Source of the DNA: Ignavibacteriota bacterium
Lineage (GTDB): Bacteria; Bacteroidota; Ignavibacteria; UBA10030; UBA6906
Reading direction: 5' to 3'
Length of the DNA: 58,307 bases
NCBI GenBank assembly: GCA_003158475.1
Contig: PMJR01000116.1
Span: 245 to 58,551, forward strand
Every line of letters starts with the position of its first letter. Within the stretch, counting starts at the first letter, position 1. The translations under genes and the position numbers were made by a program. The notes under the pieces were generated by a model. It was not told the origin of the DNA. It did no database searches and was given only the letters and a program-made list of their open reading frames with translations. Shown one piece after another: positions 1 through 58,307 of the stretch.

Positions 1-177
<177 letters not shown>

Positions 178-373
178 TCATTCCTTCCCGATGTCGAACG
201 GATCAAGTACGGCAACTCCTTCCGCAAGTTCAAGGGGGGGGCGGTGAAGGGATGACGGGCGATACGGGATTCCTCGTTGCTTTTCCCGGACCATTATGGT
301 ACTATCAATTGTCGTTCAGAACTCACCGCAGTGTGAGGAAGACGAACGGATGTCAGGGCACTCCGAGGAAGAA

Positions 374-3331
374 ATGAACCACAGGCTCCTTCACCGCTCG
401 ATCGCCGGCGCCGTCTTCGCGATCTCCGCCGTCCAGTTCTTGATTACCGCTCAACCCACCGTTTCCTTCTGGGACCCCGGGGAGCTCTCCGCAGCCGCCT
501 ACATGCTCCAAGTCCCTCATCCCCCCGGCGGCCCACTTTTCTCACTTGTCGGCAGATTCTTCTACCTGCTCCCGATGCCGGGGGACCTGGGATTCAGGAT
601 GAATGCCGTTTCCGTTGTTTCGAGCGCCTGCACGGTCCTGTTTCTGTACCTGATCGCGGTGAGGCTGATACGGAACACCAGGGGAAACCAATCCGAGAGC
701 CTGTCCGAGGCGTGGGGGACGTTCCTTGCGGCCGCGATCGGCGCACTCGGCCTCTCCTTCTGCGACACGTTCTGGTTCAACGGCGTCGAGTCGAACTACT
801 TCGCGGCGGCATCGGTGCTGTTCGCGGCGATGCTCTGGCTCCTCCTCGTCTGGTATGAGAACGCCGACAAGCCGGGGAGCGGGAGATACCTGCTTTTGAT
901 CGCGTACCTGGTCGGACTCTCCGCGGGTGTCCACCTGATGAGCGTCCCGACGATATTCGCCGTGGTGATGGTCGTCGTCTTCCGGAGGTTCGTCGCGGAC
1001 GACGAAACGTGCAGGAAGACGGGGTTCATCTTCCTGGGTCACGCGGGACTGCTCCTTGCCGTCAGCTTCTTCTGGTGGAACGACCTGACCTCCCGGCAGG
1101 TTCCTGCACCGGAGGAATTCTATGCCTTTGACAGAAAGTTCGCGCTGGTGATGGGGACGATCAGCGTGGCGGTCATGGCGGTATTCTGGAAGAGGATATT
1201 CACAAAGGACTCTTTCTATATCCCTCTCTTCGCCGCGGGAACCGCGCTGTTCATCACCTACCCGGGAGTCATCAAGCTGCTCCCGATGCTGATCCACCGC
1301 CTCTCGGGGAACGACAGCAGCCTCGGTCTCGGCATTCTCGCCGTCGTGCTCGGGTGTCTCGCCTACACCGTCTACCTCTCGGGGAAGCGCGCGATGACGC
1401 TGCTGCATCTTTCTTCCCTCGCCCTCCTGTTCGTCATACTGGGTTTTTCGACCTACACGATGATCGTCACGCGGGCGAACGTCCATCCCCCGATGAACGA
1501 GAACAACCCGAAGAATTTTTCCGGGTTGCTCACGTATCTGAACCGCGAACAGTACGGCGAGTTCCCCCTTTTTAAGAGGCGGTGGACGCCGGAAGCGGAC
1601 CGGCAGAAGACGTTCACGCAGTACTCCAGCGACTTCGATTTCTTCCGGCGGTACCAGATGCAGCACATGTTCAACCGGTATGTCCTGTTCAATTTTGCCG
1701 GGAGGGGATCGAGGGACCAGGACGCGGACCCGGCATGGGCTCAGCTCTTCGGCATCCCCTTGTTCGTCGGGTTGTTCGGACTGTACTGGCAGTTCCGGAA
1801 GGACTGGAGGATGGCGACCTCCTTCCTGCTCCTGTTCATCATCATGGGATACCTGATAGCATTTTACCAGAACCAGCAGGAACCCCAGCCGCGGGAACGG
1901 GACTACTTCTATGCGGGAGCGTATTTCATATTCGCCGTCTGGATCGCGCTCGGGATGAGGGGACTCCTGGACCTCGTCAGCGGCGCCGCCCGCGCGCCCC
2001 GGCAGGCCGTCTCAGGGTGCGCGGCGGTCCTGCTCCTCGGCGCCGCATTCATCCCGGGGAGAATGCTGCAGACGAACTTCGCCTCGCACGACCGCTCCAG
2101 AAATTGGCTGGCATGGGACTATGCGTACAACATGCTCCAGACATGCGAGCAGGATGCCATCCTGTTCACCAACGGGGACAATGACACATTCCCCCTCTGG
2201 TTTCTGCAGGACGTCGGGGGGGTCAGGCGGGACGTGCGGATCGTGAACCTGAGCCTCATCAACACCCCCTGGTACATACAGCAGATGAAAGACAAACCCT
2301 ACTACGGCGAAGCGCAGGCGGTCCCGATCAACATTCCGGACAAGCGCATCGCAGGGTTGGAAGGCCTGATACCCTGGGAGCCGCAGACTGTCACGATCCC
2401 CGTCCCCGCGGGGACAGCCTCCGGCTTTGTTGACACCGATACCGCCCTGTACAATCATGAAGCTCTGGGGCGAGAAGCCCCGGGGCGTGAAACGCATGGG
2501 AGCGCCCCCGCTTCTGACACGAACAGGGGAGGGGAAAGAAAGATAGAATTCACGATGAAGAACACGCTCCAGTTCGGACGGACAAAAGCGATAAGGGTAC
2601 AGGACTTCATGGTCAAGCACATCATCGAGACCAACAGGTGGCAGCGACCCGTCTATTTCGCGATCACGTGCTCGCCGGACAGCAAAATCGGGATCGACGA
2701 CTACCTGAGGTTCTGCGGGTTGGCATTGAAGCTCGTGCCGTACAAAGCGGGACGTCTGGACATGGGGATCGACCCGGCGGTGCTGCGTGCCAACCTGTTT
2801 GACGAACCCGCGGGCTTTTCCACGACGCCCCGGTACGGATACAAGTTCCGCTCCACGTCCGATTCCACCGTCGTCCCCGATGAGAACGAAGTACGCATGA
2901 TAAGCGGGTTTCGCACGGCGTTCCGCGCCCTTGCCATCTACGAAATGGACAGCCGGAGGGATCTGCGGACGTGCCGTGCGGTGCTCGACCGCGCGGAAAA
3001 AGTCATGCCGTGGGGGAACATTCCGATGCTGTTCGAAGAAGGGTATGACTTCGCCCTCCTGTACTACCGGGTGGGACGCGTCGATTTGTTCACGGCGCTC
3101 GTCACGCGGCTGGAGAAGCAGTTCAAGGCAGAAACCGCGGAGGGGGCGCCTTCCAATCCCTACATCTACGGCCAGATGCTGCAGCTCTACGATCTCGGAA
3201 AGGATTACTCCGCGGAGCTCGAGCTTCTGGGCAACCTTGCCCAACTCAGGCCGAACGACCCGACGGTCAGGGAAAGGATCGATACCGTCCAGGCAATCCT
3301 GAAACGAAGCACGCAGGTGCCGGCGAACTGA
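374..3331 (+). CDS. DUF2723 family multi-pass membrane protein
   Basis: This 985-residue protein has many hydrophobic segments in its first ~560 residues and a soluble C-terminal half. Near the N-terminus it has the motif FWDPGELSAAAYMLQVPHPPG, which is characteristic of DUF2723 (PF11028), a family related to GT-C glycosyltransferases and eukaryotic TMEM260 O-mannosyltransferase. A role in protein or surface glycosylation is inferred from that relationship. The last ~120 residues look helical and TPR-like. ATG 374 is chosen because GAGG sits 5 nt upstream; ATG 350 and 296 are in frame. The stop overlaps the next ATG by one base (TGATG), so the two genes are probably translationally coupled. 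A Gly/Arg-rich stretch near residues 695-725 is encoded by nested inverted repeats and looks like an in-frame insertion. Confidence 0.85.
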   Translation: MNHRLLHRSIAGAVFAISAVQFLITAQPTVSFWDPGELSAAAYMLQVPHPPGGPLFSLVGRFFYLLPMPGDLGFRMNAVSVVSSACTVLFLYLIAVRLIRNTRGNQSESLSEAWGTFLAAAIGALGLSFCDTFWFNGVESNYFAAASVLFAAMLWLLLVWYENADKPGSGRYLLLIAYLVGLSAGVHLMSVPTIFAVVMVVVFRRFVADDETCRKTGFIFLGHAGLLLAVSFFWWNDLTSRQVPAPEEFYAFDRKFALVMGTISVAVMAVFWKRIFTKDSFYIPLFAAGTALFITYPGVIKLLPMLIHRLSGNDSSLGLGILAVVLGCLAYTVYLSGKRAMTLLHLSSLALLFVILGFSTYTMIVTRANVHPPMNENNPKNFSGLLTYLNREQYGEFPLFKRRWTPEADRQKTFTQYSSDFDFFRRYQMQHMFNRYVLFNFAGRGSRDQDADPAWAQLFGIPLFVGLFGLYWQFRKDWRMATSFLLLFIIMGYLIAFYQNQQEPQPRERDYFYAGAYFIFAVWIALGMRGLLDLVSGAARAPRQAVSGCAAVLLLGAAFIPGRMLQTNFASHDRSRNWLAWDYAYNMLQTCEQDAILFTNGDNDTFPLWFLQDVGGVRRDVRIVNLSLINTPWYIQQMKDKPYYGEAQAVPINIPDKRIAGLEGLIPWEPQTVTIPVPAGTASGFVDTDTALYNHEALGREAPGRETHGSAPASDTNRGGERKIEFTMKNTLQFGRTKAIRVQDFMVKHIIETNRWQRPVYFAITCSPDSKIGIDDYLRFCGLALKLVPYKAGRLDMGIDPAVLRANLFDEPAGFSTTPRYGYKFRSTSDSTVVPDENEVRMISGFRTAFRALAIYEMDSRRDLRTCRAVLDRAEKVMPWGNIPMLFEEGYDFALLYYRVGRVDLFTALVTRLEKQFKAETAEGAPSNPYIYGQMLQLYDLGKDYSAELELLGNLAQLRPNDPTVRERIDTVQAILKRSTQVPAN
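2467..2508. repeat. Nested inverted repeats inside the DUF2723 coding sequence
   Basis: GGGGC (2467-2471) pairs with GCCCC (2477-2481) across a 5-nt loop. Directly after it GGGGCG (2482-2487) can pair with CGCCCC (2503-2508), and GCGT/ACGC (2485-2495) can form an inner hairpin. The reading frame stays open through it and encodes a low-complexity peptide rich in Gly, Arg, Glu and Pro that does not resemble the surrounding DUF2723 sequence. It resembles a small palindromic element inserted in frame, but only one copy was noticed here. Confidence 0.45.
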
Positions 3332-4434
3332 TGGACTCGTTCGCGGACTTCCAGCCTGCCGGCTCCCCCCTCTACATGGTCATGCACAATCCTGTGCTGC
3401 ACCAGTTCATCTCCTACCTGGCGGAGAAGAAGGCGGAGCAGGAAACACAACCCGGCCTCCACGTCCGGATCGAACTCTCCCGCGCGTCCATGAACCGTGT
3501 ACGGGATTCCTTCAAACAGAGCATCCTCGACGGCGAGCGCCACCTGCACGTCATGTCGCACGTCCTCGGCACCACGCTGTTCGACGGCGGGTATGAGCTT
3601 CACAGCAATGTCATCGGAGTCCTCCCGGGCGGCGAAAAGCGCCCCTTCCTGATCCGGGAGAGGATCACGAGGGATGCGCTGTTCTCGCATACGGACCTCG
3701 ATCTCGGGAACCAGATGCTGGGGAAATTCCGCTACCGGACCGGCGAGGAATGGGCCCCCCTCGAGCTCTCCGCAAACTTCGTGGAGTACATCCCGCTCGG
3801 ACGGACCACGAGCGGCGTCAACAGGATCACAAGCCGTGTGAAGGCAGAGGAGGAACTCTGGAACAAAGTGGCAGACGAGATGTTCGGTCTCGACCGGATC
3901 GTGGAGCAGGACAAGCATCTCCGGCAGTACAGCAAATACATCAAGGACATCTTCGGGCTCAAGATCGTCTGCGACGACGACGCAGCCTGCCTGCGGGTCC
4001 ACCGGCGTCTGGAGGGGCTGCGCGCGGGCGAGTGCGACTGGTCGGTCACCGGCAGCCTGGCGCGGCACGAGGGGGAAACACTCCCGTCGGACCCGGGCGC
4101 CCCCGTCATGGAGTTCCTCGAGACGAAGGATTACCTCACCTGTGAACCATCGCTGATGAAGAAGACGGGGTGGAAAGCCCTGAAGAGCGTCGTCCGGTGG
4201 CAGAACCAGCTCCTGGAGATACAGGTCCAGCCGCTCGCCAATTACTACCTCGAGCTCGACCATATGGCCGGCCCGTCGCATCGCTCGTTTAAACTCCTCC
4301 GCGAAACTCTCCGTGGGGAGATCGCCAGGGGGATCCCCCTGTACGGTTTCTACCGCAATCTCCTCAGGATGCTCTTCCTTGACAGCAGTGTCTCGTTCGA
4401 CAGCGACAATGCATCGGTGGTGATCACCGATTGA
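3331..4434 (+). CDS. Divergent RelA/SpoT-synthetase-like protein
   Basis: This 367-residue soluble protein has no signal peptide. Residues ~165-315 follow the order of motifs in the RelA/SpoT (p)ppGpp synthetase fold. RVKAEEELWNKV (169-180) stands where RPK..SIxRK occurs, DIFGLKIVC (206-214) matches DLxGxRVxV including the metal-binding Asp, KDYL (266-269) matches the KDYI step, GWKALK (280-285) stands for GYQSLH, and LLEIQVQ followed by ELDH (294-311) matches EIQIRT...EH. The Tyr of GYQS is Trp and the Arg after EIQ is Gln, so classical activity is uncertain. The N-terminal ~160 residues are unassigned. The start ATG overlaps the DUF2723 stop. The assignment is by motif order only; another nucleotidyltransferase-fold activity is possible. 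Confidence 0.55.
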   Translation: MDSFADFQPAGSPLYMVMHNPVLHQFISYLAEKKAEQETQPGLHVRIELSRASMNRVRDSFKQSILDGERHLHVMSHVLGTTLFDGGYELHSNVIGVLPGGEKRPFLIRERITRDALFSHTDLDLGNQMLGKFRYRTGEEWAPLELSANFVEYIPLGRTTSGVNRITSRVKAEEELWNKVADEMFGLDRIVEQDKHLRQYSKYIKDIFGLKIVCDDDAACLRVHRRLEGLRAGECDWSVTGSLARHEGETLPSDPGAPVMEFLETKDYLTCEPSLMKKTGWKALKSVVRWQNQLLEIQVQPLANYYLELDHMAGPSHRSFKLLRETLRGEIARGIPLYGFYRNLLRMLFLDSSVSFDSDNASVVITD

Positions 4435-4439
4435 TCTGC

Positions 4440-5657
4440 TTATTCGTACCGGAGAGCGTCGATAGGATTCAACATCGCCGCTTTTCTGGCAGGGTAGAAT
4501 CCAAAGAAGATTCCGATCGCGATCGAAAAACCGAACGAGAGAAGAATCGAGAAGAACGTGATGATGGTGGGCCATTTCGCGAGGCTCGATATCGCGCCGG
4601 ACCCGCCGACACCGAGGAGTATCCCGGTGATCCCTCCCAGCAGGCTGAGGACCAGGGCCTCGATCAGAAACTGCATCAGTATGTCCCTCGACCGGGCCCC
4701 GACGGACATGCGGATCCCTATCTCCCGGGTGCGCTCGGTGACCGACACGAGCATAATGTTCATGATACCGATCCCTCCCACAAGGAGGGAGACCGAGGCG
4801 ATGCTCGCAAGGAGTATTGTGAGTATCTGCGTGGTTGCCGTCGCTGCATTGGCGAGGTCCGCCTGGTTGCGTATCGAGAAATCATCGGCGTCGTACGGGG
4901 CGATCTTGTGGCGCATTCTCAAAAGCTCGGTGATCTGCGTCTGTGCTACCGGGATGTTCCCCGGGCTCGTTGCAGACACCAGGATCTGCCTCAGGTAGGG
5001 AAACCAGGTGAGCCTTCTCTTGACCGTCGTCCAGGGCGCCAGGACCACGTCGTCCTGATCCTGACCCATCGCGTTCTGCCCCTTTTTCGTCAGCACGCCC
5101 AGCACCTTGCAGGGGACGTTCCTGATCCGGACGGTCTGACCGACCGGACTCCCGTCCGGGAAGAGCGCGTCCGCCACCGTCTTCCCGAGCACGCAGACTT
5201 TGGCCGCCGCTTTGATATCGGCATCCGTGTAGAAGTCGCCGTACTCGATCCCCCATTTGCGTATCTCCAGGTAGTCCGAGCCGGTCCCCTCGATCCCCGT
5301 CGCCCAGTTCATGTTGCCTGCAATGATCTGCCCCCCGGCGCGGGTGCCCGGTGAGATCAGGCCCACCGCCGGGCACTCTCTCTGGATGGCGATGCAGTCG
5401 TCTTCCGTGAGTGTGGTGTTCGTCCCCGCCCCGCCCTTGATCCCCCCAGTGTTCTGTGAGCCGGGGTAGACGATCAGCACGTTCGTCCCGAGGGAAGAAA
5501 TCTGCTGCTCGACCGAGTACTGTGCCCCCTGCCCGATCGCGAGCATGGCGATCACCGCCGCCACACCGATGATGATCCCCAGCATCGTCAGGAACGAGCG
5601 CATCTTGTTCCGCTGAAGGGCGCGGAAGGCCGAGATCAGGATGTTCAATATTTTCAT
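4440..5657 (-). CDS. MacB/FtsX-type ABC transporter permease
   Basis: This 405-residue permease has the usual four-helix MacB layout. One membrane helix lies near residues 20-42 ([15 protein letters not shown]), followed by a periplasmic MacB-PCD domain (~50-270). Three helices follow at ~275-395, with the conserved segment [17 protein letters not shown] between the second and third regions. MacB-type permeases do not pump through the membrane but couple cytoplasmic ATP hydrolysis to movements of the periplasmic domain that expel substrate via a TolC-like channel. The ATPase is a separate gene immediately upstream with a 4-nt overlap, so this is the split MacB/YknZ-type form. The substrate is unknown: peptides, macrolides and lipoproteins are precedents in the family. 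Confidence 0.9.
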
Positions 5658-6442
5658 ACAGGCTCCTCCTGATCCACCGCGGGGAGTTCACTGATCACCT
5701 CGGCGGCGAGTTTCGGAGAGGAATTGATCCTGTCCGACTTTATTCTACCGTCGCGGAATATGATATGCCGTTTCGCGAACTGCGCGATATCCGGCTCATG
5801 CGTCACCAGGATGATCGTTATCCCCTTTTCGTTCAATTCCTGGAATATCCCCATCACTTCGACGCTCGTCCGGCTGTCAAGATTCCCCGTCGGTTCGTCC
5901 GCCAGGACGATGCTCGGGTCATTGACGAGCGCCCGTGCGATCGCGACCCGCTGCTGCTGCCCCCCCGAAAGCTGGTTGGGATAGTGGTGGACCCTGTCTC
6001 CGAGGCCCACCATGTTCAGCGCCTTGACAGCCCGTTCCTCCCGGTCCCTGATCGAGGAAGTGCCGTACAGCAGAGGGAGCTCGACATTCTCGATCGCCGA
6101 GGTCCTCGAGAGGAGATTGAACCCCTGGAAGACGAACCCCAGCTTGCTGTTCCTGATATGCGCCAGCTCGTCCCGCGTCAACCGGCTGACATCGATCCCG
6201 TCGAGTATGTATGTCCCCTTCGTCGGCTTGTCAAGGCATCCCAGGATATTCATGAACGTCGACTTCCCCGAGCCGGAGGCGCCCATGATCGCGACGAATT
6301 CTCCTCTCCGGATCCCGAGGGTAACCCCGCGCAGTGCGTGGACCTCGACTTCTCCCAGGAGGTAGGTCTTCACGAGATGATCGATCTGTATGAGCTGCCC
6401 GTCGCTCGTCGGGGCGGGGGCCGGCTCATCCCTGCCGATCAT
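5654..6442 (-). CDS. ABC transporter ATP-binding protein (MacB/LolD type)
   Basis: This 262-residue cytoplasmic ATPase has all the ABC motifs: Walker [11 protein letters not shown]-loop VFQGFNLL, signature [15 protein letters not shown], Walker [14 protein letters not shown] and the H-loop VTHE. The PTGNLDS form and the short length place it in the MacB/LolD/FtsE group of ATPases that energise FtsX-like permeases. It overlaps the adaptor gene upstream and the permease gene downstream by 4 nt each, so the three form one translationally coupled exporter operon. Confidence 0.92.
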
Positions 6443-8010
6443 CGCATCCCTCCGGGACCGCCCGGCCTCTGCTGAGCCCCCGAGAGCGGGCTGGCTGACG
6501 CCACTTCCGATGTCGAAGTGGCACCCAGGACAATCTGATCCCCCGGTTTCAGGCTGTCCGTCGTGATCTCGGTGAACCTGCCGTCGGTGACGCCGGTCCG
6601 CACAAACACCGGTTCCAGTTTTTTCTGCGCGTTGAGTATCCAGATGCGCGCATGTCCCGACAGGTGGTTGGCAACATAGGGGCTCTTTTGATACTGGGCA
6701 TAGAGCTGCGTGATGCCGAACTTGGTCCCGCCGCCGGAGGCCGGAGCCTGGTGTTTTGCGACCGGCTGCTGACGGGCGGCCTGCCGCGCCGGCTCCCTGC
6801 CGGCACGCATTTTCTCCAACAGTTTCCCCATTTCCGCCCGGACATCTTCAGGATTCATCTGGCCCCCGTGCGCCGCGATGATAGAATCGCGGATCTGGCC
6901 GAAGTTCCTCAGGCCTCCCTTTCCCGATCCTTCCCCGGAACCCGATTGTCCGCCCGGCCCCGCCATCGCACCCCCCCTTGCCGTGGAGTCAACCCTGATA
7001 TCCGCAAACGCGCCCGGGACGGGGGCGGCTTCGGTCCCGCCGGCACGTCCCGTGAACGCATCACGCATGGATTTGATCGCCGACGAATCGACGAGATCGG
7101 GGGGGGGCTGGAACCGGAGCGCCAGGTTGGAGACCTTCAGGACGTCATGGGCATCCGCAGCGGCGATTTTCACGTTCGCTGTCATCCCGGGCATCAGCTT
7201 CAGCTTGTCGTTATTCACATCGACGACCACGGTGTAGTTGACGACGTTCTGTATCGATACCGGGTTCAGACGGATCTGGGAGACGACGCCGGTGAATTTG
7301 TCGTCGGGATAGGCGTCGACCGAGAACGTTGCCGGCTGATCGATGCTTATCATGCCGATGTCGGATTCGTCCACCACCGTCAGGACCTGCATTTTCGAAA
7401 GATCGTTGGCGATCGTGTAGAGCGTCGGGGAGGAGAAACTTGCGGCCACTGTCTGGCCGACGTTCACCGCACGGTTGATCACCACACCGTTGATGGGAGC
7501 AGTGATCGTCGCATACGCAAGATTGATCCTGGCACGGTCGAGCGCGGCCCTGGCCTGCTTGAGCGCCGCCGAGTTCGACTCATAGGTTGTCAGGGCTGCA
7601 TCATAGTTCATTTGCGAGTCGAGGCCTTTTTCAAGGAGCGCCTTCTCGCGATCATGCGTCCTCTTGCTGTCGGCGGCCTGTGCCTTCGCCCTGTCAAGAG
7701 CCGCGTCGGCGTCCCTCACGGCCTGCCAGAGAAATGTCGTGTCGATCCTGGCGATCACCTGGCCTTCCTTGACGACCGAGTTGAAGTCGGCGTAGAGGTT
7801 CGAGATGATGCCGGAGACCTGCGTCCCCACATCCACCGAAACGACGGCATTGATCGTCCCTGTCGCAGTCACGGTCACGTTGATGTCTCCCCGGGAGACC
7901 TTGTCGAGCCGGAAATCATACTTTTTTGCGCTGCCGCCGAAGAAGACAAAATACCCGGCAACGACAATGACAAGACCCACCACAGACGATATGACAACAG
8001 TTCTTTTCAT
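6439..8010 (-). CDS. MacA-like periplasmic adaptor of the ABC exporter
   Basis: This 523-residue membrane-fusion protein has an N-terminal membrane anchor ([20 protein letters not shown]) and a lipoyl/barrel-sandwich part ([21 protein letters not shown]). A coiled-coil hairpin ([22 protein letters not shown]) and beta-barrel domains follow. The family bridges a MacB-type permease to an outer-membrane TolC channel. AAGGAG stands 6 nt before the second of two adjacent ATGs (8010), which is preferred over 8013. Unusually, residues ~325-450 form a Gly/Ala/Arg/Gln-rich insertion, interrupted by a helical patch, between the beta-barrel region and the C-terminal membrane-proximal domain. This makes the protein longer than the ~370-400 residues usual for MacA. 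No TolC gene lies in this operon; one is encoded at 15881-17242. Confidence 0.87.
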
Positions 8011-8255
8011 CATCGACTCCTTGTGTGAAAGCCCCTCGAACGGGGAAACGCCTCAGATTTGACTCGGGGGCCTATATTTCCTCCTCTTTGACACGCCCGT
8101 GGGCCCCTTGGTTTAGGGGGGATGCGCGCCAATTCCCGGCGGATTCAGGCCCGGTTCCGCGATGAAATTAACATAGAATATACGAATTATAAGTCAATTC
8201 CATTGCGATTCCGGGGATCTTTCGGTACGATTGAAGGATTACCGCACCCGCACCT

Positions 8256-9473
8256 ATGGATGGAAACAGGCCGGGAACATTCGCCGCACTGCGTCACCCC
8301 AATTACCGCCTCTGGTTTTTTGGACAGCTGATATCCCTGTTCGGGACCTGGATGCAGACCACGGCGCAGGGTTTCCTTATATTCGAACTGACGCACTCTC
8401 CCGCGTACCTGGGGTTCGTCGGGTTTGCCTCCGGGGTACCGACCTGGCTTCTCACGCTCTACGGAGGCGTGGTTGCCGATCGGGTCCCCCGCAGAAAACT
8501 CATCGCAATAACACAGTCCTGTATGATGGTCCTCGCCTTTGTCCTGGCGGCACTCACGTTCCTCCGCATCGTCCAACCCTGGCATGTCCTCGTCCTGGCA
8601 TCTCTTCTGGGTATCGCCAACTCGTTTGACGCTCCCGCCAGGCAGTCGTTCGTCAGCGAGATGGTGGGACCGGATGATCTGACAAACGCCATCGCACTCA
8701 ACTCGACGATGTTTCAGGCTGCAACCGTCGTCGGACCGGCGACGGCCGGGATCACCTATGCCATGTTCGGCCCCGGATGGTGCTTCACGGTGAACGGGAT
8801 CTCGTTCATCGCAGTCATCGGAGCGCTCCTCGCGATGCGACTCCCTCCCCACATCCACCGACCCGGGACGACGTCTGTACTGGAGGAACTGCGGGAGGGG
8901 ACACTCTACATCCGGTCACAGCCGACAATCCGCGTCCTTATCAGCATGGTCGCCGTCTCCAGCATGTTCGGACTTTCATTCAGCACGCTGATTCCCGCAT
9001 GGTCGGTGAATGTCCTCGGCGGGGGGGCCGAGATCAGCGGACTCCTTTTCTCGGCCCGCGGAGCGGGAGCGCTCCTCGGCGCGCTTTTCATTGCCTCGCT
9101 CGGGCGGAATATCATGCGCGGCAAAATGCTCACGGCAGGATCGTTCCTCTTCCCAGTCCTCCTGTTTTCTCTGGCTTTTTCGCGGCAGCTCCCCCTTTCG
9201 CTACTTCTGCTGGCGGGAGCGGGAGTCGGAACGATACTTGTCAACAATCTCTCGAATGCCCTTGTCCAGACGTCCACGCCCGAGCGACTCCGGGGACGCG
9301 TCATGGGGACGTACATATGGATCTTCTTCGGGTGCATGCCTCTGGGAGCACTCTGGTCGGGGATTATCGCCGGGCGGCTCGGGGAACCTGCTGCAGTGAT
9401 GATCAACTCTGCGATCGCATTTCTTTTTGCCCTGGGGATCTGGATAGCATACCCGAGGTTAAGAGAGGAGTAA
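8256..9473 (+). CDS. MFS transporter (EntS/MFS_3-like exporter)
   Basis: This 405-residue major facilitator has about 12 hydrophobic segments. It opens with FAALRHPNYRLWFFGQLISLFGTWMQTTAQGFLI, the start pattern of the MFS_3 group that includes EntS-like exporters. The cytoplasmic loop GGVVADRVPRRKL between helices 2 and 3 is the MFS signature, and the second half has STPERLRGRVMG. The group uses the proton gradient to export siderophores, drugs or other small molecules; the substrate is not readable here. It is read divergently from the MacA-like gene across a 245-bp AT-richer gap. No good Shine-Dalgarno is seen at ATG 8256. Confidence 0.85.
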   Translation: MDGNRPGTFAALRHPNYRLWFFGQLISLFGTWMQTTAQGFLIFELTHSPAYLGFVGFASGVPTWLLTLYGGVVADRVPRRKLIAITQSCMMVLAFVLAALTFLRIVQPWHVLVLASLLGIANSFDAPARQSFVSEMVGPDDLTNAIALNSTMFQAATVVGPATAGITYAMFGPGWCFTVNGISFIAVIGALLAMRLPPHIHRPGTTSVLEELREGTLYIRSQPTIRVLISMVAVSSMFGLSFSTLIPAWSVNVLGGGAEISGLLFSARGAGALLGALFIASLGRNIMRGKMLTAGSFLFPVLLFSLAFSRQLPLSLLLLAGAGVGTILVNNLSNALVQTSTPERLRGRVMGTYIWIFFGCMPLGALWSGIIAGRLGEPAAVMINSAIAFLFALGIWIAYPRLREE

Positions 9474-9577
9474 CAACGGAGGACATTGCATGGGTTGTGC
9501 CGTCTTTCATGCGTATGAATATATCAACTGGTGATTCTGGAAGTGCTGAAAGGAGACTCAACAGCCGGAACAGGAAC

Positions 9578-9976
9578 CTACGTCTGCAAGCCCGAGAGAC
9601 CCACCGCCAGGACACACAGGACGATCAGCGTCAGAGCGACGTAGAGCCAATCGCGCTGGCGCGCGAATCCGAAGAGCGAAAAGACCACGCGGAGGACAGG
9701 TGTGGCGATGAGAAGAAGGAGGCCCGTCTGCACAATCGCGTCGGCGCGGAACTCAAACGCCCCCCGGAGTATCAGCGGGATGGAGCGAAGAGGAGAACCG
9801 CCGTCTTGAAAAGATCTGAAATCCGGAATCCATCCCCCCCGGATGATGAGGAGGTACACGCCCCCGGCTCCGACCACGACCGCGGCCACAATAACGCCGA
9901 TGCGGAGGAGGTTTCCCAGGACGGCCTCCAGGGCTTCGTCCCTGTCCGGCGGGGGCGTATGCTGTTCGTCGGTCAT
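9578..9976 (-). CDS. DUF1634 family small membrane protein
   Basis: This 132-residue protein has three predicted membrane helices (LLRIGVIVAAVVVGAGGVYLL; ADAIVQTGLLLLIATPVLRVVFSLF; WLYVALTLIVLCVLAVGL). It fits DUF1634 (PF07843), a family often encoded next to TSUP transporters. Its ATG overlaps the stop of the upstream TSUP gene by 4 nt, so the two are translationally coupled, and it probably acts as a partner subunit. The biochemical role is unknown. Confidence 0.75.
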   Translation of the reverse strand: MTDEQHTPPPDRDEALEAVLGNLLRIGVIVAAVVVGAGGVYLLIIRGGWIPDFRSFQDGGSPLRSIPLILRGAFEFRADAIVQTGLLLLIATPVLRVVFSLFGFARQRDWLYVALTLIVLCVLAVGLSGLQT

Positions 9977-10809
9977 ATCCTCCCCGTGATGCCGTTGAAT
10001 ATCATCTCCACTGCAAGAACAAAGACGACGAGAGCGAAAAGCCTTCTCAGGAATGTTGTTCGCGCAGCGACCAGGAGCCGGGACCCGAAGAGGGAGCCGG
10101 CGAGAACACCGAGCATGACGGGCATTGCAAGCTCGGGGACGATATATCCACGCGCGATGTAGATTCCCGCGCTCGCCGCGGCGGTCACCCCGATCATGAA
10201 GTTCGACGTGGTCGTGGATACCTTGAAGGGGATCCGCATGATCCGGTCCATGGCGATCACCTTCACCGCACCGGAACCTATTCCAAGCAGACCCGAAAGG
10301 CCTCCTGCGATAATCATGAGCCCGAACCCGGGCGCGACGCCCGTGACGTTGTACGGCTGGCGGCGCCCATCCAGCGGATACGTTCCGTTCAGACCCAGGC
10401 GGAGAGCCGCTCCGTCGGGTTGAAGGGCCCCTGAATCATCGTGGGAGGCGCGGAGCGATTGGAGGGCGGAGGAGACCAGGACGAAGCCGAAGACGACGGC
10501 GATAACGCCCGTTGAAAGGACCCCCGCAAGGGCAGCCCCGCCGAGCGCCCCCGCCGTCGTCGCCACCTCCAGGAACATGCCGATCCGGATATTCGTGTAC
10601 CCCTCACGGACGTACGCGGCTGCAGCGCCGGACGACGTAGCAATAACCGAGATAAGCGAGGCACCGATGGCATAGCGGATGTCGATCCCGAATGCCAGTG
10701 TCATCAGAGGGATGATCACGACGCCCCCCCCCAGTCCGGTGAGAGCGCCGAGCAGGCCGGCGAGGAGCGAACCGGCAAAGAGAAGTGATGAAAGAACGAT
10801 GTACGACAT
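9973..10809 (-). CDS. TSUP family (TauE/SafE) anion transporter
   Basis: This 278-residue membrane protein shows two related halves with Gly-rich signatures: LLGALTGLGGGVVIIPLMTL near the N-terminus and GGLSGLLGIGSGAVKV in the second half. These are typical of TSUP/DUF81 sulfite or organosulfonate exporters. About seven or eight hydrophobic helices are visible. The family moves sulfite, sulfoacetate or related anions across the inner membrane; no sulfur-metabolism gene lies nearby to fix the substrate. The gene is coupled by an ATGA overlap to the DUF1634 gene. Confidence 0.87.
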   Translation of the reverse strand: MSYIVLSSLLFAGSLLAGLLGALTGLGGGVVIIPLMTLAFGIDIRYAIGASLISVIATSSGAAAAYVREGYTNIRIGMFLEVATTAGALGGAALAGVLSTGVIAVVFGFVLVSSALQSLRASHDDSGALQPDGAALRLGLNGTYPLDGRRQPYNVTGVAPGFGLMIIAGGLSGLLGIGSGAVKVIAMDRIMRIPFKVSTTTSNFMIGVTAAASAGIYIARGYIVPELAMPVMLGVLAGSLFGSRLLVAARTTFLRRLFALVVFVLAVEMIFNGITGRI

Positions 10810-10838
10810 CAGGAGATTGCACGCAGAAATGAGAAGAA

Positions 10839-10865
10839 GGGGCCCTCCTCCGGAGGGAAGGCCCC
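10839..10865 (-). terminator. Putative intrinsic terminator hairpin
   Basis: GGGGCC (10839-10844) pairs with GGCCCC (10860-10865), and CCTCC/GGAGG (10847-10856) forms an inner stem. On the minus strand the hairpin is followed by a pyrimidine-rich TTCTTCTC. It lies just after the stop of the T9SS-tail relic and before the TSUP gene, as expected for a terminator of the lost gene. The U-tract is weak. Confidence 0.5.
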
Positions 10866-10872
10866 GTGATTC

Positions 10873-11055
10873 TTACTTAACAAGGACCATCTTTTTGAGC
10901 GAGGTATGTTCCCCGCTCACCAGCCGGTAGAAATACGCCCCGTTGGCAAGCGATGTTCCATCGAACGCAACATTGTATTCGGTCCCCGTTTGTGTCATCC
11001 CATCATAGAGTGTCGCAACCTCATCTATTGATGGCACCCCCTGCGGTCTTGTTGT
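10873..11055 (-). pseudogene. Relic of a T9SS cargo protein (C-terminal sorting domain only)
   Basis: The minus-strand frame ending at the TAA at 10873-10875 encodes 60 residues that match the end of a type IX secretion type A sorting domain: IDEVATLYDGMTQTG, then LANGAYFYRL, and a terminal KKMVLVK. The SLANGAYFYRLVSG segment and basic hydrophobic end are the same features as in the complete cargo genes of this window. An in-frame stop at 11056-11058 closes the frame, with no start codon or N-terminal domain. This is the stub of a gene that was deleted or rearranged. Confidence 0.7.
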
Positions 11056-11338
11056 TCAGTGATTCCGCCCCTGACCCATCTCTTCACATAGTAAACTGGC
11101 CCAATCTCTCTCTGTATTGAATCCCGACAAAACTAATACATTTCATAAGGAACCACTGTGACGGCGCGCAACTCGATCTGTACACATATGTGACGCTGAA
11201 TGGAGATTCAGATAAGGTAAAATCCACACAGGAATTGGCCACTTCCGTGGACGATGCACACACCGTCCGCAGTGTGATCGAAAGCACAATCGGAAGGTCC
11301 GCAGATTGATCGACGACGTATTTGTAAGTGAGAACGTG
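11056..11338. other. Gene-poor stretch with a possible start-less coding remnant
   Basis: No complete gene is supported here. On the plus strand, 11121-11309 is open for 62 codons between two TGA stops and has protein-like composition (QLDLYTYVTLNGDSDKVK, ending TIGRSAD) but no ATG, GTG or RBS at a sensible place. It may be the 3' end of another decayed gene next to the T9SS relic. No homology was recognised. Confidence 0.3.
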
Positions 11339-11638
11339 TCAGACTATCCGCTCGAGCGGGACCTGGAACAAGCGGATCCGGTCGTCCGGCCTCGCGATCC
11401 CTTTGTTTGTCTCATTGATGTTCTCGATCAATGTCTCGAGGGCGGGCTGATCGGTGAAGGCGATCATCAGCATCGTGTTCACCCCGGGAAAACTCCTGGT
11501 CCCGAGATGGGCCTCGGTGCCGTGTCCCTTCCCCTTCACCTGTTCCCACCGTGTGTAATAGTCGATCCCGATTTTCTCAAGGATCTCCATCACGCGTGCG
11601 GTATAGACTTCATTGCAGACGACGAACGCCATCTTCAT
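11339..11638 (-). CDS. PG0541-type transporter-associated, PII-like protein
   Basis: This 99-residue protein starts MKMAFVVCNEVYTARVMEIL and contains a ferredoxin-like alternation (VNTMLMIAFTDQPALETLIENI), as in the PG0541 family. These are small PII-like proteins found next to RND-type efflux genes in Bacteroidota and some other phyla. The ATG overlaps the RND pump stop by 4 nt, so it is made with the pump. A regulatory or ligand-sensing role on the pump is inferred from genomic association. The PII T-loop and its uridylylation Tyr are not recognisable. Confidence 0.7.
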   Translation of the reverse strand: MKMAFVVCNEVYTARVMEILEKIGIDYYTRWEQVKGKGHGTEAHLGTRSFPGVNTMLMIAFTDQPALETLIENINETNKGIARPDDRIRLFQVPLERIV

Positions 11639-14600
11639 GGTCCGGTCTCCCTTTGAATGATCGGCTCAGTGTGATGAAGCCGCCGCGTGATCCAGTTGAA
11701 CGCGGCGCGGAACGAAAAATCGTCGATGATCGAATACACGACCGGCACAAGGAACAGTGTGAGCAACGTCGATGTGATGAGCCCCCCGATCACCGCCTGT
11801 CCCATGGGGGAGCGGAACTCGCTCCCTTCGCCCATGGCGAAAGCGACCGGCATCATCCCGAATATCATTGCAAACGTGGTCATCAAGATGGGACGAAGCC
11901 GTGTCGCGCCGGCGTTGACAAGGGCCGGGGTTCTCTCCATCCCCCGTTCCCGCAGGACGTTCGCATAGTCGACGAGCAGAATGCCGTTTTTCGTCACCAG
12001 TCCCATCAGCATGATAATGCCGATCATCGAGATGACGGAGAGCGCGCTGCCGAAGACCAGGAGCGCGAACACCGCCCCGATAAGGGACATCGGGAGTGCA
12101 AGCATGATGGAGAAGGGGAGGGCAAAGCTCTCGAACTGGGCCGCGAGAACGATGTAGACGAACACCACCGCGAGGGCGAGGGCGATCAGGATATTCACAA
12201 ACGACTCCGCCTGTTGTTCGCCCGACCCGGTCACACCGACCGAGTAGCCGGGGGGTGCATCCAGAACGCGTGTCCGTTTCGTGATGTCGCCCAGCACATC
12301 CCCGAGGAGCCGGCCGGAGGTATTCGCGTCGATGCGTATCTCCCGCTGCCTGTCGAACCTGTTGATCCTGGAAGGCCCCGAGCCGGGGCCAATGTCCGCC
12401 ACGTAGTAGACGGGGACGAGGAGCTTCTGCTGGCCCGGAGAGTCCTTCGACCCCTTGATCGTAAGGTTCCGGATGCTCTCCAGGGACGTCCTGTCGCCGC
12501 TGGCGAGCCGCACCCTGACATCAATCTGATCCCCCCCTTCGGAATACTGTGTCGCGACGGCGCCGTCGACCATCGCGCGGATCCCCGTCGCGATAAGCCC
12601 GACGTTGACCCCGAGGTCCGAGGCCTTCTCTCTGTCGATGCGGATGCGCACCTCCGGTTTCGACGTCTCCAGGCTGTTTTCAACATCCACCGCGCCGGGT
12701 GTCGTGCGGACAATCGCCTCGACCCTGCCGGCAAGGTTCTGAAGCGTTCCGAGATCCTCCCCCCGGACGCTCATGATCACCGGCTTGGCACCCCCTCCCG
12801 GCCCCTGGGCGACCTGGATGCTCAGGTTGGCCCCGGGGACATCCGCCAGATCGCGGCGCACCTCCCCCATGATGCTCTCGATCCCCTTCCGCCCGGTGTT
12901 CTTCTTGACGAGCTTCACAAGCACGTTCCCCCTCGTCACGGGATCGTTCCCCGCGCCGATTGTCGTCAGTGTTGCGGTCACCTCCGGCCGTCTCTTGAGC
13001 ACCTCCTCGATACGCGCGCAGATCGCTCCGGTCTGCTCGAGTGAGCTTCCCGGGGCGGCGTTCACGCCGATCGTGAACTCACTCTGGTCGCTGTTCGGGA
13101 AAAACGCCGAGCCGAGAAACCGTGTCAGGAAGAGGCTGAGGAAGAAAATCAGCACCGCGCCGCCGATCACCGCGAGCCGGTGGGCGAGCGACCAGGCGAT
13201 CGCCTTCTGGTAACGCCGGCTCAGAAGCTCGAAGGAGTGGTTGAAATAGTAGAGACCGGTCCGGAGGATATTCCCCCCGGGGGAGAGATCCTCATCCTCT
13301 TTCCTCAGCCACCGGGATGCCAGCATCGGCGTGAGCGTGAAGGCGACGAACAGCGAGACGAGAACGGCCACGGCGACGGTGATGCCGAACTGGTAGAAGA
13401 AACGGCCGATGATCCCCGTCATGAATGCGACAGGAACGAACACCGCCACCACGGTGAACGTCGTCGCCATGACCGCCAGTCCGATCTCGCTCGTGGCGGC
13501 CTTCGCCGCCTCCACCTGAGTCGCCCCCTCGTGCATGTGCCTGTAGATGTTCTCGATGACGACGATCGCATCGTCGATGAGGAGACCGACCGCCAGCGAC
13601 AGCGCCATCAGCGACATGACGTTGAGCGTAAAGTTCAGGGCGTACATGATGATGAAGCTCGCGATGATCGATGTCGGGAGCGCGATCGCGCTGATGATCG
13701 TCGGCCGGAGGTTGGCCAGGAAGAGGTACACCACGATCACCGCGAGGATGCCGCCGTACAGGATGTCGAATATGACGTCGTCGACGGTCTCACGGATGAA
13801 TATGCTGTTGTCGCGCGCAATCGCGATCTGCATGTCGCCGGGGATCTCCTTCCGGAGGCGCTCGACCTGGGCCTTGATCGCCCCGGCCACCTGCACCGTG
13901 TTGCTCCCCGACTGCTTCTGGACGTTCAGGCCGACCGCGCGCTGTCCGTTCATGCGCGCGAGGCTCGTCCGTTCCTTGACGCCGTCATTCACGGCCGCAA
14001 CGTCCGCGAGGTGGACGACTTTCCCCCCCGGGGTCGCCACGATGACGCCGTTGAACTGATCCACGCTCGTGTATTTCCCCATGGTCCGCAGCAGAAGCTG
14101 GCGCGGCCCGCTGATGAGGTTCCCCGCGGGGACCTCCATGTTCGCGGAGGCGACGCCCTGCACCAGATCCTGGATCGAGAGGTTATACGCCTGCATTCGG
14201 GCCGCGTCGACCTCGATCTGAATTTCGCGCTCGTCCCCTCCCACAAGGTCCACCGAGCCGACCCCCGGGACGTTCTCGAGCCTCTTCTTGATGACATCCT
14301 TGGTGTAGGTCGTTATCGATTTGCCGGACCTGCTCCCGGACACGGTGAGCGTCAGAATGGGAAGACTTGCCGGGTCGAATCTCGTGACCACGGGATCGTC
14401 GATTTCAGCCGGGAGGTTCGCGCGGGCGGCCGCAATCTTTTCGCGCACTTCCTGTGCCGCCAGCTTCCCGTCGATTTCCAGCTTGAACTGGACGATAACG
14501 AGGGAGAGCCCCTCCTGCGACGTCGACTGGATGTGGTCGACACCCGCGATGGGGTTGACGGCGTCCTCGATCTTCTTCGTGACGTCCGATTCGATCTGCT

Positions 14601-14769
14601 CGGGGCCTGCCCCCCGGAGGACCGTCGTCACCGTGACGAACGGTATGTCGACATCGGGGAACTGATCAATATTGAGCTTCGAATAGGAGAAGAGGCCGAG
14701 CACGATAAGTGCGAATATCATCATCGTCGCAAAGACAGGCCGCTCAATCGATACATCGGCAAGTTTCAT
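11635..14769 (-). CDS. RND efflux pump, HAE1 (AcrB-like) permease
   Basis: This 1044-residue protein has the usual RND length. It begins MKLADVSIERPVFATMMIFALIVLGLFSY, which is TM1 with the RPV/FA motif, followed by the periplasmic pore domain (FPDVDIPFVTVTT, GAGPEQIESDVTKKIE). The TM4 segment LAVGLLIDDAIVVIENI carries the paired Asp residues of the proton relay. A second half repeats the plan and ends with MMPVAFAMGEGSEFRSPMG and GGLITSTLLTLFLVP. HAE1 pumps export hydrophobic and amphiphilic compounds using the proton gradient. Adaptor and outer-membrane genes precede it and a MarR gene heads the operon. Confidence 0.95.
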   Translation of the reverse strand: MKLADVSIERPVFATMMIFALIVLGLFSYSKLNIDQFPDVDIPFVTVTTVLRGAGPEQIESDVTKKIEDAVNPIAGVDHIQSTSQEGLSLVIVQFKLEIDGKLAAQEVREKIAAARANLPAEIDDPVVTRFDPASLPILTLTVSGSRSGKSITTYTKDVIKKRLENVPGVGSVDLVGGDEREIQIEVDAARMQAYNLSIQDLVQGVASANMEVPAGNLISGPRQLLLRTMGKYTSVDQFNGVIVATPGGKVVHLADVAAVNDGVKERTSLARMNGQRAVGLNVQKQSGSNTVQVAGAIKAQVERLRKEIPGDMQIAIARDNSIFIRETVDDVIFDILYGGILAVIVVYLFLANLRPTIISAIALPTSIIASFIIMYALNFTLNVMSLMALSLAVGLLIDDAIVVIENIYRHMHEGATQVEAAKAATSEIGLAVMATTFTVVAVFVPVAFMTGIIGRFFYQFGITVAVAVLVSLFVAFTLTPMLASRWLRKEDEDLSPGGNILRTGLYYFNHSFELLSRRYQKAIAWSLAHRLAVIGGAVLIFFLSLFLTRFLGSAFFPNSDQSEFTIGVNAAPGSSLEQTGAICARIEEVLKRRPEVTATLTTIGAGNDPVTRGNVLVKLVKKNTGRKGIESIMGEVRRDLADVPGANLSIQVAQGPGGGAKPVIMSVRGEDLGTLQNLAGRVEAIVRTTPGAVDVENSLETSKPEVRIRIDREKASDLGVNVGLIATGIRAMVDGAVATQYSEGGDQIDVRVRLASGDRTSLESIRNLTIKGSKDSPGQQKLLVPVYYVADIGPGSGPSRINRFDRQREIRIDANTSGRLLGDVLGDITKRTRVLDAPPGYSVGVTGSGEQQAESFVNILIALALAVVFVYIVLAAQFESFALPFSIMLALPMSLIGAVFALLVFGSALSVISMIGIIMLMGLVTKNGILLVDYANVLRERGMERTPALVNAGATRLRPILMTTFAMIFGMMPVAFAMGEGSEFRSPMGQAVIGGLITSTLLTLFLVPVVYSIIDDFSFRAAFNWITRRLHHTEPIIQRETGP

Positions 14770-14801
14770 CCGGACCCCGTCGTCAGATCAGATTCATGCT
14801 G

Positions 14802-15857
14802 TTACCTGTTCACCACCGTCACGCGGGAGCTGTCCTTGAGGTTGTTGATCCCCACAGTCGCCACCGTGTCGTGCTCCGCCAGTCCCTGGAGGATCGCCGT
14901 CCGTTCCCCGTCCGTGGCGCCGACGGTCACGGGAACCTGGAAGGATCGTCCGCCGCGGATGACGAACACGCGGCTTGTCACCCCGTCGGTCTGCACGGCA
15001 CTCGCGGGAACAGCCAGCGGCTTCCCGGGAGGTGAAATGCTCAGATCGACCTTCACGAACATCCCCGGTTTGAACCAGCGGTCCGGCGTGTTCGCGAAGA
15101 GCGCTTTCACCTCAAAGGACCGGGAGCGGACGTCCGCCGACTTCGAGAGCTGGATGAGCTTCCCTGCGACCTTCCCTTCCGGCTTTGCCTCGGAGTAGAC
15201 GGATGCCTCCTGTCCCAGCGCGACGTGCGTGACATCGGTCTCATTCAGACTGAACGTGACCTTCATCCTGTCGATGTCCGCCACGGTCACCAGGACCTCC
15301 CCGGGAACCGTCAGATCGCCCAGGCTCACATTCACCGCGGTCACAACCCCCGCGATCGGCGTCCAGAGCTCGACGGCGCTCCGCGCAGCATCGAAGTTCG
15401 CCTTCGCGACATCGTACGCCGTCTGCGCACCATCCAGGGACTGGAGCGCCACCGCCCCCTCGGCGTAGAGTGATTTCATGCGCTCGAGCGACTTCCCGGC
15501 GTTCCGGTACCCCGCTTCCGCCTGGTAGTACTGTGACGATGTCCCCCGTTTGTCAAGACCGACCGTCACCTCTCCCTTCCGCACACGGATGCCGACAGAG
15601 ACGTTAATCGCCGTGACCCGCTCGGAGATTTTCGCAACGATGTTTGCCTGCTCCTCCCCCTCCAGGGAGCCCGTATATTCCCTCGTCACGATCAGGGGAG
15701 CCCGCCCGGCGACCGCCGTTTCGACCGGCACGATCTGCGCTGCGACCCCGCTTCCGGATTTTGATTGATCATCCCTCGCCTGCCCGCAGCCGGAAGTGAG
15801 GAGCGAGGATCCCCCCAGAACCGCCATCAGGGCGAGGGAAAACGACTGGACATTCAT
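14802..15857 (-). CDS. RND efflux periplasmic adaptor lipoprotein
   Basis: This 351-residue membrane-fusion protein has a signal peptide ending in a lipobox (SLLTSGC, Cys about residue 24), so it is probably lipid-anchored in the inner membrane. Features include the lipoyl-like segment VTREYTGSLEGEEQANIVAKISE and a short helical hairpin. A long beta-barrel region (RMKVTFSLNETDVTHVALGQ) and a C-terminal membrane-proximal domain follow. The ATG at 15857 has GAGG 6 nt upstream; a GTG at 15869 is in frame but lacks an RBS. It connects the RND pump (33 bp downstream) with the TolC-like channel encoded just upstream. Confidence 0.9.
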   Translation of the reverse strand: MNVQSFSLALMAVLGGSSLLTSGCGQARDDQSKSGSGVAAQIVPVETAVAGRAPLIVTREYTGSLEGEEQANIVAKISERVTAINVSVGIRVRKGEVTVGLDKRGTSSQYYQAEAGYRNAGKSLERMKSLYAEGAVALQSLDGAQTAYDVAKANFDAARSAVELWTPIAGVVTAVNVSLGDLTVPGEVLVTVADIDRMKVTFSLNETDVTHVALGQEASVYSEAKPEGKVAGKLIQLSKSADVRSRSFEVKALFANTPDRWFKPGMFVKVDLSISPPGKPLAVPASAVQTDGVTSRVFVIRGGRSFQVPVTVGATDGERTAILQGLAEHDTVATVGINNLKDSSRVTVVNR

Positions 15858-15880
15858 TCTATGCCTCACTGTATGCGTTG

Positions 15881-17242
15881 TCAGTGTCTGACGTTATACC
15901 CTGCCGCGTTTTCCCATTCCGCCTTTGCAACAAGGAAATCATATATGGCCTGTGCATGGGTCGCCCGGGCCCGCGTCATCGCAACCTGCGAGTCCAGGAG
16001 CTCGAGCTGCGTCCCGACCCCGCTCCTGTAGCGCGTCCCGGCGATCCTGACGGCCTTTTCCGCCTGAGCGATGTTGCGCTCCTGCCCCACGATCCGCTTC
16101 TTCGCCTCCGCCATCCTGAGTTCGGCCGCCTGGAGCTGTATCCTCAGACCCTCCTCCGCTTTGAGCCGGGCGTAGTGGACCTTGTCCCGGTCTATCATCG
16201 CCTCTTCGGTCCGGGCGCTCGTCTTGAACCCGTCGAACAGGGGGAACGAGAGCTGCAGCCCGACGTTGGCCGATGTCGCCCAGAGGTAGTTCTTGAATGC
16301 AAATGTGTTGTCCTGAGTCTGGTACTGATAGGACCCGACGAGGCTGAGCGTTGGAAAGAAGTTCGCCCGTTCAACGCTGATGTTCTTGTCGAGAATTTCT
16401 TCCTGGAGGGCGAGCTGCAGGATCGCTGGATTGGAGGAGAACGCGTTACGCCGGGCTTCCTCCATGACCTCCCGCGAAACATCGTCGAACGCGAACCCGC
16501 CGGTCACCCCGACCTCCGTCTCTAGAGGGATGGCGAGGAGGTTCTTGAGCGAGTTCAGCGAGAGCGCAAGCGCATTTTCCGCCGAGATGAGGAGCGGCTC
16601 AGTGTTTGCGAGCTCCACTTCAGCCCGCAGCAGTTCGTACTCGGCAGCGTTGCCGTGTGCAAACTGCAGACGGACATTCTCGACGTTCGACCGGACGACG
16701 TCAAGCCCCTGCCTGTTTGCCCCGGCGAGTTCGCCTGCGAGGAGCACGGCATAAAACGCCTTCTTCACGGAAAGGGTCACGTCCTGGGTGGTTGCGCGGT
16801 AGCCCTCCTCGGCGAAATCATGGTATGTGTGGGCGATATCAAGCGCCACACCGACCTTGCGGCTGAAGAGCACCTGTGAGAGGGATGCCCCCAGAATGTA
16901 GGAATTGTCGGAGCCGAGCTCCAAAGTTTCGGTGGAGTTCCCCGGATTGAAAACCGAGTTGGGCGGGAGAAAGAGGACCGGAAGTCTGATATTGCGGGTG
17001 TAGAGTCCCATGATCGAAATCTGCGGCAGCGCACCGGCCCAGGCCTCGTTCACCTGCGCGTCCGCTTTGTTACGTTCCTTCTCCGCGATCATCACATCGC
17101 GGTTTTGCCCGAGCGCGAGGGCGATGGCGCTGTCGAGCGTCAGCGTGATCTTCGTTCCGGGCAGGGAGTCATGCTCCCCCTGCGCCGAAGACTGCGCGTG
17201 GAGAATCAGGAGAAGAACGATGAGTACCCGTTTCACATCCAT
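15881..17242 (-). CDS. TolC-family outer-membrane efflux channel
   Basis: This 453-residue protein has a signal peptide (VLIVLLLILHAQSSAQG) and two OEP repeats rich in long amphipathic helices. These begin LTLDSAIALALGQNRDVMIAEKERNKADAQVNEA, the standard TolC-family opening, and the second repeat ends with AGTRYRSGVGTQLELLDSQVAMTRA. The ATG at 17242 is preferred over an upstream in-frame start because AAGGGG lies 6 nt before it and the signal peptide begins there. It forms the outer-membrane exit duct of the RND pump and may also serve the MacAB-type exporter at 4440-8010, which has no channel gene of its own. Confidence 0.9.
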   Translation of the reverse strand: MDVKRVLIVLLLILHAQSSAQGEHDSLPGTKITLTLDSAIALALGQNRDVMIAEKERNKADAQVNEAWAGALPQISIMGLYTRNIRLPVLFLPPNSVFNPGNSTETLELGSDNSYILGASLSQVLFSRKVGVALDIAHTYHDFAEEGYRATTQDVTLSVKKAFYAVLLAGELAGANRQGLDVVRSNVENVRLQFAHGNAAEYELLRAEVELANTEPLLISAENALALSLNSLKNLLAIPLETEVGVTGGFAFDDVSREVMEEARRNAFSSNPAILQLALQEEILDKNISVERANFFPTLSLVGSYQYQTQDNTFAFKNYLWATSANVGLQLSFPLFDGFKTSARTEEAMIDRDKVHYARLKAEEGLRIQLQAAELRMAEAKKRIVGQERNIAQAEKAVRIAGTRYRSGVGTQLELLDSQVAMTRARATHAQAIYDFLVAKAEWENAAGYNVRH

Positions 17243-17307
17243 GGAGTTCCCCTTGGATCCTTTCCCCTTTGGTTGCTGCGAACAGACCGGAGCGCGCTGC
17301 GCCGCCG

Positions 17308-17751
17308 TCACGTGCGGGGCAGAGCCGCAGTGATTTTCCTGTACAGCGAGAGAAGCTGGTCCTGTTCGCGCTCATCGAGCGCCATGAGCATTGCGCGTCC
17401 AAGGCCGAGGATCGTGTCCGCCACGACCCGATGCAGGCCGGCGCCTTCATCCGTCAGGGCCACGCGGACGACGCGCCGGTCTTCGAGCGACCGGTGCCGG
17501 GAGACCAGTCCCCTTTCCACGAGCCTGTCGACAATGAGCGTCGCGCTGCTTACCGTGAGTCTTATTTTCAGCGCCAGCTCGCTCATCGTGCATTCCCCGT
17601 CCTGCCCGAGGAAAAATATCACGCTCCCGTCATGCTTGCTCAGGGCACTCATCTTCTCGTGCGCGAGGTTGTCCTGCCATTGCATATACCGGTCGCCGAT
17701 CTTCCTGAATTCGGCCATTAATTCGGCGGCCTTCCTGTCGATGTTCTCCAT
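17308..17751 (-). CDS. MarR-family transcriptional regulator
   Basis: This 147-residue protein has a winged helix-turn-helix: MSELALKIRLTVSSATLIVDRLVERGLVSRHRSLEDRRVVRVALTDEG. The SLEDRR wing is the MarR signature. Dimerisation helices flank the domain. MarR proteins are dimeric repressors that often release DNA on binding phenolic or other efflux substrates. It is the first gene of the marR-tolC-adaptor-RND-PII-like operon, and a near-perfect palindrome lies 18-40 nt upstream of its start, so autoregulation and control of the pump are likely. Confidence 0.88.
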   Translation of the reverse strand: MENIDRKAAELMAEFRKIGDRYMQWQDNLAHEKMSALSKHDGSVIFFLGQDGECTMSELALKIRLTVSSATLIVDRLVERGLVSRHRSLEDRRVVRVALTDEGAGLHRVVADTILGLGRAMLMALDEREQDQLLSLYRKITAALPRT

Positions 17752-17769
17752 TTGTCCTACAGGAATTCG

Positions 17770-17790
17770 ATATTTGAATAATTCGAATAT
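17770..17790. promoter_or_regulatory. Probable MarR operator upstream of the efflux operon
   Basis: ATATTTGAAT (17770-17779), one centre base, then ATTCGAATAT (17781-17790) form a 21-bp inverted repeat matching at 9 of 10 positions per arm. It lies in an AT-rich patch 19 bp before the MarR start. A TTGACA that could serve as a -35 element sits on the minus strand at 17820-17815. Size, symmetry and position fit a MarR dimer site. No clear -10 hexamer is seen. Confidence 0.6.
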
Positions 17791-17912
17791 TTAATTAAGA
17801 AACTTTTCCGTCATTGTCAAGCCCTGATTCTCTTGAGTGTGCAAAGCAGGTTGTGTACCATGTGTGGCACTCCGGGCGCCCGGGGGAAAATCAGATCAGT
17901 TGGGGACGGACT

Positions 17913-18869
17913 ATGAACATCGTCATACTCGACGGCTACACGCTCAATCCGGGAGATCTCTCGTGGGATGGGCTCGAGGGGGCCGGCACGTGCACAATCT
18001 ACGAACGGACGCCCGAAGAGGATGTCGTATCCCGCGCACAGGACGCAGAAATTCTGCTCACGAACAAGACTCCGATCAGGGGTGAGGTGATCGCACAGCT
18101 CCCACGGCTCAAGTACATCGGCGTTCTTGCCACCGGCTACAACATCGTGGACGTGGCTGCGGCAACAGCGCGGGGGATCACCGTGACGAATGTCCCATCG
18201 TACGGGACAATGTCCGTGGTGCAGCTCGTATTCGCCCACCTGTTCAATCTGACACACCGCATCGGACACCATACCGGGGCCGTCCGGAACGGCCGCTGGT
18301 CAGAGAGCCTGGATTTCAGCTTCCGGGACTACCCGCTGATCGAGGTGAGCGGATTGACAATCGGAATCGTGGGGACCGGCCGAATCGGGGGCGCCACGGC
18401 ACAAGCCGCTCTTGCATTCGGGATGATCGCCCTCTGCTCCGAAACACCGTCAGGGCGGGGAGCTCCGCCCGGCGTACGCAGAACGTCGCTCGACGAAGTC
18501 TTCTCCGCGAGCGACGTGGTCAGTCTTCACTGCCCGCTCACTCCTGCCACAAGGGAGCTTGTGAACGGGGACCGGCTCGCGCAGATGAAGCACTCCTCGT
18601 TTCTGATCAACACAAGCAGGGGACAGCTGATTGACGAGAATGCGCTCGCGGAAGCACTGAACATCGGGAGGATTGCCGGCGCGGGGCTCGACGTGCTCAC
18701 ACTCGAGCCCCCGCGTGGCGATAACCCTCTCCTCACCGCAAAGAACTGCTTCATCACACCGCACTTTGCCTGGGCGACAACTGCAGCGCGCGGGCGCCTG
18801 ATGGCGGAAGTCACGGAAAACGTCCTGGCGTTCCTCGCGGGGAAGGAGAGGAACGTCCTGAACGGTTGA
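17913..18869 (+). CDS. D-2-hydroxyacid dehydrogenase, HprA (glycerate dehydrogenase)-like
   Basis: This 318-residue NAD(P)-dependent dehydrogenase starts MNIVILDGYTLNPGDLSWDGLE, the opening typical of hydroxypyruvate reductase/glycerate dehydrogenases. The Rossmann motif is GIVGTGRIG. The catalytic triad of the family is visible as Arg in NTSRGQ, Glu in LEPP and His in TPHFAW. It would interconvert hydroxypyruvate or glyoxylate with D-glycerate or glycolate. ATG 17913 fits this N-terminus and has GGGGA upstream; an earlier in-frame ATG at 17814 adds 33 residues unlike the family. It is convergent with a second dehydrogenase of the same superfamily. Confidence 0.82.
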   Translation: MNIVILDGYTLNPGDLSWDGLEGAGTCTIYERTPEEDVVSRAQDAEILLTNKTPIRGEVIAQLPRLKYIGVLATGYNIVDVAAATARGITVTNVPSYGTMSVVQLVFAHLFNLTHRIGHHTGAVRNGRWSESLDFSFRDYPLIEVSGLTIGIVGTGRIGGATAQAALAFGMIALCSETPSGRGAPPGVRRTSLDEVFSASDVVSLHCPLTPATRELVNGDRLAQMKHSSFLINTSRGQLIDENALAEALNIGRIAGAGLDVLTLEPPRGDNPLLTAKNCFITPHFAWATTAARGRLMAEVTENVLAFLAGKERNVLNG

Positions 18870-18908
18870 TCCTCGGGTTGCGCCCCGCACACCGTCCGGA
18901 AGAACCGG

Positions 18909-19826
18909 CTACTGCCTCTCCGGATTCAGCGCTTTCACGACTTTGATCGCAATCTCCGCTCCCACACGCAGCTGCGCTTCCACCGTCGATCCACCAATGT
19001 GCGGCGACACACTGACACGCGGGTGATTGATGAGGGCCTGTTCCGCCGGAGTCGGCGGCTCGTGGGTGAAGACATCCAGACCGGCACCGCCCACCGTACC
19101 GGCATTCAGGGCCTCCAGCAGGGCGTCCTGATCGACGACTCCACCCCGCGAGCAGTTGATGATGATCACCCCTTTCTTCACCAGGGCGAGTTCCTTCCTG
19201 CCGATCGCGGGCCCCTGTGCGGGATCAAACGGGACATGCAGCGTGATGAAATCAGAGTTCGATAGGAGACGTTCTTTTGTCGTTATCTCGACGATGAAAT
19301 CCATGGGGGCGAACGGGGGATCATACGCCAGGACCGTCATCCCGAATCCGAGCGCCCGGCGCGCCACTTCCTTTCCGATGTTCCCCAGCCCGACGATGCC
19401 CACCGTCTTCCTGTAGAGCTCGATCCCAGCGGAATATTCCTTCTTCGGCCATTTCCCCCCCTTCATCTCCGCGCTGCTTGCGTACAGGAACCGGCTCACG
19501 GCAAGCATGTGACCTATCGTCAGCTCAGCCACAGAGACCGCAGAGGCAAGCGGCGTGTTGAGCACGCGGATCCCCCTTGCATCAGCCTGTTTCACGTCGA
19601 TGTTGTCCACCCCGACTCCCCCGCGGGCGATGACTTTGAGCCTCTTGCCGGCATCGATCACCTCACGGGTCACTTTTGTCGCTGAACGGACTATGATGCA
19701 GTCATACTCACCGATGCGCGCAATGAGCTCATCGGGCTTCACGCTTTGCTGATGGACCGTGTGGCCGGCATCAGCGAGAATTTTTGCGCCTTCCGCAGAA
19801 ATACCGTCGGTGACAAGTATGTTCAT
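18909..19826 (-). CDS. serA: D-3-phosphoglycerate dehydrogenase-like, short form
   Basis: This 305-residue protein begins MNILVTDGISAEGAKILADAGH, close to SerA N-termini. It carries the NAD-binding GIVGLGNIG, RARGGVGVDNID-type substrate residues (VIARGGVGVDNID), the catalytic Arg of NCSRGG, Glu of THEPP and His of SPHIGGST. It would oxidise 3-phosphoglycerate to phosphohydroxypyruvate in serine synthesis. It ends after the catalytic domains and lacks the ACT and ASB regulatory domains, so serine feedback of the classical type is not expected. ATG 19826 is chosen for GGAG 6 nt upstream. Another 2-hydroxyacid substrate remains possible. Confidence 0.78.
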   Translation of the reverse strand: MNILVTDGISAEGAKILADAGHTVHQQSVKPDELIARIGEYDCIIVRSATKVTREVIDAGKRLKVIARGGVGVDNIDVKQADARGIRVLNTPLASAVSVAELTIGHMLAVSRFLYASSAEMKGGKWPKKEYSAGIELYRKTVGIVGLGNIGKEVARRALGFGMTVLAYDPPFAPMDFIVEITTKERLLSNSDFITLHVPFDPAQGPAIGRKELALVKKGVIIINCSRGGVVDQDALLEALNAGTVGGAGLDVFTHEPPTPAEQALINHPRVSVSPHIGGSTVEAQLRVGAEIAIKVVKALNPERQ

Positions 19827-19898
19827 GGAATTCTCCATCGGGTTGAGGGTCTTGAAAAGCGGGCCTGCCCGCAAATGTACAAAGGGGAGCCGGGGTTG

Positions 19899-22115
19899 TC
19901 AACTACGTATTGATGCCGGATCATCATATCGCCCGGACACCACATGGAGCACCATGACGTGGCGCTCATTCAGTGTAAGCGGGACGGCCAGCATCCCGTG
20001 ATCCTGCTCAAAAGGAACGTCCGCCCCTGTGAGTAAATCCTTTACCCCCGGGATCCTGCGGTCTCCGATTGTCACCTCCAGTGTGCCGGACATGGCCCCC
20101 GATTCCGCGTTGATGACATAGAGTATCAGATCGTTCCCCGCGTCATGGACCTTCACACTCACAAACCCCGGATCAGAGGAGGCGAACCGGGCATCCGGTG
20201 TGACACCGGCTTCGCGCGCGAATTCTAGCAGGAGACGGTTCACCGGGTTGTCAGGCCGATCGTAATAGCTTGCGCCGAGCGGTACGGCGCTTAAGATCGC
20301 GGTCCCCGAGCCGTAGCTGTGCCGGATGACCGCCGGCCCATCGTCGTCGGCAAACGTCCCTATGACATCCGCCTCGGACCTCACGCGAAGCTGATCTTTG
20401 AAATACTTCCCTTGAAAATCGAGAGGAGCTCCCCCCGGTCCGCTCATCACCGTCACATTGTAGTACCCCTTATGTCCGGTCAGGTCGGGCCTCACGGCGC
20501 CGAAGAGCTCATCGAGCCCCGCACCCGGGCTGGTCTCATAGGCGAAATCCAGCTCGTCCAGCATCGCACAACGCGCGTCGGCCACAACCCAGCCCCCCTG
20601 CCGGGCGTACGCCATAAGGAGGCCGGCCATCTCTCTCCTCATGACGATCTGAAATGGAAGGTAGATGATCCGGTACGACTTCAGAGTCTCGAGATCGATA
20701 CCCCTGTCCATCCTCAGCATGTCGACCGTTATGTTCGCTTCGTAAAGCGATTTGAACACGCCGGCATTGCTCTCGTACATGAAGTGTGTGGTCGCTCTCT
20801 CCGTGGTCTGTCCGAGCGTTTTGAGCAGGCCGGTCAAATCCACGAGTATGGCGGCGCGGGCTTTTCTGAGCCGTCCCCTGTAGAGGAGCTCCCCGTGCTG
20901 CTCAGTCAGGAGACCGAGCTCCTTTACTGCTTCTCCGCGCGAGGCAAGTCCTCCGTCGACGCGGCACAGGCCCCTCCCGAGCGCCTGGCGCCCCCGCATG
21001 AAGGGGAGCCACTGCCAGTAGATCAACCCTTTGCAGTCGTTGGCCAGCGCCGTCCAGGCAAGGAGACTCACGGCATCCTTCGTGAGGTAGCCGTTCAGTG
21101 CCAGGCCGTTCTGGGTATTCGTAAAGAGTTCCGTCACTATGAATTCACGGCCGGGAGACGAGCACCTGATCGTGTTGAATGTCATGTTATGAAGCCAGAA
21201 CGGGCAGGGGGCCAGAGCGTGATCTCTTTCCCAGATGTCCGGATAGTATGATATGCCGTGTATATCATCGCGCTGGGCGATCGACCAGCTATCGACGGCA
21301 TACGCACCGAAATTGCTGAAATCTGCCCAGGGAGTCCCGACAGGATTGGCATTGACAGGGTGCACAGTGTCGTACGTCCTCAGCGAGCGGATCAGCTCTT
21401 CCAGCAGAATGCCGTTAAGTTCGCTCCGGAACATGGTCCAATCGATCTGCGGCATCGATGAGATCCAGTCCTCGGCAAGAAATGGAGAGACCTGGTCCCA
21501 CGAGGCGTATGCCTCACCCCAGGCCCGCCGCAACGCCGGCAACGAGCCGTATTTTTTCTGAAGCCAGCCCCTGAACCGGTCAATCACGTGGGGTCCGCCG
21601 GAACTGTAGTGCGGTTCGTTCCAGATGTTGTAGAAGCTCAGCGCGGGGCTCTTTCCATAGCGTTCGATCACCTCTCTGAGGTACTCAACGAGCAACGGGT
21701 AGACCCGCGGATCGGCAAAATCCACGTTATCCCGGTTGTTCCCCCTGCCGTTGTCAAGGGCGTACTGATCCCACAGTCCGTCGATCTCTTTGAATTTCCA
21801 GATAGGAAGATACGAGGCACACTGCTCCTCCTTCAGCATCACGGGAACGAATCGCAGTCCATTCTCTTCGATTTTCCGGATAACGTAATCCGTCCGCGTC
21901 CAGAGATGCCGCCGTGAGACCGGATCCCACTGGCCCATGGGGAACACCATGACATGGTTGATCCCGGACTCCTTCATCAGGGCGATGTCCCTGTCCGCCC
22001 GCGCGAAGAAATCTCCGTCAGTCTCGAACTGCTCGTGAAACGGGTCGTAGACCGTCCCGACGATGATCGTGCGGGGCGTGCGGGAGAAGGAGTGCGCAAG
22101 AAGTTCCGTTACCAT
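19899..22115 (-). CDS. GH42-like beta-galactosidase (cytoplasmic)
   Basis: This 738-residue glycoside hydrolase has no signal peptide. The N-terminal (beta/alpha)8 part contains FYNIWNEPHYSSGG, with the NEP acid/base Glu, and further on REFIVTELFTNTQNG, where the Glu is the likely nucleophile. A GATase-like middle domain (YRIIYLPFQIVMRREMAGLLMAYARQGGWVVADARCA) and a C-terminal beta domain follow, the usual GH42 A-B-C layout. The family cleaves terminal beta-galactosides, and some members act on other beta-glycosides or arabinosides. It lies 8 bp after the GH3 gene and is the last enzyme of the sugar locus, so it probably processes imported oligosaccharides. Confidence 0.75.
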   Translation of the reverse strand: MVTELLAHSFSRTPRTIIVGTVYDPFHEQFETDGDFFARADRDIALMKESGINHVMVFPMGQWDPVSRRHLWTRTDYVIRKIEENGLRFVPVMLKEEQCASYLPIWKFKEIDGLWDQYALDNGRGNNRDNVDFADPRVYPLLVEYLREVIERYGKSPALSFYNIWNEPHYSSGGPHVIDRFRGWLQKKYGSLPALRRAWGEAYASWDQVSPFLAEDWISSMPQIDWTMFRSELNGILLEELIRSLRTYDTVHPVNANPVGTPWADFSNFGAYAVDSWSIAQRDDIHGISYYPDIWERDHALAPCPFWLHNMTFNTIRCSSPGREFIVTELFTNTQNGLALNGYLTKDAVSLLAWTALANDCKGLIYWQWLPFMRGRQALGRGLCRVDGGLASRGEAVKELGLLTEQHGELLYRGRLRKARAAILVDLTGLLKTLGQTTERATTHFMYESNAGVFKSLYEANITVDMLRMDRGIDLETLKSYRIIYLPFQIVMRREMAGLLMAYARQGGWVVADARCAMLDELDFAYETSPGAGLDELFGAVRPDLTGHKGYYNVTVMSGPGGAPLDFQGKYFKDQLRVRSEADVIGTFADDDGPAVIRHSYGSGTAILSAVPLGASYYDRPDNPVNRLLLEFAREAGVTPDARFASSDPGFVSVKVHDAGNDLILYVINAESGAMSGTLEVTIGDRRIPGVKDLLTGADVPFEQDHGMLAVPLTLNERHVMVLHVVSGRYDDPASIRS

Positions 22116-22123
22116 GAATCGTT

Positions 22124-24619
22124 CTATTTGATTTCGGTCGTTGCGCGGGAACGGATATCGCGCGACGAACTCCCCGCAAGAATCTCGAACGCTCCCGGTG
22201 CCACGGTCCAGCGTCCCGCCGCGACATCGAAGAACGCAAAAGACGATTCATCGAGTGTAAGGAGGACGGTCTTTTTCTCCCCCGGTGCAAGCGACACCTT
22301 TGCAAACGCCTTCAGTTCCGCGGGGGGACGGGGTACGGGTGCGTGCCGGTCGCTGACATAGATCTGCACGACTTCCGCGCCGGGACGATTCCCCGTGTTT
22401 GTCAATTCAAGACTGACCTCGCGGGCGTAGTGTGAGGATCCGGGAGGCGCCGAGACCGTCAGTTGTCCGTATGAGAACTGCGTGTACGACAACCCGTGGC
22501 CGAACGGGAAGAGGACCTCCTTCTTCTCCCTGTCGTAGAACCGGTATCCGACGAATATTCCCTCCGTATATTCCGTTTTCCCTTCCCGGCCAGGATACGA
22601 GGCGAGTGCCGGAGTGTCTTCCCATGCCCTGAGGAACGTGACGGGGAGTTTTCCCGAGGGGTTGACGTCTCCGAAGAGCACGTCGGCAAGGGCGTTCCCC
22701 TCTTCCTGGCCTCCGAACCAGGCCTGGACGATCCCGGCGACCCGGTCGACCCACGGCATCAGTACAGGCGCCCCCGAGGTGATCACCACGACGGTGCGGG
22801 GGTTCGCCTTTGCGACCGCTTCCACGAGTTCGTCCTGCCCCGTGGGAAGTGCAACGGACGTTCGGTCGACCCCTTCCGTCTCGATCTCACTCGAATTCCC
22901 CACGCAGACTATTGCCAGGTCGGATTTCCTCGCGAGTTCCACCGCTGCGGCCGTGAGGTCGTTGTGCAGCGGGAGCCATCCGAGCTGGACGAGCGCACCC
23001 CCCTCGCCCTGATAGTATTCGAGCTTCACGGGAACTTCTTTTCCTTTTTCGAGCCTGATCCGCTTTCCTATTGTGAGCCCCGCGTGGTCCCCCCAGTTGT
23101 CGATGAGGAGATTGCCGTTGACGTACAGCCGGGATCCGTCGTCACTCCTTATGCTCAGCTCAAAATCCCCGGTCTCCGGGGGGATGATCGATCCCGTCCA
23201 GCGGACTGAAAAATGTTCCTTCGGAAGACCTTTCGCCGGTGCGTCCCCTCCCCAGTCAAAGTTGACCTCCCTGTCGATCCGGGTCAACGCGGGGATCCCC
23301 CGGAACTCCTGGTTGTCGAAATACTCTCCAAGCAAGCCGGTCATCCCTTCCGCGGCAGAAGGGGGGCGGAGCGATGTGGATTCCACGGTGAGCAGCTCTC
23401 CGGCCATTTGACTGCCGGGGGCATACTGTACCGCGATCTTTCCGGCGGCCTTCGCGGTGATCCCCTCGAGCGGGCTCACGCCATAGAACGCCGTGACCAA
23501 TGCGCTCCCTCCTCCCCCGGTCCTCGCGACCGCGGCGTTGGGACCTACGACTGCTATGGAACGCACGCGTGACGGATCGACGGGAAGCAGACCGGTCCGG
23601 TTCTTCAGGAGCACGATGCCGGCGGATTCAACCGTACGGGCGAGCGAGCGGTGTCCGGGGGAGTTGACGACGCTACTCTCCGGAGCGTGGTGCGGCTCGA
23701 AAAGCCCTGCCATGTACATCACCCGGAGCATGCGGGTGATCTTTTCGTCGATGACGGATTCACTCACCCCGCCGTTCTTCAGCTGGGGGAGGAGGAGACT
23801 CTCGTTGAGAAAATCACCCCGCGGCATCTCAATATCAAGCCCCGCATTGGCCGTCGGGGCAGTGCTGTGCACGGCCCCCCAGTCCGATACGACGAACCCC
23901 TTGAAGCCCCATTCCTTCTTCAGTATGTCGGTCAACAGGTACCTGTTCTCGCTGCACCAGTACCCGTTCAGCTTGTTGTAGGCCGACATGACCGACAGCG
24001 TCCCTCCCTCCTGGACCGCCGCCCTGAACGCGGGAAGGTAGATCTCCCTCAGTGTCCGTTCATCCACCTTCTCGTCGATCGTCATCCGTTGAAACTCCTG
24101 GTTGTTGGCGGCAAAATGCTTGGCGCAGGCGATGACATGTTGCGACTGGACTCCCCTGATGTACTCGACCGCCATCCGCGACATGAGATACGGGTCCTCA
24201 CCGAAGCTCTCAAAGCTCCTCCCCCCCACAGGAACCCTGTTGATATTGATGCAGGGACCCAGGAGCATGTTCCGTCCTTTCGCTCTCGCCTCGAGGCCGA
24301 GCGCCTCGCCGACCCGGCGAATGAGCGGGGGATCCCATGTCGCCGCCATCGCAATGCCGGCGGGAAACGCGGTCGACTGCTCCCAGCGGACCCCGACAGG
24401 TCCGTCGGTCATGCTCAGCGACGGAATGCCGAGCCGGGGGAGAGGCTTCGAATCGAACCCTGTCCCGCCGAGCATGGAGATTTTTTCTTCGAGCGTCATC
24501 TTTTTCAGCAGCGTCCTGACATTCTCCTCGATATCCCCCTGAGCGCGGGCAGTCCCCGTGAGTGAGGTCATGGCGAGACCAATGACAAGCATTGTTGAGA
24601 ACCGTTTGTATCGTTCCAT
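22124..24619 (-). CDS. Secreted GH3 beta-glucosidase with PA14 insert
   Basis: This 831-residue enzyme has a signal peptide (STMLVIGLAMTSLTGTARAQG). The GH3 N-terminal barrel shows KHFAANNQE and FKGFVVSDWGA, the latter with the nucleophile Asp. A PA14 domain (GLLGEYFDNQEFRG ... GSRLYVNGNLLIDNWGDH ... LEYYQGEG) is inserted in the second domain at about residues 415-550, and a fibronectin-III-like domain closes the protein. PA14-bearing GH3 enzymes remove terminal beta-glucosyl residues, with PA14 shaping chain-length preference. GAGG lies 8 nt before ATG 24619, which begins 10 bp after the ROK kinase stop. Location is periplasm or cell surface. Confidence 0.9.
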   Translation of the reverse strand: MERYKRFSTMLVIGLAMTSLTGTARAQGDIEENVRTLLKKMTLEEKISMLGGTGFDSKPLPRLGIPSLSMTDGPVGVRWEQSTAFPAGIAMAATWDPPLIRRVGEALGLEARAKGRNMLLGPCININRVPVGGRSFESFGEDPYLMSRMAVEYIRGVQSQHVIACAKHFAANNQEFQRMTIDEKVDERTLREIYLPAFRAAVQEGGTLSVMSAYNKLNGYWCSENRYLLTDILKKEWGFKGFVVSDWGAVHSTAPTANAGLDIEMPRGDFLNESLLLPQLKNGGVSESVIDEKITRMLRVMYMAGLFEPHHAPESSVVNSPGHRSLARTVESAGIVLLKNRTGLLPVDPSRVRSIAVVGPNAAVARTGGGGSALVTAFYGVSPLEGITAKAAGKIAVQYAPGSQMAGELLTVESTSLRPPSAAEGMTGLLGEYFDNQEFRGIPALTRIDREVNFDWGGDAPAKGLPKEHFSVRWTGSIIPPETGDFELSIRSDDGSRLYVNGNLLIDNWGDHAGLTIGKRIRLEKGKEVPVKLEYYQGEGGALVQLGWLPLHNDLTAAAVELARKSDLAIVCVGNSSEIETEGVDRTSVALPTGQDELVEAVAKANPRTVVVITSGAPVLMPWVDRVAGIVQAWFGGQEEGNALADVLFGDVNPSGKLPVTFLRAWEDTPALASYPGREGKTEYTEGIFVGYRFYDREKKEVLFPFGHGLSYTQFSYGQLTVSAPPGSSHYAREVSLELTNTGNRPGAEVVQIYVSDRHAPVPRPPAELKAFAKVSLAPGEKKTVLLTLDESSFAFFDVAAGRWTVAPGAFEILAGSSSRDIRSRATTEIK

Positions 24620-24629
24620 TGCATGTGCC

Positions 24630-25607
24630 TCATTGTTTTCTTTGTTTGAGAATTTCATTCCATATCAATGCGCTCGCTCCGAGGACGGCGGCGTCCCCCT
24701 CCTTCAGTCCCGACGGGAGCAGCTTCACCTTGTTTCTGAATATCGGGAGGAGGTATTCTTCGAGAGCCCGTTTCGTCGGATCGAATATGAGCGCTCCGGC
24801 CGAGGCCAGGCCGCCGAACAGGATGATGGCCTCGGGACTCAGGTGGGCGACGGAGTCCGACAACTTCATGCCGAGTATCCGCCCCGTGAACTCGAACGCC
24901 TCTTTCGCGATGCCGTCGCCCCGTCCTGCCGCATCGGCGATCATCTTTGAGGTGAGGTCGCGCGGGGCGATCGCACGAAGCTCGCTCTCCGTGCGGCGGC
25001 GGGAGAGGAGCTCGCCGACCGTCCGGCAGATCCCCGTGGCCGAGGCGTATGTCTCGAGATGCCCCCGTCCTCCGCAGCCGCATTCCCGTCCCTGCGGGTC
25101 GACAATCGTGTGTCCTATCTCACCGGCGAACCCGTCGGCTCCGTAGACCAGGTCTCCTCCCGCAACGATGCCGCTGCCGAGCCCCGTCCCGAGCGTGATC
25201 ACAACGAAGTTCTTCATCCCTTTTGCAGCGCCGTAGAGCATCTCGCCGAGCGCAGCGGCATTGGCGTCGTTGGTGACCGCGACGGGGAGGTCATAGTATT
25301 TCCTGACGAGCGCGGCGACGTCCACAACCCCCTTCCAATTCAGGTTGGGGGGGTTCTCGACAGTCCCCCGGTAGAAGTTGGCATTAGGGGCACCGATGCC
25401 GATTCCCTTCAACGTGTATTTCCCCGTCAGCGGGCGGCACATTTCCTCGACCTTCTCATGGAGTCGGGCGATCAGGTTTTCCGCAGGCTCGTGGGCGTTC
25501 GTGGGGATGGACATCTCCGTGATCCCCTTCCCCTCCCGGTCAACGAGGCCGAATTTGGTATTCGTACCGCCGATATCGACTCCTAACGTCACATCAATCA
25601 TTGCCAT
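24630..25607 (-). CDS. ROK-family glucokinase
   Basis: This 325-residue cytoplasmic sugar kinase has the ATP-binding VDIGGTNTKFGLVD, the catalytic VTNDANAAALGE with its Asp, the glucose-binding TLGTGLGSGIV and the zinc motif GRECGCGGRGHLE, with His replacing the third Cys as in many ROK glucokinases. It would phosphorylate glucose released by the surrounding beta-glucosidases to glucose 6-phosphate. AGGA lies 7 nt before ATG 25607. It sits between two GH3 genes in the same direction. Confidence 0.88.
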   Translation of the reverse strand: MAMIDVTLGVDIGGTNTKFGLVDREGKGITEMSIPTNAHEPAENLIARLHEKVEEMCRPLTGKYTLKGIGIGAPNANFYRGTVENPPNLNWKGVVDVAALVRKYYDLPVAVTNDANAAALGEMLYGAAKGMKNFVVITLGTGLGSGIVAGGDLVYGADGFAGEIGHTIVDPQGRECGCGGRGHLETYASATGICRTVGELLSRRRTESELRAIAPRDLTSKMIADAAGRGDGIAKEAFEFTGRILGMKLSDSVAHLSPEAIILFGGLASAGALIFDPTKRALEEYLLPIFRNKVKLLPSGLKEGDAAVLGASALIWNEILKQRKQ

Positions 25608-25643
25608 GGTTTCATCCTGTCTTTTGCTGGTTTTCCCATCCCC

Positions 25644-27887
25644 TCATCTCTCCCTCACCTTGAAGTGTCCTTCCGTCACGTCGCGGGAGTTCGTGCCGAC
25701 ATACACCGTGAACGTCCCCGGTTCCACCACGCGCCTCATCGAGTCGTCATACATCAGGAGGTCCCGGGCCGGGAGTGAAAATTCCACGCGCCGCGACTCT
25801 CCCGGTGCGAGAATGATCCTCTGAAACCCTTTCAACTCCCTGACCGGACGCGTGACGCTCCCGACATCCTGACGCACGTAAAGCTGCACGACTTCCTCCC
25901 CGCGCCTGGTCCCGGTGTTTTTCACGCGCACGTCGACAGCGACTGTGCCGGCAGTGTCAATCACCTCCGGGGAGAGAGTCACGCTGCCGTAGTCAAACGT
26001 CGTGTAGCTGAGTCCATAACCAAACGGAAAGAGGGGGGAGCTCGGGAGGTCGCTGTACCGGGAGGTGAATTTCGACGTGTCCACCGGTGGCCGGCCTGTG
26101 TTCTTGTGGTTATAATAAAACGGCACCTGCCCCACTGTCCGCAGGAATGTCAAGGGGAGCTTCCCTGACGGATTATAGTCCCCGAAGAGGAGGTCCGCGA
26201 TGGCATTCCCTGTCTGGACGCCGAGAAACCACGTTTCCATTATCGCCGGGATGTGCGCCTCCGCCCAGGCGATCGACAGGGGGCGCCCGTTCATGAGCAC
26301 GAGCACGACCGGCTTCCCTGTCGATGCAACAGCTTCCACCAGGGCATTCTGGATCCCCGGAAGATCCAGCGTCGACCGGCTTGCAGCCTCTCCGCTCATC
26401 GCGCTTGACTCCCCGACGGCGAGGACCACCGCATCCGCATCATTCGCCGCTTCCACGGCGAGAGCTATTCCACTCCTGTCGGCCCCCTCTATTGTGCAGC
26501 CTCTCGCATAGAGAAGACGTGTGGAGGAGGGGACGGCGTTGCGGATCCCCTCAAGGAGCGTAACGACATCCTCCGGCCGGCCGAGAGCGTCCCACGGCCC
26601 CAGGGGGTCGGCCCTGTCATCCGCCAGGGGTCCTATCACCGCGACAGACCTGATATTCTTTGAAAGCGGGAGGAGACCCCCCGCATTCTTCAGGAGCACG
26701 ATTGATCTCCTCCCGGCGTCACGTGCCCGCGCAATATTATCAGGACTGAGAATCGTCGATCGTTCCAGCTCCAGACTTGAATGCCGGTAGGGGTCATCGA
26801 AGAGGCCGAGTGCGAATTTGACGCGGAGGAGACGACGCACACCCTCATCCAGCAGGGGCGAAGTGACCTTCCCCTCCCGGAGGAGCCGGGGGAGGAAGAG
26901 ACGGTACGCGCCCGACTCCATATCGGCGTCCGTTCCCGCATTGAATGCCAGTGCAGCCGCCGCCAGGGTATCGCGGGCGACACCGTGAGGGATCAGCTCC
27001 GTGATTGCCATCCAGTCGGAGACAACGAAACCGCGAAACCCCCATTCATTTCTCAGGATGCCGGTGAGGAGCGCATGATTCCCCGTGGCCGGCACACCTC
27101 CGATTTCATTGAACGAACTCATCACCGTGAGCGCCCCTGCATCCACGGCGGCTTTATAGGGGGGGAGATACACTTCACGCAGCGTCCGTTCGGACATGTC
27201 CACGGTGTTGTAATCCCTCCCCCCTTCGGCCCCGCCATAGGCGGCAAAGTGCTTTGCACATGCGGCGATCGAGACATAGGAGGCGGGATCGCCTCCCTGG
27301 AATCCCCGCACACGGGCGGCGGCCATGAGCGAACCGAGAAGAGGATCCTCTCCCGATCCCTCGGCAATCCGGCCCCACCGGGGATCACGCGCGATATCCA
27401 CCATGGGGGCGAATGTCCAGTTGACACCGGAGGCGGCCGCCTCGGCGGCTGCCACACGCGCGTCTTGTTCCACCATGGCCGTGTCCCAGCTGCTTGCCTC
27501 GGCAAGTGGTATGGGGAATGTCGTGCGGTAGCCGTGTATGACGTCGAGCCCGAAAAGGAGTGGGATCTTCAGGCGTGAGCGCTCGACTGCGATTTTCTGG
27601 GCTGCGCGCGTCGCCGTTGCCCCCCACAGGTTGAAAATACCCCCGATCCGGCCACGGGCTATCAACTCCCCCTGCTCGGCGGAGACCGAGGGTCCCGGAA
27701 GGGAGTCGCGCCCCTTTGCGGTGTACTGGACCAACTGTCCGACCTTCTCATCGATCGTCATAACCCGGATGAGGGAATCGATGAGTCTCTCCCCCCGTGC
27801 ATCACCCGGCCAGTGACGCGGCTGGGCAAAAAGGGAATGTGCGGTGAGGAGGATTATCAGAGCAGGAAAGAGCGGGGGACGCGTCAT
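25644..27887 (-). CDS. Secreted GH3 beta-glucosidase (BglX-like)
   Basis: This 747-residue enzyme has a signal peptide (PPLFPALIILLTAHSLFAQ) and the three-domain BglX plan without PA14. Motifs include AACAKHFAAYGGAEGGRDYN, FRGFVVSDWMAI with the nucleophile Asp, FPFGYGLSYTTFDYG and a terminal fibronectin-III-like domain (GTRRGEEVVQLYVR). The likely location is the periplasm, where it would release glucose from beta-gluco-oligosaccharides. AAAGG lies 5 nt before ATG 27887, preferred over an ATG 25 codons earlier that would precede the signal peptide. It follows the importer genes and precedes the ROK kinase. Confidence 0.9.
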   Translation of the reverse strand: MTRPPLFPALIILLTAHSLFAQPRHWPGDARGERLIDSLIRVMTIDEKVGQLVQYTAKGRDSLPGPSVSAEQGELIARGRIGGIFNLWGATATRAAQKIAVERSRLKIPLLFGLDVIHGYRTTFPIPLAEASSWDTAMVEQDARVAAAEAAASGVNWTFAPMVDIARDPRWGRIAEGSGEDPLLGSLMAAARVRGFQGGDPASYVSIAACAKHFAAYGGAEGGRDYNTVDMSERTLREVYLPPYKAAVDAGALTVMSSFNEIGGVPATGNHALLTGILRNEWGFRGFVVSDWMAITELIPHGVARDTLAAAALAFNAGTDADMESGAYRLFLPRLLREGKVTSPLLDEGVRRLLRVKFALGLFDDPYRHSSLELERSTILSPDNIARARDAGRRSIVLLKNAGGLLPLSKNIRSVAVIGPLADDRADPLGPWDALGRPEDVVTLLEGIRNAVPSSTRLLYARGCTIEGADRSGIALAVEAANDADAVVLAVGESSAMSGEAASRSTLDLPGIQNALVEAVASTGKPVVLVLMNGRPLSIAWAEAHIPAIMETWFLGVQTGNAIADLLFGDYNPSGKLPLTFLRTVGQVPFYYNHKNTGRPPVDTSKFTSRYSDLPSSPLFPFGYGLSYTTFDYGSVTLSPEVIDTAGTVAVDVRVKNTGTRRGEEVVQLYVRQDVGSVTRPVRELKGFQRIILAPGESRRVEFSLPARDLLMYDDSMRRVVEPGTFTVYVGTNSRDVTEGHFKVRER

Positions 27888-27976
27888 GAATACCTTTCGT
27901 TCTGGGAGGGAGGAATCAGCGCATGAGGAGTGTATTGTACGACGTTCCGCCGCAAGATTCAAGGAACTCTCCCGGC

Positions 27977-28795
27977 TTATTCCTTCAATCCTCCCGCCAT
28001 GATCCCACTGATGTAGTGCCGCTGGACGGCGGCAAAGAGTATAAGCACGGGGGCGATCGTCATGACCGACCCCGCCATCATCAGCTCGGTATCCTGCACA
28101 TGTTCCAGCGAGAGGTTCGCGAGTGCCACCGGGAGCGTATACATGGAGTCATCCGTCATGACGATGAGGGGCCAGAGAAAATCGTTCCAGGTCCCCATGA
28201 ACGTAAATATTGCGAGCGTCACGAGAATCGGTTTGCACAGGGGAAGGATGAGGGACCGGTATATCCTGAAATCACCGGCGCCGTCGATCCGTGCCGCCTC
28301 GATGAGGCTGTCGGGGATCGAGAGGGCGAACTGGCGTATCAGGAAAATGCCGAACACGCTCGCCATCCCGGGGATGATGACCCCGATATAGGAATTTATG
28401 AACCCCATCTTGTTGAGCATAAGAAAGAGGGGGAGCATCGTCACCTGCGACGGGATGACCATCGACGCGATCAGGAGCTTGAACAGGGGGTCCCTGCCGC
28501 GGAACCGGTATTTTGCGAATGCGTACCCCGCCATCGAATTGACAAAGAGAGAGATCGCCGTTACGCTCACGGCAAGAAATGCACTGTTGAAAAGGTACCG
28601 CGCAAGGTTCAGATTCGTAAACAACCTCGTGTAATGCGCAAACGTTATGCGCGCGGGGAGGAAGGGGGGCGGGAAAGCGCTCGCATCCCCGGTGGGCATC
28701 AGCGAGGCGGAGACCATCCACAGGAGCGGGGCGAGCGTCAGCACGGCCACGAGGCCGAGGAGAATGTACAGGAAGACAGTCCCCAAGCCCTTCAT
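27977..28795 (-). CDS. Carbohydrate ABC importer permease (MalG/UgpE type)
   Basis: This 272-residue inner-membrane permease of the CUT1 class has about six helices. The EAA loop ALSIPDSLIEAARIDGAGDFRIYRSLILPLCKPIL is the coupling site for the ATPase, and the WNDFLWPL segment is typical of MalG-type subunits. The start at 28795 overlaps the upstream permease stop (ATGA), giving translational coupling. With the second permease and the binding protein it forms the membrane part of a sugar importer. No ATPase gene is present in the locus. Confidence 0.9.
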   Translation of the reverse strand: MKGLGTVFLYILLGLVAVLTLAPLLWMVSASLMPTGDASAFPPPFLPARITFAHYTRLFTNLNLARYLFNSAFLAVSVTAISLFVNSMAGYAFAKYRFRGRDPLFKLLIASMVIPSQVTMLPLFLMLNKMGFINSYIGVIIPGMASVFGIFLIRQFALSIPDSLIEAARIDGAGDFRIYRSLILPLCKPILVTLAIFTFMGTWNDFLWPLIVMTDDSMYTLPVALANLSLEHVQDTELMMAGSVMTIAPVLILFAAVQRHYISGIMAGGLKE

Positions 28796-29670
28796 GAGGC
28801 CTCCCATCGCTTCTGGACGCGGGACTGGAGAAACGAACCTGCCATTATGAACGCGAACAGGACGAATGCCAGCGCGGCAGAATATCCCATGTTCCACCAC
28901 CGGAAGCCCTGCTGGTACATCAGCAGCACGATGCTGAGAGTCGAGTTCAGAGGTCCCCCCTGCGTCATCACGTACGGCTCGGAAAAGAGCTGGAAGTACC
29001 CGATCATCGTGAGGATGCTGATGTAGACGGTCGTGGGGGCCAGGAGCGGGACCGTTATGGTCCGGAGCTGCTGCAGGTGCCCGGCACCGTCAATCGAGGC
29101 GGCCTCATAGAGCTCCGCGGGGATGTTCTGCAGCCCCGCGATGAATATGACCATGTTGTAGCCGAAATTCTTCCAGACCGCCATCAGTATGATCGCGGGC
29201 ATCGCCCAGTGTTGATCCCCCAGCCAGTCGATGCCGCCGATCCCGGCGAACGACAGGAGGTAGTTGAGGAGCCCGAACCGGGGATGATAGATGAACCGCC
29301 AGATAACGGCGACCGCGACGAGCGTCGTGACGACCGGCGTAAAATACGCGGTACGGAAGAAACCCTTCCAGCGGACGAGCTTCGATTGTATCATCAGCGC
29401 GGCGGCGAGCGAGACGCCGATCGAAAGTGGGCCGCCGATCAGGAGGAATTCGAGCGTGTTCCGGAACGCCTTCCAGAACAGGGGGTCCGCCAGGAGCTGG
29501 GCGTAGTTCTTGAACCCGACGAACCGGGCATAGTCGAAACTGCCGAGCGCGTAGATGTCGAAGTCCGTGAAACTGAGCGCGAACGCAGCGAGAACGGGGA
29601 CGAAGAAGAAAACGCCTATCGCGACAAGTGCCGGACCGAGGAACAGTATCACCGCCCTCTTACCGCCCAT
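28792..29670 (-). CDS. Carbohydrate ABC importer permease (MalF/UgpA type)
   Basis: This 292-residue permease has about six helices, beginning AVILFLGPALVAIGVFFFVPVLAAFALSFTDFDI, the standard UgpA-like opening. The EAA loop is NIPAELYEAASIDGAGHLQQLRTITVPLLAPTTVY. It pairs with the MalG-type subunit downstream and overlaps the end of the binding-protein gene by 11 nt, so the three genes are one unit. Likely substrates are gluco-oligosaccharides made by the secreted enzymes of the locus. Confidence 0.9.
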   Translation of the reverse strand: MGGKRAVILFLGPALVAIGVFFFVPVLAAFALSFTDFDIYALGSFDYARFVGFKNYAQLLADPLFWKAFRNTLEFLLIGGPLSIGVSLAAALMIQSKLVRWKGFFRTAYFTPVVTTLVAVAVIWRFIYHPRFGLLNYLLSFAGIGGIDWLGDQHWAMPAIILMAVWKNFGYNMVIFIAGLQNIPAELYEAASIDGAGHLQQLRTITVPLLAPTTVYISILTMIGYFQLFSEPYVMTQGGPLNSTLSIVLLMYQQGFRWWNMGYSAALAFVLFAFIMAGSFLQSRVQKRWEAS

Positions 29671-30931
29671 GGAGGAGCCACCTCCTCTTCTCGAGTATCA
29701 CGTTCACTTCACGGTCGAGCGCCCTGAGGCCGTCTTCCACCGTGTACTGGTCCATCGTGATGAGTTCGGCGTACTCGCGCACTTTCTGTGCGATCTGTTC
29801 CCACTCGGGGACCTTCGGTGTCGCCCTGACATGGTTGAGCTGCAGGAAGAACGCGCCGGCGAACCTGTTGCCGGCAAGCGCCGGGTCCCGCCAGGTTTCC
29901 ACGCGCGCGGGGAGGTCCCCTGTCAGCCTGTAGAACTCGAGCTGCTGCTCAGGTTCCGAGAGGTATTCTATCAGGCTCCAGACGGCCGCCTTGTGCTTCG
30001 ACTGGCGGAACATCACGAGGCTCGATCCCCCGGCGAGCGACAGTCCGATGCCCCCATCCGGGCCGGGGAGCGGAGCCGTCATCCAGACCCCCTGAAGCGA
30101 GTCGGGGAGCCTGTTCATGAATTCCCCGATATACCAGGGGCCGGTGATATACATGGCGAAGAAACCTTCGGCGAACGCCTGGTACACGCTCACGATCTGC
30201 GCCGTCTTTACCGGTGCCCAGCCGTTCTTGAAGAATGTATAAAAGGCGTGCATGGCGGCGGTGAACTCCGGACCGCTGAAATCCCCCAGCGTGTTGTTTT
30301 CCTTCAGGAGGGAGGAGCCCTTCTGAAGCCCCAGTATCACCGGGGGGGCCCACTCGTTGTTTGTCGAAAAGAAGTTGGCGTAGCTCCCCGGAAACCGGCT
30401 CTGCATTTTCGCCGAACAATCGAACCACTCCTCCCATGATCCCGGCGGCTGTGCGTTCCCGGCCGCGGCAAGAAGGTCGGATCTGTAGAAGAGAACGCGC
30501 GTATCGACATACCAGGGAACACCGTACAGGAGCGAGTCCATGACATTGGTATCCCAGATCCCGGGGAAGTAGGAGGATTCGTGCACCGTTTTCGAGGCGG
30601 CGACCCACGGGGAGAGGTTGTCGATCGTGTTCAATGTCCTGAATTCCGGAATCCAGGTGTTCCCGATCTGGCACATATCGGGCAATGACTCCCCCGCGAA
30701 CGCCGTCAGGAGCTTTTCGTGCGCGGCATTCCATGGGATGATCTGGACCCTGACGTCAATATCGGGATGCCGCTTGTTGAAGGCCGGCATCAGCTTTGCC
30801 ACATGCTCCCCCTCCGCCCCCAGCGCCCAGAACGTGATACGGGTCCGGCCGTCCCCGGCGCCCGTACAGCCCGCGAACGCCGCAAGGAGCGGGAGTGTAA
30901 AGAAAAAAAGCCGGACCGGAGATCTGCTCAT
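29660..30931 (-). CDS. Sugar ABC transporter substrate-binding lipoprotein
   Basis: This 423-residue protein has a lipoprotein signal ending LLAAFAGC (Cys near residue 21). A family-1 extracellular solute-binding fold starts RITFWALGAEGEHVAKLMPAFNKRHPDIDVRVQIIPW and includes the SBP_bac_1 hinge-region pattern. It would capture oligosaccharides in the periplasm for the two permeases. ATG 30931 is chosen because the lipobox follows it directly and it overlaps the GH2 stop (ATGA); a longer in-frame reading would start inside the GH2 gene. Confidence 0.9.
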   Translation of the reverse strand: MSRSPVRLFFFTLPLLAAFAGCTGAGDGRTRITFWALGAEGEHVAKLMPAFNKRHPDIDVRVQIIPWNAAHEKLLTAFAGESLPDMCQIGNTWIPEFRTLNTIDNLSPWVAASKTVHESSYFPGIWDTNVMDSLLYGVPWYVDTRVLFYRSDLLAAAGNAQPPGSWEEWFDCSAKMQSRFPGSYANFFSTNNEWAPPVILGLQKGSSLLKENNTLGDFSGPEFTAAMHAFYTFFKNGWAPVKTAQIVSVYQAFAEGFFAMYITGPWYIGEFMNRLPDSLQGVWMTAPLPGPDGGIGLSLAGGSSLVMFRQSKHKAAVWSLIEYLSEPEQQLEFYRLTGDLPARVETWRDPALAGNRFAGAFFLQLNHVRATPKVPEWEQIAQKVREYAELITMDQYTVEDGLRALDREVNVILEKRRWLLHGR

Positions 30932-33573
30932 GTCGTTCGCCCCCCCGGGAGAAATGCCGTTACGAGATTGAGCATGTACTGGGCCGCCACCGGGTCGATC
31001 CTCCGGGAAAAGAGGTCCTCCTGTTCGCCGCTCATCAGAAGTCGCCCTCGTGTCTGAATCCTGGAGACGACGATGCACCCCTCTCCGGCACGAATGAGCA
31101 TCACCGCTGCCTGGGCGAGATTCAGACCGCACATTGCGAGGGTCTCCGCCGGCACGTCGGCGCGTACGGTGTGCTCCGAGACCATCTCCCCCCCGAGCGC
31201 GCCGTTGAACATCCTGAGATGATCGGCACTGATGTTTCTCCAGAGGGGATGGGAGACATCCGCCGGGAAAACGTAGGAATCGTATCCCCCTTTTTCGGCA
31301 TCTGCGCGCCGCTCGATCGTGAGGCTCACATCCCTTATAAGGGGGAGCGTCTCCCTCTGCCGGTTGCCGAACTCCGGCTCGAGCAGAATCAGTGCAGCAC
31401 CTTTTCTGACCGCCTCGTCGATCGTCGCGATCTCACGGAGGTAGACGGGATCGCGCAGCATCCCTTCTCCAACCAGGATGAGGCCGCACCCGGCCGGATC
31501 CTCCTCCCCCAGGGGCGCGGTGAGGAGGCCGTGCCGGGCAAGGAAGCCGGTCACTTCACCGCGGGAATCCGTGATGAGGCAGCGAAGGCCGCGCGCGGCA
31601 TCCCCCCGCAACGCGCCGCAGACATATGTGATTTTTCTGCTCTCGGAGCAGCGTCCCTCAGCCCCGAAGAGTTCCGCAACGAGTTCGTACGGACCCGGAT
31701 CGTCCGGAAATTTCAGTTGCACCGGGACTATGCTGCACCCGGATGGACCCACGCGTACGTCCTCCCGGACCTCGTGTACCCACGTGTCCCGGTCGCGAAC
31801 AATTCCGTAGCGGAGCCTCCCCTCCCGCTCCACCGGGTCGTCATTGAACACGAACAGCCGGACGTTCCGGGTCTCCCCCGCCGCAAAATGTCTGTCCCAC
31901 ATCTCCACGCTCACCCCGAAAGGGGCGAACGCGTTCTTCAGCGTGCCGAGAAGAGGCTTGGGGACAAGGCGAGCGATGTCGCCGAGGAACCAGTGTCCTG
32001 TGGGTCCCGCATCATTGCTCAGATAGACAAACGGCTGAATTGCATCCACGCGCATCCGCCTGAAAAGCTCGATGATCTCCGACGCCAAAAATGACTGGTG
32101 TGCGATGAGTCCGTCCTTTGTCCATCCGCTCCCGAGCCATCGCTCGACGACATCCGCGGTGAGGACCGTCGGGTTGTTCTCCTTGTCGAGCCACCACCAG
32201 AGGAATTCGTTCAGCATTTTCGGACCCGGCGATTCCTCAATTTCACGGAGACCCCGGGTGAAGCCGAACTTCTCCGCGTTCAGGACCGGGCCCAGCGAGT
32301 AAATGTACGGATGCTCTTCGAGAAAATCGACGGATTCCCAGGGCCGGGACGGGTCGAGCTGCTTCATTTTCGGGACCACGACATCCTGGACGACCGGGTC
32401 GGAGCTCTCGTTCAGGGGATCCCATATGATGATGCTCGGGTGGTTCCAGTTGTCCTCGAGCCACCGGGTGAACTCCTTCGTGATCTGCGCCTCGGTACCC
32501 GTCGTGGTCCAGAACATCCATTCGTTCTGCAGGAGCATTCCCCCTTCATCCGCGATGTCGTACCACCTGCTGTACATCTGCCCGATGTGTGCGCGGAAGA
32601 AGTTAAAATTGTGCCGCTTCGGGATCTCGATGAGGAGCTTCCTCACCCAGTCAACGTCCCACGGGAGGAGCCCCCTGTCCGCGTCGGAGAGAAACCGGTG
32701 GAAGGCGATGTTCCCTCCCTTCAGGAATATCCGCTTGCCGTTCAGGAAGAATCCCCCTTCCTGCACGCGGAACTCCCTCATGCCGAACCTCGTCACCAGC
32801 GTGTCCACGACGTCCCCTTCCACGACGACCTCGACGAAATGTTCATAGAGAAACGGACGATCCGGGCTCCAGGGAAAAAGAGGGTCGACGGTGTGTATGA
32901 ACGCATGGACGCTCTCCCCCGCCGCAGCCGTTTCGGAGACGATCTCCTGGACGCTCCCGACAGGATGGCCGGATATGTGTTCGCGGAGACGCGAGACGAC
33001 TTTCAAAGGCACGCGTGAGGGGGCGGAGTTGTGAAGCGTCACGATGACTTCCGCCGTGGATTCCCGGTTCCGGGGAATCACCTGGACAAGCGCAACGCGG
33101 GGATTCCCGGCAAGTATGAGTGTCACATCCCCCCAGATACCGGGGATAAACGTCTGACGCTCCTGATCCCTGCCGACCGCACTTTCAGGGGGAAGAGTTT
33201 CTTTGAGCCCGACACGTACGGTGAGCTCGTTCGGACCGTCATACCGGAGGTACGGCGCGGCATCATACTCCTGCGAGGTATAACAGGCGATGTCTCCCCC
33301 CAGGAGGCTTCCGTTCAACCAGACGGAGGTTCCGAACATCGCCTGGTCGATCCGGATCGTCGCGGTCCGGGTGGGGGAAGCGGAGTCGACCCGGAAAGAG
33401 AGGTGGTACCAGTGGTAGGAAAAGGAGAGCCAGTCATACGACGGGGCGGCACAATCCACAAGCGAGGGGACGGGGATATTCGAACGCCACTCTCCCAGCG
33501 GGGCTTCGGCGGTCCCGGGAGCGATGTCCCAGAGGCCGTTCAGAGGCTGAACATATCGGGAACCCGTCGGCAT
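30928..33573 (-). CDS. GH2-family glycoside hydrolase (cytoplasmic, divergent)
   Basis: This 881-residue enzyme has no signal peptide. The GH2 order is clear: a sugar-binding jelly roll (FSYHWYHLSFRV ... GTSVWLNGSLLGGD), an immunoglobulin-like domain, then a TIM barrel with GKRIFLKGGN, IIIWDPLNESSD (acid/base Glu in NES) and MLNEFLWWW (likely nucleophile Glu). Residues ~650-880 form an extra GATase-like domain unusual for short GH2 enzymes. The WDPLNES form differs from the WSLGNES of LacZ, so beta-galactosidase, beta-mannosidase or another beta-glycosidase activity cannot be fixed. The start at 33573 shares a base with the chaperone stop (TGATG) and has AGGTG 5 nt upstream. Confidence 0.78.
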   Translation of the reverse strand: MPTGSRYVQPLNGLWDIAPGTAEAPLGEWRSNIPVPSLVDCAAPSYDWLSFSYHWYHLSFRVDSASPTRTATIRIDQAMFGTSVWLNGSLLGGDIACYTSQEYDAAPYLRYDGPNELTVRVGLKETLPPESAVGRDQERQTFIPGIWGDVTLILAGNPRVALVQVIPRNRESTAEVIVTLHNSAPSRVPLKVVSRLREHISGHPVGSVQEIVSETAAAGESVHAFIHTVDPLFPWSPDRPFLYEHFVEVVVEGDVVDTLVTRFGMREFRVQEGGFFLNGKRIFLKGGNIAFHRFLSDADRGLLPWDVDWVRKLLIEIPKRHNFNFFRAHIGQMYSRWYDIADEGGMLLQNEWMFWTTTGTEAQITKEFTRWLEDNWNHPSIIIWDPLNESSDPVVQDVVVPKMKQLDPSRPWESVDFLEEHPYIYSLGPVLNAEKFGFTRGLREIEESPGPKMLNEFLWWWLDKENNPTVLTADVVERWLGSGWTKDGLIAHQSFLASEIIELFRRMRVDAIQPFVYLSNDAGPTGHWFLGDIARLVPKPLLGTLKNAFAPFGVSVEMWDRHFAAGETRNVRLFVFNDDPVEREGRLRYGIVRDRDTWVHEVREDVRVGPSGCSIVPVQLKFPDDPGPYELVAELFGAEGRCSESRKITYVCGALRGDAARGLRCLITDSRGEVTGFLARHGLLTAPLGEEDPAGCGLILVGEGMLRDPVYLREIATIDEAVRKGAALILLEPEFGNRQRETLPLIRDVSLTIERRADAEKGGYDSYVFPADVSHPLWRNISADHLRMFNGALGGEMVSEHTVRADVPAETLAMCGLNLAQAAVMLIRAGEGCIVVSRIQTRGRLLMSGEQEDLFSRRIDPVAAQYMLNLVTAFLPGGRTT

Positions 33574-35426
33574 CATGGCACCTGATGTTTCGCCCGGAGG
33601 TATTCCCGGACCCAGCCCCATTCAGGCTTCAACACGGGGGCGGCGTTCATCATCCCACCGAACCCAATGAGACGCCGGGTAAACATATTGTGCCGGGAAA
33701 TATCGACCTTCTGCAGCCTGCCGTAGTACATCTTCACGCCGTACTTTTGCGCCAGACCGGCAATGAAACCGTCGATCGCATGTCGGCGCTTCTCGTAGCG
33801 AATTCTGGGACGAATGAGCCTTCGCAATGAATCGAGCGTGATTCCCCCATCGCCGGCCGTTCCACGCCTGGCGAGAACTCTGAAGACGGAATATCCCCCC
33901 TTGACAGCGACCGGCCCGATCAGCCTGCCCGTATCCGCCGCGAGAGCCCGTATGCCAAGTTCAGGGTACGAACGGACATGAAAGAAACCTGATTCCCCGC
34001 CTCGACCTGACCAGCCCGGCCGCCGTGATATCCTCCGCGCCAGGTCCGCCATGTCGGCACCGCCGGTCAACCGATCCACGCACTGAAGAGCTTCTGAGAG
34101 GCTGTCGGTCAGAATCTCCCGCACGTCAACTTCGTACGAAGGGTCGATCCGCCTGCCGTTCTCAATCAACGCTTCCATTTCATCCTCTTCACCCGGTTCG
34201 TCGCCCGGTATGCTCTGTTCCAGCATCAGTGCGCGCCAGTTATCACTCCACGCCGCAAGATCGTGCACCACCGACGGGGAATTCTGCAGGTGTCGCCTGT
34301 ACCCCTCACGGGCGAGGAGTTCCTCTTCGACAATTCTCTTCACGCTCCCGTTGAGGACAGAAAGAAATATGTTCCTTCCAAGGGAAGGGGAGGAGAAAGG
34401 CTCAATCCGGAACGCCTGGATCGCCGTGCCCAGGCTGAACGGGCCGCCGGGCAAAGAGACCAGCTCGCGCCCGAGATCCGGGCGCAAATCCGATTCGAGA
34501 ACGTCGATTTCTTCAGGGGCGAGAAGGAATCTCCCCTGGCTCCTGTGCGCGTCGGAGTCGGACATGATGATCGCATATATCGATCTGGCAAGGAGCCCAA
34601 GCAGATGCCTGTCCGCCACTCCTTTCTGCGGGCTGAGAACGGAACGCATGAATTCTCTCCCCCTGAGACGGGCTTTTCGCGACCGCAGGATGTCTCTTAC
34701 AGAGGAGAGCTGCTTTGCAACATCCTGTTGCGCATACCGGGGATTCGTTTGCCCTTCGACAAGGAGGAGCACGACCCAGCCGAGGTTTTCCGAATAGTAC
34801 GGAGCGGACACGGGGTGAGCCGGGCCCAGCGCATAAGCGTGATCTTCAAGTGATTCGTCTGCAATCCCGAATTCCACCGTCACGGTGTCCCGGGAGAGAA
34901 ATCCCTCCCCGGATCCCGGAGGAGCGACACTGTCCGGAGTCGCAATTGCATGTATTTTCTCCGACAGTTCCTGACCGGTGAGCTCCGAGGAGCAGCGGAG
35001 GACGACAACCCGGAGAAGTAGTGCATACTTCCTCACCCCGGCCTCCATTTCACCGGGGGAGACGCCCACGCTGTCGGCAACTTCCCTCCTGTACAGCTCA
35101 TCTCTGACAAACTCCCGCTCGAGGCCCCCCAGCCGAAGGAGCATGAGCGTGTCAAACCCGATCCCGCGCTCTGCAGCCTCGCTCGCGAGCAACCGTTCCG
35201 CGACGAGCGATTCGAGAGCCTGCACTCTTGAACTGTCAAATGTCCGGAGGCGCTCTTTTCCCGCCCAGGGCATGAGTTCGATCCGTTCGAAAAGATCCCC
35301 GGCAGTGATGATGCCCGCCCCCACCTCGGCGAGCGTATCGTCAGGGATGTGAGAAGAATTCTGAGCAGGAGAGCTGAGACCACAGAGTGAAAGGATGAGA
35401 AGTATCTGCACCGGGCGGGGGGGCAT
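33573..35426 (-). CDS. SurA/PpiC-like peptidyl-prolyl isomerase
   Basis: This 617-residue exported protein has a short signal-like N-terminus (PVQILLILSLCGLSSPAQ). Residues ~45-120 resemble the N-terminal chaperone region of SurA/PrsA proteins. A parvulin-type domain lies near ~440-535 (VDVREILTDS, then FFHVRSYPELGIRAL, ending GGYSVFRVLARRG). Such proteins help fold secreted or outer-membrane proteins in the periplasm. It sits 4 bp after a glycoamylase gene and is coupled to GH2, so it may serve the exported enzymes, TonB receptor or PorV-like protein of this locus. The ATG at 35426 directly precedes the signal; an earlier in-frame ATG adds 16 residues. Isomerase activity is not certain because the parvulin domain is divergent. 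Confidence 0.65.
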   Translation of the reverse strand: MPPRPVQILLILSLCGLSSPAQNSSHIPDDTLAEVGAGIITAGDLFERIELMPWAGKERLRTFDSSRVQALESLVAERLLASEAAERGIGFDTLMLLRLGGLEREFVRDELYRREVADSVGVSPGEMEAGVRKYALLLRVVVLRCSSELTGQELSEKIHAIATPDSVAPPGSGEGFLSRDTVTVEFGIADESLEDHAYALGPAHPVSAPYYSENLGWVVLLLVEGQTNPRYAQQDVAKQLSSVRDILRSRKARLRGREFMRSVLSPQKGVADRHLLGLLARSIYAIIMSDSDAHRSQGRFLLAPEEIDVLESDLRPDLGRELVSLPGGPFSLGTAIQAFRIEPFSSPSLGRNIFLSVLNGSVKRIVEEELLAREGYRRHLQNSPSVVHDLAAWSDNWRALMLEQSIPGDEPGEEDEMEALIENGRRIDPSYEVDVREILTDSLSEALQCVDRLTGGADMADLARRISRRPGWSGRGGESGFFHVRSYPELGIRALAADTGRLIGPVAVKGGYSVFRVLARRGTAGDGGITLDSLRRLIRPRIRYEKRRHAIDGFIAGLAQKYGVKMYYGRLQKVDISRHNMFTRRLIGFGGMMNAAPVLKPEWGWVREYLRAKHQVP

Positions 35427-35430
35427 GGGC

Positions 35431-36840
35431 TCAGTGCTCCTCCAGCCAGCCGCCGGTGAAGCCGGCCCGCTCAAGTCCCCGGACGACGTACGGGTTCTTC
35501 TTCATGACATTCCAGACGAAGCCGTTGCGGAAGTTCTCTATCATAAGCACGAGCGGGCCCTGGTCGATCCCCAGATAGTCCCCGTCAAACCATCCACGGG
35601 GACCCGTCTCAGGAGTGAGATATGTCGGATTGAATGAATCGACAAATCCGCATTCCCTCCAGACGCGTTCGCCGAACCGATTTCTCATTCCCTTAAGGCA
35701 GGGAATCGCAATCTCCGGAGCAAAGGGGAGTGAACCCCCTGCGGCGGACGGAGAGAGCGTCCCGTCGTCGTTTGTCCAGTCGACAGATACACCGCGCGCA
35801 GCATACGATTGAAATACCCGCGTGATCCCCTCCACGGCGAACGAGGTATCACGAGGGCCGTCACAGGCCGAGAAGCCCCAGATCGAATCCGCATAATCAC
35901 GGTACCTGCGCGGGTTGGTCACTGCGTAAGCGCGCTGGGCATAGGTCGCACGACGGGAGTTCTCGAAATAGTCGATTCCTTTCGACCTCATGTATGCGTC
36001 CTGAATACCCCTGAAATCGATCCAACAATGCGGGAATTGATGGCCGAACAAGGGACCGAAGCTCACGAATTCCTCTCCTTCGAATTCGGCCCAGACATAC
36101 CTTGAGGTCCAGTGGTTCCAGACCGCCGGAGGAACAGGAAAGGTCGGAGAGCCCAGTGCGAGCAGATACAGGAGCATGGCCTCGTTGTAACCACGCCAGG
36201 TCATCCTGTGAAAGCCTGTCTCCGGCTCCCAGCCGAGGTGGATCCCTTCTTCATTTCCCATCGCCCACCGCCAATCGACGCGCCTGAAGAGGGAATCCGC
36301 CGCCATCCTTATTTCTTTCTCATCACCTGACCCGCGGTCGAAATACGACTGGCAGAACAGGACCCCGGCCATGAGGAGGGCCGTGTCCATCGTCGAGAGT
36401 TCGCAGTTCCACGTCCTGAGACCCGATTTCCTCCCCAGGAAATGGTAGAAGAAGCCGTGGTAACCCGTCGTGCCGGCTGATGCCGGCCCCTGCGGGAGCG
36501 CGATCAGCAGCCTGAGCGTTGAGAGCGTACGCCGCGCGGCTTCGCCTCGCGCAATCATGTTCCGTTCGGCGGCAACAGGATAGGCCGTCAGGGCGAACCC
36601 CATTGCACCGACGCTCGCGGGGGACTGCGACGGAAATCGGTCGGGTGTCAGCCCTGTGGCCGGATCAGTTGCGGTGAGGAAGAAAAGCAGCGTGCGCGAT
36701 TGCAGTGTATCCAGAAAGGGATCCCATGGGGGGAGGGGAACGCCGGAGGATCCTTCCCCTCGGCCCGCAGGTCCACCGCACCGGACGATCGGGAGGAGAA
36801 GAGCGAGAAGAAGAATTGTGATCAGAGGCCTCTTTATCAT
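35431..36840 (-). CDS. Glycoamylase-domain (PF10091, GH144-like) exported enzyme
   Basis: This 469-residue protein has a hydrophobic N-terminal signal followed by Cys (LLLPIVRCGG), so it may be a lipoprotein, though the lipobox is imperfect. The rest is one alpha/alpha-barrel domain with GTTGYHGFFYHFLGRKSGLRTWNCELSTMDTALLMAG, GWEPETGFHRMTWRGYNEAMLLYLLALGSP, FGHQFPHCWIDFRG and DGDYLGIDQGPLVLMIENFRNG. This pattern belongs to the Pfam Glycoamylase family, which includes the GH144 endo-beta-1,2-glucanases and sophorose-releasing enzymes. It is paralogous to the gene 28 bp upstream (36869-39343). Beta-1,2-glucanase activity is an inference. Confidence 0.78.
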   Translation of the reverse strand: MIKRPLITILLLALLLPIVRCGGPAGRGEGSSGVPLPPWDPFLDTLQSRTLLFFLTATDPATGLTPDRFPSQSPASVGAMGFALTAYPVAAERNMIARGEAARRTLSTLRLLIALPQGPASAGTTGYHGFFYHFLGRKSGLRTWNCELSTMDTALLMAGVLFCQSYFDRGSGDEKEIRMAADSLFRRVDWRWAMGNEEGIHLGWEPETGFHRMTWRGYNEAMLLYLLALGSPTFPVPPAVWNHWTSRYVWAEFEGEEFVSFGPLFGHQFPHCWIDFRGIQDAYMRSKGIDYFENSRRATYAQRAYAVTNPRRYRDYADSIWGFSACDGPRDTSFAVEGITRVFQSYAARGVSVDWTNDDGTLSPSAAGGSLPFAPEIAIPCLKGMRNRFGERVWRECGFVDSFNPTYLTPETGPRGWFDGDYLGIDQGPLVLMIENFRNGFVWNVMKKNPYVVRGLERAGFTGGWLEEH

Positions 36841-36868
36841 CCGTCAGTCTGTTCTTTGAGTCGCCGCG

Positions 36869-39343
36869 TCATTTGAGCAGAACGATCTTCCTGGCGCCGG
36901 TGAAACCCCCGGCAGTCATTCTGCAATAGTACACGCCGCTGGCAAAGGAATCCGCATGCCATTCGACCGTGTGATCGCCAGGCCCGAGAAAGCCTTCCAC
37001 GAGCGTTGCGACTTCCCGTCCCAGGACATCGTACACTTTCAATGTCGCATGCACAGGGACAGAGATGTGAAAACCGATGATTGTGGACGGATTGAACGGG
37101 TTGGGGAAATTCTGGAATAACGCCGGCCCCGCCAATATATTGGCGGAGGGCCGGACACTCGCCGTAACAGGCATGAAGCCGGCCCGCTCGAGGCCGAGCT
37201 GGATCACCGGGCTCTTCATAAACCTGTTCCAGACCGATTGCGTTCTGTAGTTCTCGACCATAAGCACAATCGGACCCTCATCGATTCCGATCTCATCCGG
37301 TCCCCACCATGACGCCTGCAGATTGAATGCATCGCGGAACCCATAAGGGCTCCAGATGCTTGTGCGGTACTGGGAGTACATGTACCTGAGTGCGGGGAGA
37401 GACACTTCGCTCGCGAAAGGGAGCGATCCGGCCGCGGCTGTGGGTGCGATCGTGCCGTCGTCGTTCTGTGCCGGCGGGGCCCCGCGGGCGGCGTAGCCGT
37501 TGGGAGGCGGACCGTCGCAGGCAGTCAATCCCCAGAGATTCTGGCCATAACTGGCGAAGTGCCCGGGGTTCGCGACACAGTACTGGCGCTGTGCAAGTGT
37601 CGCCCGTCGCGTGTTTTCGGCATACGTGATCCCCATCCCCCTCATGTACGCATCGGCAATATTTCTGAAATCCACCCAGCAATGTGAGTACTGGTGCCCG
37701 AACAGGGGGGGGAAACCGACGAATGTATAACCCGCATACGTCTCCTGCGTGTAGCCCGACACCCAGCTGTTCCAGACTGAGGCCGGAAGCTGACTGTTCA
37801 CCGCACCGAGGCCAAGGAGGTTGAGCACCATCCCTTCATTGTAGCCGATCCACCTCGCGGGTATGAAGCCCGATCCATGGTTGCCGGCAGCGTCCGGATA
37901 CCATCCCATTGTCAACGATGACCCGCCGTCCGTCATCCAGATCCAGTCCACACGATTGAATATCGAATCGGCCAGTGCCCGTATCCCTGTTTCGACCGAG
38001 TCTGTCTCCGTGAAGTATTGCCCGGCATCGAGAATTCCGGCAAGAAGGAGGCCGGTGTCAATCGAGGAGAGCTCAGTGTCCCCCGATCGGGTCGCGGTGT
38101 TCATATCGAGGAAATGGTAGAAAAAGCCCTTGTATCCCAGGACACCCGCCGAGGCACTGCTCTGTGGCCCGTGCCAGAACGTCCCCAGCGTCGCCAGGAC
38201 GCGCGCACGTCCTTCGAGGCGCGTGATCCACCCGTGATCGACGCCGATACAGATCGAACTGAGCCCGAAGCCGACCGAGGCGATGCTCGAAGCGGATGTG
38301 GAGGAGCTCCGGTCCTTTATCAGGCCGTTGTCGGGATTTGATTCGTACCAGAAGAAGTCGAATGATGCGTGCTCCAGAAAATCAAGAAAGTCATCATCCG
38401 TCGCGAACGCGTGAGGAACCACTGTCACGGTGTCGGAATTCGGGCTTTCCACCGAATTCGTATTTACCGCCCGAACCACGTACGAATATGCGGGTCCGTT
38501 CGTGACACCCAGAGCCGAAAAGCCCTGCGATGTCAGCGTTCCCACGCTGACCTTCGCATACGGGCCGGAAGGCGAATAGGCGCTGTACACCGCGTAGCCA
38601 AGCAGGTTAACGTCGCGGTTCCTGTCCCAGTGGAGCATGACACACTGATCGCCGGCATAAGCGACGAGACGTTGGACCGCCGATGGACGTGTCGTGTCCG
38701 GAGGTCCCGCGGCAATGATCCTGATATAATCGATCCACACCGTATGTACGGCGCTGTCAGCCGCTCCCTGGGCAAAGTTGATGTCCTTGAGAACCGCCAG
38801 GTTGAACCCGTTGTAGGGAGAGAATGCAGTGAGCGGGATGCTCACCCGTTGCCATGTCGTTGTGTCACCGTCAATCCCGGACGGAAGGTATTGCGCAAGA
38901 TTGACGGCATGCGCACTCAGATTGGCATTATCCTCGAGATCAGCCATGGGAAGCAGGGCGGCTGCGACAGGGGCGGGAGCGTTCACATAAAACACGACAC
39001 TGTCATAGCCGGCGGCGTTGCGCGGCGTCCAGGCCGGACTTGCCACGAAGATCCGCCACGCGCCCCCCGCAATAGATCTCCACTGCACCAGCCCGCTGTT
39101 CGCTCCGGAGTACGCCTGGCCATTCATAACAGGAAGCTTATCCCTCGGCATGTTCGGTCCTGCCAGCGTCAGCGAACTACTTCCGGATGAAAACCCGTAT
39201 GAGGCGTCATAGTAGGCTCCGCCCCCGGGATTCTCATCGAATATCACCAGGTCGGGTTTGGTCTGTCCGGTCGCCGGGGCGACTGAGCAGCAGAGGGCAA
39301 CCAACAGACATGATGCACGTGCGCGGCAGATCGTGAGTCGCAT
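36869..39343 (-). CDS. T9SS-secreted multidomain glycoamylase (PF10091, GH144-like) enzyme
   Basis: This 824-residue protein has a signal peptide (CLLVALCCSVAPATGQT). A CBM-like jelly roll (~30-190, ending VWIDYIRII), a fibronectin-III domain (~200-300) and a glycoamylase domain (~315-715) follow. The catalytic domain carries YKGFFYHFLDMNTATRSGDTELSSIDTGLLLAG, FGHQYSHCWVDFRN and PDEIGIDEGPIVLMVENYR, matching the smaller paralogue. The C-terminus is a type IX sorting domain (FQNFPNPFNPSTIIGF ... VYDVLGREVATLVEG ... SGVYYCRMTAGG ... IVLLK), so the enzyme is exported to the cell surface. It probably makes the first cuts in an extracellular polysaccharide; beta-1,2-glucan is the leading candidate from family membership. 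Confidence 0.82.
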   Translation of the reverse strand: MRLTICRARASCLLVALCCSVAPATGQTKPDLVIFDENPGGGAYYDASYGFSSGSSSLTLAGPNMPRDKLPVMNGQAYSGANSGLVQWRSIAGGAWRIFVASPAWTPRNAAGYDSVVFYVNAPAPVAAALLPMADLEDNANLSAHAVNLAQYLPSGIDGDTTTWQRVSIPLTAFSPYNGFNLAVLKDINFAQGAADSAVHTVWIDYIRIIAAGPPDTTRPSAVQRLVAYAGDQCVMLHWDRNRDVNLLGYAVYSAYSPSGPYAKVSVGTLTSQGFSALGVTNGPAYSYVVRAVNTNSVESPNSDTVTVVPHAFATDDDFLDFLEHASFDFFWYESNPDNGLIKDRSSSTSASSIASVGFGLSSICIGVDHGWITRLEGRARVLATLGTFWHGPQSSASAGVLGYKGFFYHFLDMNTATRSGDTELSSIDTGLLLAGILDAGQYFTETDSVETGIRALADSIFNRVDWIWMTDGGSSLTMGWYPDAAGNHGSGFIPARWIGYNEGMVLNLLGLGAVNSQLPASVWNSWVSGYTQETYAGYTFVGFPPLFGHQYSHCWVDFRNIADAYMRGMGITYAENTRRATLAQRQYCVANPGHFASYGQNLWGLTACDGPPPNGYAARGAPPAQNDDGTIAPTAAAGSLPFASEVSLPALRYMYSQYRTSIWSPYGFRDAFNLQASWWGPDEIGIDEGPIVLMVENYRTQSVWNRFMKSPVIQLGLERAGFMPVTASVRPSANILAGPALFQNFPNPFNPSTIIGFHISVPVHATLKVYDVLGREVATLVEGFLGPGDHTVEWHADSFASGVYYCRMTAGGFTGARKIVLLK

Positions 39344-39351
39344 GTCATCTT

Positions 39352-41769
39352 TCAGGAGGATTTCACGTCTTTTCCCATAACCACTTCCACCCTATGCTCT
39401 GAGCCTGGCTGAAACACCGGAAGGAGCCTTGTGCCATCGCGGCAACGCCCGTCGTGCGGCTGGCCGTCGAGCAGGATCGAGGCCACGCCTGTCTGGACGC
39501 CCTGAGGGTTTCTGACGAGGATGTGATACACAGCACCGCGGAAGAGCCGGCGTACGCTGAACTGTTTCCAGTGGGGTGGAATGCACGGGTCGATTGCCAA
39601 CCCGTCGAATGCCGGGCGGACTCCGAGGATGTTTTCCACTCCGACCCGGAGGAGCCACGCAGCTGAACCGGTATACCAGGACCAGCCACCACGGCCGTAG
39701 AAGGCGGAGTCAGGTCCTTCGATATTTCCCGGAGTAACATATGGTTCAGCGCAGTACTCGTCGGGATGCATGCCCCGGCGGATCGGGTTGAGTCTCGAAT
39801 ACATCTCGAACGCCAGCGTGCCCCGCCGTAAAACCGACGCCGCAATTATCGCCCACGTCGCAGCGTGTGTATAGACCCCCCCGTTTTCCCTCGTGCCGGC
39901 CGCGTAGCGGGTCAGGTATCCGATGTACCTGTCAATCGTCCGGTACGCAGGATGGAGAAGCACCGGACCGGCCTTAAAGAGAAGCCTGCTCTCAACGGCG
40001 TCCATCACTTTTTCGGCCCTTCCGGGGTCTGCGACGCCGTTGATCACGGCCCAGGTCTGGGCATTGAGGAATATCTGCCCTTCTGTATTCTCATGACTGC
40101 CGATCTTCTCACCCGAATCCTTTGTCGCCCGGAAATACCACCCACCGTCCCATGCTTCCGTATTGAGCACGGTGCGGAGCCGGTCCGCTTTCTCCCGGTA
40201 AAGCGCCGCGCGGGGGTCATCCCTTTCCCGTTCCGCAACTCCGGCAAAGTCCTTCAGTATGCCGTAGAGAAAGTGCCCGAGCCAGACTGACTCTCCCTTC
40301 ATCTCAAGTCCGACGGCACTCAATCCGTCGTTCCAATCCCCCTGCCCGATCAGGGGAAGACCCCGGGCGCTGGAGCGACCGAGCGAGTGATCGATGGCAC
40401 GAGCCGCGTGATCGTACAGCGACGAAGAAGCATTCCCGTCGAGGAATGGTTCTTCAGATTGCAGGACGCCGAAATCCGCCGTCTCCCGGAGATAGTTCAT
40501 CAGCACGAACGGGAGCCAGAGGAGATTGTCGGAGATATTGTTGCGGAGGCCGATCTCCGAAATCGGATGCCACCAGTGGTAGACGGAGCCGTCCATGAAT
40601 TGGTGCCGTGCATGAAGCTGCAATTGCCGTTTGGTCTGTTCCGGATCGATCGGGAGGAATACCTGGCTGTCCTGAAGCTGATCGCGGAATCCGAATGCGC
40701 CGCCGGTCTGATAGTACGCAGTGCGAGCCCAGAGCCGGCCGGATATCGCCTGATATTTCAGCCAGACATTGGTCATGATGTCCATGGCCCTGTCCGGCGT
40801 GGAGACCTCGAGGGTTCCCAGAAGCGACTTCCAGCGGCGGCGGACTTCCTGAAATGCCGTTTCCACCCCCTTCGCGGAGCGGTATTTCCGGATGATCTCC
40901 TCCGCCTCGGATCGTGAATCGGCGGCACCGACAGTGAAGATCACAACGCTTTCTTCCCCGCCGTCCAGCGCCAGGTCGACAGCGAGGCTGCCGACCGGAT
41001 CGAGCCAATTCCCCGACCGCTTTCTGAGCTTGCCTTCCCTGACAGCCGCCGGCATACGCAGGCTTCCGTACATCCCGAGAAATGACTCCTTGTCCGTGTC
41101 AAACGCCACGGGCCTCCGGCTGCTCGAGTGGAAGGCGACGTAAGGCCATTCGGTATTCCAGTGGCCCCGGTCCCCCGGGACATCCCAGAGCCGTTTGGTC
41201 GCAAGAACCGCACGGAGGTCGGCGTCATACGCCGTCTCAATAAACGATTTGTGAAACTCGCGGTGCCAGTCGGGTGCCGCCCCGAGTCCCCACTCAAGAT
41301 ACGTGAAGAGCCGGAGCTTCCGGGAGTTCCGGCCCGTGTTCCTTACCTTCAGCCGCCAGAGCTCAACGGGTTCATCGTTGGGAACGAATATCAACAATTC
41401 AGTCTCAATCCCCCCGGTGCGGGAGCTGATGACGGTGTAACCGATGCCATGGCGGCATTCGTAGCGATCCGGTTTCCCGCACACGGGTTTCCAGCCCGCA
41501 GACCAGACGCGTCCCTTTTCATCCCGGATGTAAATGTACTTCCCCCACTCATCACGCACAAGGTCCTGTTCCCACCGTGTAATGCGATTAAGCTGGGCGT
41601 GGGTCCTCCAGCTATATCCGCTCCCCGTTTGCGACACAGTAACGCCGTAGTCGCCGTTGCTGATGACGTTGATCCAGGGTCGCGGGGTTTCGGGCGTGGT
41701 GATGATATACTCGGTTCCGTCCGGCGAGAAATACCCGTACTTTGTACGAAACTGGCCGGGTGATTTCAT
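39352..41769 (-). CDS. GH94-family glycoside phosphorylase
   Basis: This 805-residue cytoplasmic protein starts MKSPGQFRTKYGYFSPDGTEYIITTPETPRPWINVISNGDYG, very like cellobiose phosphorylases. It carries QGDWNDGLSAVGLEMKGESVWLG, where the Asp of GDWND is the catalytic acid of GH94, and YRTIDRYIGYLTRYAAGTRENGGVYTHAATWAI. GH94 enzymes cleave beta-glucosides with phosphate, giving a sugar 1-phosphate and saving ATP. The length matches cellobiose or chitobiose phosphorylases rather than the ~1100-residue sophoro-oligosaccharide enzymes. ATG 41769 fits the family N-terminus, although no Shine-Dalgarno is seen; longer in-frame readings run into the PorV-like gene. Confidence 0.85.
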   Translation of the reverse strand: MKSPGQFRTKYGYFSPDGTEYIITTPETPRPWINVISNGDYGVTVSQTGSGYSWRTHAQLNRITRWEQDLVRDEWGKYIYIRDEKGRVWSAGWKPVCGKPDRYECRHGIGYTVISSRTGGIETELLIFVPNDEPVELWRLKVRNTGRNSRKLRLFTYLEWGLGAAPDWHREFHKSFIETAYDADLRAVLATKRLWDVPGDRGHWNTEWPYVAFHSSSRRPVAFDTDKESFLGMYGSLRMPAAVREGKLRKRSGNWLDPVGSLAVDLALDGGEESVVIFTVGAADSRSEAEEIIRKYRSAKGVETAFQEVRRRWKSLLGTLEVSTPDRAMDIMTNVWLKYQAISGRLWARTAYYQTGGAFGFRDQLQDSQVFLPIDPEQTKRQLQLHARHQFMDGSVYHWWHPISEIGLRNNISDNLLWLPFVLMNYLRETADFGVLQSEEPFLDGNASSSLYDHAARAIDHSLGRSSARGLPLIGQGDWNDGLSAVGLEMKGESVWLGHFLYGILKDFAGVAERERDDPRAALYREKADRLRTVLNTEAWDGGWYFRATKDSGEKIGSHENTEGQIFLNAQTWAVINGVADPGRAEKVMDAVESRLLFKAGPVLLHPAYRTIDRYIGYLTRYAAGTRENGGVYTHAATWAIIAASVLRRGTLAFEMYSRLNPIRRGMHPDEYCAEPYVTPGNIEGPDSAFYGRGGWSWYTGSAAWLLRVGVENILGVRPAFDGLAIDPCIPPHWKQFSVRRLFRGAVYHILVRNPQGVQTGVASILLDGQPHDGRCRDGTRLLPVFQPGSEHRVEVVMGKDVKSS

Positions 41770-41801
41770 GCGGGGGAAGGATTTCAAGAACAGAGACCGG
41801 G

Positions 41802-42824
41802 TCAGAATGCAAATGCGAGCGTGACGCGCTGGACTCCGCCGAGCCTTCCGAAGGATGCCCAGGCGTAGTCGAGTCGGAGGTCGTAGCCGAGGCCGTCCCA
41901 CTGCACTCCTCCGCCGGCGGTCCACCCCACCTCGGAGTCCTTCAGGAACAGGCTCTGGTAGCCTGCGCGCAGGAAGAGAATTCTCTGGAAAGCCCATTCC
42001 GCCCCCATGTCCACGCTCTCCGCTTCGTCGCTCGGATGGAGGGCGTCAACGGCGAGCGTGACCGTATTGGCCCCGTCGAGGACGACGGGGTAGCCGAGGC
42101 CGACCCGAAACACGATAGGGAGCGTGAAGTAATCGGTGTTGAGCGTGGCAGGAAGCGTGCTGTTCGCCCCATAGCGTGTCGGATCCTCGTTGTAAGAGAC
42201 CCGCAAATCCGTCCCGTCGAACCGCCCCTTTGTACCGAAGTTAACGAGACTTGCGCCGATGCGGAGCCCGTCGGGGGAGAGCTGGTAGATTGTCCCGATG
42301 TTCACGCCGAAAACCGCCACCGAGCTGTGCCAGATCCTTTCGCTGACGTAGTTGACCTGTATGCCGAACGAGAACCTGTCGGTCACCGCCATCCCCCAAC
42401 CGAGGCCGATCAGGAGATCGCTGACATTGAACTGTTCCCCGGTGCCCAATGGCTGCTCCACCGTCGTGACCGGGATGTCGCCCGAGCTCAGATTTGTCAC
42501 CGCAAGAGCAGCGGTGCCGATCGAGCCGATGCGGACTGCTGCGATCGCATTGCTGACGGTGATGCCCGCCAGCCACTGGTTGTATGTAAACTGAAAGTCC
42601 GATTTTTCCAGCGCCCCCAGCGCTCCGGGGTTATAGAAAGCCGCCACAGCCTCGGCCGACGATGTCACGCCGGCACCTCCCATGGCAGCAGAGCGTGCTC
42701 CGGGATCAATCAGCGTGAACTGGCCGATCGTCGTCCCCGTTTTGGACTGCGCGTGGAGTCCTGCGGCCGCAAGACAGAGGAAGAGAACGAGACCCTTCAT
42801 GAGATTCTGAACCGGGGGCTTCAT
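41802..42824 (-). CDS. PorV/PorQ-family outer-membrane protein
   Basis: This 340-residue protein has a signal peptide (LVLFLCLAAAGLHAQ) followed by GQFTLIDPGARSAAMGGAGVTSSAEAVAAFYNPGAL, the hallmark opening of PorV/PorQ and FadL-like barrels. Alternating beta-strands continue to an aromatic C-terminal end (VTLAFAF). PorV carries T9SS substrates from the translocon to the attachment complex. Encoded next to a TonB receptor and T9SS cargo, this copy may be a locus-dedicated shuttle rather than the general PorV. The start overlaps the stop of the preceding gene by 4 nt. Confidence 0.75.
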   Translation of the reverse strand: MKPPVQNLMKGLVLFLCLAAAGLHAQSKTGTTIGQFTLIDPGARSAAMGGAGVTSSAEAVAAFYNPGALGALEKSDFQFTYNQWLAGITVSNAIAAVRIGSIGTAALAVTNLSSGDIPVTTVEQPLGTGEQFNVSDLLIGLGWGMAVTDRFSFGIQVNYVSERIWHSSVAVFGVNIGTIYQLSPDGLRIGASLVNFGTKGRFDGTDLRVSYNEDPTRYGANSTLPATLNTDYFTLPIVFRVGLGYPVVLDGANTVTLAVDALHPSDEAESVDMGAEWAFQRILFLRAGYQSLFLKDSEVGWTAGGGVQWDGLGYDLRLDYAWASFGRLGGVQRVTLAFAF

Positions 42825-45800
42825 TTTATGATCGCGAATTTTCCGACATATGAGTCGAAACCCACGGCTTCGACATGAAAAATGTAGAGCCCGGGCGCCA
42901 CATCGAGGTTGTCCTTCGTCCGGAGATCCCAGACCGCATATCCGCTCGTCGAGCCGTCCTGGCGGAGTGTCTGGACCAGATCGCCGCGGACGGTGTAGAT
43001 GCGCACTGTCGCATTGACAGGAAGGCCCCGGAATTCCATCCGGCGATCGCCGCGCCCCGTCGTCGCAAACTTCTGGGGCTCAAAGCTCGCGGCCCCGGCA
43101 TAGGGGTTCGGTACCACGTAGGGTGCGGTCCTGTACTGTTGCTTTGCGAGGCCGGGGTTGATCAACTGCCCCTTCGTCGTGAACGCGTACACGTCGTCAT
43201 TCGCCACCGGGCTCGTAATCCGTGCCGTGTACACGTCGCCCGGTGCCGGCGGAACAACGGACGATGCGGGGGTGGGTGTGTTGAATCTGACCCGCCATGT
43301 CGGCCAGGCATAGAATCGGGCGGTATCCCATGGGAAGTAGGAGTACACGTCAATCCATTCATCGGCAAGTGAGAGCGTGCTGTCCTTGCTCGCAACGTCT
43401 TCATGGAGCGCGCATTTCAGGGGAACGGGCCCCGACGGTGTGTTTGCGACGGCCCTAAACTTCACGGGGACAGAGGGGGCGCCGACAACAAAGAGCGAAG
43501 TGTCAATCGGGGTAGCGGAGAATGTCAGCGTGAAATCATAGGGATACCCCGGCCTTGAAACATCGATCGAGTCACGGCTGAGATTTGAAATCGTCAGCGG
43601 CGTATGCGCTGCGTTGCCGAGGGCGAATCCACTGTTCACAGAGTCGAACGAAGCGACATCCGGGGTCGAGACCACGGCGAGTATCCCGTCCCCCACAGGG
43701 CCGCGCCCCTCCCCGTGGAAGTCCGCCCCGAAGGAGTATACCGCTTTCCCGGAAAGGCTGTCGGCGAGCTCATACCTGACGGCGTGCCTGCGACCGGGCG
43801 ATGCTCCCGTGAAACGGAGCAGCAATGTCGTGTTATCGGGGACAGACTTCGAATCGAGTATCGTGAGGCCGATCGCGGCGCTCCCCGTCCCTGCGATGTG
43901 CCTCACCTGTGTCGCCGTGGCCTGCGTATAGCCGGGGACCGCCGGTTCAGGCCTGACGTCCACGACATTGACAGGGAGGACGGTCCCCCCCCGGAGCGTG
44001 CGGGAGACCGTTATCGCATTCTCAGAGGGAAAGAACCCGAGCGAGTCGTCGCCGTGGCCGTATGCACAGACCGCGTAGAAATACTCCTGGCCGTTCTTCA
44101 CCGTCGTGTCGGTGAACGAATGCATGAGACCCGAATCCGTCCCCAGCCAGTAGTGCACTCCCTCGATCTGTTGGTTGGAGAATCCCTTGATGCCGTTCAC
44201 AAGGTCGAACTGGGCCATGGGGACCCCGTTCCCGAACTTGTCTGTCCCGAGTGCGTTGGTTATCACCCGGGGATCACGGAATTCGGGATCTGTCGAGCGG
44301 TACACCCTGTAGCCTTCGAAGTCGTTCTTGCGTGTCACCGGGTCGATCCCCCGCTCCGAGACGTCCGTCCACATCACGCGGACATAGTGATCGCCGGTTT
44401 CAGCAGTCGCTGTCGGGATGGGGGGAGGGACGGCAAACTGGTAGTTCGCATTGTAAATCTGCTGGACTGTCCTGACCACTGTCTTCAGTTCGCTGAGATC
44501 GCCCCCGTAGGCCAGGGCGAGTGAGAATCTCTCGTGGTCGCCCGGGGGAAGCCGGAACGTGCCGGAGGCGAACAGAAAAGCGATGTTATAATTCAGAACG
44601 ACAGGCACGTCGAACCGGTTCGCCGGGACCGGATCGGTCCACTTCTGGTACAGGACGGGGGGCCATATGCCGAAGAAGACGATGGCATCGACAGGGTCCG
44701 CCGGAGAAGGGCCTTTGATCCTGTTCATCTGAAACCCCGTCAGACCAATCTGATCGGATTCATCCTTGTCCGTCTGATCAAAGTCCGGCTCGCCGGCTGT
44801 CGGGATGCCGTCTCCTTCACCCAGGTCGTGCGTCCCCGGAACGCCATCCGCTCCAAGATCGTCGTACGTGACATCCCAGTTCATGTTCTCGTCGCCGGTC
44901 CACCAGATCCCCTCCTTGAATGCGGGCCTGTTCTCCAGTTTCCCGTAGAATGCCTCGAAATTCGCCATGTTGTAGCGCGCGTTCACATAGGCGCGGATGT
45001 TGTCCTGTCCCACGATTTTCGTTCCCGGCCCGCTGTCGCGCCTCTCGTCCGTGATGCCGTCGCTGTCATTGTCGATGAGGTCGTAGGGATTGCCCGGCGT
45101 CTCCATATACGCATACCCCAGGTATCCGGTCGGTGCACACGTGCTCGTAAGATCCACGCCGTGTCCGTACTTGTCCCACGTATAAACAAGATTCAGGCCT
45201 GTCGAGCGGTCAAAAAAGGCGTTGTCGTCATCGGACTCCGCGACACCGTCGCACGAGATTGCCGAACCGCCGACTCCCGAGTCCATGTAGAGGCCGAAGA
45301 TGATGTTGTCATGGTAGTCTGTCGTCCCCTCGTTGGTAATATCATAGTGCCAGAAGATGACATTTGTCGCCTGCGGGTTCGCCCACTGGAAGCCCCGCAC
45401 CTCGACGCGGAGCCCGAGCCCGCGCCGCGTGGCATCGCGGGAGTCGGGGAAAAAATGATCCCACCTGTCGTAGTAATCATCATCCATCACGAAGAAGCTC
45501 TCCTGGTCGGCGTTCGGCCTCTTACCGAAATATCCGTTCCAGCTCCCGGGCCACCCCGGATCGTTGGGATCGTTCGCTTTGTCGGGCCAGCTTTCCGGCC
45601 AGGTCCTCGAGTCGCTGCTGATTGCAATAGAGCGCCCTCTGTTGATTGAAGGGTCCGCCTGGAAATAGCCGGGGCGCGGCTCAAAGCGCATGACTTTCCC
45701 GGAATGAGGGCTGTTGTCCTGCCGCTCGCGGTACCCTGTTTCCATGATGAATGCCGGCGAGACGCCATCCATGACGCTTGCAAGGACGAACGGGGTTATA

Positions 45801-46084
45801 CCGTCCGCGTAGTTGAGCCCGGAGCCTTTGGGCACCTCCACGGAATGAAAGACGGAGAGGTCGACGTGTATGGGATCGGGGGGATAGTCGCCGACCATCC
45901 CGTAATTCCAGAAGATTGTCCGGATATTCCCCGCATCGTGCGTCCCGGACCGTTCGGCGTCGTTGCTGCCGCGCTGACTCTTGGGGACAACCGGCTGCAG
46001 GGAATTTTGCGCCGGAGCCCGGAAGTGCGTCAGGCCCGCAAGCACGATGAGCGCGAGCAAACTTCGTATCTCTGTCTTCATCAT
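42821..46084 (-). CDS. Large exported protein with FlgD-like/T9SS-type C-terminus
   Basis: This 1087-residue protein has a signal peptide (LLALIVLAGLTHFRAPAQ). The body contains aromatic- and Asp-rich segments (WNGYFGKRPNADQESFFVMDDDYYDRWDHFF; DNDSDGITDERRDSGPG, calcium-binding-like) and an FN3-like part (YVRVMWTDVSERGIDPVTRKNDFEGYRVYRS). The tail (VVPNPYAGAASFE, ATVRIYTVRGDLVQTLR, LDVAPGLYIFHVEA, KFAIIK) resembles FlgD-Ig/type IX sorting domains. It is a surface or secreted protein of unknown binding function. Its position between a TonB receptor and a PorV-like gene suggests a three-part surface complex. ATG 46084 has GGGA 8 nt upstream. Confidence 0.75.
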   Translation of the reverse strand: MMKTEIRSLLALIVLAGLTHFRAPAQNSLQPVVPKSQRGSNDAERSGTHDAGNIRTIFWNYGMVGDYPPDPIHVDLSVFHSVEVPKGSGLNYADGITPFVLASVMDGVSPAFIMETGYRERQDNSPHSGKVMRFEPRPGYFQADPSINRGRSIAISSDSRTWPESWPDKANDPNDPGWPGSWNGYFGKRPNADQESFFVMDDDYYDRWDHFFPDSRDATRRGLGLRVEVRGFQWANPQATNVIFWHYDITNEGTTDYHDNIIFGLYMDSGVGGSAISCDGVAESDDDNAFFDRSTGLNLVYTWDKYGHGVDLTSTCAPTGYLGYAYMETPGNPYDLIDNDSDGITDERRDSGPGTKIVGQDNIRAYVNARYNMANFEAFYGKLENRPAFKEGIWWTGDENMNWDVTYDDLGADGVPGTHDLGEGDGIPTAGEPDFDQTDKDESDQIGLTGFQMNRIKGPSPADPVDAIVFFGIWPPVLYQKWTDPVPANRFDVPVVLNYNIAFLFASGTFRLPPGDHERFSLALAYGGDLSELKTVVRTVQQIYNANYQFAVPPPIPTATAETGDHYVRVMWTDVSERGIDPVTRKNDFEGYRVYRSTDPEFRDPRVITNALGTDKFGNGVPMAQFDLVNGIKGFSNQQIEGVHYWLGTDSGLMHSFTDTTVKNGQEYFYAVCAYGHGDDSLGFFPSENAITVSRTLRGGTVLPVNVVDVRPEPAVPGYTQATATQVRHIAGTGSAAIGLTILDSKSVPDNTTLLLRFTGASPGRRHAVRYELADSLSGKAVYSFGADFHGEGRGPVGDGILAVVSTPDVASFDSVNSGFALGNAAHTPLTISNLSRDSIDVSRPGYPYDFTLTFSATPIDTSLFVVGAPSVPVKFRAVANTPSGPVPLKCALHEDVASKDSTLSLADEWIDVYSYFPWDTARFYAWPTWRVRFNTPTPASSVVPPAPGDVYTARITSPVANDDVYAFTTKGQLINPGLAKQQYRTAPYVVPNPYAGAASFEPQKFATTGRGDRRMEFRGLPVNATVRIYTVRGDLVQTLRQDGSTSGYAVWDLRTKDNLDVAPGLYIFHVEAVGFDSYVGKFAIIK

Positions 46085-46116
46085 GGAATCATCCCGCTCT
46101 TGCTTCATCAAGGATG

Positions 46117-48792
46117 TTAGAACCTGATACCGACACCGGCCTCGACCCTCCTCGGGGGGGCGAAGCGGGAGGGATCCGCAAGCGCCTCCCTGTCCGCCGC
46201 CGGCGACGTCGAGTAGTACGGACTTCCCGTCGATGCAAATACGGAACCGTTGGCAAAGCGTTCATCCGTCAGATTCAGTGCGCGGGCGAACACCGTCAGC
46301 GTCACAGAGCCGATGTGGAAGTACTTCTCGGCTCTCACATCAAGAGAAGTCCACGCAGGCTTCACCGAAGAATTCGTCTCGAGCTGGGCGCCGAACGCCG
46401 AGTTCACCGCGGGGGTATACGGGCTGCCGCTCCCGTAGCGGAGGATCACCGTGATCGAAAGGTCGTCCTGCTGCAACCAGGATGCCGCGAGGTTGACGGT
46501 GTGGCGCTGGTCCCAGTCGAACGGCTCCACGCGGGGGCGTGCATCCTGGCCCGATGCAGCACGGGTTGCGGTCTCATTCGGGTCGCTGGAGTTTCCCACA
46601 GCATTCTCGTAGGTGTAGTTCAGGGAGAGGGAGAGAGAGGCACCGAACCGCTGGTCGAGCGAGAGCTTAACGCCGTTGACGGATCCGAAATCCACATTGG
46701 TGAATCTTGCGTATCGTGCGTCCGCGTAGGAATCGATGAATTCAACCCCGAGGAGGTCCCGGATGTCTTTGTAGAAGATGCTGACATCGATGCCGAGGGT
46801 CTGGCCGAATTGCTGCTTGAACCCGAACTCATACTGAACGGTGAATTCCGGTTTGATGTCCGGATTGCCCAGGACGCCGTACTGGTCTATCCCCGCCTGA
46901 AGGTTCCGGAGGACCGAATAGTCCGAATTGGAATAGAGGAATTGCATCTCCGGCATCTGGTAGAAATGTCCGTACGAGAAATAGAGCGCGCCGGTTGCCG
47001 TTACCGGGTACGACATGCCGAGCCGCGGGGCGAGGACGATCTTCTTCGTCGTCCGCTTGAGATACGAACCCGGCACGTTCCGGATTGCGTTCGCAGGGTT
47101 TTCCAGATTGCTCGGCACCGTCGAATTGGCATCGAAGTATTCCAGGCGAAGACCCGCCCGGATGAGAAAATCGAGGACCTCCACCCTGTCCTGGAGAAAC
47201 GCCGCAATCGTGATGGGATGGTATTCCCGGAAATCGGTGGCCAGAGTATCGGGAACGACACGGATTGTCGATTGCGTGCCGGAGACGATGTCGTACGCCA
47301 GCGCCGTCGGGGCCCCGAAGCCGAGCGCTGAGGACTGGGTTTCGATGCCGAACTTGAACAGATGCGCCTGCGACACCTGGCTCGTGACGGAGACTTTGAT
47401 GAGAACCGTGTTTGTTTTCTGCTCAAACCGTCCGATATCATATCCCTGTATGATCGCCCCCAGCTCATAGTTCGGATCGCTGCGCGGCGCGCCGGCTCCG
47501 GCGTAGGCAGGATCATACGCCGAGGGGAAAGCAAAATCAGTGTACTTGAAATAATTCTGCCTCAGACTGACGGTATAGAAGGTGTTGTCGGAAAGCGTAT
47601 GCGTCCAGTCGATGCCGTGCACGAGCGACAGCGTCTTCTGTGTTCGTATCCCGTCGGGGTCAAACCGGTAGTTGAAATCGTATCTGTGACCATCGACGAT
47701 CCCGCCGATCGCCTGGTAGCTGATCTGGACGTCCGGGAGGGAGCGGTTTGACACCTTGAGCTGTCCCGACCATTCGCGGTGATCGTTCATCGCCACCGCC
47801 GCATTGTCCCCCGTCGGCGCGAAGATCTTGTTGCTGAAATCCGTCGCATCGGCCGGCAGGAAACGGCGCTGGCCGTACAGATACCCGTCGTCCGTGAATC
47901 TTCTCGCGTTGACGAGGAACGTCGTTTTCGGTATTCCCGATGGGCCGCTGAGGGACACGGTATAGCTCTGCACATGCGGCGGAAACGCGGACTTCAGGTA
48001 GGGAAAACCGGTCGGACCCGAGCTGCCTGTCGCGTATTCTCCTCCATACGCCTCGGCGGTCGCTTCATAGCGTTCATCGGACCCGCTCCGGAGCACCGCG
48101 TTGACGACGCCGCTCATCGCCTGCCCGAACTCCGCGTCAAACGTCCCCGTGATCACCTGGACCTCCTGCAGGACGGATTTGTCGAGCTGGACGACCGAGG
48201 AGTTGTCATAGGGATTGTTGACCGAGACCCCGTCGACCTGATACTGCACCTCTCCGGCGCGTCCCCCGCGGAAATGCCCGTCGACGACGCCTGCCTGCAG
48301 GTTGACGAGGTCATTCAGGCTCTGGACCGGAAGGGCATTGATGTCGTCCTTGCCGAGGATGGCCACCGAACTGGTCTGGCGCGTATCGACAAGAGGCTTC
48401 TCGGCAACAGAGGTGACCTCCCCCATCGAAATCACCGATTCTGCAACTGTGACGTTCAGCGTCGTCGTCTGTCCGGCACTCAGGCGCACCTCCTTCACGA
48501 GGTTCGTCTGATAGCCGACCGCACTCACCCTTGCAGTGTAGTCCCCAACAGGAACGTTCAGAATCAGATAGTAGCCGTCCTCATTCGCCGCGGCGCCGAG
48601 TGTCGTGCCGACGATCTGCACGTTCGCCCCCAACACCGGCTGATTCTTCGCGTCGACGATCCGGCCGGTCAGTTTCCCTTTCGTGTCGGCGAAGGCGCCG
48701 GAGGATGCCGTCAGTGCGACGAGGCAGGTCATGAGCACCACCGGCTGGCGCGCATACCGCCCCGCATGATGGAGGAACCATGAAGACATCAT
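46117..48792 (-). CDS. TonB-dependent receptor with carboxypeptidase-regulatory domain
   Basis: This 891-residue outer-membrane protein has a signal peptide and a CarboxypepD-reg domain at about residues 40-125 (GKLTGRIVDAKNQPVLGANVQIVGTTLGAAANEDGYYLILNVPVGDYTARVSAVGY). The plug domain contains NALPVQSLNDLVNLQAGVVDGHFRGGRAGEVQYQVDGVSVNNPYD and GQAMSGVVNAVLRSG, and a 22-stranded barrel ends in an aromatic residue (EAGVGIRF). It would import glycans or other ligands using TonB energy. No SusD lipoprotein accompanies it, so it is not a SusCD pair. AGGA lies 6 nt before ATG 48792. Confidence 0.9.
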   Translation of the reverse strand: MMSSWFLHHAGRYARQPVVLMTCLVALTASSGAFADTKGKLTGRIVDAKNQPVLGANVQIVGTTLGAAANEDGYYLILNVPVGDYTARVSAVGYQTNLVKEVRLSAGQTTTLNVTVAESVISMGEVTSVAEKPLVDTRQTSSVAILGKDDINALPVQSLNDLVNLQAGVVDGHFRGGRAGEVQYQVDGVSVNNPYDNSSVVQLDKSVLQEVQVITGTFDAEFGQAMSGVVNAVLRSGSDERYEATAEAYGGEYATGSSGPTGFPYLKSAFPPHVQSYTVSLSGPSGIPKTTFLVNARRFTDDGYLYGQRRFLPADATDFSNKIFAPTGDNAAVAMNDHREWSGQLKVSNRSLPDVQISYQAIGGIVDGHRYDFNYRFDPDGIRTQKTLSLVHGIDWTHTLSDNTFYTVSLRQNYFKYTDFAFPSAYDPAYAGAGAPRSDPNYELGAIIQGYDIGRFEQKTNTVLIKVSVTSQVSQAHLFKFGIETQSSALGFGAPTALAYDIVSGTQSTIRVVPDTLATDFREYHPITIAAFLQDRVEVLDFLIRAGLRLEYFDANSTVPSNLENPANAIRNVPGSYLKRTTKKIVLAPRLGMSYPVTATGALYFSYGHFYQMPEMQFLYSNSDYSVLRNLQAGIDQYGVLGNPDIKPEFTVQYEFGFKQQFGQTLGIDVSIFYKDIRDLLGVEFIDSYADARYARFTNVDFGSVNGVKLSLDQRFGASLSLSLNYTYENAVGNSSDPNETATRAASGQDARPRVEPFDWDQRHTVNLAASWLQQDDLSITVILRYGSGSPYTPAVNSAFGAQLETNSSVKPAWTSLDVRAEKYFHIGSVTLTVFARALNLTDERFANGSVFASTGSPYYSTSPAADREALADPSRFAPPRRVEAGVGIRF

Positions 48793-48914
48793 GGAGAATC
48801 CTGAAGAAGATCGCACGTAGAATGAGGGGGGCTCTCGAGAGAGTGTGAATCACCAGGGAGCCTTTTACCGCTCTCCCGATCGCCCCGCCCCGTTACATGT
48901 ATGACGCACGAACC

Positions 48915-50789
48915 TTACTTGATCAGCACCATCGACTTGGCCGGCGAGAGGAGCTTCGCTCCCGTCGCGGAGGGCGTGAATTCAACCCTGTAATAGTAGA
49001 CGCCGCTGGCGAACCGCGTTGCATCGAACGTCTTCTCCTGCGTCCCGGAGCCCGTGACCGTGATGTCTGATGCGTCCAGAAGCTGTCCGAGGACGTTGTA
49101 GACATTGATATGGGCCAGACCCGGACCCGAGACGCTGAACTGGATTTTGGTCGAGGGGTTGAACGGGTTGGGATAGTTGCCAAGGAGCCTGAATTCGGCG
49201 GCGACATTCTGACCCGGCTGAGACGCAATGCCCGTGACCAGCGTCGAATTGTCCAGAACGGCAAATGCCGGCGTTGAAGCCCATGGCCATTCGCGGAAAA
49301 ACCAGGTACGGTACGCAGAGGTGTCGGTCGTGGTCAGGTCGTAGTCATGGTAGTTCAGCCCGATGGCCACGACTTTGTTTTGCTGGCCTGCCGGATAGCC
49401 GAGTTTCGTCAGGTCGAACGACGCCTCGATCTGGTAGCCCTGGCTCGGGGACCCGGCCGGAGTGTTGATCGTCGAGCCCGGCTTCAGATGCACGCCGTAG
49501 GCGATCGCACCGCGTGTGATCCAGAGTGGTGCATCCCATTGTGCCGAAGAACCGCCCTTGCTGACGCTGTCTATGGCAAAACCGAATCGATACCTTCCCA
49601 TGAAATGCACGTTCGGGTCCCGCAGAGAGTCAGACGGGATTGTCATGTTGACCTGCAAGGCGTCGAGCTTATCGTCGCCATTCGCAGAAACGAGGGATGC
49701 GTCGGTCACATCCGCGCCGACATACAGTATGTCTCCCTTGAAGAACATCTTGACCTTCGCAAGTCCCGCGTCGATCGGTGTCGCGGGACCGACGGGAACA
49801 AAGCCTCCACTCCGGTCGGGACCAATCGTCGGGTAGGCGCTCTTTATTGTGTTGTTCCCGAACTGAAGGCTGACAGACGGGACATGGTTCCAGACGTCTT
49901 CCGACATGTTGCCGTCGACTGTGGGCGCGGCATAACTGGCCGCGTTCGGTATCGTAAGATCATACCCGTACGCAGGGAGGACCGCCGTGTTGACATTGAC
50001 GTCGTTCCTCACAAGAATACGGCCTGCGCTCCCCTGGCCATCATTTCCCCATTCGTTCATAAACCAGGCTTTCATCCCAATCGCATTGGGGAGTTTCAGC
50101 CAGTCACCGTCCCATACACAGAATGTGGCCTGGATTGCATCAGTCGTCGCGGTGTTTGCGTTATACCCGAGACTGTCCAGTGAGACAGACATTTCGAAGA
50201 CATAGCCGGTATCCGCAACGATTTTTCCGGTGCCATCGGTGTCGCTGTTTGCAATCCCCTGAACCGTGTATGCCGCCTTCAGGATTCCGCGTGAGGGAAG
50301 GTCCCCCCCTTTGAGGTTCGGTCCCTGCCCCATGCCGCTCGAATCCACCCAGGAGATGAATATGTCCTTCTGCAGCGTTACGCCGCTGGCGGCACGCTGG
50401 TTCCGCTCGTAGATCCCGCCCAGCAGACCGTCGGAGTTTTCCCAGCCGTTCCCGCCGACCGAGCTGTCCTTCGCGATCATGGCGATGTACAGCATGTTCT
50501 TCGATTTGTCGGCCAGAAACTTGAACACCACGTTCGGACCGTCGGTGGTAGCACCGGTCCCGACTGTGGTCTTCCAACCGCTGGAAGGGTTCCCGTCCTT
50601 CACACCGTATTTCACGACGACTGACTCGGCTTTCGCCCAGACAGCTTCATTGAGAACACCATCGAGGGTCATTGTCGCACCGTTGATGTCGCGCGCCCAG
50701 ACATAATCCTTGCGCGGCTGAAACTGTGCGAAGGCGGCCGTTGCCACCAGGATCGTGGCAAGCAGCAACAATAGTCCACGTTTTTGCAT
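48915..50789 (-). CDS. T9SS-secreted protein with two CBM9-like domains
   Basis: This 624-residue protein has a signal peptide (LLLLLATILVATAAFAQ). Two similar sugar-binding-like domains follow, each opening with the CBM9-type pattern (MTLDGVLNEAVWAKAE near residue 40 and PTVDGNMSEDVWNHV near 300). These are followed by YIAMIAKDSS or YVGADVTDAS strands. The C-terminal ~85 residues are a type IX sorting domain (LLGNYPNPFNPSTKIQFSV ... VYNVLGQLLDAS ... SGVYYYRVEF ... SMVLIK). It is probably a surface glycan-binding protein. AGGAGG lies 6 nt before ATG 50789, one of the strongest ribosome sites in the window, suggesting high expression. It follows the LacI regulator directly. Confidence 0.8.
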   Translation of the reverse strand: MQKRGLLLLLATILVATAAFAQFQPRKDYVWARDINGATMTLDGVLNEAVWAKAESVVVKYGVKDGNPSSGWKTTVGTGATTDGPNVVFKFLADKSKNMLYIAMIAKDSSVGGNGWENSDGLLGGIYERNQRAASGVTLQKDIFISWVDSSGMGQGPNLKGGDLPSRGILKAAYTVQGIANSDTDGTGKIVADTGYVFEMSVSLDSLGYNANTATTDAIQATFCVWDGDWLKLPNAIGMKAWFMNEWGNDGQGSAGRILVRNDVNVNTAVLPAYGYDLTIPNAASYAAPTVDGNMSEDVWNHVPSVSLQFGNNTIKSAYPTIGPDRSGGFVPVGPATPIDAGLAKVKMFFKGDILYVGADVTDASLVSANGDDKLDALQVNMTIPSDSLRDPNVHFMGRYRFGFAIDSVSKGGSSAQWDAPLWITRGAIAYGVHLKPGSTINTPAGSPSQGYQIEASFDLTKLGYPAGQQNKVVAIGLNYHDYDLTTTDTSAYRTWFFREWPWASTPAFAVLDNSTLVTGIASQPGQNVAAEFRLLGNYPNPFNPSTKIQFSVSGPGLAHINVYNVLGQLLDASDITVTGSGTQEKTFDATRFASGVYYYRVEFTPSATGAKLLSPAKSMVLIK

Positions 50790-50844
50790 GACGAACCTCC
50801 TGCATGTTTTTGTGTAGTGTACGAGATGAATAGACCAGTGACTC

Positions 50845-50857
50845 TGGGACCGTCCCA
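50845..50857. repeat. 13-bp palindrome upstream of the CBM9-like gene
   Basis: TGGGAC, one central base, GTCCCA lies 56-68 nt upstream of the CBM9-like start, inside the 172-bp gap after the LacI gene. It touches a second inverted repeat at 50856-50875. It may be part of a leader-RNA structure or a protein site. Confidence 0.4.
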
Positions 50858-50875
50858 TGCCCGGCTGCGGGCATG
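50856..50875. repeat. Inverted repeat able to form a 7-bp hairpin in the leader
   Basis: CATGCCC (50856-50862), a 6-nt loop and GGGCATG (50869-50875) form a perfect stem. It overlaps the neighbouring 13-bp palindrome by two bases, so the two structures could compete in RNA. There is no U-tract after it, so simple termination is unlikely. Confidence 0.4.
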
Positions 50876-50961
50876 ATTGCCCTCACACAGGCACGCGTAC
50901 CGATGGAACAAATTCGCATAATTGCCGAGGTCACCTCCTTCTGGCACCGGTGAGACTTCTG

Positions 50962-51966
50962 TTAGTTTGTGCAACCACAAGAATGCCGCAGGCTGAGTCT
51001 GGTGGGAAGAACGGATTGCTGCTTCGCGTGGCCGTTTCTGTTCTTCACAGCATGGATCACCTGAGTGATGGCGGCGACGCCCAGGCCGTCGATGTCAACA
51101 TTGACGGTGGTCAGCGAGGGGGTGATATACGCAGCAACCGGGATGTCGTCGAACCCGACGAGCGCGATATCTTCGGGGACCCGGAGTCCCGATTCCCGGA
51201 TTGCGCTCAGAGCTCCGATCGCCATCGAGTCATTCGAAGCGACGATTGCCGTCGGCCGCGGATTCCGGGAGAGCAGCGTTCTGGCCGCATCGTAACCGGA
51301 AGCCTCGGAAAACTCCCCCGGAACTTCCAGGTCCGGGGACACCACTGCACTCCCCTCAGCGATCGCGTCACGGTACCCGCGGAGACGCTCGGCGGCATCG
51401 ATGTTATGCTCCGTCCCTTTGAGAATCCCGATCCGTGTGTGGCCATGGGAGAGAAGATGATTCACCATCTGGCACACCCCGCCTCTGTTGTCGATGTTGA
51501 TCGAGTCGAAGGCGTTCCCGTCGACATGGCAGTTGAGAAGCACAACCGGAAGAGTCCGGGGGAGATTTTCGTTCAGCGTGCTCGCGTCGATGTGCGGAGA
51601 CATGATGATGAGCCCGTCAACCCTCCCGCGCATCATTCTCAGAGCAGCTTCGATTTCCTGGCGGTTATTGTGGGAGCTTGAAACGAGGAGATGAAAATTG
51701 CTTTGTTGTGCGGTCTGGTCGCACCCCCGAATGACTTCAGAGAAGAATTCACCGAACAGGTCCGGAAGGAGGAGGCCGATTGAATCGGTCCTCCGCATGC
51801 TGAGGCTCCGCCCGAGGACATTGGGGACGTAGCGGAGCTCTGTCGCTGCTTTCTTGACACGCGCCCGTGTCCCCTCCTCGACGGGATCCGAGTTGTTGAA
51901 GACGCGCGACACGGTCGCTATGGAGACCCCGGCACGCGAGGCAACTTCCCGGATTGTGACGCTCAT
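50962..51966 (-). CDS. LacI-family transcriptional regulator
   Basis: This 334-residue regulator opens MSVTIREVASRAGVSIATVSRVFNNS, the LacI helix-turn-helix, followed by a hinge (YVPNVLGRSLSMRRTDSIGLLLPDLFGEFF). A periplasmic-binding-protein-like sensor domain (IVASNDSMAIGALSAIRESGLRVPEDIALVGFDDIPVAAYITPSLTTV) follows. Such proteins release DNA on binding a sugar. It heads the minus-strand sugar locus and is preceded by a promoter and two perfect palindromes, indicating autoregulation and probably control of the genes behind it. ATG 51966 gives the canonical N-terminus; the longer frame reading adds 27 unrelated residues across the operator. Confidence 0.92.
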   Translation of the reverse strand: MSVTIREVASRAGVSIATVSRVFNNSDPVEEGTRARVKKAATELRYVPNVLGRSLSMRRTDSIGLLLPDLFGEFFSEVIRGCDQTAQQSNFHLLVSSSHNNRQEIEAALRMMRGRVDGLIIMSPHIDASTLNENLPRTLPVVLLNCHVDGNAFDSINIDNRGGVCQMVNHLLSHGHTRIGILKGTEHNIDAAERLRGYRDAIAEGSAVVSPDLEVPGEFSEASGYDAARTLLSRNPRPTAIVASNDSMAIGALSAIRESGLRVPEDIALVGFDDIPVAAYITPSLTTVNVDIDGLGVAAITQVIHAVKNRNGHAKQQSVLPTRLSLRHSCGCTN

Positions 51967-52002
51967 GAACCGCCCAAGAGGAGTCGAAGAACAGTCAGCG
52001 TG

Positions 52003-52018
52003 ATGTAAACGTTTACAT
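52003..52018. promoter_or_regulatory. LacI-family operator O2 (perfect 16-bp palindrome)
   Basis: ATGTAAACGTTTACAT is perfectly symmetric with a central CG, the normal form of a LacI/GalR-family site (compare TGTAAnCGnTTACA). It lies 37-52 nt upstream of the regulator's start. Its centre is 43 bp from that of O1, about four helical turns, a spacing that allows two dimers on the same face or a short loop. Confidence 0.85.
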
Positions 52019-52045
52019 GCAGAACGAAAAAAAAGAACGCGGAGC

Positions 52046-52061
52046 ATGTAAGCGCTTACAT
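52046..52061. promoter_or_regulatory. LacI-family operator O1 (perfect 16-bp palindrome)
   Basis: ATGTAAGCGCTTACAT differs from O2 only at the symmetric pair beside the centre. It begins 3 bp downstream of the -10 hexamer, over the expected transcription start, so bound repressor would block initiation. Confidence 0.85.
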
Positions 52062-52064
52062 ACG

Positions 52065-52093
52065 AGTATAGGGAAGTGAGGACAATTTGTCAA
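52065..52093 (-). promoter_or_regulatory. Near-consensus promoter of the LacI gene and sugar locus
   Basis: On the minus strand TTGACA (52093-52088), a 17-bp spacer and TATACT (52070-52065) form a sigma-70-like promoter. The -35 hexamer is perfect and the -10 matches TATAAT at 5 of 6 positions. This is more like the E. coli consensus than the TAnnTTTG type described in Bacteroides. O1 follows directly. Confidence 0.75.
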
Positions 52094-52188
52094 GGAGAAT
52101 CTTTACGATTTTTCGAGTTTGGGAGTTTGGGGGGGAAGAGGGAACTTGAAAACGGGCCTGTTTTGCGGGATTTTTCGGTGCTATCTGT

Positions 52189-53580
52189 CTACACCGTCCG
52201 AGAGAAGACAGGCTGCGTCTTCGACATCGCATTCAGATAGGCGTCAAAGCACATCGCAATGTTTCTCAGGAGAAGCCTCCCTGCCCCGATGATCGAGATC
52301 GTCGTCCCCTCCAGCCTCACGAGTCCATCGTCGACAAACTGAGCGAGATCATGAAGGGATGATTCGAAGTAGGTATCGAACACGATCCCGAAATTCCGTT
52401 CGACCCGGCTCTTGTCAAGCTCCAGATCGCACATCAGACGCATGATGACATACTTCCGGATCTGATCGTCATCCGTCATCCGGTAGCCGACATGGGTGGC
52501 GAACCGACCCTCATCCAGCGCCCTGTAGTACTCGGGGATGTTCTTCGTGTTCTGCGCGTAGCTTTCACGGAAATGACTTATCGCGGACATGCCGAACCCG
52601 TACAGGTCGGCCCCGGATTTCGTCGAGTAGCCCTGGAAATTGCGATAGAGCGTTTTTGATTTCTGCGCCCGGGCGAGCTCGTCCCCGGGCCGCGCAAAAT
52701 GGTCCATGCCGATATACTCGTACCCGCCGGAACAGAGCATCTCAATCGTCATCTTGAGTATCTCCAGCTTCCCTTCGGGTGAAGGGAGATCCTCCGGGCG
52801 GATCAGCTTCTGATGCGGTTTCAGCCAGGGGACATGGGCATAGTTGAACGCGGCGATCCGGTCGGGGCCGAATCCGATCACCTTGTTCACCGTCGTCTCG
52901 AACGATGCGCGTGTCTGGAACGGGAGGCCGTAAATGAGGTCGAGATTGATGCTCGTGAACCCGAGCTCACGCGCCCAGTCATACACCTGGCGCGACATCG
53001 ATTCGGGCTGCACGCGGTTCACCGCCTCCTGCACCTCCGCGTCGAAATCCTGCACCCCCATGCTCATCCGGTTGAAGCCCGCATCGCGGAGGGCAACAAG
53101 GTGCTCGCGCTTGAGCTCGCGCGGGTCGATTTCAACACTCATCTCCGCCGACGGGTCGATGCGGAACCGCTTCCTGATGTACTCTCCCATCTCCCGGATC
53201 TGGTCCGGGAAAAGGTGTGTGGGGGTCCCTCCTCCCCAGTGGACCTGGACAACGCGCCGGTCCGGTGCAATCATCGGAGCGACCGCATCGATCTCCTTCC
53301 GGAGATAACGGTTGTATTCCTCGATCCGGTTCCGGTCGCGCGTGATGAGCATCGTGCAGCCGCAGAAATAGCAGAGCGTGTCGCAAAATGGAAAGTGAAA
53401 ATAGAGTGACACATCCCCCGTTGTCCCCGCGGGATTTGTCGCACGTATCTCCCGGCCGAAATCATCGGGGGTGAATGCCGCGCTGAAGAGGGGGGCGGTG
53501 GGGTAACTGGTATAGCGGGGCCCCGGCCTGTCATACTTCCTGAGCAGTTGCAAGTCGACGTTTGAAAAGGGGGAAGCCAT
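52189..53580 (-). CDS. hemN: Oxygen-independent coproporphyrinogen III dehydrogenase
   Basis: This 463-residue radical-SAM enzyme opens LLRKYDRPGPRYTSYPTAPLF, the HemN-specific substrate-binding start. The cluster motif CDTLCYFCGC (CxxxCxxC plus the extra HemN Cys) binds the 4Fe-4S cluster and SAM. VHWGGGTPTHL and a HemN C-terminal domain follow. The enzyme decarboxylates coproporphyrinogen III to protoporphyrinogen IX in anaerobic haem synthesis, in the cytoplasm. AGGA lies 7 nt before the ATG. Presence of the extra Cys and the RPGPRYTSYP start argues against the HemW-type haem chaperone. Confidence 0.93.
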   Translation of the reverse strand: MASPFSNVDLQLLRKYDRPGPRYTSYPTAPLFSAAFTPDDFGREIRATNPAGTTGDVSLYFHFPFCDTLCYFCGCTMLITRDRNRIEEYNRYLRKEIDAVAPMIAPDRRVVQVHWGGGTPTHLFPDQIREMGEYIRKRFRIDPSAEMSVEIDPRELKREHLVALRDAGFNRMSMGVQDFDAEVQEAVNRVQPESMSRQVYDWARELGFTSINLDLIYGLPFQTRASFETTVNKVIGFGPDRIAAFNYAHVPWLKPHQKLIRPEDLPSPEGKLEILKMTIEMLCSGGYEYIGMDHFARPGDELARAQKSKTLYRNFQGYSTKSGADLYGFGMSAISHFRESYAQNTKNIPEYYRALDEGRFATHVGYRMTDDDQIRKYVIMRLMCDLELDKSRVERNFGIVFDTYFESSLHDLAQFVDDGLVRLEGTTISIIGAGRLLLRNIAMCFDAYLNAMSKTQPVFSRTV

Positions 53581-53713
53581 GCACGATTCCTGCTCTGGTC
53601 CGATTGATGGCGCACAATGCGCTGATCACAGTGTACTGAGATCCGGTCCCAAATTCAAGCGAGGAGGGGGCACAAACGTGCAAAATATGAGGTTTTTCGC
53701 CGGAGTGAGCGCG

Positions 53714-54172
53714 TCACTCCATGATCAGTGTCGGATTGACCTCGACGATCGAGGCAATGGAATTGGTAACGAGGCAATGCCGTTGAGCTTCTCGAAGCGT
53801 GGAATGGACGTCGGTCTCGGACGTCGAGCTCGGCACGACGATCGTCGGGAATATGACGATACGCGTAAACCGGTAATCCCCGTCAACGAACTCGAGAACG
53901 CCGTTCGCATGGCTCCTGTAGGAGGTGATCGGAATCTGTTTCTTTGCGGCGAACGCGAGGAATGTGGCCATGTGGCACACCTCGACGGCGCCGACGAACA
54001 TGTCTTCCGGCGTCCACATGCCGGGTTCCCCCCGGAATTCGGGCGGGCTCGTGATCTTCAGCATCGGTTTCCCTTCGGCTGAAAGAGTCCCCGACTTTCC
54101 TTCCGTCCACGACGTATTCGTCTTGTATGTATATACTTTGTGTTTCGGTTTTGTCAGTTCCGCCGCTCCCAT
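53714..54172 (-). CDS. OsmC/Ohr-family protein
   Basis: This 152-residue protein has the OsmC fold pattern. GMWTPEDMFVGAVEVCHMATFLAFAAKK carries the first redox Cys on the central helix, and LREAQRHCLVTNSI carries the second. Family members with both Cys residues reduce organic hydroperoxides. It stands alone between hemN and the leuD-like gene, all on the minus strand. The closest subgroup cannot be fixed by eye, so the exact peroxide substrate is open. Confidence 0.85.
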   Translation of the reverse strand: MGAAELTKPKHKVYTYKTNTSWTEGKSGTLSAEGKPMLKITSPPEFRGEPGMWTPEDMFVGAVEVCHMATFLAFAAKKQIPITSYRSHANGVLEFVDGDYRFTRIVIFPTIVVPSSTSETDVHSTLREAQRHCLVTNSIASIVEVNPTLIME

Positions 54173-54196
54173 TTTCGCCCGTCCCGTTGTGATATG

Positions 54197-54706
54197 TCAG
54201 TTGTGTGAATCACCCGACTTCGCATGGAGCAGGCGCTCCCGGGTATAGGGAATCAATCCCCCGGCATCGATGATCGCCTGTCTCGCCTGCGGCAGCTTGA
54301 CGAGCGGGAATGAGTTCCCGGACGTTTCGTTGACGACCGTGTCTCCCCGGAAAAGAATCTCGTCCCCCGCAGCCGCCTCCACACCGGGGGCGGTCACGAG
54401 ATCGAGCCCCAGGTTGATCGCATTCTGCAGGAATATCCTGGCGAAGCTGTGCGCCACGATCGTGAGTTCGTGTCCCTTGAGTGCGGAGACAGCCTGTTCG
54501 CGCGACGACCCGCATCCGAAGTTCTTCCCCGCGACGATCACGCTTCCGGCCGGCACGCGCCCGGCCTTCAGGGCCCCGTTGAAATCCGTCATATCCGCGA
54601 ATGCGAATTGCGGTGTCTCGGAGGGGAGCACAGTGGCCATGTAGCGCCCCGGATAAATCACGTCCGTCGAAATGTCGTCGGCGAGTTTCAGCACGACTCT
54701 TCCCAT
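54197..54706 (-). CDS. leuD: Isopropylmalate dehydratase-like small subunit (LeuD type)
   Basis: This 169-residue swivel-domain subunit starts MGRVVLKLADDISTDVIYPGRYM and contains GKNFGCGSSREQA, the aconitase-superfamily small-subunit motif, then IVAHSFARIFLQNAINLGL. The length matches the short archaeal/bacterial LeuD/HacB form. With the large subunit 2 bp upstream it would isomerise 2- or 3-isopropylmalate, or hydrate citraconate/dehydrate citramalate. The neighbouring CoA-transferase and lyase favour a C5 substrate such as citramalate, as an inference. Confidence 0.85.
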   Translation of the reverse strand: MGRVVLKLADDISTDVIYPGRYMATVLPSETPQFAFADMTDFNGALKAGRVPAGSVIVAGKNFGCGSSREQAVSALKGHELTIVAHSFARIFLQNAINLGLDLVTAPGVEAAAGDEILFRGDTVVNETSGNSFPLVKLPQARQAIIDAGGLIPYTRERLLHAKSGDSHN

Positions 54707-54708
54707 GA

Positions 54709-56001
54709 TCAGTTCCTCCCTTTCCGCGGATCGGTAATGACCCCTTCCAGCGCGGAGGCGGCTGCAACGGCCGGCGAGCAGAGATAGACGGCCGCGGAGG
54801 GGTTCCCCATCCGCCCTTTGAAATTCCTGTTCGTCGTGGAGAGGGCCGTCTCGTTGTCTCCCAACGCCCCTTCGTGCACGCCCAGGCACGGGCCGCACCC
54901 GGGGTTCATGACGACCGCCCCGGCGGCCATGAAATCGGCGATCAATCCCTTCCGGAGCGCCTGTGCATAGATCCTGCCGGAAGCGGGGAAGACGAGCATA
55001 CGGGTCCCGCGTGCGACCTTCTTCCCGCGGAGTATCCCGGCAGCGACTTCGAGATCGTCGAGCCGCCCGTTCGTGCACGATCCGATGACGACCTGGTCCA
55101 CCTTCGTGCCGGCGACTTCGCTGACCGGCTTGACGTTGTCCACCGTATGGGGACACGCGACCTGCGGAACGAGTGAGGAGACGTCGATCGAGATGAACTG
55201 TTCATACGTCGCATCGGGATCGGCCGCGGTCGCCTGCTGCGGGCCCTCCACTCCTGCCTCCTCTCTGAGGTAGCGGGCGGTTTCCCCGTCGGCGGGGACA
55301 ATGCCGGATGTGGCGCCCGCCTCCACGGCCATATTGCAGAGGACAAGCCTTCCCGACGTGGACATCGAAGCGATGGTCTTCCCGTGAAACTCAATGACCT
55401 TGAAGTTGGCCCCCTGTGCGCTGATCCGGCCGATCAGGTGGAGTATGAGATCCTTCGGACCGACGAACGGCGGAAACTCTCCGGTCACGTCGACCCTGAT
55501 CGTCCCGGGCACTTCGACGTTCAGGACGGTCCCCAGTGCCCAGACGCTCGCCATTTCCGTCGCCCCGATGCCGAAGGCAAACGCACCCAGCGCCCCGTGG
55601 CTCGTCGTATGGGAATCGGTGCCGACGACCACAGCACCGGGACGGACATAGCCGCTCTCCGGAAGCACCTGGTGGCAGATGCCCCCCGTGTCCCCCCGGA
55701 TATCGTGAAACTTGCTGATGGCGTATTTCGCCACGAATTCCCGGACCTTCTTCTGGTTGCTCGCGGTCTTGGCCGATTCCGCAGGAACCCGGTGGTCAAA
55801 TATGATCGCGACCCTAGATGGGTCCCAGACCATTGGGTCCAGTCCGGTCCCCCCGTATATTTCGAAGAACTGGTTGATGACGAGCGCCCCGTTTTCATGG
55901 GACATCGCGAGATCAACTGCGGGCTCGACGACATCGCCGGCCCTGACGCCGGGGCGCCCCGAAGCGCGTGCAAGTATTTTTTCCACAACTGTCATTCCCA
56001 T
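54709..56001 (-). CDS. leuC: Isopropylmalate/citramalate dehydratase-like large subunit (LeuC type)
   Basis: This 430-residue protein is an aconitase-superfamily large subunit of the short LeuC/HacA type. The three cluster Cys residues lie in VVIGSCTNGRLDDLE and MNPGCGPCLGVHEG. DHRVPAES, GICHQVLPE and VVGTDSHTTSHGALGAFAFGIGATE are the conserved catalytic and binding blocks. Substrate could be isopropylmalate, citramalate/citraconate or homoaconitate. ATG 56001 is preferred because AAGGAG lies 6 nt upstream; ATG 56004 is equally in frame. It follows the CoA-transferase by about 20 bp in one operon. Confidence 0.87.
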   Translation of the reverse strand: MGMTVVEKILARASGRPGVRAGDVVEPAVDLAMSHENGALVINQFFEIYGGTGLDPMVWDPSRVAIIFDHRVPAESAKTASNQKKVREFVAKYAISKFHDIRGDTGGICHQVLPESGYVRPGAVVVGTDSHTTSHGALGAFAFGIGATEMASVWALGTVLNVEVPGTIRVDVTGEFPPFVGPKDLILHLIGRISAQGANFKVIEFHGKTIASMSTSGRLVLCNMAVEAGATSGIVPADGETARYLREEAGVEGPQQATAADPDATYEQFISIDVSSLVPQVACPHTVDNVKPVSEVAGTKVDQVVIGSCTNGRLDDLEVAAGILRGKKVARGTRMLVFPASGRIYAQALRKGLIADFMAAGAVVMNPGCGPCLGVHEGALGDNETALSTTNRNFKGRMGNPSAAVYLCSPAVAAASALEGVITDPRKGRN

Positions 56002-56023
56002 CATTCTCTCCTTTTCACATACC

Positions 56024-57226
56024 TTACACGACGCCCGATTCCTTCAGCGTGGCCATATCCTCTTCCGAATACCCGATCCCCCCGAGCACCTCCTTCGTAT
56101 GCTCCCCCAGAGCGGGAGGAGGACCCGTGACACGCCCGGGTGTCTTCGAGAACTTTGCGGTAAGGTTGAAGACCCGGAGATCGCCTATGCCCGGCACGGT
56201 GACAGCGGCGAATGCATTCCTGTGGGCGACCTGTGCCTGATTCACGGCCCCCCCCAGGGGGAGTATCGCACCGGCGGGGACACCATGGTGATTCAATTCA
56301 TCCACCCACGCGGCCGTCTCTTTCTGCATGAGTTTCTCCTCGAGAAGCGGTGTGAGCTCCTTCCGGTTCTTCTTCCGGCCCTCACGTTCCCTGAACCGCG
56401 CATCGGCCTTCAATTCCGGCAGGCCAAGAAGATCGGCGACCGATTCCCACTGTTCCTGCTTGTTCGCCGCGATATTGATGTAGCCGTCCCCGGTCCTGAA
56501 TACCCCGGAAGGAGCCGCGGTGAAATTGTCGTTCCCCATCAGCACCGGCTGCTGTCCTCCGATCATGAGGTTTGCCACAACCCACCCCATCAGGGGCATG
56601 ATAGAGTCAAGGAGCGCGACATCGATGAACTGTCCCTCCCCCGTCCTCTCGCGGTGGTAGAGCGCCGCCATGACCGCGAACGCCGCATTGAGACCCCCCA
56701 CGGTATCGCATACCGGGAAACCGGCCCGGAGCGGGTGCAGGCGCTCATCCCCGTTGATCGCCATTTCGCCGCTCAGACCCTGTATGATCTGATCATACGC
56801 GGGCTTCAGAGCATCGGGGCCGGTCTGACCGAAGCCCGAGATCGCGCAGTAGATGAGCCGCGGGTTGAGCGCGCCCAGGACGGGGTAGGCGAGGCCGAGC
56901 CGCTTCATCACGTCGGGACGGAAATTCTCCACAAGCACATCGGCCCCCTTCACCAGTGTGCGGAAGATCTCCTTCCCTTCCGGCGCTTTGAGGTTGAGGG
57001 TCATCGATTTCTTATTGGCGTTCTGGGCAAGAAAACTGGTCCCCATGAGCTTCCGGTTGAACTCCGGGACGCATCCCAGCTTCCGCGCAAGATCGCCGTC
57101 GGCCGGGTTCTCAATCTTGATCACCTCTGCGCCCAGGAGCGCCAGGTGCACCGTCGCGAACGGGCCGGAGAGGACATTGGTCAGATCGAGAACGCGGATG
57201 CCGGCCAGGAGATTGTTCCCATTCAT
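56024..57226 (-). CDS. CaiB/BaiF-family class III CoA-transferase
   Basis: This 400-residue enzyme begins LLAGIRVLDLTNVLSGPFATVHLALLGAEVIKIENP and contains LVENFRPDVMKRLGL and the catalytic Asp segment KPAYDQIIQGLSGEM. All are standard for class III CoA-transferases such as formyl-CoA or succinyl-CoA:citramalate transferases. It would move CoA between two carboxylic acids through an aspartyl-CoA intermediate. The start overlaps the lyase stop (ATGA). In Chloroflexus a transferase of this family activates D-citramalate next to a lyase of the HMG-CoA lyase family, the same pairing as here. Confidence 0.9.
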   Translation of the reverse strand: MNGNNLLAGIRVLDLTNVLSGPFATVHLALLGAEVIKIENPADGDLARKLGCVPEFNRKLMGTSFLAQNANKKSMTLNLKAPEGKEIFRTLVKGADVLVENFRPDVMKRLGLAYPVLGALNPRLIYCAISGFGQTGPDALKPAYDQIIQGLSGEMAINGDERLHPLRAGFPVCDTVGGLNAAFAVMAALYHRERTGEGQFIDVALLDSIMPLMGWVVANLMIGGQQPVLMGNDNFTAAPSGVFRTGDGYINIAANKQEQWESVADLLGLPELKADARFREREGRKKNRKELTPLLEEKLMQKETAAWVDELNHHGVPAGAILPLGGAVNQAQVAHRNAFAAVTVPGIGDLRVFNLTAKFSKTPGRVTGPPPALGEHTKEVLGGIGYSEEDMATLKESGVV

Positions 57227-58149
57227 ATTTTCGCCTCTGCAGGCGTCCCGGTCCTGTAGACCGTCCCTGGAAGGTCCCTCCCGAAGAAATTCGCCATCTC
57301 CTCCGCGACGCCGACGATCTGATCAAGTTTCACGTCCCGCCTGAAGCCCATAGTCCCGAACATGTGGACGAGATCCTCCGTGCACACGTTCCCCCCCGCA
57401 ATCTTCGTGAACGGACAGCCCCCCAGTCCCGCCACCGATGATTCAAAAGAGCCGACGCCGGCTTTCAGCGCCGCATACGCGTTGACGAGACCCAGACCGT
57501 ATGTGTTGTGAAAATGGCACGCCATGTCGACGTCCCCGTCGAACGCCATGATGGCCGAGAACATCCGCTCCACCTGGTCGGGGACTGCGTGCCCCGCAGT
57601 GTCCGCAAGGCTTATGTTATTCAGGCCGGCATCGAGATAGCGGCGCACGATCGCCAGCACCCGCTCCTGCGGAACCTTCCCCTCGTAACCGCATCCGAAG
57701 GCAGACTGGACGGAGACCTGCACCCGCTTGCCGGCCGCGCCGGCCTCCCCCGCGATGGCAATGATCCGTTCCGTCGCTTCCCCGACACCCATCCCCGTGT
57801 TCTTCCGGCTATGGGTCTCGCTGGCGGAGACCCCCAGGCAGAACATCTCCACGCCGCAGGCAAGACCGCGTTCGAGTCCTTTCTCATTCAGCACGAGGGC
57901 GGAGAGCGTCACGTTCGCCGGCTTCTCACCCGATTCCCCCAGCGCCGCAAAGAGCCGGTCGGTATCGGCCATCTGCGGAACCCGTGCGGGATGGACGAAC
58001 GAACCGACCTGGATGATATCGACGCCGGAATGCATCAGCATGCGGAGCCACCGGAGCTTCTGATCGGTGGGGACCGTCAGGGCTTCCATCTGGAGGCCGT
58101 CGCGGAGTCCGACTTCATGGAAAAGGAGGTCCGTCATCTGCGCTTTCAT
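57223..58149 (-). CDS. HMG-CoA lyase-family enzyme (possible citramalyl-CoA lyase)
   Basis: This 308-residue DRE-TIM metallolyase has the N-terminal EVGLRDGLQ (catalytic Arg, metal-binding Asp) and SFVHPARVPQMAD. ACHFHNTYGLGLVNA carries the metal-binding His pair, and SSVAGLGGCPFTKIAGGNVCTEDLVHMF matches the HMG-CoA lyase signature with its catalytic Cys. The family cleaves HMG-CoA to acetoacetate and acetyl-CoA or citramalyl-CoA to pyruvate and acetyl-CoA. EVGL instead of EVGP and the operon context make the second reaction worth testing. The ATG overlaps the upstream dehydrogenase stop by 4 nt. Confidence 0.85.
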   Translation of the reverse strand: MKAQMTDLLFHEVGLRDGLQMEALTVPTDQKLRWLRMLMHSGVDIIQVGSFVHPARVPQMADTDRLFAALGESGEKPANVTLSALVLNEKGLERGLACGVEMFCLGVSASETHSRKNTGMGVGEATERIIAIAGEAGAAGKRVQVSVQSAFGCGYEGKVPQERVLAIVRRYLDAGLNNISLADTAGHAVPDQVERMFSAIMAFDGDVDMACHFHNTYGLGLVNAYAALKAGVGSFESSVAGLGGCPFTKIAGGNVCTEDLVHMFGTMGFRRDVKLDQIVGVAEEMANFFGRDLPGTVYRTGTPAEAKI

Positions 58150-58307
58150 ATCCTCCGGGCGATTGCACGGGCGAGATCGAGTGTCTTCGCATCTCCCCCC
58201 ATGTCATATGTCCTGACTTTTCCTTCTCGTATCACGGAAGCGACGGCTGCTTCGACGTTTTTTCCTTTCTCCGTCTCGCCCAGCCAGTCGAGCATCATCT
58301 TCGCCGC
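58146..58307 (-). CDS. Isopropylmalate/isocitrate dehydrogenase-family protein, C-terminal fragment
   Basis: Only the last 53 residues are inside the window (AAKMMLDWLGE ... VIREGKVRTYDMGGDAKTLDLARAIARRI). The A-x-MMLxxLG helix and the GKVRTYDMGG-x-x-xT segment are the C-terminal signature of the beta-decarboxylating dehydrogenase family (IPMDH, isocitrate, homoisocitrate, tartrate/D-malate dehydrogenases). It overlaps the lyase gene by 3 nt and is upstream in the same operon. A methylmalate/isopropylmalate substrate would fit the LeuCD-like genes; the substrate-determining part lies outside the window. Confidence 0.75.
   Translation of the reverse strand, partial: AAKMMLDWLGETEKGKNVEAAVASVIREGKVRTYDMGGDAKTLDLARAIARRI

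What the first reader, a model, noticed from the sequence alone, without database searches (positions are those of the whole stretch)
35431..41769. Enzyme set points to beta-1,2-glucan (sophoro-oligosaccharide) use
Two PF10091 glycoamylase-domain proteins stand next to a GH94 phosphorylase, with two GH3 beta-glucosidases downstream, one with PA14. Known: PF10091 includes GH144 endo-beta-1,2-glucanases and sophorose-releasing enzymes, some linked to GH3 genes, and GH94 includes sophoro-oligosaccharide phosphorylases. Against it, the GH94 protein is ~805 residues, the size of cellobiose phosphorylase. If beta-1,2-glucan is right, a short GH94 acting on sophorose or similar disaccharides would be new.
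Basis: partly seen in the sequence, partly recalled or inferred. Interest (0 to 1): 0.68.

Follow-up and report, generated by a model that had tools for sequence, protein, structure and literature searches.

The report
Beta-1,2-glucan utilisation locus with short phosphorylase
This stretch is a gene set, probably under one sugar-responsive repressor, that very likely lets a Bacteroidota-like bacterium cut up, import and burn beta-1,2-linked glucans; such clusters are known, but its short phosphorylase belongs to a widespread enzyme clade for which I found no reported assay.

Summary
In detail: two PF10091 proteins (35431-36840, 36869-39343) lie beside an 805-aa GH94 protein (39352-41769), and two GH3 genes lie downstream, one with a PA14 domain. 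Both PF10091 proteins match GH144 beta-1,2-glucanase XcSGL best (504 and 345 bits; model Z 55 for the second) and keep the clan's catalytic residues.

[quoted passage not shown] Its acceptor-site loop lacks the cellobiose-phosphorylase insert and Arg362, and carries Arg627 where the others have Lys. GH144-like genes lie nearby in 34 of 46 stand-alone GH94 loci, against 3 of 59 synthase loci and 0 of 5 other GH94 loci. A Lin1841-like ABC binding protein, a TonB receptor, and a LacI gene headed by two operator palindromes found nowhere else in the genome complete the locus.

Beta-1,2-glucan use is well supported by sequence, but not new in kind: an Ignavibacterium album cluster with the same core is published. 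Open: the minimal substrate (sophorose or longer) and whether the enzyme is a dimer. No activity was measured.

The parts
52046..52061 (.). perfect 16-bp palindrome ATGTAAGCGCTTACAT, LacI-type operator at the 5' end of the lacI ORF
   Evidence: with the next one the only two exact TGTAANCGNTTACA sites in the genome
52003..52018 (.). second palindrome ATGTAAACGTTTACAT, probable LacI operator; the annotated LacI start is probably too early
   Evidence: TGTAAACGTTTACA also lies beside the LacI gene in loci L049, L056, L064, L067, L069
50962..52047 (-). LacI-family regulator, probably first gene of the unit
   Evidence: Pfam LacI HTH at residues 31-76 and sugar-binding domain
48915..50858 (-). surface protein with CBM9-like domain and T9SS tail
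   Evidence: Pfam; conserved position in relatives
46117..48816 (-). TonB-dependent (SusC-like) outer-membrane receptor
   Evidence: Pfam; conserved position
42821..46111 (-). large secreted protein without Pfam match, conserved in the cluster
41802..42824 (-). PorV-like outer-membrane protein
   Evidence: Pfam PF19572
39352..41769 (-). stand-alone GH94 phosphorylase (805 aa, no signal peptide seen, proposed cytoplasmic); catalytic acid Asp481
   Evidence: Pfam, tree, residues, model
36869..39343 (-). GH144b: signal peptide, CBM30-like, FnIII, GH144 catalytic and T9SS sorting domains
35431..36840 (-). GH144a: exported endo-beta-1,2-glucanase homologue, closest to XcSGL
30928..33621 (-). divergent GH2 protein, recurrent in the cluster, function unknown
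   Evidence: Pfam, synteny
29660..31132 (-). ABC sugar-binding protein related to Lin1841 (beta-1,2-glucooligosaccharide binder)
   Evidence: PDB 5ysb 228 bits, 3uor 411 bits; next rows about 100 bits
28792..29670 (-). ABC permease, first
27977..28900 (-). ABC permease, second
25644..27962 (-). GH3 beta-glucosidase (BglX type), exported
24630..25607 (-). ROK-family sugar kinase
22124..24658 (-). GH3 beta-glucosidase with PA14 domain, exported

Best explanation
A LacI-controlled locus for using beta-1,2-glucan. Proposed flow: surface (T9SS) GH144b and exported GH144a cut linear or cyclic beta-1,2-glucan into sophoro-oligosaccharides; the TonB/SusC-like receptor brings these into the periplasm; exported GH3 enzymes trim some to glucose; the Lin1841-like ABC importer takes the rest into the cytoplasm; there the stand-alone GH94 enzyme phosphorolyses them from the non-reducing end, giving glucose 1-phosphate and a shortened chain. 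The GH94 enzyme appears to combine a synthase-like beta-1,2 acceptor site with a cellobiose-phosphorylase-like single-N-domain frame, and so probably works as a homodimer in which the partner's HREFHK helix closes the active site. Shown here: gene content, phylogeny, residue conservation, linkage. Inferred: every enzymatic step, compartments, dimer, regulation.
For: GH144 assignment by best match, model and catalytic residues (XcSGL specificity in PMC12102758). GH94 tree: stand-alone clade 1 change, SH-aLRT 93; synthase domains 100; both together against cellobiose/chitobiose phosphorylases and others 99. Acceptor-site loop Q-x-x-G-A-(F/Y)-G-(F/Y)-R-D-Q-L-Q-D shared with synthases and without the IGR/RTG insert; Arg627 in 100% of stand-alone and 96% of synthase rows (the remaining 4% is the truncated AtCGS reference), Lys in all 11 others; it corresponds to LpSOGP Arg916, which contacts sophorose. 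Pocket helix D-x-HREFHKxFxETE aligns with HPAFSKLFVQTE of synthase Ndom1 and is missing from Ndom2. Linkage to GH144-like ORFs: 34/46 stand-alone, 3/59 synthase, 0/5 other GH94 loci. Conserved gene order. Lin1841-like binding protein. Operators.
Against: No activity measured. The overall fold of the GH94 model is nearest to cellobiose phosphorylase (Z about 40, synthase 33, LpSOGP 32), and LpSOGP is only 13% identical. LpSOGP Arg907/Tyr141 have no clear equivalent here. The linkage counts come from related genomes, partly MAGs, and loci were chosen by GH94 similarity. Support for the stand-alone clade is from a quick search (93, no bootstrap). The model's low confidence around the active site has other possible causes, such as the shallow 15-sequence alignment. 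GH3 specificity cannot be read from sequence.
Confidence: 0.83

Rival explanations
1. The GH94 enzyme is a cellobiose (or other beta-1,4/beta-1,3 disaccharide) phosphorylase in a mixed beta-glucan locus.
For: Length of 805 aa, one N-domain, fold nearest to cellobiose phosphorylase; CBM30-like and CBM9-like modules occur in cellulolytic proteins.
Against: Tree separates it from cellobiose and chitobiose phosphorylases with support 99; Arg362 of CgCBP and the insert are absent and the Lys before the conserved Glu is Arg. The same genome has a separate GH94 gene that groups with the C. thermocellum enzyme (C77, support 100). No GH144-like ORF lies at the five other-GH94 loci examined.
Confidence: 0.08
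2. The GH94 enzyme is a sophorose (disaccharide) phosphorylase that takes glucose as acceptor, finishing the pathway without a cytoplasmic glucosidase.
For: Single-N-domain dimer-type frame is that of disaccharide phosphorylases; both GH3 enzymes look exported, leaving sophorose in the cytoplasm without an obvious GH3 hydrolase.
Against: The open +2 loop resembles the synthase, which acts on longer chains, and LpSOGP/LiSOGP need three or more units (PMC5309861, PMC3960220). The GH2 protein, for which no signal peptide was seen, could split sophorose.
Confidence: 0.27
3. The locus recycles the cell's own cyclic beta-1,2-glucan rather than scavenging others'.
For: The genome encodes a 3073-aa protein with PF10091 and GH94 domains, whose C-terminal 1300 aa match AtCGS at 980 bits.
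Against: TonB-type receptor, T9SS-exported enzyme and ABC importer fit scavenging; the synthase gene is on another contig, away from the locus. Both uses could hold.
Confidence: 0.12

Closest known systems
Ignavibacterium album SGL gene cluster (IALB_1177 to IALB_1187), PMC8861115
   Same: Two GH144 genes, a GH94 gene described as homologue of the synthase's C-terminal domain, TonB-dependent transporter, Lin1841-like ABC binding protein.
   Different: I. album has the GH35 transglycosylase IaSGT; the paper lists a putative GH3 gene in one passage and says no beta-glucosidase homologue in another. The window has GH2, two GH3, ROK and a GH42-like gene. I could not fetch IALB_1177, so its place in the clade is unverified.
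[quoted passage not shown]
   Same: Tree neighbour; same acceptor-loop sequence and Arg before the conserved Glu.
   Different: Not fused to glycosyltransferase and cyclisation domains; no Ndom1; pocket helix lies in its only N-domain.
1,2-beta-oligoglucan phosphorylase LiSOGP/LpSOGP
   Same: Same expected reaction; small residues in the +2 loop and the Arg916-Glu917 pair; gene beside GH3 and ABC genes in Listeria (PMC3960220, PMC5309861).
   Different: About 1100 aa, two N-domains, monomeric; only 13% identity to the window enzyme.
GH144 XcSGL (8xul) and BDI_3064 (5z06)
   Same: GH144a: 504 bits to XcSGL. GH144b: catalytic domain Z 55 to XcSGL and an extra N-terminal region as in BDI_3064.
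   Different: GH144b carries CBM30-like, FnIII and T9SS sorting domains; endo or exo action unknown.
Cellobiose phosphorylase (C. thermocellum, Cellulomonas)
   Same: Length, one N-domain, overall fold (Z about 40).
   Different: Acceptor-site insert with Arg362 and the Lys before the conserved Glu are absent.

Membership tests
GH144 (GH144a and GH144b) | PF10091 domain, closest to characterised GH144 rather than GH189 or GH192-194 | tested here: met
   XcSGL 504/345 bits, CpSGL 137/175 bits, PgSGL3 (GH194) 24/31 bits; GH144b model Z 55 XcSGL, 43.5 TiCGS, 36.7 PgSGL3
GH144 (GH144a and GH144b) | clan residues: general acid Glu, Phe, Tyr and the acidic residue in the ELSxxD region | tested here: met
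   GH144a E220, F265, Y346, D152; GH144b E503, F548, Y617, D429; equivalents of XcSGL E239, F286, Y367
GH144 (GH144a and GH144b) | hydrolysis of beta-1,2-glucan | not testable with these tools
   needs an assay
GH94 | N-terminal super-sandwich plus catalytic domain with catalytic Asp in WND | tested here: met
   PF06165, PF17167; Asp481 in W479-N480-D481, W-N-D in all 79 tree rows
Long SOGP (EC 2.4.1.333 type, Li/LpSOGP) | about 1100 aa with two N-domains | tested here: not met
   805 aa, one N-domain, no Ndom1-like match upstream of stand-alone genes
Long SOGP (EC 2.4.1.333 type, Li/LpSOGP) | Arg916 equivalent and small residues in the +2 loop | tested here: met
   Arg627; G357, A358
Long SOGP (EC 2.4.1.333 type, Li/LpSOGP) | Arg907-Tyr141 pair at subsite +1 | tested here: inconclusive
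Long SOGP (EC 2.4.1.333 type, Li/LpSOGP) | phosphorolysis of oligosaccharides of three or more units, not sophorose | not testable with these tools
   needs an assay
[quoted passage not shown]
   stand-alone ORF
Cellobiose phosphorylase | Arg362 loop and Lys before the conserved Glu at the acceptor site | tested here: not met
   G357 with no insert; Arg627
Known beta-1,2-glucan (SGL) gene clusters | GH144, beta-1,2 phosphorylase and Lin1841-like ABC importer together | tested here: met
   the phosphorylase's linkage specificity itself is inferred

The most novel reading that the evidence does not exclude
The stand-alone GH94 clade is an unassayed type of beta-1,2-glucan phosphorylase: a homodimer of one-N-domain subunits that uses the partner's HREFHK helix where the synthase uses its own Ndom1, and that may also split sophorose, so that sophoro-oligosaccharides go wholly to glucose 1-phosphate and one glucose.
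Probability: 0.3. Interest if true: 0.6.

Novelty: new member of a known kind. Interest (0 to 1): 0.42.

Why it matters
It gives a substrate prediction to a GH94 clade seen here in about a dozen phyla (by MAG title) and without a characterised member that I could find, with checkable residue markers (Arg627, the QxxGAFGFRDQLQD loop, the HREFHK helix) separating it from cellobiose phosphorylases of the same size. [quoted passage not shown]

Tried and rejected
The GH42-like gene (19899-22115) was tested as an IaSGT-like enzyme; it matches GH42 beta-galactosidases weakly (70 bits) and the cluster relatives do not carry it in the stretches read. NCBIfam gave no family for GH94, GH144a or GH42. LpSOGP did not align usefully by sequence (20.6 bits to the synthase), so its residues were mapped from the paper's text. 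Literature searches for a sophorose phosphorylase gave no paper; the library holds only part of the literature. A Foldseek/VIA second look cannot exclude other families.
Full report
Observation. The genes are as described. All lie on the minus strand with short gaps (32, 8 and 28 bp). The locus extends beyond the given coordinates. Upstream of GH94 are a PorV-like gene, a large secreted protein, a SusC-like TonB receptor, a CBM9/T9SS-tail protein and a LacI regulator. Downstream are a PpiC-like gene, a GH2 gene, an ABC binding protein with two permeases, GH3, ROK, GH3-PA14 and a GH42-like gene.

PF10091 proteins. GH144a's best solved relative is XcSGL (XCC2207, 8xul; 504 bits), and GH144b's catalytic domain has the same best hit (345 bits). 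XcSGL is a GH144 enzyme that acted on beta-1,2-glucan and on none of the other polysaccharides in the parts of the table I read (PMC12102758). The residues that define the clan (XcSGL E239, F286, Y367) and the acidic residue of the ELSxxD stretch are present in both. The GH144b model matches XcSGL at Z 55 (1.7 A over 408 residues), a CBM30 at Z 19.6 and FnIII domains at about 14, and carries a T9SS sorting domain. Whether GH144b is endo or, like BDI_3064, releases sophorose is open.

GH94 identity. By raw score the protein is about equally close to Agrobacterium cyclic glucan synthase (502 bits for the domain) and C. thermocellum cellobiose phosphorylase (472 bits), so I built a tree from 79 rows. 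The window protein lies in a group of 43 stand-alone proteins (support 93). Synthase domains form one group (100). Stand-alone plus synthase are split from cellobiose phosphorylase, chitobiose phosphorylase and other GH94 paralogues by a branch with support 99. The root is a drawing midpoint, so sister-group language is provisional. The genome also has a cellobiose-phosphorylase-like GH94 (C77) and a 3073-aa synthase-like protein (C95).

GH94 active site. In LpSOGP, Arg916 contacts sophorose at subsite +1, and small Gly/Ala residues open subsite +2 where cellobiose and chitobiose phosphorylases place an Arg (PMC5309861). Stand-alone and synthase enzymes share the loop QxxGA(F/Y)G(F/Y)RDQLQD without the insert, and have Arg before the conserved Glu (100% and 96%; the missing 4% is the truncated AtCGS reference); all 11 others have Lys. 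In the window these are G357, A358 and R627; the catalytic acid is D481.

Frame and dimer. Synthases carry two N-domains. Every stand-alone gene lacks the first one. The helix that lines the pocket in Ndom1 (HPAFSKLFVQTE) is missing from synthase Ndom2 but present in the only N-domain of stand-alone enzymes as HREFHKxFxET. Cellobiose phosphorylase is a dimer with the pocket at its interface, LpSOGP a monomer. I infer that the stand-alone enzyme is a dimer. The monomer model has pLDDT under 50 at 162-173, 354-361, 479-490 and 599-631, which are conserved active-site segments. That is compatible with a missing partner but also with a shallow alignment. Its overall fold is nearest to cellobiose phosphorylase.

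Linkage. The order CBM9-SusC-secreted protein-PorV-GH94-GH144b-GH144a-GH2-SBP-permeases recurs in relatives. With a GH144 profile, 34 of 46 stand-alone GH94 loci held a separate GH144-like ORF, against 3 of 59 synthase loci (Fisher p about 4e-14) and none of five other-GH94 loci. Several of the 12 exceptions are contigs that end near the GH94 gene. The p-value ignores relatedness and is only a guide. Linked loci span Bacteroidota/Ignavibacteriota, Neomarinimicrobiota, Planctomycetota, Acidobacteriota, Thermotogota, Bacillota and others by MAG title.

Transport and control. The binding protein scores 228 bits to Lin1841, a sophoro-oligosaccharide binder, and 411 bits to 3uor, with the next rows near 100. 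Two palindromes, ATGTAAGCGCTTACAT and ATGTAAACGTTTACAT, lie 43 bp apart at the head of the LacI gene. They are the only exact TGTAANCGNTTACA sites in the genome; chance expectation in the window is 0.04. TGTAAACGTTTACA also lies by LacI in several related loci. This motif is of a general LacI type and does not name the sugar.

Compartments. N-termini read by eye suggest exported GH144a, GH144b and both GH3 enzymes, and cytoplasmic GH94 and GH2. No signal-peptide program was run.

Novelty. PMC8861115 already reports an I. album cluster with the same core and states that its GH94 protein resembles the synthase's C-terminal domain and should release sophorose. The Brucella synthase domain has been shown to phosphorolyse beta-1,2-glucan (PMC3960220). 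What is added here is the clade's extent, its residue markers, the pocket-helix argument, the linkage counts and the operators. I found no assay of a stand-alone member, but the library searched is partial.

Noticed in passing
L038:5221-14439 (genome contig C95): A 3073-aa protein with PF10091 and GH94 domains, C-terminal 1300 aa matching AtCGS at 980 bits: the organism probably also makes cyclic beta-1,2-glucan.
   Followed up: partly
L042:2200-5562 (genome contig C76): A 1121-aa ORF weakly matching the GH94 catalytic model (36.6 bits), beside ABC sugar-transport genes, with no close solved relative (best 26.7 bits, chitobiose phosphorylase): a possible distant phosphorylase.
   Followed up: partly
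L125:2-1174, L147:12310-13689, L149:10-1416: GH144a-like genes near cyclic glucan synthase genes in Pseudoduganella, Ensifer and a Gemmatimonadetes MAG; in L125 also with the SBP and permeases.
   Followed up: no
L072:12388-13836, L078:2412-3860, L077:6927-8366, L076:12540-14645: ORFs weakly GH144-like directly behind stand-alone GH94; three tested carry PF10091 with DUF3131 (L077 not tested by Pfam), possibly another beta-1,2-glucanase-clan family.
   Followed up: partly
window 29660-31132: The binding protein's best solved match is 3uor (411 bits), deposited only as an ABC transporter sugar binding protein; the synteny suggests that protein too may bind beta-1,2-glucooligosaccharides.
   Followed up: no
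window 30928-33621: Divergent GH2 protein recurrent behind GH144a; candidate cytoplasmic sophorose-splitting enzyme.
   Followed up: no
window 52003-52061: LacI ORF start at 52047 is probably annotated too early, since both operator palindromes lie at or inside its 5' end and the HTH begins at residue 31.
   Followed up: partly
window 11635-17751: RND efflux set (AcrB-type pump, membrane-fusion protein, outer-membrane channel) with a MarR regulator, unrelated to the locus.
   Followed up: no

Follow-up and report, generated by a model that had tools for sequence, protein, structure and literature searches.

LacI-family regulons with tandem operators, as collected in RegPrecise, are the described systems closest to the locus in this study, and in the account given there share with it an even palindrome with a central CG, autoregulation, a single sugar locus and a two-site leader (PMC4052901). 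A second relevant group is that of the repressor roadblocks, where a repressor bound downstream of the start (LacI, PurR, GalR, CcpA or CodY) stops the elongating polymerase, with release described mainly via Mfd (PMC4132739; PMC10310618). For the lac repressor, the RNA end of the stalled complex has been placed 3–4 nt before the 22-bp operator, which corresponds to 14–15 nt before the operator centre (PMC4499122). Bacterial intrinsic termination, as summarised in work on RNA polymerase I, takes place ∼8 nt after the hairpin base (PMC12366685).

The window, meaning here the whole stretch of 58,307 nt that was analysed, carries two perfect 16-mer palindromes, O1 and O2, upstream of the gene for a LacI-family regulator, P0001 (Table 1). 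The two differ at the inner symmetric pair only and lie 43 bp apart from centre to centre, exactly as the original prediction had it. Read along the minus strand, TTGACA is followed by 17 bp, TATACT, O1, a T8 run and O2, with the start codon of the regulator at 51966, downstream of O2. The predicted transcription start, at about 52057–52059, falls inside O1, in agreement with the earlier placement of O1 over the start region of a TTGACA-17-TATACT promoter.

Table 1. Elements of the control region and genes of the cluster behind it, in minus-strand order (positions in the window).
Feature	Position	Strand	Remarks
-35 hexamer TTGACA	52088..52093	-	Motif scan; conserved in ortholog upstream regions
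-10 hexamer TATACT	52065..52070	-	Motif scan
Operator O1 ATGTAAGCGCTTACAT	52046..52061	.	Over predicted transcription start; conserved 5' of orthologs
T8 run (U8 in transcript)	52027..52034	-	Ends 8 nt before O2
Operator O2 ATGTAAACGTTTACAT	52003..52018	.	Within regulator-gene leader
LacI-family regulator P0001, 334 aa	50962..51966	-	First cluster gene; Pfam LacI 2.9e-17, Peripla_BP_3 6.4e-38
Secreted CBM9-like protein, T9SS sorting tail	48915..50858	-	Second gene
TonB-dependent receptor	46117..48816	-	
1096-aa protein	42821..46111	-	No Pfam match; conserved in relatives' loci
PorV-like outer-membrane protein	41802..42824	-	
GH94 phosphorylase	39352..41997	-	Top PDB hits: cyclic beta-1,2-glucan synthases
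Two PF10091 proteins	35431..39343	-	Nearest XcSGL (GH144 beta-1,2-glucanase)
Remaining same-strand cluster	18909..35474	-	633-aa protein, GH2, ABC binding protein and two permeases, two GH3, ROK kinase, GH42, 2-hydroxyacid dehydrogenase

Besides O1 and O2, the window contains no match to TGTAARCGYTTACA with fewer than three mismatches. Across the whole genome (3.745 Mb in 153 contigs, an assembly 97.85% complete) the two operators were the sole matches at 0–1 mismatch, two mismatches were reached at nine other places, and a reversed-motif control gave no match to the exact motif. The pair is thus not a chance occurrence, and the earlier remark that the sugar locus holds no further copy can be extended to the genome, within the limits of this assembly.

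P0001 possesses an N-terminal HTH domain (PF00356) and a sugar-binding core (PF13377), both above cut-off, and its operators have the even palindrome, the central CG and the position beside their own gene by which LacI-family operators are defined (PMC4052901). The nearest named regulator, at 93%, is found in an Ignavibacteriae MAG. NCBIfam equivalog scores fall far below the cut-offs for CcpA, PurR and RbsR, and P0001 is none of these. Regulator orthologs (E ≤ 1e-60) were sought in 98 genomes of the order, with 41 carrying the regulator, 40 carrying an exact TGTAANCGNTTACA, 36 both, five the regulator only and four the motif only. The exact motif is thus present in 36/41 genomes with the regulator and 4/57 without it (Fisher p 6e-17), at one to three copies in each motif-bearing genome, mostly next to the regulator. 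A site with at most one mismatch was found in 56 of 61 distinct ortholog upstream regions, these being loci of 45% identity or more that have 100 bp or more of upstream sequence and are unique in their last 120 bp; orthologs truncated at a contig end and the more distant LacI proteins (most of L058–L085), the latter mostly lacking the motif, lie outside this set. The orthologs listed retain S(I/V/T)ATVSR as a stretch of the recognition helix. Co-occurrence and conservation support the view that the sites are operators of the adjoining regulator and act locally, and on comparative grounds the pair is very probably real, local, conserved and autoregulatory.

Some variation was observed among the relatives. 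In a clade with the hinge sequence RGLIM or RGLIL (L030, L034, L037, L039 and L042), CC/GG replaces CG at the operator centre; L030, L034 and L037 have two CC/GG sites 58–60 bp apart that are mutual reverse complements or nearly so, and L039 and L042 have one CG site and one GG site upstream. Operators only 14–15 bp apart, overlapping or abutting, occur in L017, L020, L021 and L027 and in genomes G049, G051 and G052, in place of the distant pair or in addition to it.

The promoter agrees with the consensus at 11/12 positions and is the best promoter-like site within 34–53.7 kb of the window. TTGACN-17-TANNNT is present in 37 of the 61 upstream regions (shuffle mean 0.23), and in 26 of these 37 O1 shares exactly 2 bases with the -10 box. 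The original prediction regarded an E. coli-like promoter as unusual for Bacteroidota, which was not borne out: a search of 21 genomes from the lineage gave 46 occurrences of TTGACA-17-TATAAT and eight of the reversed control, two of the 46 (in G004 and G059) being the operator control region itself. The Bacteroides-type motif occurs 651 times over these 21 genomes, with 515 for its reversed control, and in the window's family it is not enriched (128 against 115 in 13 genomes). The Bacteroides sigma-ABfr consensus is reported as TTTG at -33 and TAnnTTTG at -7 (PMC7366714), and the window promoter has TTGACA-17-TATACT instead. Judged by these motif counts, the promoter is strong but not exotic, and the locus illustrates that promoters of the E. 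coli-like type appear normal in the ignavibacterial lineage.

Headed by the regulator, the same-strand glucan cluster extends for ∼33 kb, reaching 18909 (minus strand). Its PF10091 proteins match XcSGL (XCC2207) with E values of 3e-150 and 7e-102, and XcSGL is described as a GH144 enzyme acting on beta-1,2-glucan (PMC12102758). Since the GH94 phosphorylase also finds its best PDB matches among cyclic beta-1,2-glucan synthases, the likeliest inducer is a beta-1,2-gluco-oligosaccharide, probably one such as sophorose. Related loci keep the order lacI, CBM9/T9SS, TonB, 1096-aa protein, PorV and GH94 or GH144, an order shared by Rhodothermota and partly by Neomarinimicrobiota. The loci of Gemmatimonadota and Acidobacteriota retain lacI with GH144, and in several cases the importer too. 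The locus defines a one-locus regulon for the use of a glucan, most likely beta-1,2-glucan, in a lineage with few cultured members.

Three further features of the region were noted. The ABC sugar importer (27977–31132, minus strand) has a binding protein and two permeases, with no ATPase gene in the cluster. The 1096-aa protein has a T9SS-like C-terminus and is located between the TonB receptor and the PorV-like protein in most related loci, with counterparts at L012, L014, L016, L017, L019, L022, L034, L049, L053, L058 and L060. It could be a substrate-binding partner in the role of SusD; its AlphaFold model has a mean pLDDT of 55, too poor to judge this role. Outside the cluster, the N- and C-terminal domains of an aconitase lie in two overlapping ORFs in different frames (54197–56004, minus strand), which may reflect a pair of subunits, a misassigned start or a frameshift.

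The original prediction also held that one control region may govern the regulator and, by read-through, the 30 kb behind it. The local control stood, and for read-through into the genes behind the regulator, which may extend over the full 33 kb, the support is indirect. The first two gaps (50859–50961 and 48817–48914, minus strand) contain no terminator-like site, and in three genomes the operator pair is found at the operon head or what appears to be it. In G068, where the order is complete, the pair precedes the CBM9/T9SS gene and lacI comes second; in G069 this order is divided between two contigs; and in G079 the pair stands at a contig end ahead of the first part of a CBM9/T9SS gene, with lacI after such a gene on another contig. 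Roseithermus has one site downstream of lacI, in front of the CBM9 gene. From these arrangements, the pair seems to track the head of the operon and not lacI.

What had been overlooked earlier is the T8 run before O2 and, in relatives, a hairpin terminator. The length of the run and its distance to O2 are identical in the four genus members examined. An A/T run lies in most O1–O2 spacers of relatives, with hairpins just before it: a hairpin of at least 5 pairs and ≤ -3.5 kcal with T ≥ 5 was found inside the spacer of 12 of the 29 leaders that have two operators (dinucleotide shuffles over 200 rounds gave a mean of 0.65 and a maximum of 4), and in none of the 31 leaders whose site is single or whose two sites lie close together (p 3.7e-5). 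The 29 leaders are phylogenetically dependent, four coming from the window's genus and three from g50, so the stated probabilities are too optimistic. In these 12 relatives a GC-containing hairpin stands directly before the U-run, as in an intrinsic terminator, and a terminator scan independently lists the element in all three leaders tried (L014, L007 and L009). The other 17 leaders, G068 and G069 among them, have no hairpin. In the window, there is a weak 5-pair hairpin (-3.9 kcal, z -0.26) where the terminator scan lists none, and its genus mates L006, L011 and L025 gave 0.0 on the stretches folded, so that the weak hairpin is not kept.

The spacing of these elements is more regular toward O2 than toward O1. 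Among the 19 leaders with T ≥ 5, the run ends 8 nt (eight leaders) or 10 nt (eight leaders) before O2 in 16, with a standard deviation of 1.4 nt for the distance to O2 and 8.1 for that from O1. The hairpin base lies 14–16 nt from O2 in 11 of 12 leaders and 21 in L095. Stem sequences differ between genera whilst the pairing is kept; in one gap-free set of five sequences, 34/35 cells pair and 2/7 pairs have changed on both sides, a result equalled by 29/500 shuffles. Of 391 class genomes, nine contain the strict pattern O1-N20-50-T5-N6-16-O2, each time upstream of an ortholog and with zero control matches; the window's genus has a shorter spacer and lies outside it. In a regulator tree of 52 chosen sequences, built by a quick method and with weak deep branches, the hairpin requires at least seven changes, and the window's genus is nested among hairpin bearers, which makes loss of the hairpin the likelier reading for this genus.

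A looser pattern matched in only 8 of 395 phylum genomes, giving no clear sign of wider use by other LacI-type regulators: G070 and G083 have the same system, four belong to family f43, G536 looks like chance, and G095 is ambiguous. In the f43 loci (L164, L165, L166 and L167), a different LacI-type pair, TGAAAGCGCTTACA and TGTAAGCGCTTTCA, flanks a T6–T8 run, with no clear hairpin by eye, and the gene downstream encodes an outer-membrane protein of TonB type.

The T8 run 8 nt before O2, together with the hairpin of relatives, suggests that O2 does more than repeat O1. We propose that an autoregulated, local LacI-family repressor would use O1 and O2 as the single control region of a ∼33 kb glucan-utilisation operon, in two stages. 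Without inducer, a repressor dimer on O1 would cover the -10/+1 region and prevent initiation; a polymerase that leaked past would meet a second dimer on O2 ∼45 nt downstream, placed such that the RNA 3' end of the stalled polymerase lies at the end of the U-run. In many relatives, a terminator hairpin directly upstream of the U-run would then release the stalled complex, making a roadblock-coupled terminator. Inducer would free both operators and let polymerase pass through lacI into the cluster. In the window's genus, where the T8–O2 geometry is kept with no convincing hairpin, the second stage would amount to a roadblock met where the U-rich hybrid is weak.

Sequence comparison shows the parts, how they are conserved and spaced, and the local regulon; repressor binding, the inducer, read-through and, above all, the second stage are what we infer. 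With the LacI and E. coli geometry assumed, the predicted stall at O2 lies 7–10 nt beyond the hairpin base in 11 of the 12 hairpin leaders, and in the window 1–2 nt past the U8 run. The second stage is proposed because this predicted stall coincides with the site of bacterial intrinsic termination. Against it, stalling by the lac repressor is reported to have given only slow termination, in that case for Pol I (PMC12366685). The whole two-stage explanation, with O1 blocking initiation and O2 stalling leaked polymerase at the U-run, is put forward tentatively, at just under an even chance. An operator–U-run or terminator–operator leader working by a definite mechanism, its termination step conjectural, deserves a similarly guarded assessment, at best approaching even and perhaps somewhat below.

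The alternative that survives best is a plain double operator, with O1 and O2 acting as independent or cooperative sites of one repressor, whether through higher occupancy, a roadblock or a short loop, and the T-run and hairpins incidental or an aid to bending. Tandem LacI-family sites are reported to precede ∼20% of regulated operons, at preferred helical spacings (PMC4052901), the O1–O2 spacings lean to multiples of 10.5 bp across 27 lineages (R 0.37, p about 0.02), and a convincing hairpin is missing from the window. Counting distinct spacings only weakens the helical signal (p 0.14), and phasing was dropped as support for this reason; moreover, the hairpin and T-run occur far above shuffles, the run is locked to O2 and not to O1, and hairpins that vary in sequence between lineages retain their pairing. 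This variation also led to rejection of the hairpin as a DNA-protein site. A double operator and nothing further is a real contender, with roughly one chance in three.

Alternatively, the hairpin and U-run could form a constitutive attenuator that always damps a strong promoter, or answers some other signal, with O2 adjoining it by chance. The hairpins do resemble ordinary intrinsic terminators and lie downstream of near-perfect promoters. A fixed distance between T-run and O2 would, however, be unneeded in such a device, the hairpin-T element is missing from all 31 leaders that lack a distant O2, and the window's genus retains the T8–O2 distance without a convincing hairpin, which leaves the attenuator improbable.

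LacI has a C-terminal tetramerisation tail, and a Lac-type DNA loop would have one tetramer holding both operators with the T8/A8 tract as a bend at the midpoint. The tract in the window does lie nearly midway (52027–52034, midpoint 52032), but P0001 stops at residue 334, right after a sugar-binding core whose match (Peripla_BP_3) ends at residue 330, with no tetramerisation tail. The midpoint bend, moreover, is confined to the window's genus; elsewhere the tract lies off centre, its position tied to that of O2, and a loop is very unlikely. Catabolite control by a CcpA-like global regulator on cre-type boxes, which the operator motif resembles, scarcely merits consideration even with CcpA structures among the close PDB matches, as P0001 scores 196.9 bits against the ccpA model TIGR01481 (cut-off 442.35) and the genome has two 0–1-mismatch sites linked to one locus in 3.745 Mb, not many cre sites.

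Returning to the two-stage proposal, its relation to the described systems lies in spacing, in the means of release and in the order of parts. The intersite peaks in the RegPrecise survey are at 13, 22 and 32 bp, whereas 39–66 bp dominate here, and the U-run or terminator between the sites is a feature of this locus, the main text of the survey being free of the words terminator, roadblock and attenuat- (PMC4052901). In the literature searched, which lay mostly outside subscription journals, no earlier report of an operator–terminator–operator arrangement or a repressor-gated terminator was found. Unlike in the known repressor roadblocks, the predicted stall point in this leader falls at a U-run, which in relatives is joined by a hairpin. 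One of the roadblock papers suggests that polymerase stalled near a promoter may escape Mfd, with sigma70 being retained (PMC4132739); this would give the design a rationale, since release would then come from the hairpin and U-run built into the leader. If the second stage is true, a single repressor would govern initiation and termination with fixed geometry in a device that occurs naturally in bacteria, and roadblock-coupled termination would be testable on a short DNA fragment.

The Pol I terminators (Reb1/Nsi1/TTF1) have the same order of hairpin, T-rich run and roadblock ∼15 bp downstream, and are described as eukaryotic, constitutive and located at gene ends, with deep backtracking and a hairpin 20 nt away (PMC12366685). 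The leader in this study is by comparison bacterial, inducible and at a gene start, with 7–10 nt separating the hairpin and the predicted stall in 11 of 12 cases. It is possible, though somewhat more doubtful than the mechanism as a whole, that these leaders are a conserved bacterial switch in which the repressor occludes the promoter and then, at O2, makes a leaky intrinsic terminator efficient, that is, a repressor-gated terminator convergent with the RNA polymerase I roadblock terminators, the parallel being one of analogy and not kinship.
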